DNA from: an uncultured Actinomycetes bacterium
Lineage (GTDB): Bacteria > Actinomycetota > Actinomycetes > S36-B12
Direction: 5' to 3'
NCBI GenBank assembly: GCA_903960135.1
Contig: CAJBZP010000001.1
Location: 1-41,796 of the forward strand
Length of the DNA stretch: 41,796 nt
Part shown: positions 1 through 41,796 of the stretch, piece by piece
How positions within the stretch are numbered: the first letter of the stretch is position 1
Layout: every line of letters begins with the position of its first letter
Translations under genes and position numbers: made by a program
The notes under the pieces: model-generated
What the model saw: only the letters and a program-made list of their open reading frames with translations
Database searches by the model: none
What the model was told of the DNA's origin: nothing

Positions 1-489
1 CCTGGAATTTCGGCGATTGAGTCTGGCGCAGAGGACGCCACCGTCGGCAGGCTCGATGGGATTCTCGCTCACCTGGGCAGCCGCTTAACAATTTTCCCCA
101 CAACATTGCGGGCCGCGTGGGAGGTCGCGACCGACATAGGGATTCACTTAGCCGTCAAGGATGAGCGCTCAGCTTGGCGAGAGATTATCCAACTCAATGA
201 CGACCTTCGACGCGTTGACGGTGCCACCAGGGTGGCCTTGGTGATTAACCCACCCGCGCCAACCGGTGACGTCAGGTTCGACGCGTTGATTGCCGGCGTA
301 ATTGAATGCGCACTCACCGATGATGCGCTTCCACTTCCAACATGGTTGCAGGAATCCAAGTACACACTTTCTGAACCATGGGATGTAGAAGAGGTGCCTT
401 CACTTCGCCGTGATGCCCGAAGAAATACACCAGCGCCGTTGGTGCTGCATGGCATATATCTGGACAGATCAGTGTTGGTTAGCGTCTAA
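1..489 (+). CDS. Xre-family regulator, probable antitoxin (5' truncated)
   Basis: The frame is open from the first base of the window, so the N-terminus is missing. The first visible residues (PGISAIESG, then GRLDGILAHLGSRLTIFP) fit the recognition helix and last helices of an Xre/Cro-type helix-turn-helix, which usually end in a run of this kind with a conserved LG. About 120 further residues follow, which I do not recognise. The stop codon TAA overlaps the ATG of the next gene by one base, so the two are translationally coupled. A DNA-binding protein immediately before a nucleotidyltransferase-fold protein is typical of toxin-antitoxin or AbiE-like pairs. The antitoxin role is inferred from this layout only. 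Confidence 0.6.
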   Translation, partial: PGISAIESGAEDATVGRLDGILAHLGSRLTIFPTTLRAAWEVATDIGIHLAVKDERSAWREIIQLNDDLRRVDGATRVALVINPPAPTGDVRFDALIAGVIECALTDDALPLPTWLQESKYTLSEPWDVEEVPSLRRDARRNTPAPLVLHGIYLDRSVLVSV

Positions 490-1022
490 TGCCTGCCACA
501 ATGTCATCCGCACAGGTTCGAGAACTACTCGAAGAGTTGGCGGCGTCCCTGGACAGAGCAGGACTAAGCGCAGGTATTCGGGTGGTTGGAGGCGCCGCCA
601 TCTCTTTATTAGACGAATCAAGACGAGCCACCGCCGATATCGATGCGGTAATTTTGCCTGGCGGCGTGGCTGATCAGATAGTCGAAGAAATGACTATCAA
701 GTATTTACTTCCGCCGGACTGGATAAACCAAGCAGCGCTCGCCTATGTTCCACCTGTCGGCCTCGAGGACTGGGTCGAAGTTATGAGTCAAGGTCGCGTC
801 ACCGTTTCCATCGGTTCCGTCCGAATGTTGCTAGCCATGAAACTGCGAGCAAACCGTGGGATACGCGATAGTGACGACATATCTTTTTTGCTTAAAGCCT
901 GTGGGATTGAGAGCATCGATGACGCTCAAGAGATTTACGAGCATTATCACGCTCAAGACGTGCTAACTAACTCAGCTAGGGAACGAGTCCAATACTGGCT
1001 TGATAATCACGAGTCTCAGTAA
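489..1022 (+). CDS. Nucleotidyltransferase-fold protein (DUF6036/AbiEii-like), probable toxin
   Basis: This 177-residue protein has the polymerase-beta nucleotidyltransferase signature near residues 33-55: VGGAAISLL followed by a spacer and then ADIDAVIL, matching hG[G/S]...DhDh with two candidate metal-binding aspartates. The rest is a helical domain (SIGSVRMLLAMKLRANRG), as in DUF6036 and AbiEii-type proteins, where the helix after the core carries a lysine-containing motif. Such proteins transfer nucleotides to tRNA or protein targets in known toxin systems. The start overlaps the stop of the upstream Xre-like gene by one base, which supports a two-gene operon. Substrate and toxicity cannot be read from the sequence. 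Confidence 0.7.
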   Translation: MPATMSSAQVRELLEELAASLDRAGLSAGIRVVGGAAISLLDESRRATADIDAVILPGGVADQIVEEMTIKYLLPPDWINQAALAYVPPVGLEDWVEVMSQGRVTVSIGSVRMLLAMKLRANRGIRDSDDISFLLKACGIESIDDAQEIYEHYHAQDVLTNSARERVQYWLDNHESQ

Positions 1023-1035
1023 GCAACCTCGCCCA

Positions 1036-1809
1036 CTATTTCGGTGGCAGGCGAACTGCTGCATCAAGCCGGATAACCTCACCATTTAGGTACGCATTGT
1101 CGATGATCGCGACAACAAGCTTCGCAAACTCATCAGGTCTACCCAAGCGCTTGGGAAACACCGGGGTTTTCGAAAGCTGCTCTTTCATCTCCGGTGGCGC
1201 GAATGAATAAATAGGGGTGTCGATCAATCCTGGTGCAATGGTCATCACCCGAATACCGGCCGGCGCTAGATCGCGGGAGAGCGGCAAGGTCATACCGACG
1301 AGCCCGCCCTTGCTGGCGCTATAGGCCGCCTGACCCACTTGACCGTCGAACGCTGCGACAGATGCCGTCATAATGACAACTCCGCGTTCACCATCTGCAT
1401 TTGGTTCATTCTTGGACATCGCCGCAACGCTCTGACGCACCACGTCAAATGTTCCAATGAGGTTGACGCCTATCACCTTCGCGTAGTTCGGCAATGATGC
1501 CGGCTGCCCCGCACGATCCAACGTGCGCTCGGCGATCGCGATGCCGGCGCAACTGACGCAGATATCAAGGCGGCCAAATTGCGTGACAGTGGCATCAATC
1601 GCTGCGCCGACTTCGCCTTCGTTGCTGATGTCGGTCTTGATGGATAGAACTCGTTCGCCCAACTCGGCGGCCAAAGCATTGGCCTTGTCTTCGGACATGT
1701 CGACAATGGTGACGCCCTTTGCGCCGCCCACAATCGCACGACGGACAACTGCCTCACCCAAACCCGAGGCGCCACCGGTGACGAGAACCACTGCATCTTG
1801 CAACTGCAT
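1036..1809 (-). CDS. SDR-family NAD(P)-dependent dehydrogenase, HSD10-like
   Basis: This 257-residue protein is a classical short-chain dehydrogenase. The nucleotide-binding glycine motif TGGASGLG is at residues 11-18. Asp37 after the second strand (VTIVDM) favours NAD over NADP. The active site is Asn116 (GVNLIGT), Ser150, Tyr163 and Lys167 (YSASK). The overall pattern, including SASKGGLVGMTLPLSRDL and PGLIDTPI, is closest to 3-hydroxyacyl-CoA/3-hydroxy-2-methylbutyryl-CoA dehydrogenase (HSD17B10 type), so a role in branched-chain or fatty acyl-CoA oxidation is likely but not proven. A GGAG ribosome-binding site lies 6-7 bases before the ATG. It appears monocistronic. Confidence 0.85.
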   Translation of the reverse strand: MQLQDAVVLVTGGASGLGEAVVRRAIVGGAKGVTIVDMSEDKANALAAELGERVLSIKTDISNEGEVGAAIDATVTQFGRLDICVSCAGIAIAERTLDRAGQPASLPNYAKVIGVNLIGTFDVVRQSVAAMSKNEPNADGERGVVIMTASVAAFDGQVGQAAYSASKGGLVGMTLPLSRDLAPAGIRVMTIAPGLIDTPIYSFAPPEMKEQLSKTPVFPKRLGRPDEFAKLVVAIIDNAYLNGEVIRLDAAVRLPPK

Positions 1810-1838
1810 ACCATTGCTCCTTTTGAGTGAATCCGACG

Positions 1839-2192
1839 CTATTCGTAACCGAGTTCGTGCAATCGCTCGTCATCAATACCGAAGTGGTGCGCAATCTCAT
1901 GGACGACGGTGATCCGGACTTCGTCAATGACCTCATCGAAACTGTCACACATCTCCAGCGTCGGGAGGCGAAAAATGATGATCTGGTCGGGCAACGCCCC
2001 AGCATACGAACTGTCGCGCTCGGTCAGCGGGATGCCGGTATAAAGCCCAAGCAGATCTGGCTCATCGGCGGGCGGCTCATCGGCCACCACTACCACCACA
2101 TTAGTAAGGGCCGCCGCCAACTCCTGTGGGATCAGATCCAAGGCCTGGGCCACCAAGTCTTCGAATTCGACCGCCGACACCTCAATCACCAC
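1839..2192 (-). CDS. Small zincin-like metallopeptidase family protein
   Basis: The last 20 residues contain the zinc site HEIAHHFGIDDERLHELGY, the HExxHxxGxxDxxL signature of the short actinobacterial metallopeptidase family (about 115-130 residues). The stretch DEPPADEPDLLGLY and the IPLTERDSSYAG segment are also typical of that family. I chose the GTG at 2192, giving 117 residues, because family members usually begin a few residues before an EVS.xEFEDLV helix. A TTG at 2240 with GGGGAG just upstream would add 16 residues and cannot be excluded. The physiological substrate of the family is not known to me. Confidence 0.8.
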   Translation of the reverse strand: MVIEVSAVEFEDLVAQALDLIPQELAAALTNVVVVVADEPPADEPDLLGLYTGIPLTERDSSYAGALPDQIIIFRLPTLEMCDSFDEVIDEVRITVVHEIAHHFGIDDERLHELGYE

Positions 2193-2324
2193 CCCATTAT
2201 GGGTCGGGTGCGTCCCACCAGATGGGCTGGCGCCGGCCAATGCTCCCCATTAGGACCTCGCCGGGTCCTGCCCGTATGCTTGGCCGGTCGCCAACGGCGT
2301 AACGGTCGACGGAGATGCTCGTAG

Positions 2325-2397
2325 GTCCCCATCGTCTAGTGGCCTAGGACACCGCCCTTTCACGGCGGTAACACGGGTTCGAACCCCGTTGGGGATA
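2325..2397 (+). tRNA. tRNA-Glu (TTC)
   Basis: The 73-nt cloverleaf has acceptor halves GTCCCCA and TGGGGAT (first pair a G-U wobble), an anticodon loop with TTC, and a T-arm carrying GGTTCGAACCCC. No CCA is encoded. It is first in a cluster of three tRNA genes on the plus strand. Confidence 0.93.
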
Positions 2398-2410
2398 CGC
2401 ACTAAATGTT

Positions 2411-2484
2411 GGCCCCGTAGCGCAGTTGGTTAGCGCGTCGCCCTGTCACGGCGAAGGTCGCCGGTTCGAGCCCGGTCGGGGTCG
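2411..2484 (+). tRNA. tRNA-Asp (GTC)
   Basis: The 74-nt cloverleaf has acceptor halves GGCCCCG and CGGGGTC with discriminator G, and anticodon GTC in loop CTGTCAC. It lies 13 bases after tRNA-Glu. CCA is not encoded. Confidence 0.93.
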
Positions 2485-2487
2485 CGG

Positions 2488-2512
2488 GGCCCGGAGTTCG
2501 CTCCGGGCCTTT
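2488..2512 (+). terminator. Perfect 9-bp hairpin with TTCG loop after tRNA-Asp
   Basis: GGCCCGGAG pairs exactly with CTCCGGGCC across a TTCG tetraloop and is followed by only three T residues. The very stable stem fits a rho-independent terminator or a 3'-processing structure. The short T tract and the tRNA-Phe gene just downstream make full termination uncertain. Confidence 0.55.
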
Positions 2513-2540
2513 GCAACGAACTGCTCGCCCAGTTCGTTGC
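2513..2540 (+). repeat. Perfect 11-bp inverted repeat before tRNA-Phe
   Basis: GCAACGAACTG pairs with CAGTTCGTTGC over a six-base loop, directly abutting the previous hairpin and ending four bases before tRNA-Phe. No T tract follows, so a processing or attenuation structure is more likely than a terminator. Function is inferred. Confidence 0.5.
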
Positions 2541-2544
2541 ACCA

Positions 2545-2618
2545 GGCCAGGTAGCTCAGTTGGTACGAGCGTCCGACTGAAACTCGGAAGGTCGACGGTT
2601 CGACCCCGTCCCTGGCCA
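2545..2618 (+). tRNA. tRNA-Phe (GAA)
   Basis: The 74-nt cloverleaf has acceptor GGCCAGG paired with CCTGGCC and discriminator A. The anticodon stem is TCCGA/TCGGA around loop CTGAAAC, giving anticodon GAA. The 43 bases from 2577 (anticodon loop) to 2619 are repeated exactly at 6754-6796, which marks this gene as the probable integration site of the island to its right. Confidence 0.93.
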
Positions 2619-2619
2619 C
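2577..2619 (+). repeat. Left attachment-site copy (tRNA-Phe 3' half)
   Basis: This 43-bp segment runs from the anticodon loop of tRNA-Phe to one base past the discriminator and is identical to 6754-6796 in the same orientation. Integration cores that begin at the anticodon loop are typical of tyrosine-recombinase elements that reconstitute the tRNA on insertion. It is the presumed attL, with the intact tRNA. Confidence 0.75.
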
Positions 2620-2732
2620 TTCTTACCCAGCGCATGCTAAGAAGCAACAGCAGAAACCTAAAGTGCTAAATAGATGAAGTATTGAAGGGCTAAAAAGACC
2701 TGACCGGTAAACAAGCCCTAAATCTAGTTGAA

Positions 2733-4922
2733 CTACTTCGTTCCCTGGACGACAAGCCGGATTCCGCGGAACGGGTTGATGGAGTACCCGGGAATAGTCT
2801 GCGGCGTAACTCCAACAGCGGATAGCCACATCTGGTAGGCCGTCGCGGTAACGACGCCACCGTGCCAGCGACGCCACACGATGCTTGGATCACTCAACTC
2901 CGGCGGCGGGGCGATCGTGTCGGTGATCTCTACAACGTTGCCGCCCTGATCTAGTGTTCCCCATGGCGATCGAGTGAGCGCTTGCCCCACCGAACTGACG
3001 TTCCCGCCATACGCGGGGAACAGCGGAACCGGTGTCTGTGAGCACTGAGCGGCAGTGAACGGCTGCGGACACCAGTCGGGGGCACTGCCGGGCAGCGACT
3101 CGAAAGTAGCCAGGGGCTGGGTTCCCGCGTTGGTCACGTTGCCATTGACATCGAGTTGGGCGGCCACGGGCTGCTCGCCGGTCGAGCAGCCGGACGTGTC
3201 GACCGGGCAGTTGACATATAACCCTGGGTTGGTGGGGTAGTCCCAGTAGGAGAACTTTCCACCACCATTGGGGTCGTAATACGCGGCCTTTATCCACTCG
3301 TTTTGGCTAGAGATCATGAATCCGGTCTTGGAGTTACGAGTGGCCTTGCGATTCTTCATGGTGTACATGCCAGTTTCAGTCTTAGACGAAAGGCGCACCG
3401 TGTAGGTGGTCACCTGCAGTTGCTGACCTGAGACCGTGGTGACCGGCGAAGTCTTCTTCGAGAGCACCGTGCCGTTCTGGGCCGCATTCGCAAATCGTGC
3501 GGCACGGGAGAAGTCCGCTGAGTTGTAGGGCTTATTCGCCCACGCTGAAGATGCCACGTAGTAGCGCTGACCGAGCGGAGCCTTCAGATTCCGGTTGATG
3601 GATCCGAACTTGGGCCACACGGCCGAACTCTCGGGTGCATCCCACAGGTGGTGGCGGTTACTGCCGAGCGGATCGACCGTGTTCAAGAAGGCAACCCATT
3701 GGGCAACCGTGAGTTCAGTCTCAGCGATATCGAAGTTGTAAGGAACGCTGCCGACCTCCATGCAGGATGTCGACGCAACCGCCTGCACCCCCGGATCCGG
3801 GTCGGCCTGCGTTGCAGCCTGGACCGCCGGTAGCGCTGCCTGGCAGGAAGCACTGGATTCGTAGACATCGTTGTAGAACGGGATGATCCACGCAGACGGG
3901 TTACCCGCAGATGCCACCGTGACGGTCGAGAGAGTCAAGACATTAGGTCGGATCGGCGGGCGCGGGAATATCTGCGAGACGGTGTTCGAGACGGAGTTGG
4001 CTACGAAGAGATTGCCCGCTGCATCAGAGGTGATACCGATGGGCCGGCGACCAGCCACCGCGATAACTCGAGAATCCCCACCCGGTGTCAGCTGGGAAAC
4101 CGAATCCGAGCCATCGTTAGTGACGTAGAGGTTGCCGTTCGGGTCAATGGTGATGCCGATGGGTCGCCGACCTGTCTTGCCGATGATGCTCGAGGTGCCG
4201 CCTGAGGTGATCATGGAGACATTGGCGGAGTTCCAGTTGGCCGTGAAGACACTTCCGGCAAGATCAATCGCAATCGCCTGCGGCCAGCCCCCGGTGGTGC
4301 CGAACGTCGATTGAGTCCCACCGGGAGTGATCTTCGTTACCGTGTCGGAGCCTTCGTTCGCGGTGTATACGTTGCCCGCGGGATCAAGTGCGAGGCCGAG
4401 CGGGTGCGTGCCGGTCGCGGCCAAGGTAGACGAGACTCCCGTAGCACTGATCTTCGTGACGGTGCTGTCTTGGTAGTTAGCGGTGTAGACGTTGCCTGAT
4501 GCGTCAACTTTGATCCCCATTGGCTGGTTACCGGTCGCACCGAACAACGTTGATACTCCGCCGGGGGTGATCTTGGTGACCGTATTGTCACCGCTGTTGG
4601 CCGTGTAGATGTTGCCCGTCGAATCCAGTGCGAGTGCAGTCGGGAGATGACCTGTGGTGCCTAGGATGAAGGCGTCGCCTTCAGGTGTGATCTTGGTGAC
4701 CGTATTAGCCCGCGTATCGGCCGTATACACGCCCCCGTAAGGGTCGACTACCACTGCTGAGGGGCCCTTGCCTGTCGTTGCCAGAGTGATGGTTGCCCGC
4801 GGGATGGAGGGGGTCGCCGTGGTCGCGCTAATGCGAACATCGGCAACGGCAGCGGGTGCCTGCGCAGCTATCAGGAGCGCGAAAGACACCAAGGCAGGGA
4901 CAACGATTAATTTCTTCCTCAT
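2733..4922 (-). CDS. Secreted seven-unit beta-propeller fused to SUMF1/FGE-like domain
   Basis: This 729-residue protein begins with a Sec signal peptide (MRKKLIVVPALVSFALLIAA, cleavage probably near AVA-DV). Residues about 47-326 are seven NHL/SMP-30-like units with an exact 40-residue period: a TG pair recurs at 50, 90, 130, 170, 210, 250 and 290, each followed by DxxGNxYTAN and TVTKITPGG-like segments. Seven blades would close a propeller. Residues about 340-729 resemble the formylglycine-generating enzyme/SUMF1 fold (AETELTVAQWVAFLNTV, WIKAAYYDP, DQGGNVVEITD, and a C-terminal FRGIRLVV). The C-terminal region has no obvious paired catalytic cysteines of true FGE, so a binding or structural role is more likely. 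It is the first cargo gene in the tRNA-Phe island. Confidence 0.8.
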   Translation of the reverse strand: MRKKLIVVPALVSFALLIAAQAPAAVADVRISATTATPSIPRATITLATTGKGPSAVVVDPYGGVYTADTRANTVTKITPEGDAFILGTTGHLPTALALDSTGNIYTANSGDNTVTKITPGGVSTLFGATGNQPMGIKVDASGNVYTANYQDSTVTKISATGVSSTLAATGTHPLGLALDPAGNVYTANEGSDTVTKITPGGTQSTFGTTGGWPQAIAIDLAGSVFTANWNSANVSMITSGGTSSIIGKTGRRPIGITIDPNGNLYVTNDGSDSVSQLTPGGDSRVIAVAGRRPIGITSDAAGNLFVANSVSNTVSQIFPRPPIRPNVLTLSTVTVASAGNPSAWIIPFYNDVYESSASCQAALPAVQAATQADPDPGVQAVASTSCMEVGSVPYNFDIAETELTVAQWVAFLNTVDPLGSNRHHLWDAPESSAVWPKFGSINRNLKAPLGQRYYVASSAWANKPYNSADFSRAARFANAAQNGTVLSKKTSPVTTVSGQQLQVTTYTVRLSSKTETGMYTMKNRKATRNSKTGFMISSQNEWIKAAYYDPNGGGKFSYWDYPTNPGLYVNCPVDTSGCSTGEQPVAAQLDVNGNVTNAGTQPLATFESLPGSAPDWCPQPFTAAQCSQTPVPLFPAYGGNVSSVGQALTRSPWGTLDQGGNVVEITDTIAPPPELSDPSIVWRRWHGGVVTATAYQMWLSAVGVTPQTIPGYSINPFRGIRLVVQGTK
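3945..4784 (-). repeat. Seven tandem 120-bp coding repeats (propeller blades)
   Basis: The propeller half of the secreted protein is built from seven units of exactly 40 codons without indels. Units 2 to 4 are closest to each other; the first and last are more diverged. The perfect register suggests fairly recent duplication or selection for constant blade length. Confidence 0.75.
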
Positions 4923-5019
4923 TTTCGGCAGACTACTCTCTCTAGCCAGAGCGAGTACCTGATGACCCCGTTTCCTTAATACTTGGAATGAATCTTGAGC
5001 CTGCTTTGCCAGCCCCGAA

Positions 5020-6159
5020 CTAGTGCGCGGTAACTTTCGGATTTTCTATCACGCGGTCGCCCCAGCGCGGGATTAGTCGCGCGACGACTGCACCGATTAG
5101 CGCCGCGGGCACTAACGTCCAAGTGCCCATCAGTAAGCCGAGAACAACACCAAGGATGATCACAATTGGCCACTTCATCGGTGCCGTGGCTATTAATGAA
5201 GCGATCACGCCGACAATAACTGCTGCTGGCACCGAAGGTCCGGAGTCGCCCAATGCCAGCGAGATGAGCAGGCCCACCGCGGCACCTACAAACATGGCTG
5301 GGAAGAACGGGCCGCCGCGGAATCCACAACCTAGGGATACCGCATAAGCAATGGCCTTGAAAATGATGATCGCTAGCACCGTTGACGCTGACGTCAAAGT
5401 AGACAGTCTCGTGATGAAATCTTCCCCAGAAGTGACGATGAACAAAATGCCCTCACCTGTACGGCTCTGGACGATAAGCGCACTGATGCCAACAATGACT
5501 GCGGCCGCTAACAGGATCGGCAGGTTCGGAGCGCTTCCGGTTGCGCGTTCGATCAATGCCGCAACTACACGCGCGATCGTAATGATGACCGCCACAATTA
5601 TGGCCACGACAATTGCCCAACCCAGCTGATCTACTTCGATAGCTGCAGGGGTGCTTCCTAGCTTGAGGCTGCCAGAGAGGATCGGCCCGACGAACAAAGC
5701 CAAAAGCGCACCCAAGGCTCCGAACCCAACCACCTTCTTCTGATCCTTAGCATCAATTAAGTGCATCCACTTGGCAACAAGACCACCGATCAGTGATCCA
5801 GTTGCGACAAGTGCAACTTCGGGGCCGAGCACGATGCCACCCCAAAGAGAGGCAAAAATTGCCAAGATCACGCCGAGGTACTCCTTCGGCGTCACGCTGC
5901 TTACCTTGATTCCACCAATTGGTGAATGTCCGGCATCCCCGACGAACTTCCGGATCACGAATACCAATACTGCGGAAACTAGGAGGATTCCAAATAAATA
6001 CCAGGCGGGAGTGGACGTCCAGTTCCCAGGAATTGTCTCCCAGATCGCAATAATTCCAGCGTTGAGAACCTCTAGAACAATGTAGCCGAAAAACAGACCA
6101 ATTACTGCAGCTAGCAGCATGGCCGGAAGCGGGCGGCGAGCGACGGGCGCAGTATTCAT
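5020..6159 (-). CDS. ClC-family chloride channel/transporter-like membrane protein
   Basis: This 379-residue, strongly hydrophobic protein has about ten predicted membrane helices. Two ClC signatures are visible: GGIVLGPEVALVATGSLIGG near residue 110, corresponding to the GxxxGPEGP filter region, and GCGFRGGPFFPAMFVGAAVG near residue 285, corresponding to GGxFxPxLxxGA. The family moves chloride or other anions, sometimes exchanging them for protons. The first canonical GSGIP motif is changed to AGHSPIGG, and the protein is shorter than E. coli ClcA (473 residues), so selectivity is uncertain. It sits in the tRNA-Phe island, with a 16-bp palindrome about 90 bases upstream. Confidence 0.8.
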   Translation of the reverse strand: MNTAPVARRPLPAMLLAAVIGLFFGYIVLEVLNAGIIAIWETIPGNWTSTPAWYLFGILLVSAVLVFVIRKFVGDAGHSPIGGIKVSSVTPKEYLGVILAIFASLWGGIVLGPEVALVATGSLIGGLVAKWMHLIDAKDQKKVVGFGALGALLALFVGPILSGSLKLGSTPAAIEVDQLGWAIVVAIIVAVIITIARVVAALIERATGSAPNLPILLAAAVIVGISALIVQSRTGEGILFIVTSGEDFITRLSTLTSASTVLAIIIFKAIAYAVSLGCGFRGGPFFPAMFVGAAVGLLISLALGDSGPSVPAAVIVGVIASLIATAPMKWPIVIILGVVLGLLMGTWTLVPAALIGAVVARLIPRWGDRVIENPKVTAH

Positions 6160-6248
6160 CTCCGCATCCCATCATGCGGGAGCCAGTTTCGACGGGTAGT
6201 TGGCCAACGCGGCGCGGACCAATTTCAAATCCTCCACGAAGTTGCTTC

Positions 6249-6264
6249 TGATTAGGCCTAATCA
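6249..6264. promoter_or_regulatory. 16-bp perfect palindrome upstream of the ClC gene
   Basis: TGATTAGGCCTAATCA is an uninterrupted palindrome 90 bases before the ClC start codon and 152 bases before the small zinc protein on the other strand. It could be an operator for a dimeric repressor acting on one or both genes. No regulator gene is recognisable in the island. Confidence 0.4.
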
Positions 6265-6415
6265 AATGATCAAAAACCAACGTGCGGGTCTATGCCCGCT
6301 ATGCATAAAATTATCAGGGACTATCTCATTGGTTGTCACCTAGTCGTGCATCAGACCCCAGTAATTGACCTTTTCGCTATCAATTGTGGGTCGTTTGTCG
6401 TGGGATAATTTGTGT

Positions 6416-6757
6416 GTGAATCGTTGTGAGCGTTGTCATGAACCTGCCCGGGTGCGTTGGTGTAGCAATGCTTGTAAGCGTGCTGACTATTACGAGCGGC
6501 GCACGGGTAAGAAGCGAATGGTTCACTGCCGCATGTGCGGGGATGAGATGTGGTGGTATCGGCGAGATGCTCGATATTGCTCTGGTGCGTGCAGGACGAT
6601 GGCGTACCGTGGCCGATTGATACTGAGGACCAAATCTATGTGCACGGAATGTGCACAGACTCTGCAACACCAGAGCCAACTACGAGGAACTCACAAGACA
6701 CCACCACTGACTGTGCATGACCGTAAAGACCTATTTATATGCTGCGCACCCATCTGA
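6416..6757 (+). CDS. Small protein with repeated treble-clef/zinc-finger motifs
   Basis: The predicted 113-residue product has two similar units. The first is CERCHEPARVRWCSNACKRA and the second is CRMCGDEMWWYRRDARYCSGAC followed by RTMAYRGR. Both follow C-x2-C-x9-14-C-S-x2-C-(K/R), as in short zinc-binding proteins common on mobile elements. A further CTEC lies at about residue 78. I chose the GTG at 6416 because it starts just before the first finger. A GATAATT box six bases upstream suggests a leaderless or near-leaderless transcript. The stop codon TGA (6755-6757) lies inside the right attachment repeat. Function unknown; nucleic-acid binding is the likely guess. Confidence 0.55.
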   Translation: MNRCERCHEPARVRWCSNACKRADYYERRTGKKRMVHCRMCGDEMWWYRRDARYCSGACRTMAYRGRLILRTKSMCTECAQTLQHQSQLRGTHKTPPLTVHDRKDLFICCAPI

Positions 6758-6796
6758 AACTCGGAAGGTCGACGGTTCGACCCCGTCCCTGGCCAC
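6754..6796 (+). repeat. Right attachment-site copy (displaced tRNA-Phe 3' half)
   Basis: It is identical over 43 bases to 2577-2619. The 5' half of the tRNA is absent here, so this is the displaced original 3' end, as expected for attR of an element integrated into tRNA-Phe. The distance between the copies implies an element of 4177 bp. Confidence 0.75.
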
Positions 6797-7001
6797 CACT
6801 TTTCCCGAACCAGAACTGCTGTCTTTCCGCCGAATCGAGTCCTACTCAACGGGTCATGTCACTGATTCTCCAGCCCCCATTACGCACACCCGGTGCTACC
6901 TGACTGGGTCAAGACCGAGGTAACCGGCCGCTGCATCCGCTGGCACCCCGTATTCCGTTGCCGGGAGGGTTCCAATTTTTTTCGCCGCGCCTGCCAATTC
7001 G

Positions 7002-8348
7002 CTAACGAACCGAGGCGGCCTTGGCCAAGGCGCGGGCCTCGGCGTCGGGCGTGGTGGGGAGAGGCTCCGCCAACGTCACGTATAGGAACTGCGTGGGCAC
7101 GCCGGTTGGCGTGATCTTCCCGCTCTTGGCGTCGTACGCGAATGAGAAGTCGTTGTCGTTGATGAATGCCAGAGTGTTCGAGTTCTCCACGGCCATACCC
7201 TCGACCTTCTTCGGCATCTCCGGGACCGACGAACTCTGGAATATGACCGACTTGAACGGCATCAGCGCCACGATGTTCGAATCCGTCGGCTTGAGGCTCT
7301 CCATGGACGGCGTGGTGGTCAGGCTGTCGTAGGACGTTCCAAGGATCGACTGACCCGGGCTCAGGGTCACCTGGGCTACGAGGAAGGCGTTGTCGGTCCG
7401 CTCCTGGACGAGCATGCGGCTGTCGTCGAGCGCCACCATGGCGGAGAGCTTCAGCTCAGTAGTCTTCGTCGTGCTGGGATCAACAGTGGCGGGCGCCTCG
7501 AATCGGTAGACCCACTCGCCGTCGATGGTGCCCTTCGCAAGGTCCATGCGTAGGATGCGCGTCTGCAAAGAGGCGTCGCCCGTCTTCTTGTCCGGGTTGA
7601 GCAGCGGGCTCTGCAGCCCAATGAACAGGTACTTCTCGCTGGGCGAGAGAGCCACACCCTCGAAGCCTCGGTTCGCCTTGCGAGTCAGCAAGATGCCAGG
7701 CAGCGTCGCTGAGATGGGATAGGCGGCACCGGTGCCCTTCCAGCCCTCTGGGACGATCCTCTTCTTCACCACACCGTCGGGGCCCACCTGGACGATAGAC
7801 GGCGCGTACTCATCGACGAGCCAGAAGTCGCCGTTCTTGGTGCGCACCACGCCCTCGGTGTCGAGGCCGTTCACGTTGTAGGCGATGGCCACGCCCGCCT
7901 CGTTCGTCGGGACCGAGTCATACCCGACAACGTTCGGCAGGCCGGTGGCACCGACGCCCTTGGCGGACTGCACGGCGATCTTCTGGGTGATCTGCGCCGT
8001 CGAACCGCTGACCTTGATCTTCATGATTAGGGGCGTGAACGTCGGCACTGGGAAACCGGTCCCCGCGGAGCCGTCCTTCAGCACGGTGTCGTTGTTCGGG
8101 CCGCGATCGGTCACCACCCAGTACTCGCCGGGCAGCCCGGGCGCGCGGTAGAGGTCCGAGCCGTAGCCACCGAGCAGGATGCCGAAATCGTTGCCGACCG
8201 ACCCCGGAAGCGCCGAGTTCGACGCTGCGGCAAGGCCCTCGGAGGGGAACACGTAGACGCTCACCCCGGAGGTAACCGCCATCGCGGGCACGGCGGCGGC
8301 GGCCAGGGCCGCGACGGTGAGTCCTACTATCCCGATACGAACACTCAT
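7002..8348 (-). CDS. Secreted esterase-like protein of the phytase family
   Basis: This 448-residue protein starts with a signal peptide (hydrophobic core VGLTVAALAAAAVPAMA, probable cleavage after AMA). The mature part matches the esterase-like activity of phytase family (PF13449 type). It shows YGSDLYR then YWVVTDRGPN, GLDTEGVVRTKNGDFWLVDEY, NRGFEGVALSPSEKYLFIGL, and near the end KKVEGMAVENSNTLAFINDND. These DxG/EG motifs recur in the six-bladed fold of the family and probably bind metal. It likely acts outside the cell on phosphate or carboxyl esters; the substrate is unknown. It lies just outside the right end of the island and appears monocistronic. Confidence 0.8.
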   Translation of the reverse strand: MSVRIGIVGLTVAALAAAAVPAMAVTSGVSVYVFPSEGLAAASNSALPGSVGNDFGILLGGYGSDLYRAPGLPGEYWVVTDRGPNNDTVLKDGSAGTGFPVPTFTPLIMKIKVSGSTAQITQKIAVQSAKGVGATGLPNVVGYDSVPTNEAGVAIAYNVNGLDTEGVVRTKNGDFWLVDEYAPSIVQVGPDGVVKKRIVPEGWKGTGAAYPISATLPGILLTRKANRGFEGVALSPSEKYLFIGLQSPLLNPDKKTGDASLQTRILRMDLAKGTIDGEWVYRFEAPATVDPSTTKTTELKLSAMVALDDSRMLVQERTDNAFLVAQVTLSPGQSILGTSYDSLTTTPSMESLKPTDSNIVALMPFKSVIFQSSSVPEMPKKVEGMAVENSNTLAFINDNDFSFAYDAKSGKITPTGVPTQFLYVTLAEPLPTTPDAEARALAKAASVR

Positions 8349-8429
8349 GGATCATCCTTTGCTCAGAGGTCGAATTGTCTAGCGAATCGGAAGCGCACGA
8401 ACACCGTGTGTTGACCGGGAGGCGAGCGG

Positions 8430-8654
8430 GTGATCGTCGGATGAATAGTCGGCGGCAGAGCGGACAGACGCCGGGAAGTTCTGGGCATGGATGTCGGTGA
8501 CAGTGAGGACGAGGAGTTTTGGACCCCGTTCTGTCGCGGCCTCAAAGCTCGCGGGCTGGGCGGCGTGCAGCTGGTCATCTCTGATGCCCACTACGGGCTC
8601 AAGCACGCAATCGCAGCGGCCCTAGCCACCACCCGCCTAGCCAGGCATCCCTAG
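8430..8654 (+). pseudogene. IS256-family (Mutator-type) transposase remnant
   Basis: Translated on the plus strand, this stretch reads RREVLGMDVGDSEDEEFW, then a PFCRGLKARGLGGVQ segment and LVISDAHYGLKHAIAAALA. This is the central catalytic region of IS256-type transposases, including the DAH aspartate. There is an in-frame TGA at 8442. Homology ends after AIAAALA, followed by an unrelated tail to a TAG at 8652. Only about 70 codons of the usual 400 remain and no terminal inverted repeats are visible, so it is a dead fragment marking past transposition here. Confidence 0.8.
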
Positions 8655-8677
8655 CATTTATGTGCAAGGTTGCTCTC

Positions 8678-9679
8678 ATGGCTACAACGGTGACGGAAAT
8701 CCTGAACAACGCATCCCGCAATTGTGGTCCGGGCGAGATCCTCTGGTCCATCCGAAGTTCATCAGGTGGATCCGACATCTCCTACGGGGATACCGACAGA
8801 CCTTTCTTCATTGCCAGCGCAACCAAGCTTTACGTCACGGCGATCTTGGCGCAGCTTCGCAATGAGGGCGTACTAAGTTGGGAATCACCGATCGCCCAAC
8901 TCCTTCCTGAACTTTCGATCAGTGGGCTCGTAGGCGATGCGACCGTGCGCGAGGTTATGGCCCACACGTCGGGGTTGGGCGACTACTTTGAGGCCAAGCG
9001 TGATGACGGCCTGCCCACCTTTGATCGAATCGTTTCTGGTGATTTCGGCTGGGATGTGAATGACGTCGTCACCTGGACGCACCATGTGCCATCCGGAGTT
9101 CGAGGGAAGTCCCTGTACTCGGATACGGGTTATCAATTGCTCGGAGCACTCATCGAACGGCTTGACCGACGTTCATTCGAGCAGTCCGTACGCACTCGCA
9201 TCGTCGAGCCCCTGAGTATGGGCAATACGTACGTCTTCTCTCGTAACACGATGGAACGCTTTGACTCCATCGCCCCCTTCTTCAATGGAGATGCCCAGCT
9301 TCGTATCCCGTTGGCCATGGCTTCGGTTCAGGCCGACGGTGGCATCGTAAGCACACTGAACGATGGGCATACGTTCATAGATGCTTTCTTTGCGGGTCGA
9401 CTCTTCCCGGCTCCGTTGATGACTGAGATCGCCATGGACTGGCACCGAATTTTCCGACCACTCGAATATGGCACCGGGATCATGCGGTTCAAACTCCCCC
9501 GAGTCTTCACGGGATTCAGGAGCGTTCCGGCTTTCATCGGCCATTCAGGCGCCACCGGGACCGTGATGTATCGGTGCCCGGAACGCCAGCTCACCGTTGT
9601 CGGGACGATCAATCAGGTTCGAAAGAGGAGCATGCCTTACCGATTGATGGTGCGCACGGCCCTGGCACATTCGGGCTAG
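8678..9679 (+). CDS. Serine hydrolase, class C beta-lactamase/PBP4-like family
   Basis: This 333-residue protein carries the penicillin-binding/beta-lactamase motifs: S47-A-T-K50 for SxxK with the nucleophile serine, Y147-S-D for YxN/YSD, and H289-S-G for the third (KTG-equivalent) motif. No signal peptide is evident, so it may be cytoplasmic, as for many esterase or peptidase members of this family. The ATG at 8678 is preferred over 8660 because AAGG stands 9-12 bases upstream of it. Such proteins act as D-aminopeptidases, esterases or carboxypeptidases. An antibiotic-resistance role cannot be assumed. Confidence 0.8.
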   Translation: MATTVTEILNNASRNCGPGEILWSIRSSSGGSDISYGDTDRPFFIASATKLYVTAILAQLRNEGVLSWESPIAQLLPELSISGLVGDATVREVMAHTSGLGDYFEAKRDDGLPTFDRIVSGDFGWDVNDVVTWTHHVPSGVRGKSLYSDTGYQLLGALIERLDRRSFEQSVRTRIVEPLSMGNTYVFSRNTMERFDSIAPFFNGDAQLRIPLAMASVQADGGIVSTLNDGHTFIDAFFAGRLFPAPLMTEIAMDWHRIFRPLEYGTGIMRFKLPRVFTGFRSVPAFIGHSGATGTVMYRCPERQLTVVGTINQVRKRSMPYRLMVRTALAHSG

Positions 9680-10023
9680 GTGCTTGGCCAACGAGGTGGT
9701 TGGTGTGATTCCCCTTAAGCACATTGCGCACACCTGCATTTTCTACACTGGGTGCTTGTGGACGGCAGACATTAACAGCCACTCGCCGGCCGGTACCGAC
9801 TCGCCGAATCATTGTCCGGTGCGCATGCGACCTATGAATTGCACACCGGCGTACTCACCGAAGACAGGGCCAGATACCCCTACGGCTGGGGCGCACTTGT
9901 CTCGTGCACGGGTGCCGACGATCGGCTCGGAACGGCACATGATTTTAATCCTGAGTGGTTTCCCATGATCAAGGACTAGTGCACGTCGCTCTTGGTCACG
10001 CCTAGAGCCTGTAGGATTAAATA
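9680..10023. other. Non-coding gap with an orphan coding-like scrap (9776-9979)
   Basis: No convincing intact gene lies here. On the plus strand, 9776-9979 is an open frame of 67 sense codons ending in TAG and preceded by an in-frame TAA. Its translation looks protein-like (RYPYGWGALVSCTG, then AHDFNPEWFPMIKD), but there is no good start codon or ribosome-binding site. It may be the 3' remnant of a lost gene. I do not recognise the family. Confidence 0.35.
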
Positions 10024-11511
10024 ATGCGCAAATCCCTAACATTCCTGACGGTGCCCTTGGTAGTGGCCTCATCGCTCATTTATTCACCGGCCAACGCAGC
10101 ACCTGCCACCGCTTGGGCTCCTACCGCACAGCACCTGGCATCTACCTCAACTCACATGCTGTCGCGGGACGAGGTACCGATGTCCCTAGACCTGAGTCCG
10201 GGGTGGGGTTTCACCAGCAAAAGCGGCTACCCCTTAGCCCTTAACTTGTGCACTTTTGGTGGCCAGCCAATCATGGCACCTCCGGTCACATCCATGTATC
10301 AGGTGATACTTGGAGAGTCCAAGCCAATCAGTTCCCGGACGGCGTTAACACAATCGGTTTGGGTGCACAAGAGTGAGCGCGCTGCACTAGATGCATTGGC
10401 CAATATCAGCACGGATGGCGAAAAGTGCTCAGCAAAACATGTAGCCGATGGGTTGGAAATTTCCAACGATGAGAATTATACCTTCATCTTGCAAAGCGGA
10501 TCCGCAATTTTGTCTCTCAACTACACCGTTCCTGCGGGCCGAACACTGACTGCTGAGCTAAAGCAGGAGGTTCGAAAACTTGCTAAGAACCTTTCGGTTA
10601 AGTGGGCAGCCCCGGCCGGAACCGAGAAGTTTTTTGATCCTTCCGCAAGCGGTGCCGAGCTCGCGCAGGCATTCTTCTCACTACTTCAATCGGCCAGCAC
10701 GCCGATTGAGGTACTGACCGTGACCCCAGCACAATCTCGCAAGCTGCAGAAGGTAGTGCGCCCATTTCTAGATCCCGCCTTTCAATTGGTGCGCGCAAAT
10801 GGTGAGCGCTACTTGGCAAGCAACTACATACCCTCTGACACTGGCGAGTTCGAGATCGACAACGTGGTGGCGACTGCACCCACCGCTGGCCTCATCGTTG
10901 CCAGATATCGAATCAGAACGCCCGGTGCGACGACTCCCGACAGTGGCTTGCTTCTCAGCGATGACTACAAACCACGCCTAACTACCTTTCGCTGGGATGA
11001 GTCAACGAACAGGTGGGCCTTAGTGAGTCACGCGAATTTCAACTCCCCGGTGGCAGCAATTTGCAATCAGGAGTTAATTAAGGTTGCCGCGGAGTCACCT
11101 CGAACTAGCACCAGCGACGTCGCGCTCGGCGAATCACTCGTTCGTGCATGGAGGGACACCACCTTGGGAGTTTCCGGTGTGACAGTGCGACACCCGGCGA
11201 ATCAGATCCAACTCGCCGATGGCCGTGGCTGGCCGACCACCGACGGTGCGCCCATTAAGTGGTCACCGGCGAGTGCGTATGCCGTAGAAGACATCGCTAT
11301 TACCCGCAATGGCAACCTCTTGGTGGCCTCGTATGACGCCGTCTCCTCTGGCCTAGTGCTGGAGGGCGACACGTACCGTCCGAAGGCTGCGCCGAGACTA
11401 CTGACTTACATTCAAACTGCCGAAGGTAAATGGGAGCTGCTAGCCCTCGGGAACTTCAATGTCCCGGAAGGTATCCCGCAGGGGGTGGCCTGCGTCGGAT
11501 CGAGTTCCTGA
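10024..11511 (+). CDS. Secreted protein of unknown function with duplicated C-terminal domain
   Basis: This 495-residue product has a clear signal peptide (MRKSLTFLTVPLVVASSLIY, cleavage probably at ANA-AP). Residues about 30-195 resemble periplasmic sensor-like domains of actinobacteria, with two cysteines (LNLCTF and EKCSAK) that could pair. The remainder contains two related halves: SGLLLSDDYKPRLTTFRW...WALVSHANFNSPVAAIC and SGLVLEGDTYRP...LLTYIQ...WELLALGNFNVP...VAC, each about 130 residues and reminiscent of NTF2/SnoaL-like folds. I cannot assign a function. It is flanked by remnants and appears monocistronic. Confidence 0.65.
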   Translation: MRKSLTFLTVPLVVASSLIYSPANAAPATAWAPTAQHLASTSTHMLSRDEVPMSLDLSPGWGFTSKSGYPLALNLCTFGGQPIMAPPVTSMYQVILGESKPISSRTALTQSVWVHKSERAALDALANISTDGEKCSAKHVADGLEISNDENYTFILQSGSAILSLNYTVPAGRTLTAELKQEVRKLAKNLSVKWAAPAGTEKFFDPSASGAELAQAFFSLLQSASTPIEVLTVTPAQSRKLQKVVRPFLDPAFQLVRANGERYLASNYIPSDTGEFEIDNVVATAPTAGLIVARYRIRTPGATTPDSGLLLSDDYKPRLTTFRWDESTNRWALVSHANFNSPVAAICNQELIKVAAESPRTSTSDVALGESLVRAWRDTTLGVSGVTVRHPANQIQLADGRGWPTTDGAPIKWSPASAYAVEDIAITRNGNLLVASYDAVSSGLVLEGDTYRPKAAPRLLTYIQTAEGKWELLALGNFNVPEGIPQGVACVGSSS

Positions 11512-11600
11512 AGGCGATTGGCGTGGTTAGTGCGCACTGGCACATTGCTGCTTTGTGGTGGTCGCACCACCCACGCGCTTAGCTCCTCAGTAGTGACTTT

Positions 11601-11980
11601 CTAGGCCAGTGACGTTGCAATATTCGGATACACCTGAATCACCGTCAGCCCAACCACATTCGCGATTGCCGCAAAGTACCGGTCGCAGGCCAACACGGCT
11701 GAATCCGTCCGCATCGCCATAGCCGAAATGAGGCATCCCGTTAACCCCCTGGGGATTATTCCTGAGCGACGGCAGGCACCGTAGATTTGTGCCGCTGCTG
11801 CAAAATCACTTGCCGGATCAATCCCGAGCCAATCGACACAAGGCACAAGACTGCGCACTAGGTCGTAGTCCTGATCACTTCTAGCACCGGCGAGGAGTTC
11901 CATCAGCACAGGCTGAGTAGCGGCGATTTTTGTGCCACTTGCGATGAGCTCCGCGAACTCCCGCCCACGCCCGGCGCCCT
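11601..11980 (-). pseudogene. Frameshifted VapC-like PIN-domain toxin (main part)
   Basis: The downstream frame encodes RGREFAELIASGTKIAATQP, then VLMELLAGARSDQDYDLVR and GLTGCLISAMAMRTDSAVL, then ACDRYFAAIA, the body of a VapC ribonuclease. The PIN N-terminus (VILADSAVWVDLLR, with the first catalytic Asp) lies upstream in another frame, so a one-base shift falls between about 11962 and 11975. The third acidic position, usually TDCLIA in this family, reads TGCLIS, so an active-site Asp appears to be lost. Both changes indicate an inactive toxin. Confidence 0.7.
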
Positions 11981-12181
11981 AAGGAGATCTACCCAGACAG
12001 CTGAGTCAGCGAGGATCACGAGGGCCGGTGTCGGACAGAAGCTCAAAGTCGGAGATCTCACCGAACAGGCGGCGGCCCGCTCGCGGCTCATCGGCTGCCC
12101 CGCCAGATGACGAAGGGCATAGTCGACCGCTTCCCGCTTAGTCGAGAGTCGAAAGTGCCCCACATGTTGCTGCCCATACAC
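11962..12181 (-). pseudogene. Frameshifted VapB-like antitoxin plus VapC N-terminus
   Basis: The frame from 12181 reads GHFRLSTKREAVDYALRHL then AGQPMSRERAA, the conserved VapB core. A sequence that looks like its natural C-terminus (RLFGEISDFELLSDTGPRDP, stop TGA) is found one frame over, consistent with loss of a single base near 12065-12080. That TGA overlaps the VapC start region GTGATCCTCGCTGACTC, the normal arrangement for a vapBC operon. The original N-terminal strand of VapB is also poorly preserved. Confidence 0.65.
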
Positions 12182-12393
12182 CTCATTGGTCGATAGAACC
12201 GGACACCCTCAATTCCCTCTCACCCCAAGGCATTGCGGCCACCGGCGGCATCCGGGGAAGTTCATCCGTTCTTCACCTGGCTGCCATCGCTAGATAAACC
12301 TGCGGAAACCCAGGAATCAGATCATCTAATTACTTCCCCACCAAGCTGTCCGCGCAGTAGCGACAGATCGACGACTATCGATGGGGAGACATC

Positions 12394-12537
12394 ATGATTA
12401 ATGCAGATCTGGTTTGCCCCCTATGTCATACCGTTGACTTTGAGGTGACCCGAAACGAGACCCACGGATTCATCGTGTTGTGCAATGAATGCGGGTATGC
12501 AATCGGCGCAACGCTCCAGCATCTTCTCGCTGGCTAG
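12394..12537 (+). CDS. 47-residue zinc-ribbon protein
   Basis: A short gene with a strong Shine-Dalgarno (GGGGAG six bases before ATG) encodes MINADLVCPLCHTVDFEV, a 13-residue linker and FIVLCNECGYAIGATLQHLL. Two CxxC knuckles 21 residues apart form a minimal zinc ribbon. Its function is unknown; small ribbons of this type often bind nucleic acid or a protein partner. The TAG stop is followed in the same frame by 77 further open codons with protein-like composition, so it may once have been the head of a longer protein. Confidence 0.55.
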   Translation: MINADLVCPLCHTVDFEVTRNETHGFIVLCNECGYAIGATLQHLLAG

Positions 12538-12771
12538 GACAACCTGCCGCTGACAAAGCACCCATCGGCGGGTGCGGATCACTTCAGTTGGGGGCTGGAA
12601 GTCTCGCTACTTATGCGCGAGGGGATCGCACTTTACAACTCGTACGACAATGTTAATGAACAGGATCCATTTGATGGTCACGAAGGGGAAGACTGGGGAA
12701 CTACTCCACATCAGGTCTTCTTGACTTACGACCTTCCTGCGATCGGCAATGAATTCGTTCGGAGCTCCTGA
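12538..12771 (+). pseudogene. Open frame continuing in register after the zinc-ribbon stop
   Basis: Directly after TAG the same frame runs to TGA at 12769-12771. The translation is rich in aromatic and acidic residues (SWGLEVSLLMREGIALYNSY, then DPFDGHEGEDWGTTPHQVFL and TYDLPAIGNEF). The only standard start codon is an ATG at 12613 with no clear ribosome-binding site. It may be a decayed gene, the second half of a protein split by a nonsense mutation, or a chance frame. I do not recognise the family. Confidence 0.35.
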
Positions 12772-12798
12772 GGCTTTGTAGCGCCGCGGAAATTACCG

Positions 12799-12825
12799 CT
12801 GATCCAGTTCCCAGACTCTAACGCC
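12799..12825 (+). repeat. 27-bp direct repeat, copy 1 (duplicated glucokinase 3' end)
   Basis: It is identical to 14656-14682. On the minus strand it encodes GVRVWELDQ in the glucokinase frame, but here it overlaps the last codon and stop of the FAD oxidase gene instead. Confidence 0.8.
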
Positions 12826-14371
12826 GTCGCCTTCCCTTAAGGCGGTCCAACAGGGGCGAGCCAAAAACTCCGCGGTTATCCAAACCGTCCCAGATTTCCA
12901 CCATCGGCTGGATCTCCTCCCGTACCCAGGAAAGCACTGATGCTTCGGTCCAAGGGCCATCAAGTGAGACGGCCCACGCCTTTGACCACTCCGGGCGCAG
13001 GCTGCCTGGGAAGCGCTGCCACAACCAGGCCTCGAACTCGGCGTAGAACTGCCACGCCATCGGCATGCTGGGTGTGGTCACCACGTCGAACCAGATGACA
13101 CGCTCGGAACCGTTGATGGGCAGCCCTGGGGAGAGCATCGCCGGCACGGCACCCGGCATCCCGAGTGCCTCCTCCCGATCGACATCGGTGACGCGCATCT
13201 CAAGGCAGCTGTTAATCGGGTCGTGGCCGGCATGCGCGTACTCGTGCAACATGCGGTCGAACTGCTCGGCCAGTGCATGGATCGCCTCTTGCACTCCCTC
13301 GCGCCGCACATGGACGGCGTACGCGAGGCTCACGACCCGCAGGGTGTCGTGTTGCACATACAGCAGCATGTTGCCCGAGGTGCCATGCCATTGCTGATCC
13401 GGCGGGGAGATGTGGCGCATCTCGGCCAGCACCGCCCGCTCGACGAGCGGCGTGAGCCACGGCAGGAGCGACAGCGACTTGGTGAAGAGCCCGGTGAAGG
13501 CCTCAGGCAAGTCTGGGGAGAGCCGTACCGTCAGCGGCTCGGTGACGCGTGGGCCCTCGATATAGGGCTCCTCAGTGAAGTGCTGTACGACGGGTGTCTC
13601 AGTGAAGGGGAACCACAGTGCCTGAACGCGGCCATGCTCTTCAACGAGCGCTTGCATGCTGCCTGCTTGAGCCGTCGGCCCATAGACCACCTGCCAGTTC
13701 GGGTACTCGACACGTCGGCCTACGAAGCAGTTCGGCACAACGCGCATGGTGACCGACAGGAGGTAGGCCGCACCCAGATGCACCAGCAGCGCGGCGGCCG
13801 CCGGCTCGTCGCGTCGAAATTCGCGGATGGCGTACGAGTCGCCGTCCGACACGATCGCCCGGAACCCGAGGACAAGATTGCTCATCGTGCCGTAGAGATC
13901 GCTCTGATCGGCGCGCTGGCGAACGCCTGCGCCATGAGCTCCGATCGCCAGCATCCCGCCGAGGCTGACATCGGGAACACCCGGGAAGTCCGGCCATGAC
14001 CACCCTGGCGCATCACTGGCGCCGCGGTTGTCAATGTTCTCCAACGCCTTAAGCGCCTCGGCAAGCGTGGTCCCCGCGCGGAACGTTGCAGCAGGCAGCG
14101 GCGCGTATGTGAAGTCCAAAAGGCCCGTCATCTGCGACTGGTCGATCGCGATGACGTTCTTCGCGTCCTCGAATGCGAGTGGCGACCACGTGTGAAAGGC
14201 CCCTACGGGCCTAACCCGATATCCGTGCTGGGCAGCCCAGCGCACGATGTCGAGAGCTTCATCGTCGGTGGTAGGCGTTGCCGTGAGAACGTCTTCGACG
14301 CTGATCATCTGAGACCAGTTCTCGTAGGTACGACGTTGCAGATCGTCGATATCCTTCACGCTGTCCCCCAC
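12818..14371 (-). CDS. FAD-dependent oxidase, class II cholesterol-oxidase-like
   Basis: This 517-residue protein has an N-terminal FAD_binding_4 (PCMH) domain, about residues 20-200. RVRPVGAFHTWSPL contains a histidine placed where related enzymes attach FAD covalently, followed by LDFTYAPLPAATFRAGTTLA and SLGGMLAIGAHGAGVRQ. The C-terminal half (WFPFTETPVVQHF, then EMRHISPPDQQWHGTSG and LEMRVTDVDRE) resembles the substrate-binding domain of Brevibacterium-type cholesterol oxidase and sugar oxidases. It probably oxidises an alcohol group with O2; the substrate is not predictable. No signal peptide is seen, unlike secreted cholesterol oxidases. The start is GTG. The stop codon lies inside copy 1 of a 27-bp repeat, and the gene is bracketed by both copies. 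Confidence 0.8.
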   Translation of the reverse strand: MGDSVKDIDDLQRRTYENWSQMISVEDVLTATPTTDDEALDIVRWAAQHGYRVRPVGAFHTWSPLAFEDAKNVIAIDQSQMTGLLDFTYAPLPAATFRAGTTLAEALKALENIDNRGASDAPGWSWPDFPGVPDVSLGGMLAIGAHGAGVRQRADQSDLYGTMSNLVLGFRAIVSDGDSYAIREFRRDEPAAAALLVHLGAAYLLSVTMRVVPNCFVGRRVEYPNWQVVYGPTAQAGSMQALVEEHGRVQALWFPFTETPVVQHFTEEPYIEGPRVTEPLTVRLSPDLPEAFTGLFTKSLSLLPWLTPLVERAVLAEMRHISPPDQQWHGTSGNMLLYVQHDTLRVVSLAYAVHVRREGVQEAIHALAEQFDRMLHEYAHAGHDPINSCLEMRVTDVDREEALGMPGAVPAMLSPGLPINGSERVIWFDVVTTPSMPMAWQFYAEFEAWLWQRFPGSLRPEWSKAWAVSLDGPWTEASVLSWVREEIQPMVEIWDGLDNRGVFGSPLLDRLKGRRRR

Positions 14372-14649
14372 ATGATTGAAAGTACTGGTTTGCTTGGTAA
14401 CGGTAGGCCGCTGATTTGGCGGCGCGGAAGTCGCGACACCGTGTACCCCTTATTGGACGCCGGCAAGATTGAGTGGGCGACCAACCCGATAGGAAAAATC
14501 ATGTGTCGTGGGACCGACAGCGCAGCGCCAACAAACTCCCGCGCTAAGCCCCAGCCCTCGCCTGGCACAGTCGTCCCAGCAATGAACCGGCGTCACGAAA
14601 TACCTGACATTTGTCGACCCCTAACCGTTTGCTGAACATGCGCGATCCC
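14372..14649. other. Intergenic stretch between glucokinase and FAD oxidase genes
   Basis: No convincing gene is present. A 70-codon minus-strand frame (14356-14568) overlaps the FAD oxidase start and has no family resemblance I can see. The segment lies within the block enclosed by the 27-bp repeats, so it probably arrived with the oxidase gene and carries its promoter. Confidence 0.5.
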
Positions 14650-15438
14650 TCACCCCTGATCCAGTTCCCAGACTCTAACGCCACCGATGATGCCTGCGGA
14701 GTTCGAGATGATCGTTGCCTTCGGACCAAATTGTGAATCCTTCAGCAACCGCGCGTTGCCGCCACCGATATAGATGTGATCGAACCAGAGCATCTCGGCG
14801 AAGATCTCGACGCAGGTTTGAACACGCTCGGTCCACTCGTCGTTCCCGATGTTCTTGAGTTCGACATTGCCCAAGGCTTTGTCAATGCTCAACTTCCTCG
14901 AAAATCTGCCGTGTGATAACTCCAGGTGCGGTAGCAGTTTTGATTCGTAGAAAAGAGCGGTGCCCACACCGGTCCCAAGGGTCATCACGAACTCAAGTCC
15001 ACCACCCTTGACAACCGCGCAGCCCTGCATGTCAGCGTCATTTACCACCTTCGTCGGCACCTCGAATGTCTTGGCAAGGGTGCCACCTAAGTCAAAGCCC
15101 GCCCATGCGGCAGTCAACTCCGGATCCGGATCACCGTCATATTCGCGGCGCGATAGTGACGGAACTTCGACCACATGGCCGCCCCGGACCAAGCCAGGGA
15201 AGCCAACCGAGGCGCGCTGCACATCACGCATCCCGCTGACTACTTGCTCAATTGTCGCGACCAAGGTGGCGGGCGGGCACGGGTAAGGCGTATCGATGCG
15301 AACGCGATCCATCACCATCTCGCCCTGCGGATTTAGCACAGACGCTTTGACACCCGAGCCACCAATATCAACGGCCAAGGTGCGGACATGGGCCGGCCAC
15401 GTGGTGGTGGTTTGGTTATTCATTAAGTCCCATTTCAC
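14650..15438 (-). CDS. ppgK: ROK-family polyphosphate glucokinase
   Basis: This 262-residue protein phosphorylates glucose using polyphosphate and/or ATP, by analogy with actinobacterial PPGK. Visible motifs are the N-terminal phosphate loop LAVDIGGSGVKASVL, GFPGLV, the catalytic aspartate in VVNDADMQG, the second phosphate motif TLGTGVGTALF, and LPHLELSHG for sugar binding. The zinc-binding CxCGxxGC cluster of other ROK kinases is absent, as is usual in this subgroup. GTG 15438 or ATG 15423 may be the start. It lies six bases after the sulfatase-fold gene, so it probably ends that operon. Its last codons are duplicated at 12799-12825. Confidence 0.82.
   Translation of the reverse strand: MKWDLMNNQTTTTWPAHVRTLAVDIGGSGVKASVLNPQGEMVMDRVRIDTPYPCPPATLVATIEQVVSGMRDVQRASVGFPGLVRGGHVVEVPSLSRREYDGDPDPELTAAWAGFDLGGTLAKTFEVPTKVVNDADMQGCAVVKGGGLEFVMTLGTGVGTALFYESKLLPHLELSHGRFSRKLSIDKALGNVELKNIGNDEWTERVQTCVEIFAEMLWFDHIYIGGGNARLLKDSQFGPKATIISNSAGIIGGVRVWELDQG
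14656..14682 (+). repeat. 27-bp direct repeat, copy 2 (native glucokinase 3' end)
   Basis: This copy encodes the natural C-terminus of the glucokinase (GVRVWELDQ, one Gly codon, then TGA). It is exactly repeated 1857 bp to the left, beyond the FAD oxidase gene. Confidence 0.8.
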
Positions 15439-15444
15439 GTGCCC

Positions 15445-17487
15445 TTAGTTGGCGCACCAGGCGAGGTAATCGGCTGCTCGCGGCACAATAGCCCAACCGC
15501 GGGTTCTGGGCCCGCTCACCTGCCTACCCTGCTCCCAAAGTACCGAGCCGATCACCTGTCCACCGGCGCTGATCAACCCGACAGTGCTACTTGCTGGGCA
15601 TGAATTCGTGGGGCGATCAACCACCAGAAGTTGCTGTTTCGATTCACCAGGTAGCGCGTCGATGTTGGCGCCGGTGAGTTCCGTCCACCCCGCGGGCACC
15701 GGTTCACCAAGGAGCCCGAGGTCGACACCAATTGCAAAAGGGTGCAGTGGGTCAGGTGGCGTCAGATCCTCGGCCAACCAAGGCGATGGTTCAGGGCCGG
15801 CGGAGTACACCCACGGGTTCAACACCCCACCGTAGGCGACCGTGGTGAAGACCGGGCCAGCTGGCAGATCCTGTCCAAGGGCAGGTGACATGGTGAGTTC
15901 AGGCGCCGTGCTGGCCAGCGCCGCATCGACAACGCTCCGCGCGATTTGCCCGGTGGATCTTGGGCCATCAACAATCTTCGCGGCTGCCTGGCCCGGTTCC
16001 TTGACCAGCAAGGGCACGTGCGCGACTTCGGTCCACCGCTGCTGCTCGGAGTCACCCATGCGCCTATCACTTGCGACGGTGATGCCGGCGCCGTGATCCG
16101 CGGTGACGATAATTATCGTGTTATCGAATAGCCCGTCGGCCTTTAGTGCCTCGAGCAATTGACCAAGTTGGCGATCGAAATCAACCGCTGAGTTTGCGTA
16201 CAGCCTTCGTTCCATCGACTGCAGCTCGGGCGATGAATAAAGCCCATCCGCATCACTGCCAACCATGTGAGCACCTTCCACCACCGGCAATCGCGCCGGG
16301 TAGATCTCCGCACCCTCGCGGTCAACTGACCAAGGCGCATGGGTGCGGATGGAGTGCCAGAAGGCGAATATTGGATTGCTGCTGTTAGCGGCCTGCGCCC
16401 GACCGATGCCGGCGATCACCCTTTGGACCGAATTGCCTTCCGCATTGTCGCCGAATTCGTCGCCGCCACTCCAAAAATCTCGCCACTTGCCATCAAGGGA
16501 AGGAAATGCCGTCGAGAAGGGTGGAGCGAGGGCACTGCGGCCGGCTACGGCAACCGCATCCCTTGCGAAATTCAAATACCGGATAGCAATATTGGAATCC
16601 TGATCAGAACCAGCGCTCGCACAGGCCGTGGTGTCGCATTCGAAGTGATAGATCGGCGACTGCATCACCACCGAATACTTGGCCGCCAAACTCGGCACAA
16701 TGCCAATGCCGCTACGCACCTTCGCCATCCGATCTACTCCCGCACCCGCTACATCCGAAATCCCGGAGAGCTGTGATGGCACTGCGTAGTCGGTGTAATT
16801 CGCGGTTGCATAGGCATGGGTGTAGGTAGTTGCGGTCTCCTGCAACTTAGCGAGATTCGGCAGTTCCCCTCGCACCTCGCCTTGTTCGTCGAAGGCAAGT
16901 GGGTACTGCAATTCATCTGAGATCACCCAGACGATATTGGGTCGGCTCTCGGTGGCGGCGAACTTCAGTTCAGCTGCGGATGCATCGCTACCGACTGTCA
17001 AGCTCATGGCAACCGGAAATACCGCAGCGAGGGCGGCGAAGACAACCAGCACCGTACCCATCATGATGCGGCGTGAAAGTTGGGTTAGCAATGCCGCGAT
17101 TACCAAGCCAATTACCGGACCCAATACCAACGCACTCGAGTTCAGGAGGCGTGATACTAGATTGCCAGCAAGAAACCAGGTCGAGGCAAACATCATGACC
17201 GAAGCAATCACATCGAAAGCCAGGGGTTTCACTCCCCGCCGAATCAGTGCGAATAATGCAATGAAGAGCAGCCAGGCTCCAACGATAAAGACCGTGAGCA
17301 CGACAACCCAAGTAATCGGCGAGACACTATGGGCCGCGAAGAAAACGGCGTTGCTGGAGATCTTCTCATTGGCTGGAATCAGCACCACCAGGATGAACGG
17401 TGCAATCAACCACGCTGCGATATCGCGAGGATTGGTGTTCCGGCGGATACCGATCCGTGCCATTAAGGATTTTCGTTCCGTGGTCAC
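15445..17487 (-). CDS. Membrane-anchored sulfatase/alkaline-phosphatase-fold enzyme
   Basis: The protein (about 680 residues) has five predicted N-terminal membrane helices (within residues 20-170) and an extracellular sulfatase-fold domain. That domain starts at RPNIVWVISDELQYPLAF (metal-binding Asp) and continues to FAFWHSIRTHAPWSV and NTIIIVTADHGAGI (DHG metal site). The TTYTHAYATANYTDYAVPSQ region holds candidate nucleophile Thr/Ser residues. The CxPxR formylglycine signature of true sulfatases is absent, so a phosphoglycerol- or phosphoethanolamine-transferase-like role on envelope glycopolymers is more likely. GTG at 17487 is chosen because it overlaps the upstream stop as GTGA; ATG 17463 is an alternative. 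Confidence 0.75.
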   Translation of the reverse strand: MTTERKSLMARIGIRRNTNPRDIAAWLIAPFILVVLIPANEKISSNAVFFAAHSVSPITWVVVLTVFIVGAWLLFIALFALIRRGVKPLAFDVIASVMMFASTWFLAGNLVSRLLNSSALVLGPVIGLVIAALLTQLSRRIMMGTVLVVFAALAAVFPVAMSLTVGSDASAAELKFAATESRPNIVWVISDELQYPLAFDEQGEVRGELPNLAKLQETATTYTHAYATANYTDYAVPSQLSGISDVAGAGVDRMAKVRSGIGIVPSLAAKYSVVMQSPIYHFECDTTACASAGSDQDSNIAIRYLNFARDAVAVAGRSALAPPFSTAFPSLDGKWRDFWSGGDEFGDNAEGNSVQRVIAGIGRAQAANSSNPIFAFWHSIRTHAPWSVDREGAEIYPARLPVVEGAHMVGSDADGLYSSPELQSMERRLYANSAVDFDRQLGQLLEALKADGLFDNTIIIVTADHGAGITVASDRRMGDSEQQRWTEVAHVPLLVKEPGQAAAKIVDGPRSTGQIARSVVDAALASTAPELTMSPALGQDLPAGPVFTTVAYGGVLNPWVYSAGPEPSPWLAEDLTPPDPLHPFAIGVDLGLLGEPVPAGWTELTGANIDALPGESKQQLLVVDRPTNSCPASSTVGLISAGGQVIGSVLWEQGRQVSGPRTRGWAIVPRAADYLAWCAN

Positions 17488-18941
17488 CGAGGATCCAATT
17501 GATCCCACGCATTAACAACTATTCGCGTGGGTGAAGTTGTGCCAACCACTTCGACATTGGCGAATCTTGCGTTGAGTGCGGCCAATAGCACCTCTGTGGA
17601 ATAGGCACCCTGCCAATTAGGAATCTGCGACAGGAGCATCTTTACCTTCGCATCATCTTCATTGGCGAACTCAATCTGGACAGGCGAACCGAATCGGGCC
17701 AGGGCCTCAACCGCGAACCCCATCGGCGTGCCTTGGGTGATCACAATGTGATGAAGTACGGCCTGACAGGTGATAGCCGTTGGCTGGACCCGTGCGGTAA
17801 AAGGCGAATACTCATTGTCGAGTAGGCCAGAGGCCGGAAAGAGGTTGGTGATATCACCAAGGATTGGCGTGACTCGACCGGCAAGATCGGTGGTGTTCGA
17901 GATCCCAGAGTAGAGGACGTCTAGGGCGCCAGCGTCGGCATCAAGAACAATGACATTTGCGCCGGCATTGCGCACTAAGTGCGCGGCCGTGAAACCATCG
18001 TTGCCGCCAACATCGAGGACCAAATCACCTCGACCCGAGGCGGCACTGACGAAGTCGGCAGCAAAATCCGATTTACGCAACAAATCCTCCGTGCCGTAAT
18101 GCTCGCGGCTGCCGTAATCAACCCAGGTGGTGCTGTGCGCGGCCCCGTGCAGCCTTGCCACTTGCTTCAACAGTTTGCGAGTCAATCCCATGGTCGCCTT
18201 GAGCGCTAAATCCTTATTTCGCTCCGCCCGCTCGGCGAACTTGGTTTCACTGGGCGCATTGGACGCAACCGGCCGAGTCGTCGCTTGCAGTAGCCGCAAA
18301 GACAGGCTGCGACGCTTGCCCTTCGGCAGCAATTGCCGTGCCGCATCGGACTTTAGGCCGCGGTGCCGTGATAACTCCCACGCATCGGCTGCCGTAACGC
18401 TCTGCCCTGCGCCGACCGCGAGCGGGTTGATGAAGTGCTCGATGAACTGGCGTGCGGCATTCCAGGACGGGTTAGGCCGCCAGATTTCAATCGATCCAAT
18501 ATCAATGAATACCGGATTCATGCCAACGAATTGCACATTAAGCGCCGATGCGTCCTTTAAGTCCAATCCAATTTCGAGAAGTCGCAAGCGCAGTGTCAAG
18601 GTCAGTTTCGCCGCGGCTTCTAGTAACGAGTTTGGCCACTCCCACGGATAGGTGATCAATGGTGTGGTGGCGACGGCAAAGACGCTGGAGCCGAGCTGGG
18701 GTTCGCGACCCGAAGTGGCGGCATAGGCGCGCAAGACTTCACTAGCTGTCTCGGCGGGGGCGGGGGCAAATTCGACTAGTGATCCATCGCTAATCAACTG
18801 CCCAACTAGCGGTGCGGTGAGGAGCACGGTCAAGGCCTGGGTCGATACCGGGCCCGCGATGCGGTACCAAACTCCTTCGTGGCAGAAGGCGGCATTCTCT
18901 GGATCGCGAAAACTCACGGACCCAATCGGTGCCGCAGGCAC
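17484..18941 (-). CDS. Class I SAM-dependent methyltransferase with N-terminal accessory domain
   Basis: In this 485-residue protein, the C-terminal part holds a Rossmann methyltransferase core with motif I LVLDVGGNDGFTAAHLV (about residue 305) and motif II NVIVLDADAG. TAITCQAVLHHIVITQG is consistent with motif IV. The N-terminal 280 residues, with a PVFIDIGSIEIW segment and conserved Trp/His residues, resemble the front part of large nodulation-type or glycan methyltransferases. Substrate unknown. It starts with GTG overlapping the TAG of the upstream small membrane protein by one base and overlaps the sulfatase-fold gene by four, so the three are translationally coupled and probably act on the same surface polymer. 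Confidence 0.75.
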   Translation of the reverse strand: MPAAPIGSVSFRDPENAAFCHEGVWYRIAGPVSTQALTVLLTAPLVGQLISDGSLVEFAPAPAETASEVLRAYAATSGREPQLGSSVFAVATTPLITYPWEWPNSLLEAAAKLTLTLRLRLLEIGLDLKDASALNVQFVGMNPVFIDIGSIEIWRPNPSWNAARQFIEHFINPLAVGAGQSVTAADAWELSRHRGLKSDAARQLLPKGKRRSLSLRLLQATTRPVASNAPSETKFAERAERNKDLALKATMGLTRKLLKQVARLHGAAHSTTWVDYGSREHYGTEDLLRKSDFAADFVSAASGRGDLVLDVGGNDGFTAAHLVRNAGANVIVLDADAGALDVLYSGISNTTDLAGRVTPILGDITNLFPASGLLDNEYSPFTARVQPTAITCQAVLHHIVITQGTPMGFAVEALARFGSPVQIEFANEDDAKVKMLLSQIPNWQGAYSTEVLLAALNARFANVEVVGTTSPTRIVVNAWDQLDPR

Positions 18942-19111
18942 TACTCGGAGGCGGTGCTGTCAGGGGCCTGCTCGGCTTTCTTCAGGCCCCGACCGCGCAG
19001 ATCGGCAAACTTTGATCTCAGGAAGAACCAGGTACCGGCCGCGCCACTGGCAATTGCCGCAAGCAGATACGAGCCAGACCCGGCATCGATATAGCCAACA
19101 ACTCTCAGCAT
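18941..19111 (-). CDS. Small single-span membrane protein (YIDxGSGS type)
   Basis: The predicted 56-residue protein has MLRVVGYIDAGSGSYLLAAI as its start, then GAAGTWFFL and a basic/charged tail. The YIDPGSGSYxLQ motif followed by one hydrophobic span is a hallmark of tiny proteins that accompany envelope sulfatase-fold and polysaccharide genes; here Pro is replaced by Ala. I start at the ATG 19111; a longer frame to 19162 adds unrelated residues. It is the first gene of the coupled cluster. Role unknown, perhaps as a membrane partner of the sulfatase-fold enzyme. Confidence 0.6.
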   Translation of the reverse strand: MLRVVGYIDAGSGSYLLAAIASGAAGTWFFLRSKFADLRGRGLKKAEQAPDSTASE

Positions 19112-19259
19112 CTGCCCACCTCGGAATTGACCGACCCAATATGAATCCCAACTAACGGGCAAGGGTACAGGAGATTAACACCGCTTTAGTATCCGGTTAA
19201 CGAAATCAGGAGCTCGGGCTATCGGGGCAGGTCAATGGAGGCACCGGCCCCTGACATAC

Positions 19260-20591
19260 CTAGCAGGGCTTCTCGGCACCGGGGCGCACGTAGTACCACC
19301 ACGCGATCACCGCCGCTATGAGTGCGAAGACGACCCCTAGAGCGAAAAAGAGGGTCGGGGCTATTGAGGCGAGGAGGATGCCAAAGCCGAAAGGTCCATA
19401 GGCCGCGATTGCCGAAGTCCAGCCGATTACGCTGCCAGCCTGGCGTTTTTCAAAGATCATCGGCATCTGCTTAAAAGTGCTCGCGTTACCGACGCCGGCA
19501 AAGAAGAAGATCACCAGCATGCCAGCCAAGAATGTTGGGAACTCCGCGGCCGAAGTTGGGTGCAATTGACCTAGAGTGAAAAGCGCCCCAACTGCGATTC
19601 CGATTGTCGAGACAACAGTTAACTTGCCGCCACCGACACGGTCTGCGATCGGTCCGGCGATGACCCGGGCCGCGGATCCTACGAGTGCCCCGAGGAAAGC
19701 GTACTTAAGAGCGTCGATGCCCTCGGCCCCAAATTTCGCGCTGCCGTAGATGTTATTGATCATCAACCCGAATGCTGCAGCCAAACCGGAGAAGGTCCCG
19801 AATGTTATGACGTACAGGTACGTCATGATCCAAGTGTGCTTATTGTGAAAGATGTCGAATTGCTCGCGGATACCGCGTGCTTGAACTGGCACACTGCGCA
19901 GCAGGATCCATGCGGCCGCTGTGCCAATCAGTACGAACGGCACCCAGATGTAACCCGCGTTCTGAAACCAAACATCACGCGACACCCCGGTGTCCTTGTT
20001 GACCATTACCTGCGACGCGCCAACAAGGCCGATTCCAATGATCCACGGTGTCACGAATTGCACAACGCTTACGCCGAAGTTTCCGATGCCCGCCTGAATA
20101 CCAAGCGCCGTGCCTTGCCTTTCCCTCGGGAAGAAATAGGACGTACTGGGCATGAAGCCAGAGAAGGCACCCCCGCCGATACCAGCCAAGATCCCGAGAA
20201 AGAGGAGCACCACATACGGTGTACTCGGATTTTGCACGGCAAGCGCCCAGCCGATAAGTGGCACCACGAAGAGAATTGTGGTGAACGTGACCAGCTTTCG
20301 CGTTCCAACAATGGGTGGCAGGAAAGTCCAGATCAGCCTTAGGGTTCCACCCGCAAGACCGGGCATGGCCGCCAGCCAGTAGAGCTGCGCCACACTCAGG
20401 TCGAAGCCAATACTGTTCAGCTTGGGCGCGATGGCTGAGACCAAGAACCAGGTGATGAAGGCGAGGGTGAGATTTCCGGTAGTAATCCACAGTGTGCGCC
20501 ACGCTCGATTGCTATCCCACTCCTCCACATCTTCAGTGGTCCAAGTCGGTAGCCAGTCCGCGCCGCGGTCCTTCGTATTTGTAGTGCTCAT
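19260..20591 (-). CDS. narK: Nitrate/nitrite transporter, NarK2/NarU-type
   Basis: This 443-residue major facilitator protein has twelve predicted helices. The N-terminus (DWLPTWTTEDVEEWDSNRAW, then RTLWITTGNLTLAF) matches the extended head of E. coli NarK/NarU. Nitrate signature motifs are present: GGGAFSGFMPSTSYFFPRER...GIQAGIGNFGVS after helix 4 and GVGNASTFKQMP...SAIAAYGPFG near helix 10. By analogy with Paracoccus NarK2 it exchanges cytoplasmic nitrite for nitrate. The ATG overlaps the stop of the preceding narK by four bases (ATGA), so the two are cotranscribed, away from the narG operon. Confidence 0.88.
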   Translation of the reverse strand: MSTTNTKDRGADWLPTWTTEDVEEWDSNRAWRTLWITTGNLTLAFITWFLVSAIAPKLNSIGFDLSVAQLYWLAAMPGLAGGTLRLIWTFLPPIVGTRKLVTFTTILFVVPLIGWALAVQNPSTPYVVLLFLGILAGIGGGAFSGFMPSTSYFFPRERQGTALGIQAGIGNFGVSVVQFVTPWIIGIGLVGASQVMVNKDTGVSRDVWFQNAGYIWVPFVLIGTAAAWILLRSVPVQARGIREQFDIFHNKHTWIMTYLYVITFGTFSGLAAAFGLMINNIYGSAKFGAEGIDALKYAFLGALVGSAARVIAGPIADRVGGGKLTVVSTIGIAVGALFTLGQLHPTSAAEFPTFLAGMLVIFFFAGVGNASTFKQMPMIFEKRQAGSVIGWTSAIAAYGPFGFGILLASIAPTLFFALGVVFALIAAVIAWWYYVRPGAEKPC

Positions 20592-21946
20592 TTGCCTACT
20601 CCGCTTCCCTGCAGCATGGATTCATACTCGTTAGTGGACGGGTTGTCTTGTTCGAACTTGTTGGCCAGTTTCGGACTTGCCTGATGCAGCATCTTGACCA
20701 CGGTGAAATGCATCCACGCTAGGGCTACTAAAGACACAACGAAAATAACAAAGAACGTGGATTGGGGGAATCCGGTCAACGCCCCCGTGTAGGCGAAGAG
20801 CAGCGGCAGGAAGAATCCGCCGAGGGCACCCAACGACCCGACGAGGCCTCCCACGGCACCGACGTCCTTCGGAAAGTATTCGGGTATGTACTTGTACACC
20901 GCGGCTTTGCCCAAACCCATCGCGCAACCAATGGCGAACACGAGGACGGTAAAGAGCACTGTCCCCACCTCCCACGGGAGTACCGCATTTTGCTCGCCAT
21001 TTGGCATCGACAAGACGATGTAGCCATATGGCATCATCAAGATTCCGGAGGCAATGAGAACAATCACGAAAGTTACATACATCATTCGACGGGCCCCGAT
21101 CTTGTCAGACAGGTATCCGCCAAATGGTCGGAGCAATGATGCGGGGAAAATGAACAGCGCGGTTAGTAGCGCTGCCTGACTCAATGGCATGTCATAGACA
21201 TCCACATAGTATTTCGGTAGCCAAGCAGCCAATGCCACATAGGCGCCGAACACCACTACGTAGTAGAGGCTGAAGCGCCACACCCGGAACTGCTTAAGCG
21301 GGATGAGCATCGACCCAATTGATCGGCCTTGGCCCGGTCGAATTTCCCGATGGGGCGTCCATAGCCACGTCGCCGCGCCCATCACAATCAGCAAGACCAT
21401 GTACAAGAAGGGGATGAAGCGCCACCCACCTGGCACTAGCCCACCAATGAACCCGGCGGCCGGAATAGCCGCAATCAACGCCGGACCGATCAACTTGGTT
21501 ACGGATGCACCCACATTGCCCGCACCGAAAACTCCCAGTGCGAAACCTTGATGCCGCTGCGGCCACCAGGCACTAACCCAAGCAATGCCGACGCTGAATG
21601 AGTTTCCGGCGAACCCAACGAGGAATGCGTAGCACAGCAGCAAGCTGTACGAGGTCGCTGTCGATACCAAATAGGCCGGAATCGCGGTGACCAACAGCAT
21701 CGCGATGAAGACGCGGCGACCGCCATAGCGGTCCGCGGCAATCCCGGCGGGCAACCGCCAGATCGCTCCGTTCAAAACGGCTACCGCGATGATCCAAGCC
21801 AGTTGCACATCGGTGAGTTCAAACTCATCGCGGATTGGCACACCCAGTACCCCGAACATGAGCCAAACCGCGAACATCAAGGTAAAACCCAAGGTGGAGA
21901 GCACAAGGACGGAAATCCGGCCGGGTTGCCCTTGATTTGCTTCCAT
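20588..21946 (-). CDS. narK: Nitrate transporter, NarK1-type (MFS)
   Basis: This 452-residue major facilitator protein has twelve helices and no N-terminal NarK2 extension. Signatures include RLPAGIAADRYGGRRVF, GNSFSVGIAWVSAWWPQRHQ and GFALGVFGAGNVGASVTK; the GNVGAS motif belongs to the nitrate-nitrite porter family. In Paracoccus the corresponding NarK1 half is a proton-nitrate symporter that starts nitrate uptake before nitrite is available for exchange. Separate, coupled narK1 and narK2 genes replace the fused form. Transcription probably starts in the 77-bp gap shared with the regulator gene. On the minus strand TTTAAT lies close to the ATG and no clear Shine-Dalgarno is seen. Confidence 0.87.
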   Translation of the reverse strand: MEANQGQPGRISVLVLSTLGFTLMFAVWLMFGVLGVPIRDEFELTDVQLAWIIAVAVLNGAIWRLPAGIAADRYGGRRVFIAMLLVTAIPAYLVSTATSYSLLLCYAFLVGFAGNSFSVGIAWVSAWWPQRHQGFALGVFGAGNVGASVTKLIGPALIAAIPAAGFIGGLVPGGWRFIPFLYMVLLIVMGAATWLWTPHREIRPGQGRSIGSMLIPLKQFRVWRFSLYYVVVFGAYVALAAWLPKYYVDVYDMPLSQAALLTALFIFPASLLRPFGGYLSDKIGARRMMYVTFVIVLIASGILMMPYGYIVLSMPNGEQNAVLPWEVGTVLFTVLVFAIGCAMGLGKAAVYKYIPEYFPKDVGAVGGLVGSLGALGGFFLPLLFAYTGALTGFPQSTFFVIFVVSLVALAWMHFTVVKMLHQASPKLANKFEQDNPSTNEYESMLQGSGVGK

Positions 21947-21996
21947 GGAATGGATTAAAGCACAGGTATTTGTTTTTACCCGGTTTTATTGAATAA

Positions 21997-22012
21997 ATCA
22001 CAAATTAGTGAT
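21997..22012. promoter_or_regulatory. Inverted repeat, candidate operator for narK and nar operons
   Basis: ATCAC and GTGAT form perfect 5-bp arms around AAATTA, 11 bases before the regulator ATG and 50 bases before the narK ATG on the other strand. It is the only clear dyad in the AT-rich divergent gap, so it could be the binding site of the adjacent HTH regulator or of an FNR/Crp-like protein. Confidence 0.55.
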
Positions 22013-22023
22013 AGACATCTCCT

Positions 22024-22686
22024 ATGGCCACTCCAATCCCGGCGCGAGACAGCCGGACCCAGATCGCCGAGTTGCTCGCGAGAACCCCGACCCCGCTGAC
22101 GGTTGAAGGCATCTCCGAGCTCACCGGGCTGCATGTCAATACCGTTCGCAGCCATCTCGACGTCCTGCTGGCGCGCGAAGTGGTAACCCGGTCGGCAATC
22201 GAGCAAAGTGGTCGAGGGCGCCCCCGCTGGAATTACAGTTCCGCGACGAAATCGCCGTCGCCGTATCAAATCCTGGCCGGTGCCCTGAGCATGCAGTTGG
22301 CACAAATAAAAGATCCAGCGGCAGCGCGCGGGGCGGCCGAAATCTGGGTTGACGCCCTCCCGGAGTTGCCGATCGCCAACTCGCCCGATGCGGCCGTCGC
22401 CGAGGCCACCGATGCTTTGAACAGGCTGGGTTTTACCGCTGAAGCCACTGCGCTCGGTGACGCCATACACGTCTCGGGTTGCCCCTATGCCGACATCGTC
22501 GAAGACAACCCGGTTATTTGCGATATCCATACCGCGATGCTTTCGACACTGCTCGAAAACACCGGTCAACCAGTTGCTGTCAGCTCCATGGAGGTGTGGT
22601 CGCGCCCCGGCCTGTGCACTGCGCGCCTTCGGCGCACCGATCAAACCCCGAGCCGCATTATCAATCCAAAGGAGACCAAGTCGTGA
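22024..22686 (+). CDS. HTH regulator with SufR-like cysteine cluster, probable nar regulator
   Basis: In this 220-residue protein, residues 10-70 form a winged helix-turn-helix (LTVEGISELTGLHVNTVRSH, then GRGRPRWNY), as in DeoR/ArsR-like SufR proteins. The C-terminal half has Cys153, Cys166 (x12 spacing, followed by DIH) and Cys198. SufR proteins hold an Fe-S cluster with a C-x12-C pair, so cluster-based sensing of oxygen or NO is a reasonable inference; the remaining spacing differs from classical SufR. The stop overlaps the GTG of narG (GTGA), making it the first gene of the nitrate reductase operon and probably self-regulated through the dyad just upstream. Confidence 0.75.
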   Translation: MATPIPARDSRTQIAELLARTPTPLTVEGISELTGLHVNTVRSHLDVLLAREVVTRSAIEQSGRGRPRWNYSSATKSPSPYQILAGALSMQLAQIKDPAAARGAAEIWVDALPELPIANSPDAAVAEATDALNRLGFTAEATALGDAIHVSGCPYADIVEDNPVICDIHTAMLSTLLENTGQPVAVSSMEVWSRPGLCTARLRRTDQTPSRIINPKETKS

Positions 22687-25600
22687 CGACGACCCATGAA
22701 GCCGATGCTGCCACCTCGGAATTTTTGGTGCGGGCCGGACGATTCTTCACCCCGGGTAAAGCATCCGCCGACGGCCGGACAATAACGCGCATTGGTGGTC
22801 GTGATAGCGACGTGTTCTACCGTGATAGGTGGAGTCACGACAAAGTGGTTCGAAGTACGCATGGTGTCAACTGCACGGGCTCATGCTCTTGGAAGGTGTA
22901 CGTAAAAGATGGCATCATCACCTGGGAGACACAGCAAACTGATTACCCCTCAGTAGGTCCAGACAGTCCCGAGTACGAACCCCGCGGGTGCCCGCGTGGT
23001 GCCGCATTTTCCTGGTACACGTATTCACCCACCCGCGTGCGGTATCCGTATGTTCGTGGTGTCCTTATCGATGCCTATCGAGCAGCTAGGCGAATACACG
23101 TCGATCCAGTTGATGCTTGGGCAGCAATTGTCAATGACTCCGAAACCAGGCGGAGTTACCAAAAAGCACGTGGCAAGGGTGGGCTAGTTCGGGTGTCTTG
23201 GGCCGAGGTCAATGAGCTCATCGCAGCGGCGCATGTGCACACGATCAAAGAGCACGGGCCTGACAGAGTGTTCGGGTTTTCCCCCATACCGGCGATGTCG
23301 ATGGCATCGCACGCAGCCGGTGCCCGTTTCATCAGCCTGCTCGGCGGATCTATGCTCTCGTTCTACGACTGGTACGCGGATCTACCCGTAGCGTCACCTC
23401 AAGTATTCGGTGACCAAACCGATGTGCCCGAGTCCGCCGATTGGTGGAATGCCTCTTACTTAATCATGTGGGGATCCAACGTTCCCGTAACTCGCACCCC
23501 AGATGCCCACTTCATGGCAGAGGCTAGATACCGAGGACAAAAAGTTGTCACGGTCTCCCCCGACTACGCGGACAACACCAAATTCGCCGACGAGTGGATG
23601 TCACCGCACCCGGGCACCGATGGTGCCCTCGCCATGGCGATGGGGCATGTGATTCTCAAAGAGTTCTTCATCGAGCGCCAGGTGCCACGCTTTGTTGATT
23701 ATGTGAAGAAGTTCAGCGATCTGCCGTTCCTTGTGTCGCTGCGAGCCAAGGATGGAGCATGGGTCCCGGATAAATTCGTTACCGCTGCCGATCTCGGTGA
23801 CGACGGTGACGGAGCCGAGTTCAAGACGGTGCTGGTCAATTCAGAAACCGGACTCCCGCATGTGCCAAATGGTTCCCTCGGGTTTCGGTTCAACGACTCT
23901 GGCGTTGGGAAGTGGAACCTTGACCTTGAGGGTGTTGACCCAACACTTTCATTCCACGGAGCCACCGATACTGAGGCCGTTGAGGTACTGCTGCCGCGAT
24001 TTGACGTCGGTCAGGCTAACAGCGAAAGCGGGGGTGTTCATCGCCGCGGTGTTCCTGCGGCGCGACTAGCCCTACGAGGCGGGTCTCGGTTGGTCACAAC
24101 GGTATTTGACCTCTTGCTGGCGCAATACGGAGTCGGTCGAGAGCACTTGCCCGGGGATTGGCCAACGGACTACAACGACCCCGAGCCATATACGCCCACC
24201 TGGCAGGAGGAAATTACCGGCGTTCCCGCGGCCATGGCCGAACGAATCGGACGCGAATTCGCCCAAAATGCCGAGGACTCAGGTGGTCGTTCGATGATCA
24301 TCATGGGTGCTGGCACCAATCACTGGTTCCACTCCGACACGATCTATCGCACCTTCCTGGCTTTAACAACCCTCACCGGTACTCAAGGGATAAACGGTGG
24401 CGGGTGGGCGCATTACGTGGGTCAGGAGAAGTGCCGCCCGGTTACCGGCTGGGCCCAATTGGCTTTCGGCCTTGACTGGTCAAGGCCACCAAGGCAAATG
24501 ATCGGCACCGGATTTTGGTACGTGCAAACAAATCAGTGGCGCTACGACCGACTCGGGGCGGAGTTGCTCGCCTCACCACTTGGCGAGGGGCGGTTCAAGG
24601 GCAAGACCATGATAGACACCATTGCCCAATCAGCCCGCTCTGGCTGGATGCCCTCGTACCCGCAGTTTGACCGCAATCCACTAGACCTAGTCGACGAAGC
24701 TGACGCGGCCGGCGTCACACCGTCTGACTATGTAGCGCAGCAACTGAAAAGTGGAAAACTGAAATTCGCAATCGATGATCCAGATGCCAAAGAGAATTGG
24801 CCACGAATCCTTACCGTGTGGCGAGCCAATTTGCTCGGGTCCTCAAGCAAAGGCAATGAATACTTCCTGCGACACCTACTGGGTACTGACAACTCCGTAC
24901 GTGCAGAGGAAACTCCGCCCGATGAGCGACCGCAGGACGTAATTTGGCACGACGAGGCTCCCGAGGGCAAACTCGATTTATTAGTCAGCATTGATTTTCG
25001 AATGACCAGCACCGGCTTGTTCGGTGATGTGCTGCTTCCGGCGGCCACCTGGTACGAAAAACACGACTTATCATCTACCGACATGCATCCTTTCGTGCAT
25101 GCATTCACCCCGGCCATTGACCCACCCTGGGAAACCAAGAGTGATTACGACATCTTCCAGGAACTGGGGCGGCAGGTTTCACATGTTGCGCAAGGTCACC
25201 TTGGACTCCGACAAGACCTGGTCTCGGTGCCATTGCTACATGACACTCAAGATGAAATGGCGGTTCCTGGCGGCGTGGTCAGGGATTGGCGCACCGGCGA
25301 AGTTGATTTAATCCCGGGCAAGACAGCACCCAAGTTTGTCGTCGTAAAGCGCGACTACACCGAGATCGGCGCCAAAATGTCAGCCCTCGGCCCACTAACT
25401 GAAACACTCGGAATGGTTACTAAGGGAGTCTCATTTAGTCCCGCCGATGAAGTTCGCGAGCTAGCACGCATAAACGGGGTCATCCCTGACGGCATAGCGG
25501 CTGGCCGACCATCACTTGTCACAGATGTGCACGCCTGCGAGACCATTCTTGCGCTCTCCGGAACAACCAATGGGCGACTCGCGGTTTCCGGATTTCGCTT

Positions 25601-26378
25601 CCTTGAGAAGCGCACCGGGCAGGAACTTGCCGACCTAGCATTAGATAACGAGGGCAAGCGCATCACCTTCCCCGACACTCAAGCCCGCCCGGTACCGGTA
25701 ATCACCAGCCCAGAGTGGTCCGGGAGTGAACATGGCGGGCGGCGCTACACCGCCTTTGCCATCAACGTCGAGCGACTTAAGCCCTGGCACACGCTAACCG
25801 GTCGAATGCATTTTTTCATCGACCACGACTGGATGAGTGAGATCGGCGAGAACATGCCGATATTTCGGCCGCCACTTAATCTGCATCGCCTCGACGGTGA
25901 TCAGCAAACTGGCATCGGTAAGGAAGTAACGGTTCGATACCTGACACCGCATTCGAAGTGGTCGATACATTCCGAATATCAGGACAACTTGTTCATGCTG
26001 TCACTTTCGCGCGGCGGACCGGAAATCTGGATGAGCCCGCAAGATGCTGCTGCCATCGGGGTTAAGGACAACGAATGGATTGAGTCTTACAATCGCAATG
26101 GGGTCGTTGTCGCACGCGCGATTGTCTCGCACCGCATGCCCGAGGGCACCGTCTACATGTACCACGCAAAAGATCGAACTGTCGACGTACCGCGCGCGGA
26201 GTTGAGTGGTAAACGCGGGGGTATCCATAACTCCTTGACCAGACTGATGATCAAACCAACCCACATTGTTGGCGGCTACGCACAGTTGTCATTTGCCTTT
26301 AATTACCTCGGCCCCACGGGTAATCAACGTGACGAAATCACCGTCATTCGCCGCCGTAACCAGGAGGTTCAGTACTGA
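22683..26378 (+). CDS. narG: Respiratory nitrate reductase alpha subunit
   Basis: This 1231-residue protein is normal for NarG. It reduces nitrate to nitrite at a Mo-bisMGD centre on the cytoplasmic face. The FS0 [4Fe-4S] site is H60-x3-C64-x3-C68-x34-C103, the arrangement with a His ligand that is unique to NarG. Asp229 in SFYDWYADLP corresponds to the Mo ligand Asp222 of E. coli. TDVPESADWWNASYLIMWGS and the NVPVTRTPDAHF segment are also highly conserved. No twin-arginine leader is seen, so it faces the cytoplasm. I chose GTG 22683, which overlaps the regulator stop and is preceded by AAAGGAGA. It overlaps narH by one base. Confidence 0.97.
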   Translation: MTTTHEADAATSEFLVRAGRFFTPGKASADGRTITRIGGRDSDVFYRDRWSHDKVVRSTHGVNCTGSCSWKVYVKDGIITWETQQTDYPSVGPDSPEYEPRGCPRGAAFSWYTYSPTRVRYPYVRGVLIDAYRAARRIHVDPVDAWAAIVNDSETRRSYQKARGKGGLVRVSWAEVNELIAAAHVHTIKEHGPDRVFGFSPIPAMSMASHAAGARFISLLGGSMLSFYDWYADLPVASPQVFGDQTDVPESADWWNASYLIMWGSNVPVTRTPDAHFMAEARYRGQKVVTVSPDYADNTKFADEWMSPHPGTDGALAMAMGHVILKEFFIERQVPRFVDYVKKFSDLPFLVSLRAKDGAWVPDKFVTAADLGDDGDGAEFKTVLVNSETGLPHVPNGSLGFRFNDSGVGKWNLDLEGVDPTLSFHGATDTEAVEVLLPRFDVGQANSESGGVHRRGVPAARLALRGGSRLVTTVFDLLLAQYGVGREHLPGDWPTDYNDPEPYTPTWQEEITGVPAAMAERIGREFAQNAEDSGGRSMIIMGAGTNHWFHSDTIYRTFLALTTLTGTQGINGGGWAHYVGQEKCRPVTGWAQLAFGLDWSRPPRQMIGTGFWYVQTNQWRYDRLGAELLASPLGEGRFKGKTMIDTIAQSARSGWMPSYPQFDRNPLDLVDEADAAGVTPSDYVAQQLKSGKLKFAIDDPDAKENWPRILTVWRANLLGSSSKGNEYFLRHLLGTDNSVRAEETPPDERPQDVIWHDEAPEGKLDLLVSIDFRMTSTGLFGDVLLPAATWYEKHDLSSTDMHPFVHAFTPAIDPPWETKSDYDIFQELGRQVSHVAQGHLGLRQDLVSVPLLHDTQDEMAVPGGVVRDWRTGEVDLIPGKTAPKFVVVKRDYTEIGAKMSALGPLTETLGMVTKGVSFSPADEVRELARINGVIPDGIAAGRPSLVTDVHACETILALSGTTNGRLAVSGFRFLEKRTGQELADLALDNEGKRITFPDTQARPVPVITSPEWSGSEHGGRRYTAFAINVERLKPWHTLTGRMHFFIDHDWMSEIGENMPIFRPPLNLHRLDGDQQTGIGKEVTVRYLTPHSKWSIHSEYQDNLFMLSLSRGGPEIWMSPQDAAAIGVKDNEWIESYNRNGVVVARAIVSHRMPEGTVYMYHAKDRTVDVPRAELSGKRGGIHNSLTRLMIKPTHIVGGYAQLSFAFNYLGPTGNQRDEITVIRRRNQEVQY

Positions 26379-28006
26379 TGAAGATCATGGCCCAGATGGG
26401 CATGGTGATGAACCTTGATAAGTGCATCGGCTGCCACACCTGCTCGGTAACCTGCAAGCAAGCATGGACCAATCGCACCGGGGTTGAGTACGCGTGGTTT
26501 AACAACGTCGAAACCCGACCAGGCCAGGGTTACCCGCGCACCTACCAAGACCAGGGAAAGTGGAAAGGCGGGTGGGAGCTCAAGCGCGGCAAGTTGCGGC
26601 TGAGATCGGGCGGGCGGATCAAACGCCTACTCCACATCTTCAGTAATCCGAAATTACCGACGCTGCAGGACTACTACGAGCCCTGGACCTACGAGTACGA
26701 CATGCTCATCTCCACACCACTTGGCGAACACACGCCGGTCGCTCGGCCTAAGTCCCTGATAACAGGCAAGCCGATGAAGATCGAATGGTCGGCCAACTGG
26801 GATGATGACCTTGCTGGTGGCCCCGAACTCGCACCTAGTGACCCAGTCCTCGTCAAGATCAGGGATCAGGTGACTGATCGCGTCAAGATGGAATTCGAAC
26901 AAGCCTTCATGTTCTACCTGCCTCGCATATGTGAGCACTGCCTCAATCCCGCATGTGTCGCTGCCTGCCCCTCCGGGGCCATGTACAAACGTGCTGAAGA
27001 TGGAATTGTGCTGGTCGATCAGGATGCTTGCCGCGGTTGGCGCATGTGTGTGTCAGGCTGCCCTTACAAAAAGGTCTACTTCAACCACAACACCGGTAAA
27101 GCCGAGAAGTGCACCCTGTGCTACCCACGCCTTGAAGTCGGACTACCCACCGTCTGCTCCGAGACATGTGTCGGTCGGCTGCGCTATCTGGGGCTATTTC
27201 TTTATGATGCCGATGCGGTGACGGCTGCCGCCGAGACCGAAGATGAACATGGCCTGTTGCAAGCACAGTTGGATCTACTACTTGATCCGAATGATCCCAA
27301 TGTGCAATTACAGGCCTTACGTGACGGTATACCCCAAGACTGGCTGGATGCCGCCAAGGAATCGCCGGTGTACAAGTTGGCCAAGGAATACAAGGTCGCA
27401 TTACCTCTGCACCCGGAGTATCGAACCATGCCAATGGTTTGGTACATCCCACCGCTTTCACCGGTGGTCGATGCCCTGCGTGAGACCGGAAATGACGCGG
27501 AGGATGCAGGAAATCTCTTCGGGGCACTCGAATCTCTGCGCATACCGATTGAGTACTTGGCGGAGTTGTTCACAGCCGGTGATACAGCACCAGTTAGTCA
27601 ATCGCTCAAAACTTTAGCCGCGATGCGCTCATATATGCGTGATGTAAACCTAGGGCGCGACCCCAAGCCCGAGATTCCAGCCGCGGTAGGCATGTCTGAG
27701 GAATCAATTTATAACTTGTACCGGTTGCTGGCCATCGCCAAGTACGAGGACCGCTATGTGATTCCTAAGGCACATGCAGAGACGGCGCGTGACCTAGAGG
27801 AACTTGCTTGCTCACTTGATGTTTCCGGCGGGCCGGGGCAGTACCAACCCGGACCATTCGGCGGTGCGTCTGGTCGCCCGGTGCCGGTGGCAGTCGAAAC
27901 TTTCCACGCCTTGAAGGTACGTCAGACCACCGAGGTGCTGATTCCATTGGACGCAGTCCGGATGAACTTACAAAACTGGCACGGCCAAGGAGCAACTGAT
28001 GAGTAG
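26378..28006 (+). CDS. narH: Respiratory nitrate reductase beta subunit
   Basis: This 542-residue iron-sulfur protein transfers electrons from NarI heme to NarG. Four cysteine groups are visible: CIGCHTCSVTCKQAW, CEHCLNPACVAACPSGAM, CRGWRMCVSGCPYKKVYF with CTLCYPR, and CSETCVGRLRYLG. The Trp in CRGWRMC replaces a Cys and marks the [3Fe-4S] centre, giving three [4Fe-4S] and one [3Fe-4S]. The ATG shares one base with the narG stop and a GGAGG lies ten bases upstream. The C-terminal region is typical of NarH, and the end overlaps narJ by eight bases. Confidence 0.97.
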   Translation: MKIMAQMGMVMNLDKCIGCHTCSVTCKQAWTNRTGVEYAWFNNVETRPGQGYPRTYQDQGKWKGGWELKRGKLRLRSGGRIKRLLHIFSNPKLPTLQDYYEPWTYEYDMLISTPLGEHTPVARPKSLITGKPMKIEWSANWDDDLAGGPELAPSDPVLVKIRDQVTDRVKMEFEQAFMFYLPRICEHCLNPACVAACPSGAMYKRAEDGIVLVDQDACRGWRMCVSGCPYKKVYFNHNTGKAEKCTLCYPRLEVGLPTVCSETCVGRLRYLGLFLYDADAVTAAAETEDEHGLLQAQLDLLLDPNDPNVQLQALRDGIPQDWLDAAKESPVYKLAKEYKVALPLHPEYRTMPMVWYIPPLSPVVDALRETGNDAEDAGNLFGALESLRIPIEYLAELFTAGDTAPVSQSLKTLAAMRSYMRDVNLGRDPKPEIPAAVGMSEESIYNLYRLLAIAKYEDRYVIPKAHAETARDLEELACSLDVSGGPGQYQPGPFGGASGRPVPVAVETFHALKVRQTTEVLIPLDAVRMNLQNWHGQGATDE

Positions 28007-28640
28007 CACGTTGAAATCCGATACCGCAATAGCGCGATTGGCCACCTCGTGGCTGCTTTGGTACCCAGACGCCGAGCTCCAAGCCCGCCTGGATGAAATC
28101 GCAGTTGCTATCGAGGCACTGCCTCCGAAGACGCGGCTGCCCCTTAAAGCCTTTGTTGACTACCTCTGGGCTACGCCGCTCAGTGATATTCAGGCTCACT
28201 ATGTCGCCACCTTCGATATGAAGCGCAAGGCCTGCCCTTATCTGACCTACTGGACCGACGGTGACACTCGCAATCGTGGACAGGCGATTCTCAGGTTCAA
28301 ACAGGCTTATCTGGCATCCGGGTTCGATCCGGGAAACCGAGAGCTTGCCGACCACTTGTGCGTCGTCTTGGAGTTTGCGGCAATAGGCGATCAGTTGACG
28401 GGAGATGCGCTACTGACCGAGCACAGTGGGCCGATTCACTTGCTCCGTGACGCGCTGGCGAACCTGGATTCCGCCTACTCCTACCTGCTCGATGCCGTCA
28501 TCGCCACCTTGCCGGAGATCACCTCGGAGTTAAAGGCTCGCATCGCCCAATTAGCAGCGCAGGGGCCGCCGATGGAGGAAGTCGGCTTAGAACCATTCCC
28601 GGTATTTGTCACCTTGGACCCGATTGGCGGCCGTCGATGA
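27999..28640 (+). CDS. narJ: Nitrate reductase molybdenum cofactor assembly chaperone
   Basis: This 213-residue, all-helical TorD/NarJ-family chaperone binds apo-NarGH and allows Mo-cofactor insertion and membrane attachment. The conserved segment TYWTDGDTRNRGQAILRFKQ is characteristic, as is DHLCVVLEFAA after it. The start overlaps narH by eight bases, and the end overlaps narI by four (ATGA). The helper is not part of the final enzyme. Confidence 0.94.
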   Translation: MSSTLKSDTAIARLATSWLLWYPDAELQARLDEIAVAIEALPPKTRLPLKAFVDYLWATPLSDIQAHYVATFDMKRKACPYLTYWTDGDTRNRGQAILRFKQAYLASGFDPGNRELADHLCVVLEFAAIGDQLTGDALLTEHSGPIHLLRDALANLDSAYSYLLDAVIATLPEITSELKARIAQLAAQGPPMEEVGLEPFPVFVTLDPIGGRR

Positions 28641-29371
28641 GTGCTTCCGACATTTTGCTTTGGGTGGCGCTGCCGTACTTGACGATTGCGGTATTCGTCA
28701 CCGGCATGTTCTGGCGATACAAGTACGACAAATTCGGTTGGACTACTAGGTCGAGCCAACTCTATGAACGTAAAGTCATCCGTATTGCGAGCCCTTTATT
28801 TCATCTCGGCATCTTGGCGGTTCTCGGTGGTCACGTGATGGGCCTGCTGATTCCGGAGAACTGGACACATGCAGCGGGGCTCAGCGAGGATGCGTACCAC
28901 CTAATGGCAGTTGGCCTTGGTGCCGTTGCCGGTGCCTGCACGCTCTTTGGGATCTCATTACTCATCTATCGCCGGCGGACCAACGGTGCTGTCTTCGCTG
29001 CCACCACGAGGAATGACAAAGCAATGTATGTCTTCTTAGTCGCCGCCATCTGTCTTGGTCTTTTAACAACACTCGTTGGATCTGGAATCGTTGGTGAAGG
29101 TTACAACTACCGTGAGACGGTATCGCCCTGGTTTCGATCGATTTTCCTAATGGATCCAAAACCGGAACTGATGGCCCAGGCACCGGCTTCATTTCACATT
29201 CACGCGGTAGCTGGCATGCTGTTATTCCTTATCTGGCCATTTACGCGGTTAGTGCATGCATTCAGCGCTCCAGTTCAGTACCTGTTCCGGCCATACGTCG
29301 TCTACCGTGAGCGCGGGCCGCATGACCCGGGGAGTCGCACCGCCAGGCGCGGCTGGGAGCGCGTTGGCTAA
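28637..29371 (+). CDS. narI: Respiratory nitrate reductase gamma subunit (cytochrome b)
   Basis: This 244-residue, five-helix membrane protein oxidises quinol and passes electrons to NarH. The heme ligands are recognisable: paired histidines in LFHLGILAVLGGHVMGLLIP (E. coli His56/His66) and those in FHIHAVAGMLLFLIWPFTRLVHAF (His187/His205). FRPYVVYR is the usual C-terminal motif. The N-terminal ATG overlaps the narJ stop by four bases. A YwiC-like gene starts inside or just at its 3' end. Confidence 0.95.
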   Translation: MSASDILLWVALPYLTIAVFVTGMFWRYKYDKFGWTTRSSQLYERKVIRIASPLFHLGILAVLGGHVMGLLIPENWTHAAGLSEDAYHLMAVGLGAVAGACTLFGISLLIYRRRTNGAVFAATTRNDKAMYVFLVAAICLGLLTTLVGSGIVGEGYNYRETVSPWFRSIFLMDPKPELMAQAPASFHIHAVAGMLLFLIWPFTRLVHAFSAPVQYLFRPYVVYRERGPHDPGSRTARRGWERVG

Positions 29372-30149
29372 GTACCAGGTGCGCTCGCGCAAAACTTATT
29401 TCCCACCGCAACATGGTGCTTGGGCCTTCTTATTCGTGCCACTACTTATCGGTTTCCTGCTGGGAGCTGCATCCCCAATCGGGTTAGTGTTCGCCATCAC
29501 CTGGGTGTGTGCATATCCGGTATCTTTTTTTGGCGGTCGCGCGTTCTTGACCAGGCTTAGGCGTGGCGCCTGGACCCCGCGCGCGCATAAAGACATTAGC
29601 TCCGCAATTCCATGGCTGCTGATCGCAAGCGTCGGCACTCTCACCCTGCTTTATTTGCGCACTTGGGTGCTAATCCCAGCGCTGTTTATTGCCGGCCTGT
29701 GGCTCATCAGCCTCATGTTGGCAAAGTCAGGGCGCGAACGCAGTCTTAGCAATGACCTACTCCTCGTGGTAATCGCGGTCATCGCGCTACCACTTATTTG
29801 GGCTGTTTCAACAAACACCACTGACCTTGCCCTAGTTCCACCAAGTATCTGGCTAGCGGCGATTGTCTGCGCGGTCTATTTCACCGGTTCAGTGATTCAC
29901 GTGAAATCACTAATCCGTAAAGCCCGTGACCCCAGATGGCACCTAGCAAGCGTGGTGTATCACGGCATCGCACTTGTTGCGATGTCACTGGTCACCTGGT
30001 GGTTGCTCGTGCCCTTCGGCGTGGCTATGGTGCGAACCCTGGTGATGAAGCCTGGGCTACGGCCAGCCACGATTGGCGCCGTCGAAATCCTAATTTCCGT
30101 TCTCGTCGTTAGCTGCGTGGTCGCAGCTAGTGTTCAAGTGGTTTCGTAG
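29364..30149 (+). CDS. YwiC-like integral membrane protein
   Basis: The product is about 260 residues with roughly eight hydrophobic segments. The N-terminal motif YFPPQHGAWAFLFVPLLIGF is the hallmark of the YwiC-like family, which is often found beside nitrate or anaerobic respiration genes in Bacillus and actinobacteria; its biochemical role is not known. The start is uncertain. TTG at 29364 has GGGAG upstream and gives an eight-base overlap with narI, matching the narH/narJ junction. ATG 29322 and GTG 29379 are alternatives. The last 23 bases overlap the convergent bldC gene. Confidence 0.7.
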   Translation: MAKYQVRSRKTYFPPQHGAWAFLFVPLLIGFLLGAASPIGLVFAITWVCAYPVSFFGGRAFLTRLRRGAWTPRAHKDISSAIPWLLIASVGTLTLLYLRTWVLIPALFIAGLWLISLMLAKSGRERSLSNDLLLVVIAVIALPLIWAVSTNTTDLALVPPSIWLAAIVCAVYFTGSVIHVKSLIRKARDPRWHLASVVYHGIALVAMSLVTWWLLVPFGVAMVRTLVMKPGLRPATIGAVEILISVLVVSCVVAASVQVVS

Positions 30150-30336
30150 GGCCTTGTATCTCCAAGAGCGCCTGCACCTCATCAGCGCGATAGCGCCGGT
30201 GCCCGCCAAGGGTCCGGATGCACGACAACTTGCCCGCCTTCGCCCAGCGCGTGACCGTCTTTGGATCAACGCGAAACAAAGCTGCCACCTCGGCCGGCGT
30301 GAGCAACAACTCGGCCTCTGGGCTACGTCCAGCCAT
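30127..30336 (-). CDS. bldC: BldC-type MerR-like small DNA-binding protein
   Basis: This 69-residue protein is made almost entirely of a winged helix-turn-helix: LLTPAEVAALFRVDPKTVTR, then WAKAGKLSCIRTLGGHRRYR. This is nearly the full Streptomyces BldC signature. BldC binds DNA as head-to-tail oligomers on direct repeats and controls development and many transcription starts. I start at ATG 30336, which has CGGAGG just upstream; longer frames are not real. Its neighbourhood (dehydrogenase, DUF3073, purM/purF) matches the conserved actinobacterial locus. The 3' end overlaps the convergent YwiC-like gene by 23 bases. Confidence 0.92.
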   Translation of the reverse strand: MAGRSPEAELLLTPAEVAALFRVDPKTVTRWAKAGKLSCIRTLGGHRRYRADEVQALLEIQGPTKPLEH

Positions 30337-30482
30337 CCGCGCCTCCGATGAATTAGACAGCCCGGCTCTCCTGACGAAGCCAACAGGGCCTACTGTTCCA
30401 CCGACCTCAGCAGGCAGCAAGGGAAATCGGGCAATTCGAGCATATTTCTCGGATATCTCGATCGGAAAACCAAGGGGCAACC

Positions 30483-31571
30483 ATGGCGAGCACGAAGTTA
30501 TCGGGGCCCTGGGCGGACTTCGCCGGGCATGAGGAATTGGTGGTCGCCTACGACGAGGCCAGTGGCATGCAGGCGGTAATCGCGCTGCATTCGACCGTGC
30601 TCGGCCCGGCACTTGGTGGCGTCCGGATGTCCTGTTACACCGATCATCAGGGCGCGACCGAATCGTCTGGGCCGGCAGCGGCTGCGCGCCAAGATGCACT
30701 GCGGCTGTCGCGAGCGATGACCTACAAGAACGCCCTCGCCGGCCTCGATCATGGTGGCGGTAAAGGCGTCATCTTTGGTGACCCGGGGAATAAGTCGGTC
30801 GAGGTGCTGCATGCATTTGGTCGACTCGTCACTTCACTGGGCGGTCGTTATATCACCGCCGGTGACGTCGGCATGAGCGTCGCGGACATGGACACCATCG
30901 GCCAGACCTGCCGTTGGACCACCGGCCGGTCGCCGGCGAGCGGTGGCGTTGGCGACAGCGGAATCTTGACCGCCGTCGGCGTCTGGCAGGCCATGCGCGC
31001 CGCGGCCGGGCAGATCTGGGGCACCTGCGACCTAGCCGGGCGCCGGGTCGGGGTGGTCGGTGCCGGCAAAGTCGGTGGCCGGCTGGTCGGCCACTTGATC
31101 GACGAGGGCGCCGTTGTCTTCGTGGTCGATCCCGCTTCGGTCACCTTGGCCGGCCTTGTCAAGCAATACCCGCAGGTTCAAGTCTTAGAGTCAACCGCGG
31201 CGCTCCTTGGCGCCGACCTAGATGTGCTCTCCCCGAATGCCATGGGCGGGTTCTTGACGATGGAGCTAGCCGACCACCTGAGGGTGCCGCTGATCTGCGG
31301 TGGGGCCAATAACCAACTGGCCAGCCCCGAGGTCGCCGACGTGCTCGCCGCCCGGGGGGTGCTCTACGCCCCGGATTTCATGGTCAACTGCGGGGGCGTG
31401 ATCCAAGTTGCCGAAGAGCTCACCGGCTGCGATCTGGAGCGGGCCCGGGCCAAGGTCATGCAGGTTTTCACCACTACCGAAAAAGTGCTGGCCCGGGCCC
31501 AGCGCACCGGTTGCACCCCGGTGGCGGCCGCGGAGGCCCTCGCCGAGGACCGAATCGCTGGCCGCGGTTAA
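30483..31571 (+). CDS. vdh: Leu/Val/Phe-type amino acid dehydrogenase
   Basis: The 362-residue protein belongs to the Glu/Leu/Phe/Val dehydrogenase family and oxidatively deaminates an amino acid with NAD+, or the reverse. Lys82 in MTYKNALAGLD and Lys94 in HGGGKGVIFGD correspond to the substrate-binding and catalytic lysines of leucine dehydrogenase. The NAD fold shows GVVGAGKVGGRLVG, and NCGGVIQVAEE is the usual C-terminal motif. In Streptomyces the gene next to bldC is valine dehydrogenase, so valine/leucine catabolism is likely, though specificity is inferred. It is preceded by AAGGGG and divergently placed from bldC (146-bp gap). Confidence 0.88.
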   Translation: MASTKLSGPWADFAGHEELVVAYDEASGMQAVIALHSTVLGPALGGVRMSCYTDHQGATESSGPAAAARQDALRLSRAMTYKNALAGLDHGGGKGVIFGDPGNKSVEVLHAFGRLVTSLGGRYITAGDVGMSVADMDTIGQTCRWTTGRSPASGGVGDSGILTAVGVWQAMRAAAGQIWGTCDLAGRRVGVVGAGKVGGRLVGHLIDEGAVVFVVDPASVTLAGLVKQYPQVQVLESTAALLGADLDVLSPNAMGGFLTMELADHLRVPLICGGANNQLASPEVADVLAARGVLYAPDFMVNCGGVIQVAEELTGCDLERARAKVMQVFTTTEKVLARAQRTGCTPVAAAEALAEDRIAGRG

Positions 31572-31689
31572 CGCCCGCCAAGGCGGACCGGTACTGTAGG
31601 CGCACGCGGGGCGGCCCGGGTTACCCGGCCGCAGACGCAATTTCCGTCCACACGACTGGGGCGATAGTCCCGGATGAGGGGGTCGAGCC

Positions 31690-31929
31690 ATGGGGCGCGG
31701 CCGGGCAAAAGCCAAGCAGACCAAGGTTGCCCGTGAGTTGAAGTACGGCGGGCCACAGACCGATTTTGATCGGTTGCAAGCAGAGTTGGCGGGCAGTGCA
31801 GGTACTCACTCGTCCCCGCGCGCCGGTGACGGCGACGCGGCCGATGACGCCCAAGCAGATGACGCCCAAGCAGATGACGCCCAAGCAGATGACCCGTACT
31901 CGAAGTACTACGACGAATCAGCCGACTAA
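31690..31929 (+). CDS. DUF3073 family protein
   Basis: In this 79-residue actinobacterial protein, the N-terminus MGRGRAKAKQTKVARELKYG is the conserved basic part of DUF3073, and the C-terminus ends DPYSKYYDESAD, also conserved. Between them is an acidic linker with three DDAQA repeats. The function is unknown; the basic head and acidic tail suggest nucleic-acid or protein binding. It is converged upon by purM (18-bp gap). Confidence 0.88.
   Translation: MGRGRAKAKQTKVARELKYGGPQTDFDRLQAELAGSAGTHSSPRAGDGDAADDAQADDAQADDAQADDPYSKYYDESAD
31843..31893 (+). repeat. 15-bp tandem repeat in DUF3073 gene
   Basis: Three identical 15-base units (GATGACGCCCAAGCA) plus six bases of a fourth, coding DDAQA repeats. 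The identity at DNA level, including third positions, points to recent slippage. Confidence 0.85.
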
Positions 31930-31947
31930 TACGTTCGCCCTCGATGA

Positions 31948-33042
31948 TCAGCCGGTTTGCTGCTGGCCAACGAGGATAACCGCACCGCCGCCACCGCCCT
32001 TTGCGGGCGAATCACCCATCTCACCATCGCGGCGATCGCGCACTGCACCGCAAACCCAGGCCTTTACTCCGCGTCCGGTCAGTAGCTCAATTGCCTGGCT
32101 CGCGGCACCCGCCGGCAAAATTGCGACCATGCCGATACCCATGTTCAAGGTGCGCTCAAGCTCAAGTTGATCAACCGCGCCCAAGCCCCCAATGAGATTG
32201 AAGATCGGCAGCGGTGCCCAAGTGGTCCGGTCAACCACCGCCGCCAGCTGAGGCGGCAGCACTCGAGCAATATTGGCCGCGAGCCCGCCGCCGGTCACGT
32301 GGCTTAATCCGTGCACCGGCACCGCGTCAATCAAAGCCAAAACGTCTTGCGCGTAGATTCGGGTCGGCTCCAGTAACTCCTCGCCAACGGTGCGATCAAG
32401 TTCAGGTAGATACGCGTTGATGCCCGGGCCCTTGTCACCTAGGAGCACATACCGAGCCAGGGAATAGCCATTGGAGTGCAGGCCCGATGCGGCCATCGCG
32501 ACCAAAACATCGCCGGCGACAACTCGATCGGGGCCCAGTAGCAAATCTGCCTCGACCACACCGGTACCGGCGCCGGCTAGGTCGTACTCATCAGGTGCCA
32601 GTAAACCCGGGTGCTCGGCTGTCTCACCCCCGAGTAACGCGCAGCCAGCCAATTGGCAACCCGCTGCAATACCCGACACGATCGCCGCGATCCGCTCTGG
32701 GACAACCGATCCGGTGGCGATGTAGTCGGTTAGAAAAAGTGGCTCGGCACCTACGACAACTAAGTCATCCACCACCATCGCGACGAGATCGATGCCGATC
32801 GTGTCGTGCACGTCCATCGCTCGAGCAACCGCAACCTTGGTGCCAACACCATCTGTCGAGGTAGCAAGTAGTGGCCTTCGGTACTTCGTCAACGCCGAGG
32901 CATCGAAGAGTCCGGCGAATCCACCGAAGTCACCGACCGACTCCGGCCGCTGCGCTGCCTTTACCGATTCGCGCATTAGCGCAACAGCCCGCTCGCCAGC
33001 TTCGACATCAACCCCGGCTGCCGCGTATGAGGCTCCCGTCAT
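31948..33042 (-). CDS. purM: Phosphoribosylformylglycinamidine cyclo-ligase (AIR synthetase)
   Basis: This 364-residue protein converts FGAM and ATP to AIR in purine synthesis. Family motifs are YAAAGVDVEAGERAV, the glycine-rich DGVGTKVAVA, DLVAMVVDDLVVVGAEPLF, GGETAEHPG and SGLHSNGYSLAR, with VTGGGLAANIARVLP near the C-terminal domain. The start overlaps purF by four bases. The last residues (GGGGGAVILVGQQQTG) form an unusual glycine-rich tail. Confidence 0.96.
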   Translation of the reverse strand: MTGASYAAAGVDVEAGERAVALMRESVKAAQRPESVGDFGGFAGLFDASALTKYRRPLLATSTDGVGTKVAVARAMDVHDTIGIDLVAMVVDDLVVVGAEPLFLTDYIATGSVVPERIAAIVSGIAAGCQLAGCALLGGETAEHPGLLAPDEYDLAGAGTGVVEADLLLGPDRVVAGDVLVAMAASGLHSNGYSLARYVLLGDKGPGINAYLPELDRTVGEELLEPTRIYAQDVLALIDAVPVHGLSHVTGGGLAANIARVLPPQLAAVVDRTTWAPLPIFNLIGGLGAVDQLELERTLNMGIGMVAILPAGAASQAIELLTGRGVKAWVCGAVRDRRDGEMGDSPAKGGGGGAVILVGQQQTG

Positions 33043-34598
33043 GGCCTTTCCAGCGCATCGGCGGCGCCGCCGCCAACCATCGTGCTGACCCCGTCAATGT
33101 CCAAGGTGCCGTCCAGCGCTCGCCTTTCAATACCCTCGAACAACTGCTTGCCCAAGAATTGCGCCTCGGGAATTTCAACCGGATAGACCCCGTCGAAGCA
33201 GGCTCGGCAGAGTTTCTCCTTGGGTATTGTCGTGGCCGCAATTAGTGCATCAAGGGAAACGTAGCCGAGTGAATCAGCGCCGATCGAACGGCAGATTTGC
33301 TCGACGGTGAGCCCGTTGGCCACCAGTTCCGACCTACTTGCAAAATCAATCCCGTAGAAGCAGGGCCACTCAACAGGGGGGCTCGAAATTCGCACGTGCA
33401 CCTCTCGGGCCCCCGCTTCCCGAAGCATGCGCACCAGTGCGCGCTGCGTATTGCCGCGCACGATCGAGTCGTCGACCACAACGAGTCTTTGCCCGCCGAT
33501 CACTTCGCGGAGCGGATTCAATTTCAAGCGGATTCCGAGTTGGCGAATTGACTGTGATGGCTGGATGAAAGTTCGGCCCACATACGCGTTCTTCACTAGG
33601 CCTTCGGAGAAGGCAATGCCCGACTCCTGCGCATACCCGATTGCGGCGTAGCGACCGGATTCGGGAACCGGAATAACAAGATCGGCAGTTACTGGGTGTT
33701 CGCGGGCTAGGATGCGCCCGGTTTCAACTCGGGTCACCTGAATACTGCGGCCCGCAATGGTGGTATCCGGGCGAGCCAGATACACGTATTCGAAAAGGCA
33801 GCCTTTGGGGTCGGCTTCGGCAAATCGCTCAGAGCGCACCCCTTGGTCATCGATGACGATGATTTCACCCGGTTCAATCTCGCGGACGAACGAGGCTCCG
33901 ATGATGTCGAGCGCCGCTGTTTCACTCGCCAATACCCAGCCGCGTTCGAGTCGGCCGAGGGATAGCGGTCTGATTCCCTGCGGGTCGCGTGCGCCATACA
34001 GGGCGTCGTCATCCATGAACACGAGGGAGAACGCACCTTTTACGTGCGGGAGTTCTTCCATCGCGGCCGCCATCACACTTAAATCCGGATGCGATGCGAG
34101 TAGTGCGGCTAACACATCGGTATCACTCGAGGCTTCTACCTGGGTATCAAGGGGTAGCTCACCTGACTCACGGGATAGCTCGATCAACCGCCGGCGCAAA
34201 GCTGCTGTGTTGGTGATGTTGCCGTTGTGTGCGAGCGCCAGATGCCCGGTTGCCGTCGATCGAAATGTCGGCTGCGCGTTCTCCCAGACACTGGCACCGG
34301 TAGTCGAATAACGCGTATGCCCGATAGCGACGTGCCCGCGCAGTGATTCCAGATTGGCTTCGGTGAAGACTTGGGAAACTAGACCCATGTCCTTGTAGAC
34401 GAGGATTTGACTGCCATCGCTAACAGCCATGCCGGCTGATTCTTGACCCCGGTGCTGCAAGGCGTAAAGACCGAAGTAGGTGAGTTTGGCGACTTCGTCG
34501 CCCGGTGCCCAAACACCGAAGACGCCGCACGCATCCTGGGGTCCCTTTTCACCCGGGAGGAGGTCATGTGAAAGGAGTCCATCACCGCGGGCCACCAT
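33039..34598 (-). CDS. purF: Amidophosphoribosyltransferase
   Basis: This 519-residue protein commits PRPP to purine synthesis by forming phosphoribosylamine from glutamine. The catalytic Cys24 (DACGVFGVW) follows a 23-residue propeptide, as in B. subtilis PurF. The PRPP loop VVVDDSIVRGNT is present. Cysteines in KGCLFEYVYLA, WPCFYGIDF and KLCRACFDG fit the oxygen-sensitive [4Fe-4S]-containing type. The end overlaps purM by four bases. The gene starts 46 bases after the SCP-like gene, so it belongs to the same purine cluster. Confidence 0.96.
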   Translation of the reverse strand: MVARGDGLLSHDLLPGEKGPQDACGVFGVWAPGDEVAKLTYFGLYALQHRGQESAGMAVSDGSQILVYKDMGLVSQVFTEANLESLRGHVAIGHTRYSTTGASVWENAQPTFRSTATGHLALAHNGNITNTAALRRRLIELSRESGELPLDTQVEASSDTDVLAALLASHPDLSVMAAAMEELPHVKGAFSLVFMDDDALYGARDPQGIRPLSLGRLERGWVLASETAALDIIGASFVREIEPGEIIVIDDQGVRSERFAEADPKGCLFEYVYLARPDTTIAGRSIQVTRVETGRILAREHPVTADLVIPVPESGRYAAIGYAQESGIAFSEGLVKNAYVGRTFIQPSQSIRQLGIRLKLNPLREVIGGQRLVVVDDSIVRGNTQRALVRMLREAGAREVHVRISSPPVEWPCFYGIDFASRSELVANGLTVEQICRSIGADSLGYVSLDALIAATTIPKEKLCRACFDGVYPVEIPEAQFLGKQLFEGIERRALDGTLDIDGVSTMVGGGAADALERP

Positions 34599-34644
34599 CT
34601 GAGCCTACGCGATTTTGTTGTCCGCCCTCACCGTAGGCGCGCAA

Positions 34645-35010
34645 CTATTCGAGGGACAGTTTTACTTCATCAAAGAGGGGTAGCCATGGTGATAGGTCCG
34701 AGCGCTCGCCACTGGCTCGAACTAGGTTCGTGGCCTGGGCCCACTCCTTGGCACCGACACATAACTCCAGCCAAGTGCGTGCATCAGTTTCCACCACCGC
34801 CGATGGCGTGCCACGTCGATGCGTGCGCCCGGGGATAGCCTGGACCGCGGCATAGGGCGGGATTCGAACTTCCACACTGCGACCGGGCGCAGCCTCGATC
34901 AAGGCAGCCAACGAGGCTTTCACCGCGGCTTTTAGCTGATCGGCCGGCGGCTCAGCGCCTCGAGCAAATACCGCCAGCACCTCGATTATGGATGTCGGGG
35001 TGGCCACCAT
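34645..35010 (-). CDS. Bacterial SCP-like (sterol-carrier orthologue) domain protein
   Basis: This 121-residue protein has conserved segments RSVEVRIPPYAAVQAI, HRRGTPSAVVETDARTWLEL and GERSDLSPWLPLF, typical of the actinobacterial SCP_3 family encoded between purL and purF. The ATG is four bases after the purL stop. Its ligand and role are unknown. Its constant location suggests a link to purine metabolism or merely to the operon. Confidence 0.82.
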   Translation of the reverse strand: MVATPTSIIEVLAVFARGAEPPADQLKAAVKASLAALIEAAPGRSVEVRIPPYAAVQAIPGRTHRRGTPSAVVETDARTWLELCVGAKEWAQATNLVRASGERSDLSPWLPLFDEVKLSLE

Positions 35011-35014
35011 TGAG

Positions 35015-37267
35015 CTAGCCGAAAAGTTCCGGCAGGGTGCGCTCGTGCTCGCGCCTTAGGTCGTCTAACGAGACACAGAAGAGGTCGGCGAAATCCAACT
35101 CAGGTGCTGCTGAGACAACTCCTATCTCGACCAGCGGGACACCCTTTTGCCCACACATGTCAAGAAGTTGGCCGGTAGCACTTGGACTCACGACCACCAC
35201 CGCGCGGCCGGTGGATTCAGCGAACATGAAGACAAATGGCTCCAAGGCCGCTGGCACCAGCACGGTCGCACCGGTGCCGGCGCGCAGGGCCATCTCAACC
35301 AACACCTGCGCCACCCCGCCGTCCGAGACATCATGTGCCGCCACGAACAACCCGCTCGTTGATCCGGCAACCAAAACCTCCGCCAAGGCGCGCTCGCGAT
35401 CAAGATCAACCCTGGGCGGTAAGCCACCGAGGTGACCATGCACATGATTGGCCCATTCACTCCCGCCAAACTCGTCATTGGTGTCACCAAGTAGATAAAT
35501 CCGATCCCCCGCACCAGCCCATGCCATGGAAGTACGCGTGGCGACGTCAGCGATAACACCGAGTACACCCACCACCGGTGTCGGCAAGATTGCGGTGGCA
35601 CCGGTTTGGTTGTAGAACGAGACATTGCCTCCGGTTACCGGAGTACCAAGTAGCAGGCACCCATCGGCCAGCCCGCGGGTGGCCTCGGCGAACTGCCACA
35701 TAACTTCAGGATCCTCCGGCGAGCCGAAGTTCAGGCAGTTGGTTACTGCGAGCGGCGTGGCACCCGAAGCAGCCACATTGCGATAGGCCTCAGCCAAGGC
35801 AAGTTGCGCACCCGCGTACGGGTCAAGCTTCGCGAAGCGCCCATTGCAATCGGTGGCGATGGCGACGCCAAGGCCGGTGCTCTCGTCGATGCGGATCATT
35901 CCCGCATCCTCCGGCTGCGCCAGCACCGTATTGCCTTGCACATAGCGGTCGTATTGCGAGGTCACCCACGACTTCGAGGCCAAGTTCGGCGCAGCCACCA
36001 TCACTAGCAGGGTATCTCGCAACTCGGGCCCGGTAACGGGCCGCTCCAGGTGATCTGTGGTGTCAGCCTGCAGAGCATCCTGCCAGGGCGGCCGGTGGTA
36101 CGGCCGTTCATAAACCGGGCCCTCATGCGCGACGGTGCGTGGTGGCACATCAACAATTCTTTCGCCATGCCAGTCGACGGTGAGCCGCCCACTCGCATTT
36201 ACCTCACCGATTACTACCGCCTCGACATCCCACTTCGCGCAGCGCTCCATGAACTCAGGTAGTCGATCTGGGCGCACAATCGCGCACATGCGCTCCTGCG
36301 ACTCACTCATCAGGATTTCTTCCGGTGACAAAGTCTCATCTCGCAACAAGACCCGATCGAGCCAGACGTGCATGCCGCCCTCACCATTTGACGCCAGCTC
36401 GCTGGTCGCACAGGAGATGCCCGCGCCGCCAAGATCTTGGATACCTTCGACTAACCCGGCTTGCAAGACTTCAAGGGTGGCCTCGATCAGCAACTTCTCC
36501 ATGAAGGGGTCGCCAACCTGCACACTCGGTCGTTTAGTCGGGCCACCGTCTGAAAACGTCTCGGAGGCTAGAACTGACACCCCACCAATACCATCGCCGC
36601 CGGTGCGGGCTCCGTAAAGCACAACCAGATTGCCGACACCCTTGGCACTGGCCAGATGAATGTCTTCATGCTTCATCGCACCCACGCAGAGGGCATTTAC
36701 GAGAGGGTTGCCGATATAGGAGGAGTCGAAGACGATTTCGCCACCGATATTCGGCAGGCCCAGGCAGTTACCGTAGCCGCCGATACCAGCCACGATGCCC
36801 GGTAGCACCCGACCGGTGTCTGGCGCATCAGCCGGCCCAAACCGGAGTGGATCCATCACGGCAAGGGGTCGGGCCCCCATCGACATGATGTCGCGCACGA
36901 TCCCGCCGATACCCGTCGCGGCACCTTGATAGGGCTCAACATAGGAAGGGTGATTATGGCTTTCGACTTTGAAAGTAACAGCCCAGCCGGCACCGATATC
37001 GACAACGCCGGCGTTCTCGCCGATGCCAACCAGAAGTGCGTCGGTCTTGGGGGCTTTCTCACCGAACTGACGTAAATGCACCTTTGATGACTTATATGAG
37101 CAGTGCTCACTCCACATGACCGAATACATCGCCAACTCCGACGAAGTCGGCCGGCGCTGGAGGATGTCGCGGATCTGCTGATACTCGTCAGGCTTTAATC
37201 CCAACTCGGCGAACGGTTGCGAGTGCTCAGGTGAGACTTCGGCGAGGGCCACGGTGTCGATGCTCAT
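35015..37267 (-). CDS. purL: Phosphoribosylformylglycinamidine synthase subunit II
   Basis: This 750-residue protein is the small-type PurL that works with PurS and PurQ to turn FGAR, glutamine and ATP into FGAM. Motifs include [78 protein letters not shown], and [10 protein letters not shown] in the second half. The start overlaps purQ by four bases (ATGA). The length fits the family (about 740). Confidence 0.97.
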
Positions 37268-37941
37268 GAGCCAACCATCGATTTCAGGACGCTAGTGAAA
37301 AAGTTGATGCCATCTGTCGAGGGGCCGGTGAGCGATTCAACCGCGTGCTCCGGGTGCGGCATCAAACCCACGACGTTGCCACGCTCATTGGCTATCCCGG
37401 CGATATCACGCCGGCTGCCATTGGGATTTACTTCCAGGTATCGGGCGACAACTCGGCCTTCGGCCTCTAGCGCGTCAAGGGTGCGCTCATCGGCGACATA
37501 ACCACCTTCGCCATTCTTCAACGGGATCACGATTTCCTGGCCGCTCGTGAAGTCTGCGGTCCAGGGGGAACTCGTGTTCTCGATGCGCAGGCGCTGGTCG
37601 CGGCACATGAAGTGCAATGAGTCGTTACGGGTCAAAGCCCCGGGGAGTAGATGCGACTCACAAAGTATTTGAAACCCATTGCAGATGCCCAACAACGGCA
37701 TGCCGGCATTCGCGCGCTCGATTATTGAGTGCATAACAGGGGCAAAGCGCGCGATAGCCCCGCACCGAAGGTAATCGCCATACGAGAACCCACCTGGCAA
37801 GATCACCGCGTCGACCCGCTTCAGATCCTCGTCGCCATGCCAAAGTGCAATTGCCTCACCACCCGCGATGCGTACGGCTCGCGCAGCATCACGATCATCG
37901 AGTGAGCCGGGGAAGGTAACTACACCAACCCTTACGCTCAT
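37264..37941 (-). CDS. purQ: FGAM synthase glutaminase subunit
   Basis: This 225-residue class I glutamine amidotransferase supplies ammonia to PurL. The nucleophile Cys87 is in LLGICNGFQ and the His/Glu pair in [31 protein letters not shown] is typical. It overlaps purS and purL by four bases each, so the three are translated in a coupled run. Confidence 0.97.
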
Positions 37942-38192
37942 ACCTGATCCTCGATTACCCGAAGTTTGTAGTCTTCGATCACCGGGTTACTGAGTAATTC
38001 GGCGGCCAGGGTTTCGAGCAGCTCAAGGCGCTCCCCTTCGACAACGCCGGCAAGATCGATGATGAACTGCTTTCCCTGGCGCACGCCGGTGACACCGGTC
38101 AGGCCAAGTCGGCGCAGGGAGCCTTCGACCGCGCGGCCTTGGGGGTCCAAAATCTCAGGCTTGAGCATGACGTCGACGACGACGCGGGCCAC
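37938..38192 (-). CDS. purS: FGAM synthase subunit PurS
   Basis: This 84-residue protein is the small bridging subunit that channels ammonia between PurQ and PurL. It begins [20 protein letters not shown] and has [17 protein letters not shown]. The GTG at 38192 is preferred because GGAG lies about six bases upstream and the family starts there; the frame open to 38261 adds an unconserved tail. It is the first gene of the purine run. Confidence 0.93.
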
Positions 38193-38279
38193 GGGCGCTC
38201 CATTGCTAGTCGCAGGTCCAAAGTTTCGGTCTGGGAAGGTGACCAGTCTATCGGGCCACACCTGGCGAACTGGGAACCC

Positions 38280-38321
38280 AGGAACTAGGAACTAGGAACT
38301 AGGAACTAGGAACTTGGTTCT
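38280..38321. repeat. Heptanucleotide tandem repeat (AGGAACT, five copies)
   Basis: Five perfect copies occupy 38280-38314 and a mirrored TGGTTCT follows. The array lies between purS and the small membrane gene, and the last two codons and stop of that gene are made from it. It is a likely variable-number repeat. Degenerate related blocks (GGGAACCCA) precede it. Confidence 0.85.
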
Positions 38322-38617
38322 ATTGCCTTTAGGCTGCCGGCCGGGGAGCCGGTGTCATCGGCGGCTTCGCCCGCGGCCATGCTATTGCCCCGGCGCGTCG
38401 CCGAGTCACTCGCGACAAGATCGATCTTGGGATGGGCGAGGTAGTGCGCAAGGATGCGATTTCCGATATTGAGGATGATCGTGATCATCAGCGTGATCAG
38501 CAGAAACTGAACCAAAACCCCGACGAGATCCACGTCAGGATCCTGAAATGCATTGATAAAGGCGCCGGCGTTGAAGATCAACGAGATCACCATTGAGAGG
38601 GGCAGCAGACCTATCAT
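38306..38617 (-). CDS. Small two-helix membrane protein downstream of flagellar genes
   Basis: In this 103-residue protein, two hydrophobic spans lie at about residues 3-25 and 32-53 (VGVLVQFLLITLMITIILNI), followed by a hydrophilic Ala/Gly/Ser-rich tail. The ATG shares one base with the stop of the FlhF-like gene, indicating translational coupling to flagellar export genes. I do not recognise the family; a flagellar or motor-associated accessory is only an inference from position. Its stop falls in a heptamer repeat, so its C-terminus may vary among strains. Confidence 0.55.
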   Translation of the reverse strand: MIGLLPLSMVISLIFNAGAFINAFQDPDVDLVGVLVQFLLITLMITIILNIGNRILAHYLAHPKIDLVASDSATRRGNSMAAGEAADDTGSPAGSLKAIEPSS

Positions 38618-40344
38618 CAGAGGGCTAGGTTACCAATCTGATCAGTTGAAGTGGGCGCCTTCGAATTCGCTGACCTTACTTTAGCGTCCTCGCATGGCAC
38701 GCCGTCCCGAAACACGATCGGGATGCCTAAGGCTTTGAGGGCGCCAGGATTTGTTGAATCCAGTTCATTAATCACCATCAGCGCCGAGATGTTTCCGAAG
38801 CACTGGGTCCAACGGCTTAAGGACGCGACGGTTCGGGCAGCGTCCACGACTGCCCAAACATGATCAGCCTTCAGTGCTTCGACGGCCTTGACGATGCGCA
38901 CCCGATCCAGATCGTTAGTGCCCATTGGGAAAGGCGAGTGCACGATGACGATGGTGGGAGTCTGCTGCCGGTTCACCAGATCGAGAACTTGGTCGGCACC
39001 TGAATACAAGAAGTGCTGCGCCGGTGCCAGGCCGGCAACCGATACACCGGCGGGGGTGATGGCCAAGATAGAGATCTCGTCACGGCCGCACGCCTCGCTG
39101 ATGTCCTGAGCCTGCCGGTATGCCTCCTCGGCATCCCCGACAAGTACTAGTACCTCGCCCGCATCAATGGGTACGCCAACGGGAATTTGGTAGAACGAAA
39201 GCTTCTGCTTCGCTGGACTCACGACAAATTGGTCGAGGTCATCTTGCAGTACCTCAGTCGCCTGATCTAGTACATCCGGCGCCTGGAACTTAACGCTGAA
39301 TGCGGCCGGTTTGGCAACTGCGACAACTACTGGCTTCACTGATTGCGGTGCTTGGGTTAGCTCTACCTTTGGCACCGGTACAACCGGGCTACGTCGCGGA
39401 CGCTCGGCGGCTACACCGGCTGACTTCTTGACGATCGGCGGCGCACTTCGAGCAATCGTCTCGGCAACCGTAAATATCTGGAGCAATCTGGCTTCATCGG
39501 GCCCTAAGGTGCCGCGCTTGGAATAGAACCGCTCCACCTTGTTGCGCTGTGCCCTGATCTCATCGCTGATCTGGGTCCGCCAATGCTCCTCGCCGTGGCT
39601 GCTGGCGACCGAGACTGGCTTGGGTGCTTGCGGGGCGGTAACGGCTTCGATGACTGGTACCGGCGGGGGGAGTTCTTCCTGGACGATCACCGGAACCGTG
39701 ATTTGTACAGGTGCCTCTTCTAGGTCCATTGCTGCAACTAGTCGATCAGCCGGCGAGAGTTGATCGTGGACGGAAGTGTCTTCGATGGGTGGGGCCTGTG
39801 ACAACAGATCACGCAGCCTCGACTGCTGCTCCAAGCTCGCCGGTGCAGTTCTGCTTGGGCGCTTCGCCCGGTTTTTCGCGGCGCGCTTATTGCGCAGCCG
39901 CAACCGGAAACCCTTTTTCTTACGGGACGAGTCGGTGCCGTTGCTCAAAGTGGCGTCGAGATCGGTCAGTTCATCAGGGCCCAAGGGGTCGGCACCGACA
40001 CTCGCGTTATCGCCGAAGTCCTGGGAATTAAGTGCCCGTGCCTGCTCGAGTAGATCCCGAGCCCATTCCTGTGCAGACGCCGCGGCCTGGTCGTTTTGAC
40101 TGCGGGTAGCGATCTCGCCCAATGACATCCCCGCGGTTACAGGTTGCGCCGCAATACCGGCTACTAGCCGAGGATCAACAATCTCGATGGTCACCTCATA
40201 ATGCTGCTTGGCAAAGAAACCGCCCACCCCGCCCGAACGAACCTGTTCGGCTTGGATGACCTTGAAGTCACGGCCGTAGTTGGATTCGATCTCACGCAGT
40301 ATTCCCTTGAGGTCTGGTCCCTCAAGCAACATTCGCAGGCTCAC
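38617..40344 (-). CDS. FlhF-like protein lacking GTPase motifs
   Basis: The product is about 575 residues. The N-terminus (MLLEGPDLKGILREIESNYG, then DFKVIQAEQV...GGVGGFFAKQHYEV) resembles the FlhF head that begins flagellar SRP-like GTPases. A long disordered middle has a basic patch (RLRLRNKRAAKNRAKRPSR). The C-terminal 170 residues resemble an SRP-type NG domain (VLVLVGDAEEAYRQAQDISE, VWAVVDAARTVASLSRW, then MVINELDSTNPGALKALGIP and VFRDGVPCEDA). The P-loop GxxGxGKT, DTAGR and TKLD motifs are all missing or changed to forms unlikely to bind GTP. GTG 40344 or ATG 40332 may be the start; both overlap flhA. Confidence 0.6.
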   Translation of the reverse strand: MSLRMLLEGPDLKGILREIESNYGRDFKVIQAEQVRSGGVGGFFAKQHYEVTIEIVDPRLVAGIAAQPVTAGMSLGEIATRSQNDQAAASAQEWARDLLEQARALNSQDFGDNASVGADPLGPDELTDLDATLSNGTDSSRKKKGFRLRLRNKRAAKNRAKRPSRTAPASLEQQSRLRDLLSQAPPIEDTSVHDQLSPADRLVAAMDLEEAPVQITVPVIVQEELPPPVPVIEAVTAPQAPKPVSVASSHGEEHWRTQISDEIRAQRNKVERFYSKRGTLGPDEARLLQIFTVAETIARSAPPIVKKSAGVAAERPRRSPVVPVPKVELTQAPQSVKPVVVAVAKPAAFSVKFQAPDVLDQATEVLQDDLDQFVVSPAKQKLSFYQIPVGVPIDAGEVLVLVGDAEEAYRQAQDISEACGRDEISILAITPAGVSVAGLAPAQHFLYSGADQVLDLVNRQQTPTIVIVHSPFPMGTNDLDRVRIVKAVEALKADHVWAVVDAARTVASLSRWTQCFGNISALMVINELDSTNPGALKALGIPIVFRDGVPCEDAKVRSANSKAPTSTDQIGNLAL

Positions 40345-41796
40345 TACCCACCGCCCCTACTGTCTGGATATCAATTGGTCCGCCGAGTTCTGAGTACGAA
40401 AGAATTGGCAGTCTTGGGAATTCATGGCGCAGTTGCCGGTAAAGCGGGGCCCGGAGCTGACTCGCACAGATCAGCACTGGCGAGACTCCCGTCTCCTCGG
40501 CTGCATTGACCAAACGTCCGATGTCAGCACTCATGCGGGAAAGGATCGATGCATCGATTGCCAGCACCTGGCCCTCCTGCCCGGCCCGGGACGACGACAG
40601 CAGGCTTTGTTCGAAGCTCGGGTCCAAGGTGATGACGTGCAGGACCCCATCCATCGCAGCCCGTGAACTAATTGACGAGCCCAATACCTCGCGAGCCGCC
40701 TCGACCAGGGCTTCTGTGCCCTGACGACCGGTGCGGATACCGGCGGACATTGCCTCGAAGATGCGGGCCAGATCCCGGATTGCCACCCGTTCGCGGAGCA
40801 AGCCCTGAAGCACCTGCTGGATTTCGCCGAGTGTCGCCTGCGCGGGTGTTAACTCCTCGACAACAGATGGGTGGGTCTGACGCAAAGAGTCGACCAACAG
40901 CTTTACATCCTCTCGGGAGAGGAGTTCGGCTGCGTGCTTGCGCACCGTCTCAGCCAGGTGGGTGGTCACAATTGAGGCGCGATCGATGACCGTGGCGCCC
41001 ATCAGTTCGGCTTGACGCTGGAACGCAACGGGAACCCACCGAGCATCTAGGCCAAATACCGGTTCCTTGGTTTCCTCACCAGGTAGTGACTCAATGTTGT
41101 CACCGATGACGAGCACATGCCCCGGAGGTGCCTGACCGCGCGCGACCTCGACTCCGTGCAACCGGATCCGATAGGTAGCAAGGGGCAGGTCGGTGTCGTC
41201 CCGCGTGCGAACCGTGGGAAGGACGAGGCCGAGTTCCATCGCGAGTTTGCGGCGCAGGGCCTTCACTCTGACCAGTAGATCTCCGCCAACATTGGGGTCA
41301 ACTAGATCGATGATGTCGTAACTGAGCCCAAGCTCGAGGGCATCAACCTGCAAGTCTTTAACGATGGCCTCGGGACTGTCGGGCAGCGGCTTGCCCGCGG
41401 TCAATGCCGCCTGCGCGCCCGGTGCCTCGAGGGCTTTCTTATCCGTTGCTGCTGCCGTGCGAGCCAGCCGCCGGCCAATCAGCATTAGGCCGCCACCGAC
41501 CACGAGAAATGGCAGTGCCGGCATGCCTGGAATGATGGCAAGCGCCGCGATGCCGCCGCCGGCGATGATCAGCGTGCGTCGCTGGCCTTTCAATTGCGCG
41601 ATTACATCCGAAGACATGTCACCGTCGGTGGCGGCCCGAGTAACCATGAGGCCGGTCGCAACAGCGAGCATCAGTGCGGGGATCTGCGCGGTCAAGCCGT
41701 CGCCGACCGTGAGGAGGCTATAGGTATCGATCGCCTCTGAGAAGCTCATCCCCTTCTGGGTGAGCCCAATTGCGACGCCACCGAAGAGGTTGATGA
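40322..41796 (-). CDS. flhA: Flagellar export gate protein FlhA (5' end beyond window)
   Basis: The frame stays open to the window edge and encodes the second half of FlhA: INLFGGVAIGLTQKGMSFSE, then TVGDGLTAQIPALMLAVATG and the last membrane helices. The cytoplasmic domain includes LGLSYDIIDLVDPNVGGDLL, LPTVRTRDDTDLPLATYRIR and AIDASILSRM. FlhA forms the export ring of the flagellar type III apparatus and binds substrate-chaperone complexes. The N-terminal part (about 200 residues) is outside the window. The end overlaps the FlhF-like gene by 11 or 23 bases, depending on that gene's start. Confidence 0.96.
   Translation of the reverse strand, partial: INLFGGVAIGLTQKGMSFSEAIDTYSLLTVGDGLTAQIPALMLAVATGLMVTRAATDGDMSSDVIAQLKGQRRTLIIAGGGIAALAIIPGMPALPFLVVGGGLMLIGRRLARTAAATDKKALEAPGAQAALTAGKPLPDSPEAIVKDLQVDALELGLSYDIIDLVDPNVGGDLLVRVKALRRKLAMELGLVLPTVRTRDDTDLPLATYRIRLHGVEVARGQAPPGHVLVIGDNIESLPGEETKEPVFGLDARWVPVAFQRQAELMGATVIDRASIVTTHLAETVRKHAAELLSREDVKLLVDSLRQTHPSVVEELTPAQATLGEIQQVLQGLLRERVAIRDLARIFEAMSAGIRTGRQGTEALVEAAREVLGSSISSRAAMDGVLHVITLDPSFEQSLLSSSRAGQEGQVLAIDASILSRMSADIGRLVNAAEETGVSPVLICASQLRAPLYRQLRHEFPRLPILSYSELGGPIDIQTVGAVGSEPANVA

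Follow-up and report, generated by a model that had tools for sequence, protein, structure and literature searches.

In the stretch of DNA analysed here (41,796 nucleotides, hereafter the window), which comes from a freshwater actinobacterium, a 4.2-kb block lies precisely inserted in the gene for tRNA-Phe. The features of the locus are collected in Table 1. The last 43 bases of the tRNA gene, from the anticodon loop onward, recur at the far end of the block with zero mismatches. A preliminary description of the locus had reported this direct repeat, and it is indeed exact; its two copies are the only matches of the 43-bp core in the organism's own 2.32-Mb genome. The ARAGORN call bears out the accompanying claim that the left copy completes an intact tRNA-Phe, the right copy being the displaced 3' half. 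At up to nine mismatches, 86 cores were found across 50 related contigs and none in 20 shuffles, which excludes a chance origin of the cores.

Table 1. Annotated features of the tRNA-Phe locus (window coordinates).
Feature	Position	Strand	Basis
tRNA-Phe (GAA), intact; its 3' 43 bases form the left att core	2545–2619	+	ARAGORN
Left core (attL side), 43 bp	2577–2619	+	Exact direct repeat
Left terminus of the element, in one family with the left ends of Lcl_C cassettes	2620–2698	+	Alignment
Probable fusion point of the Lcl_C-type left end and the propeller cargo, near a shared GACCGG	2699–2712	+	Homology limits
Secreted NHL/Vgb-type beta-propeller protein, 729 aa	2733–4922	-	Pfam Vgb_lyase 3e-24, NHL 2e-18
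ClC-type transporter, 379 aa	5020–6159	-	Pfam Voltage_CLC 5e-12
Cys-rich finger-like ORF	6416–6757	+	ORF list
Class-1 right arm, about 120 bp before the distal core, presumed recombinase-binding	6633–6753	+	Profile matches, alignments
Right core (attR side), displaced 3' half of tRNA-Phe	6754–6796	+	Exact direct repeat
Rest of the variable region 3' of tRNA-Phe, with a phytase-like gene (7002–8348) and others	6797–14649		Alignment with G009

The block carries three ORFs. Pfam confirmed the propeller protein and the ClC transporter that had been named as cargo. The SUMF domain that had been read into the propeller protein was not recovered: Pfam gave no FGE-sulfatase/SUMF match, even when the C-terminal half alone was searched at E ≤ 1. 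The module was also said to lack an integrase, and this holds for the three ORFs by Pfam, the PF00589 matches of the genome lying on other contigs. Neither integration nor transfer genes were found among the three ORFs by Pfam, and neither phage-hijacking, packaging nor replication genes by Pfam and PADLOC.

The third ORF, the finger-like one (113–130 aa), has no Pfam family at the cut-off. Its stop codon lies inside the right core, and its C-terminal 40 or so codons overlie the right arm. The ORF is kept as a protein in one related genome only (G006), and since the full frame is open just there and in the window, the right-arm segment is conserved as DNA. It had been counted as ordinary cargo, which is not supported: the stretch under its last ~40 codons is conserved elsewhere as DNA with no reading frame. 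A conserved gene of the element, for example a directionality factor, was considered for this ORF and rejected, as the frame is broken at the other class-1 ends while the DNA is conserved.

The search for an empty site in a close relative, which the preliminary description had itself proposed as a test, was positive. The congeneric genome G009 has a single core with both flanks joined exactly and no island: window 1034–2619 aligns with G009 L042 6635–8220 at 94.8% identity, window 6754–8465 aligns with G009 L042 8178–9887 at 97.1%, and in G009 the phytase-like gene follows directly 3' of the single core. The alignment ends after 8465, except for a short block at 9332–9488 (91%), and sustained collinearity resumes at about 14650 (14652–16338, 73.5%). 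The variable region extends well beyond the island, which forms its unit next to the tRNA. It should be noted that the flanks near tRNA-Phe are 95–97% identical between the window and G009 as against 75.6–78.7% in the regions sampled elsewhere (two per genome pair), indicating that the tRNA-Phe neighbourhood itself was exchanged as a block.

The cargo (window 2699–6799) is present in G006 with 98.7% identity over 4.1 kb, where it lies between two cores as the third module of an array. Sampled in two regions that contain the xer genes, the chromosomes of the window genome and of G006 are only 74.5–77.1% identical, so the island moved recently.

Immediately before the distal core lies a right arm, which defines the modules that we call class 1. 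It stands ahead of the core at 14 aligned sites, and the cargo to the left of the arm is unrelated. Besides the window, it precedes cores of G006 (three), G007, G001, G089, G090, G086, G023 (two) and G100 (three). The arm profile gave 18 matches in 10 of the 166 genomes of the order, in five genera that all belong to one family; no class-1 end was detected outside this family in the 166 genomes. Four matches that lacked a good core were read individually and proved to have a degenerate core or none.

The left end of the element is of the Lcl_C-cassette type found in G006 and G007, with a weaker likeness to G009: window 2577–2707 is 93% identical to G006, 89.5% to the second G007 core and 77% to G009. 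The propeller cargo in G006 has a left end unlike that of the window. Homology between the window and G006 cargo begins at 2699, and the left-end homology to module 2 of G006 ends at 2707. Judged by these limits, the window unit seems to combine parts of two adjacent cassettes that a deletion near GACCGG brought together, a direction of change that we infer.

The relatives were searched with tRNA-Phe as the query (59 genomes) and with the right end (85 genomes of the family). Many genomes of the family contain spaced partial copies of tRNA-Phe of the same 43-bp extent. In the right-end search, 31 of the 63 genomes with a match have at least two core copies, as counted from the table. The neighbouring tRNA-Asp gave no spaced series of 3'-half copies in the same search of the same 85 genomes. 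We found 36 complete core-to-core modules of 64 bp to 38 kb (median 2.0 kb), in draft assemblies throughout, in which arrays are fragmented across contigs; the G099:C18 array comprises eight cores. The modules that follow tRNA-Phe differ among G001, G004, G005, G007, G009 and the window, so that the same location holds variable content in related genomes. The window unit is one of many small exchangeable cassettes gathered at this tRNA gene, the majority of which lack an enzyme for their own movement.

With the cores masked, many homologous blocks shared between genomes end 0–2 bp from a core in both of them. A YefM-YoeB cassette of 707 bp (664 bp with the cores masked, 92.2% identity) is bounded by cores at both ends and is matched core to core between two genera (G020 and G074, genera g12 and g10). 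Similarly, a single-ORF Lcl_C unit of about 1.2 kb ends at cores on both sides in G006 and G007. Blocks of 3.8 kb at 99.4% (G074 and G099, genera g10 and g2) and 1.2 kb at 91% (G023 and G099) end at a core on the right; a few between-genus matches could be inflated by misbinning. Junctions of right arm, core and left arm, the predicted attP type, occur inside arrays at core 36 of G006 and at the second core of G007. The arrays, the empty site and the G006 copy lying between cores support the original proposal of a tyrosine-recombinase-type insertion into tRNA-Phe.

As for the enzyme, the own genome contains a XerC/XerD-like pair and one broken phage integrase among its PF00589 matches. The latter, on contig C112, was rejected as a helper, being a broken remnant of another family. 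G006 has only two PF00589 matches, and no serine recombinase (PF07508) was found in 10 genomes of the genus. Separate elements with an integrase that use the same core had been suggested as something to look for, and they do occur in relatives, in two further classes of module.

Class 2 includes module 2 of G099 (38 kb), which carries a 410-aa integrase (Phage_integrase) and an AlpA/excisionase-like gene; its 127-bp right arm is also present in the integrase-less 1.9-kb neighbour and in modules of G074, G008 and G001. Class 3 is built around a divergent tyrosine recombinase of about 490 aa, IntPhe, which we found by a home-made profile on the arrays together with a protein search and which scores below the cut-off of Pfam. 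Proteins with at least 80% identity to the G083 protein are encoded at nine places. At eight of these the gene shares its contig with a tRNA-Phe core and is oriented towards the tRNA, at a distance of 1–6 kb from the core obtained by combining coordinates from separate searches. A left arm of about 150 bp is common to the IntPhe elements and to integrase-less modules of G107, both classes 2 and 3 being defined by pairwise similarity. The G009 locus itself contains a C-terminal IntPhe remnant.

No class-1 module (1.1–4.4 kb, varied cargo, several genera) contains an intact integrase, yet all of them keep the arm. Neither a recombinase matching the class-1 arm nor an integrase-bearing class-1 parent was found in the 166 genomes. 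The sole integrase on a class-1 contig, at the end of G100:C142 and 2.6 kb from a class-1 core, was set aside as the class-1 helper, since it is just a fragment of 147 codons whose link to class 1 is doubtful. The 7-mer CAGCGCA, common to class-1 and IntPhe left ends, differs in spacing and is too weak to assign a recombinase.

We consider it probable, at roughly 80%, that the feature is an integrase-less gene cassette that was put site-specifically into tRNA-Phe by a tyrosine recombinase acting in trans and is now partly rearranged. According to this model, a circular cassette in which the 43-bp core lies between the right arm and the left arm would recombine with the 3' half of tRNA-Phe, the reaction presumably being performed by a tyrosine recombinase supplied in trans. 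As the cassette would bring its own copy of the 3' half, the tRNA would stay whole, and the displaced copy would mark the far end. Each insertion would leave a usable core, so that more cassettes could stack at the tRNA and the arrays could grow and shrink; the window would hold one cassette unit of such an array. The window copy may still be able to move. Under this model the repeat and the empty site are accounted for, as are the arrays, the arms and the recent transfer.

Because the left end of the window copy is rearranged, the main rival is that of an immobile remnant: an integrative element would have entered tRNA-Phe and lost its own integrase by deletion, and the cargo would now be fixed. 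Decayed integrases, which occur both in the organism's genome and at neighbouring loci, point the same way, and it has been described that ICEs and IMEs can decay into CIMEs (PMC5704250). Against it, class-1 modules with different cargo in several genera keep the arm though none has an intact integrase, and the contrast between 98.7% identity in the cargo and 74–77% elsewhere indicates recent travel in the present form, at least for the part shared with G006. We therefore regard the remnant as a serious but minority alternative.

Another reading is that the unit spreads by homologous recombination between common flanks and cores, or through the uptake of pieces of arrays, and that site-specific recombination acted only in the distant past; this appears rather unlikely. 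The block exchange of the neighbourhood between the window and G009 (95–97% versus 76–79% in the sampled regions) would fit it, and the 43-bp cores and arms could act as short homologies. However, many between-genus alignments end within a few base pairs of the masked cores, which site-specific recombination fits better, and RecA-mediated exchange is not efficient over a stretch as short as 43 bp.

A phage satellite packaged by a helper phage would resemble the island in being small, integrase-less and located at a tRNA 3' end, but the island ORFs include neither an integrase nor phage-hijacking, packaging or replication genes (three ORFs), and the arm–core pattern has no match among 2.9 million viral contigs, which makes this reading very improbable. 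Movement of the cassettes by the host XerC/XerD pair, as in IMEX elements, is the least probable of all: it would suit an own genome with no other intact PF00589 protein and G006 with its two matches, but dedicated tyrosine recombinases adjoin the same core in relatives, about 5% of the own draft genome may be missing, and we take the core, which lies in a tRNA anticodon arm, for the kind of site that integrases usually use rather than a dif-like one. The Xer route, the phage satellite and purely homologous exchange all fit less well than a cassette moved in trans.

A broader form of the cassette model, in which the tRNA-Phe locus would be a dedicated platform for cassette exchange, is conceivable, though less likely than not. 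IntPhe and similar enzymes would then move many integrase-less cassettes of less than 5 kb in trans, inserting and excising them via compatible arm–core–arm sites. If true, it would amount to an integron-like system that uses the attachment site of a tRNA gene and in which conserved DNA arms take the role of attC hairpins.

Integrase-less genomic islands are common and are mostly dismissed as remnants. The empty site, the recent transfer between divergent species and the conserved arm next to cargo of different kinds are signs that units of this sort can be live, in which case they would be moved by the enzyme of another element. The locus supplies defined substrates (three arm classes and one core) and candidate enzymes for lake bacteria, and thus turns the choice between mobilised in trans and dead into a direct laboratory question at tRNA-Phe.

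The unit belongs to a known kind, since comparable arrays anchored at tRNA or tmRNA genes have been published; the present analysis adds the division into arm classes and a set of candidate enzymes. In fGI1 of Ca. Actinomarinales, tRNAs are targeted by gene cassettes that leave tell-tale repeats, with transfer between genera (PMC7771536); fGI-2 of Methylophilaceae has tRNA-Lys repeats and units of 330 bp to 42 kb (PMC10872708); and Alteromonas has additive flexible genomic islands at tRNA genes (PMC5217437). Such additive islands, with units of hundreds of base pairs to tens of kilobases, share with our locus the repeated insertion at one site with tRNA 3'-end repeats. In contrast to them, arm classes are resolved here, one and the same cassette can be followed from core to core across genera, and an empty site and integrase-bearing elements with matching arms are at hand.

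The ssrA islands of Dehalococcoides are tandem, are bounded by repeats of the RNA-gene 3' end, and 15 of 31, which were suggested to be cis-mobilizable, have no integration module (PMC3146451). They use a tmRNA target and a serine recombinase, whereas our arrays use tRNA-Phe and tyrosine recombinases, and many of our units measure only 0.7–4 kb. CIMEs (ICESt1-related, IME tandems; PMC5704250) are alike in retaining att sites, in lacking integration and transfer genes and in tandem accretion, and the island likewise has an exact core at both ends with a conserved right arm and left end. Unlike CIMEs, class 1 has no recognised parent ICE or IME, and the arms common to unrelated cargo suggest, as far as sequence comparison goes, reuse rather than the decay of a single parent.

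Tycheposons, which are tRNA-anchored cargo elements of planktonic bacteria as well, carry a tyrosine recombinase (PMC10872708), whereas the window unit has none next to its tRNA or elsewhere in the module. Integron cassettes also form arrays of short units with one or a few genes, toxin–antitoxin pairs included, with a recombinase acting in trans, as is presumed for our modules. Their site differs from the one described here, which is a linear tRNA core with arms, and no attI platform was seen at our locus. An attC-like folding of the core site found no support, as the one site calculated folds no better than its shuffles (z = −1.33; 21 of 200 shuffles fold as well). The recombinases linked to the arrays match the general Phage_integrase family.

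The 5' flank of tRNA-Phe (window 1034–2619) shows 83–95% identity among congeners, whereas the sampled xer regions, our divergence yardstick, reach only 74–79% (G006 and G009, of the window's genus).

Relatives of the DUF6036 gene in the window are carried by array modules (cassettes stacked 3' of tRNA-Phe) of G023, G103, and contig G099:C11, and these end exactly, or almost so, at a core (the 43-bp 3' part of tRNA-Phe). Module 1 of G103 (L109:1-3291) contains an AbiEi/AbiEii-like pair and the DUF6036 gene with no core in between; in other genomes, these are distinct cassettes, and the module looks like two joined cassettes. In G008 (L041:2838-6019), two tRNA-Phe-type cores are flanked on one side by a complete tRNA-Met and on the other by an incomplete copy of that gene's 3' half; this is a nested island whose host gene is tRNA-Met rather than tRNA-Phe.

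The tRNA-Phe-linked family of divergent tyrosine recombinases scores under the Pfam cut-off.

Features and their coordinates
Feature	Location	Strand
DUF6036 nucleotidyltransferase gene, 5' of tRNAs	window 489-1022	
Divergent tRNA-Phe-linked tyrosine recombinase	G083:C42:21550-23034	
Same	G094:C10:807-2222	
Same	G091:C5:59044-60495	
W..SW..W...G.GG..C.R motif protein	L033:149-1036	-
Same	L033:5792-7021	-
Same	L039:13263-14516	+
Same	L116:517-1443	+
Same	L119:3004-3939	+
Same	L039:11616-12239	+

Secreted proteins of array modules share the short motif W..SW..W...G.GG..C.R (e.g., GWTPSWAQWVDDGHGGEVCVR), for which no Pfam family was seen. Its bearers, which are propellers, Lcl_C proteins, and unknowns, are otherwise unrelated, and in most of them it lies near the C-terminus.
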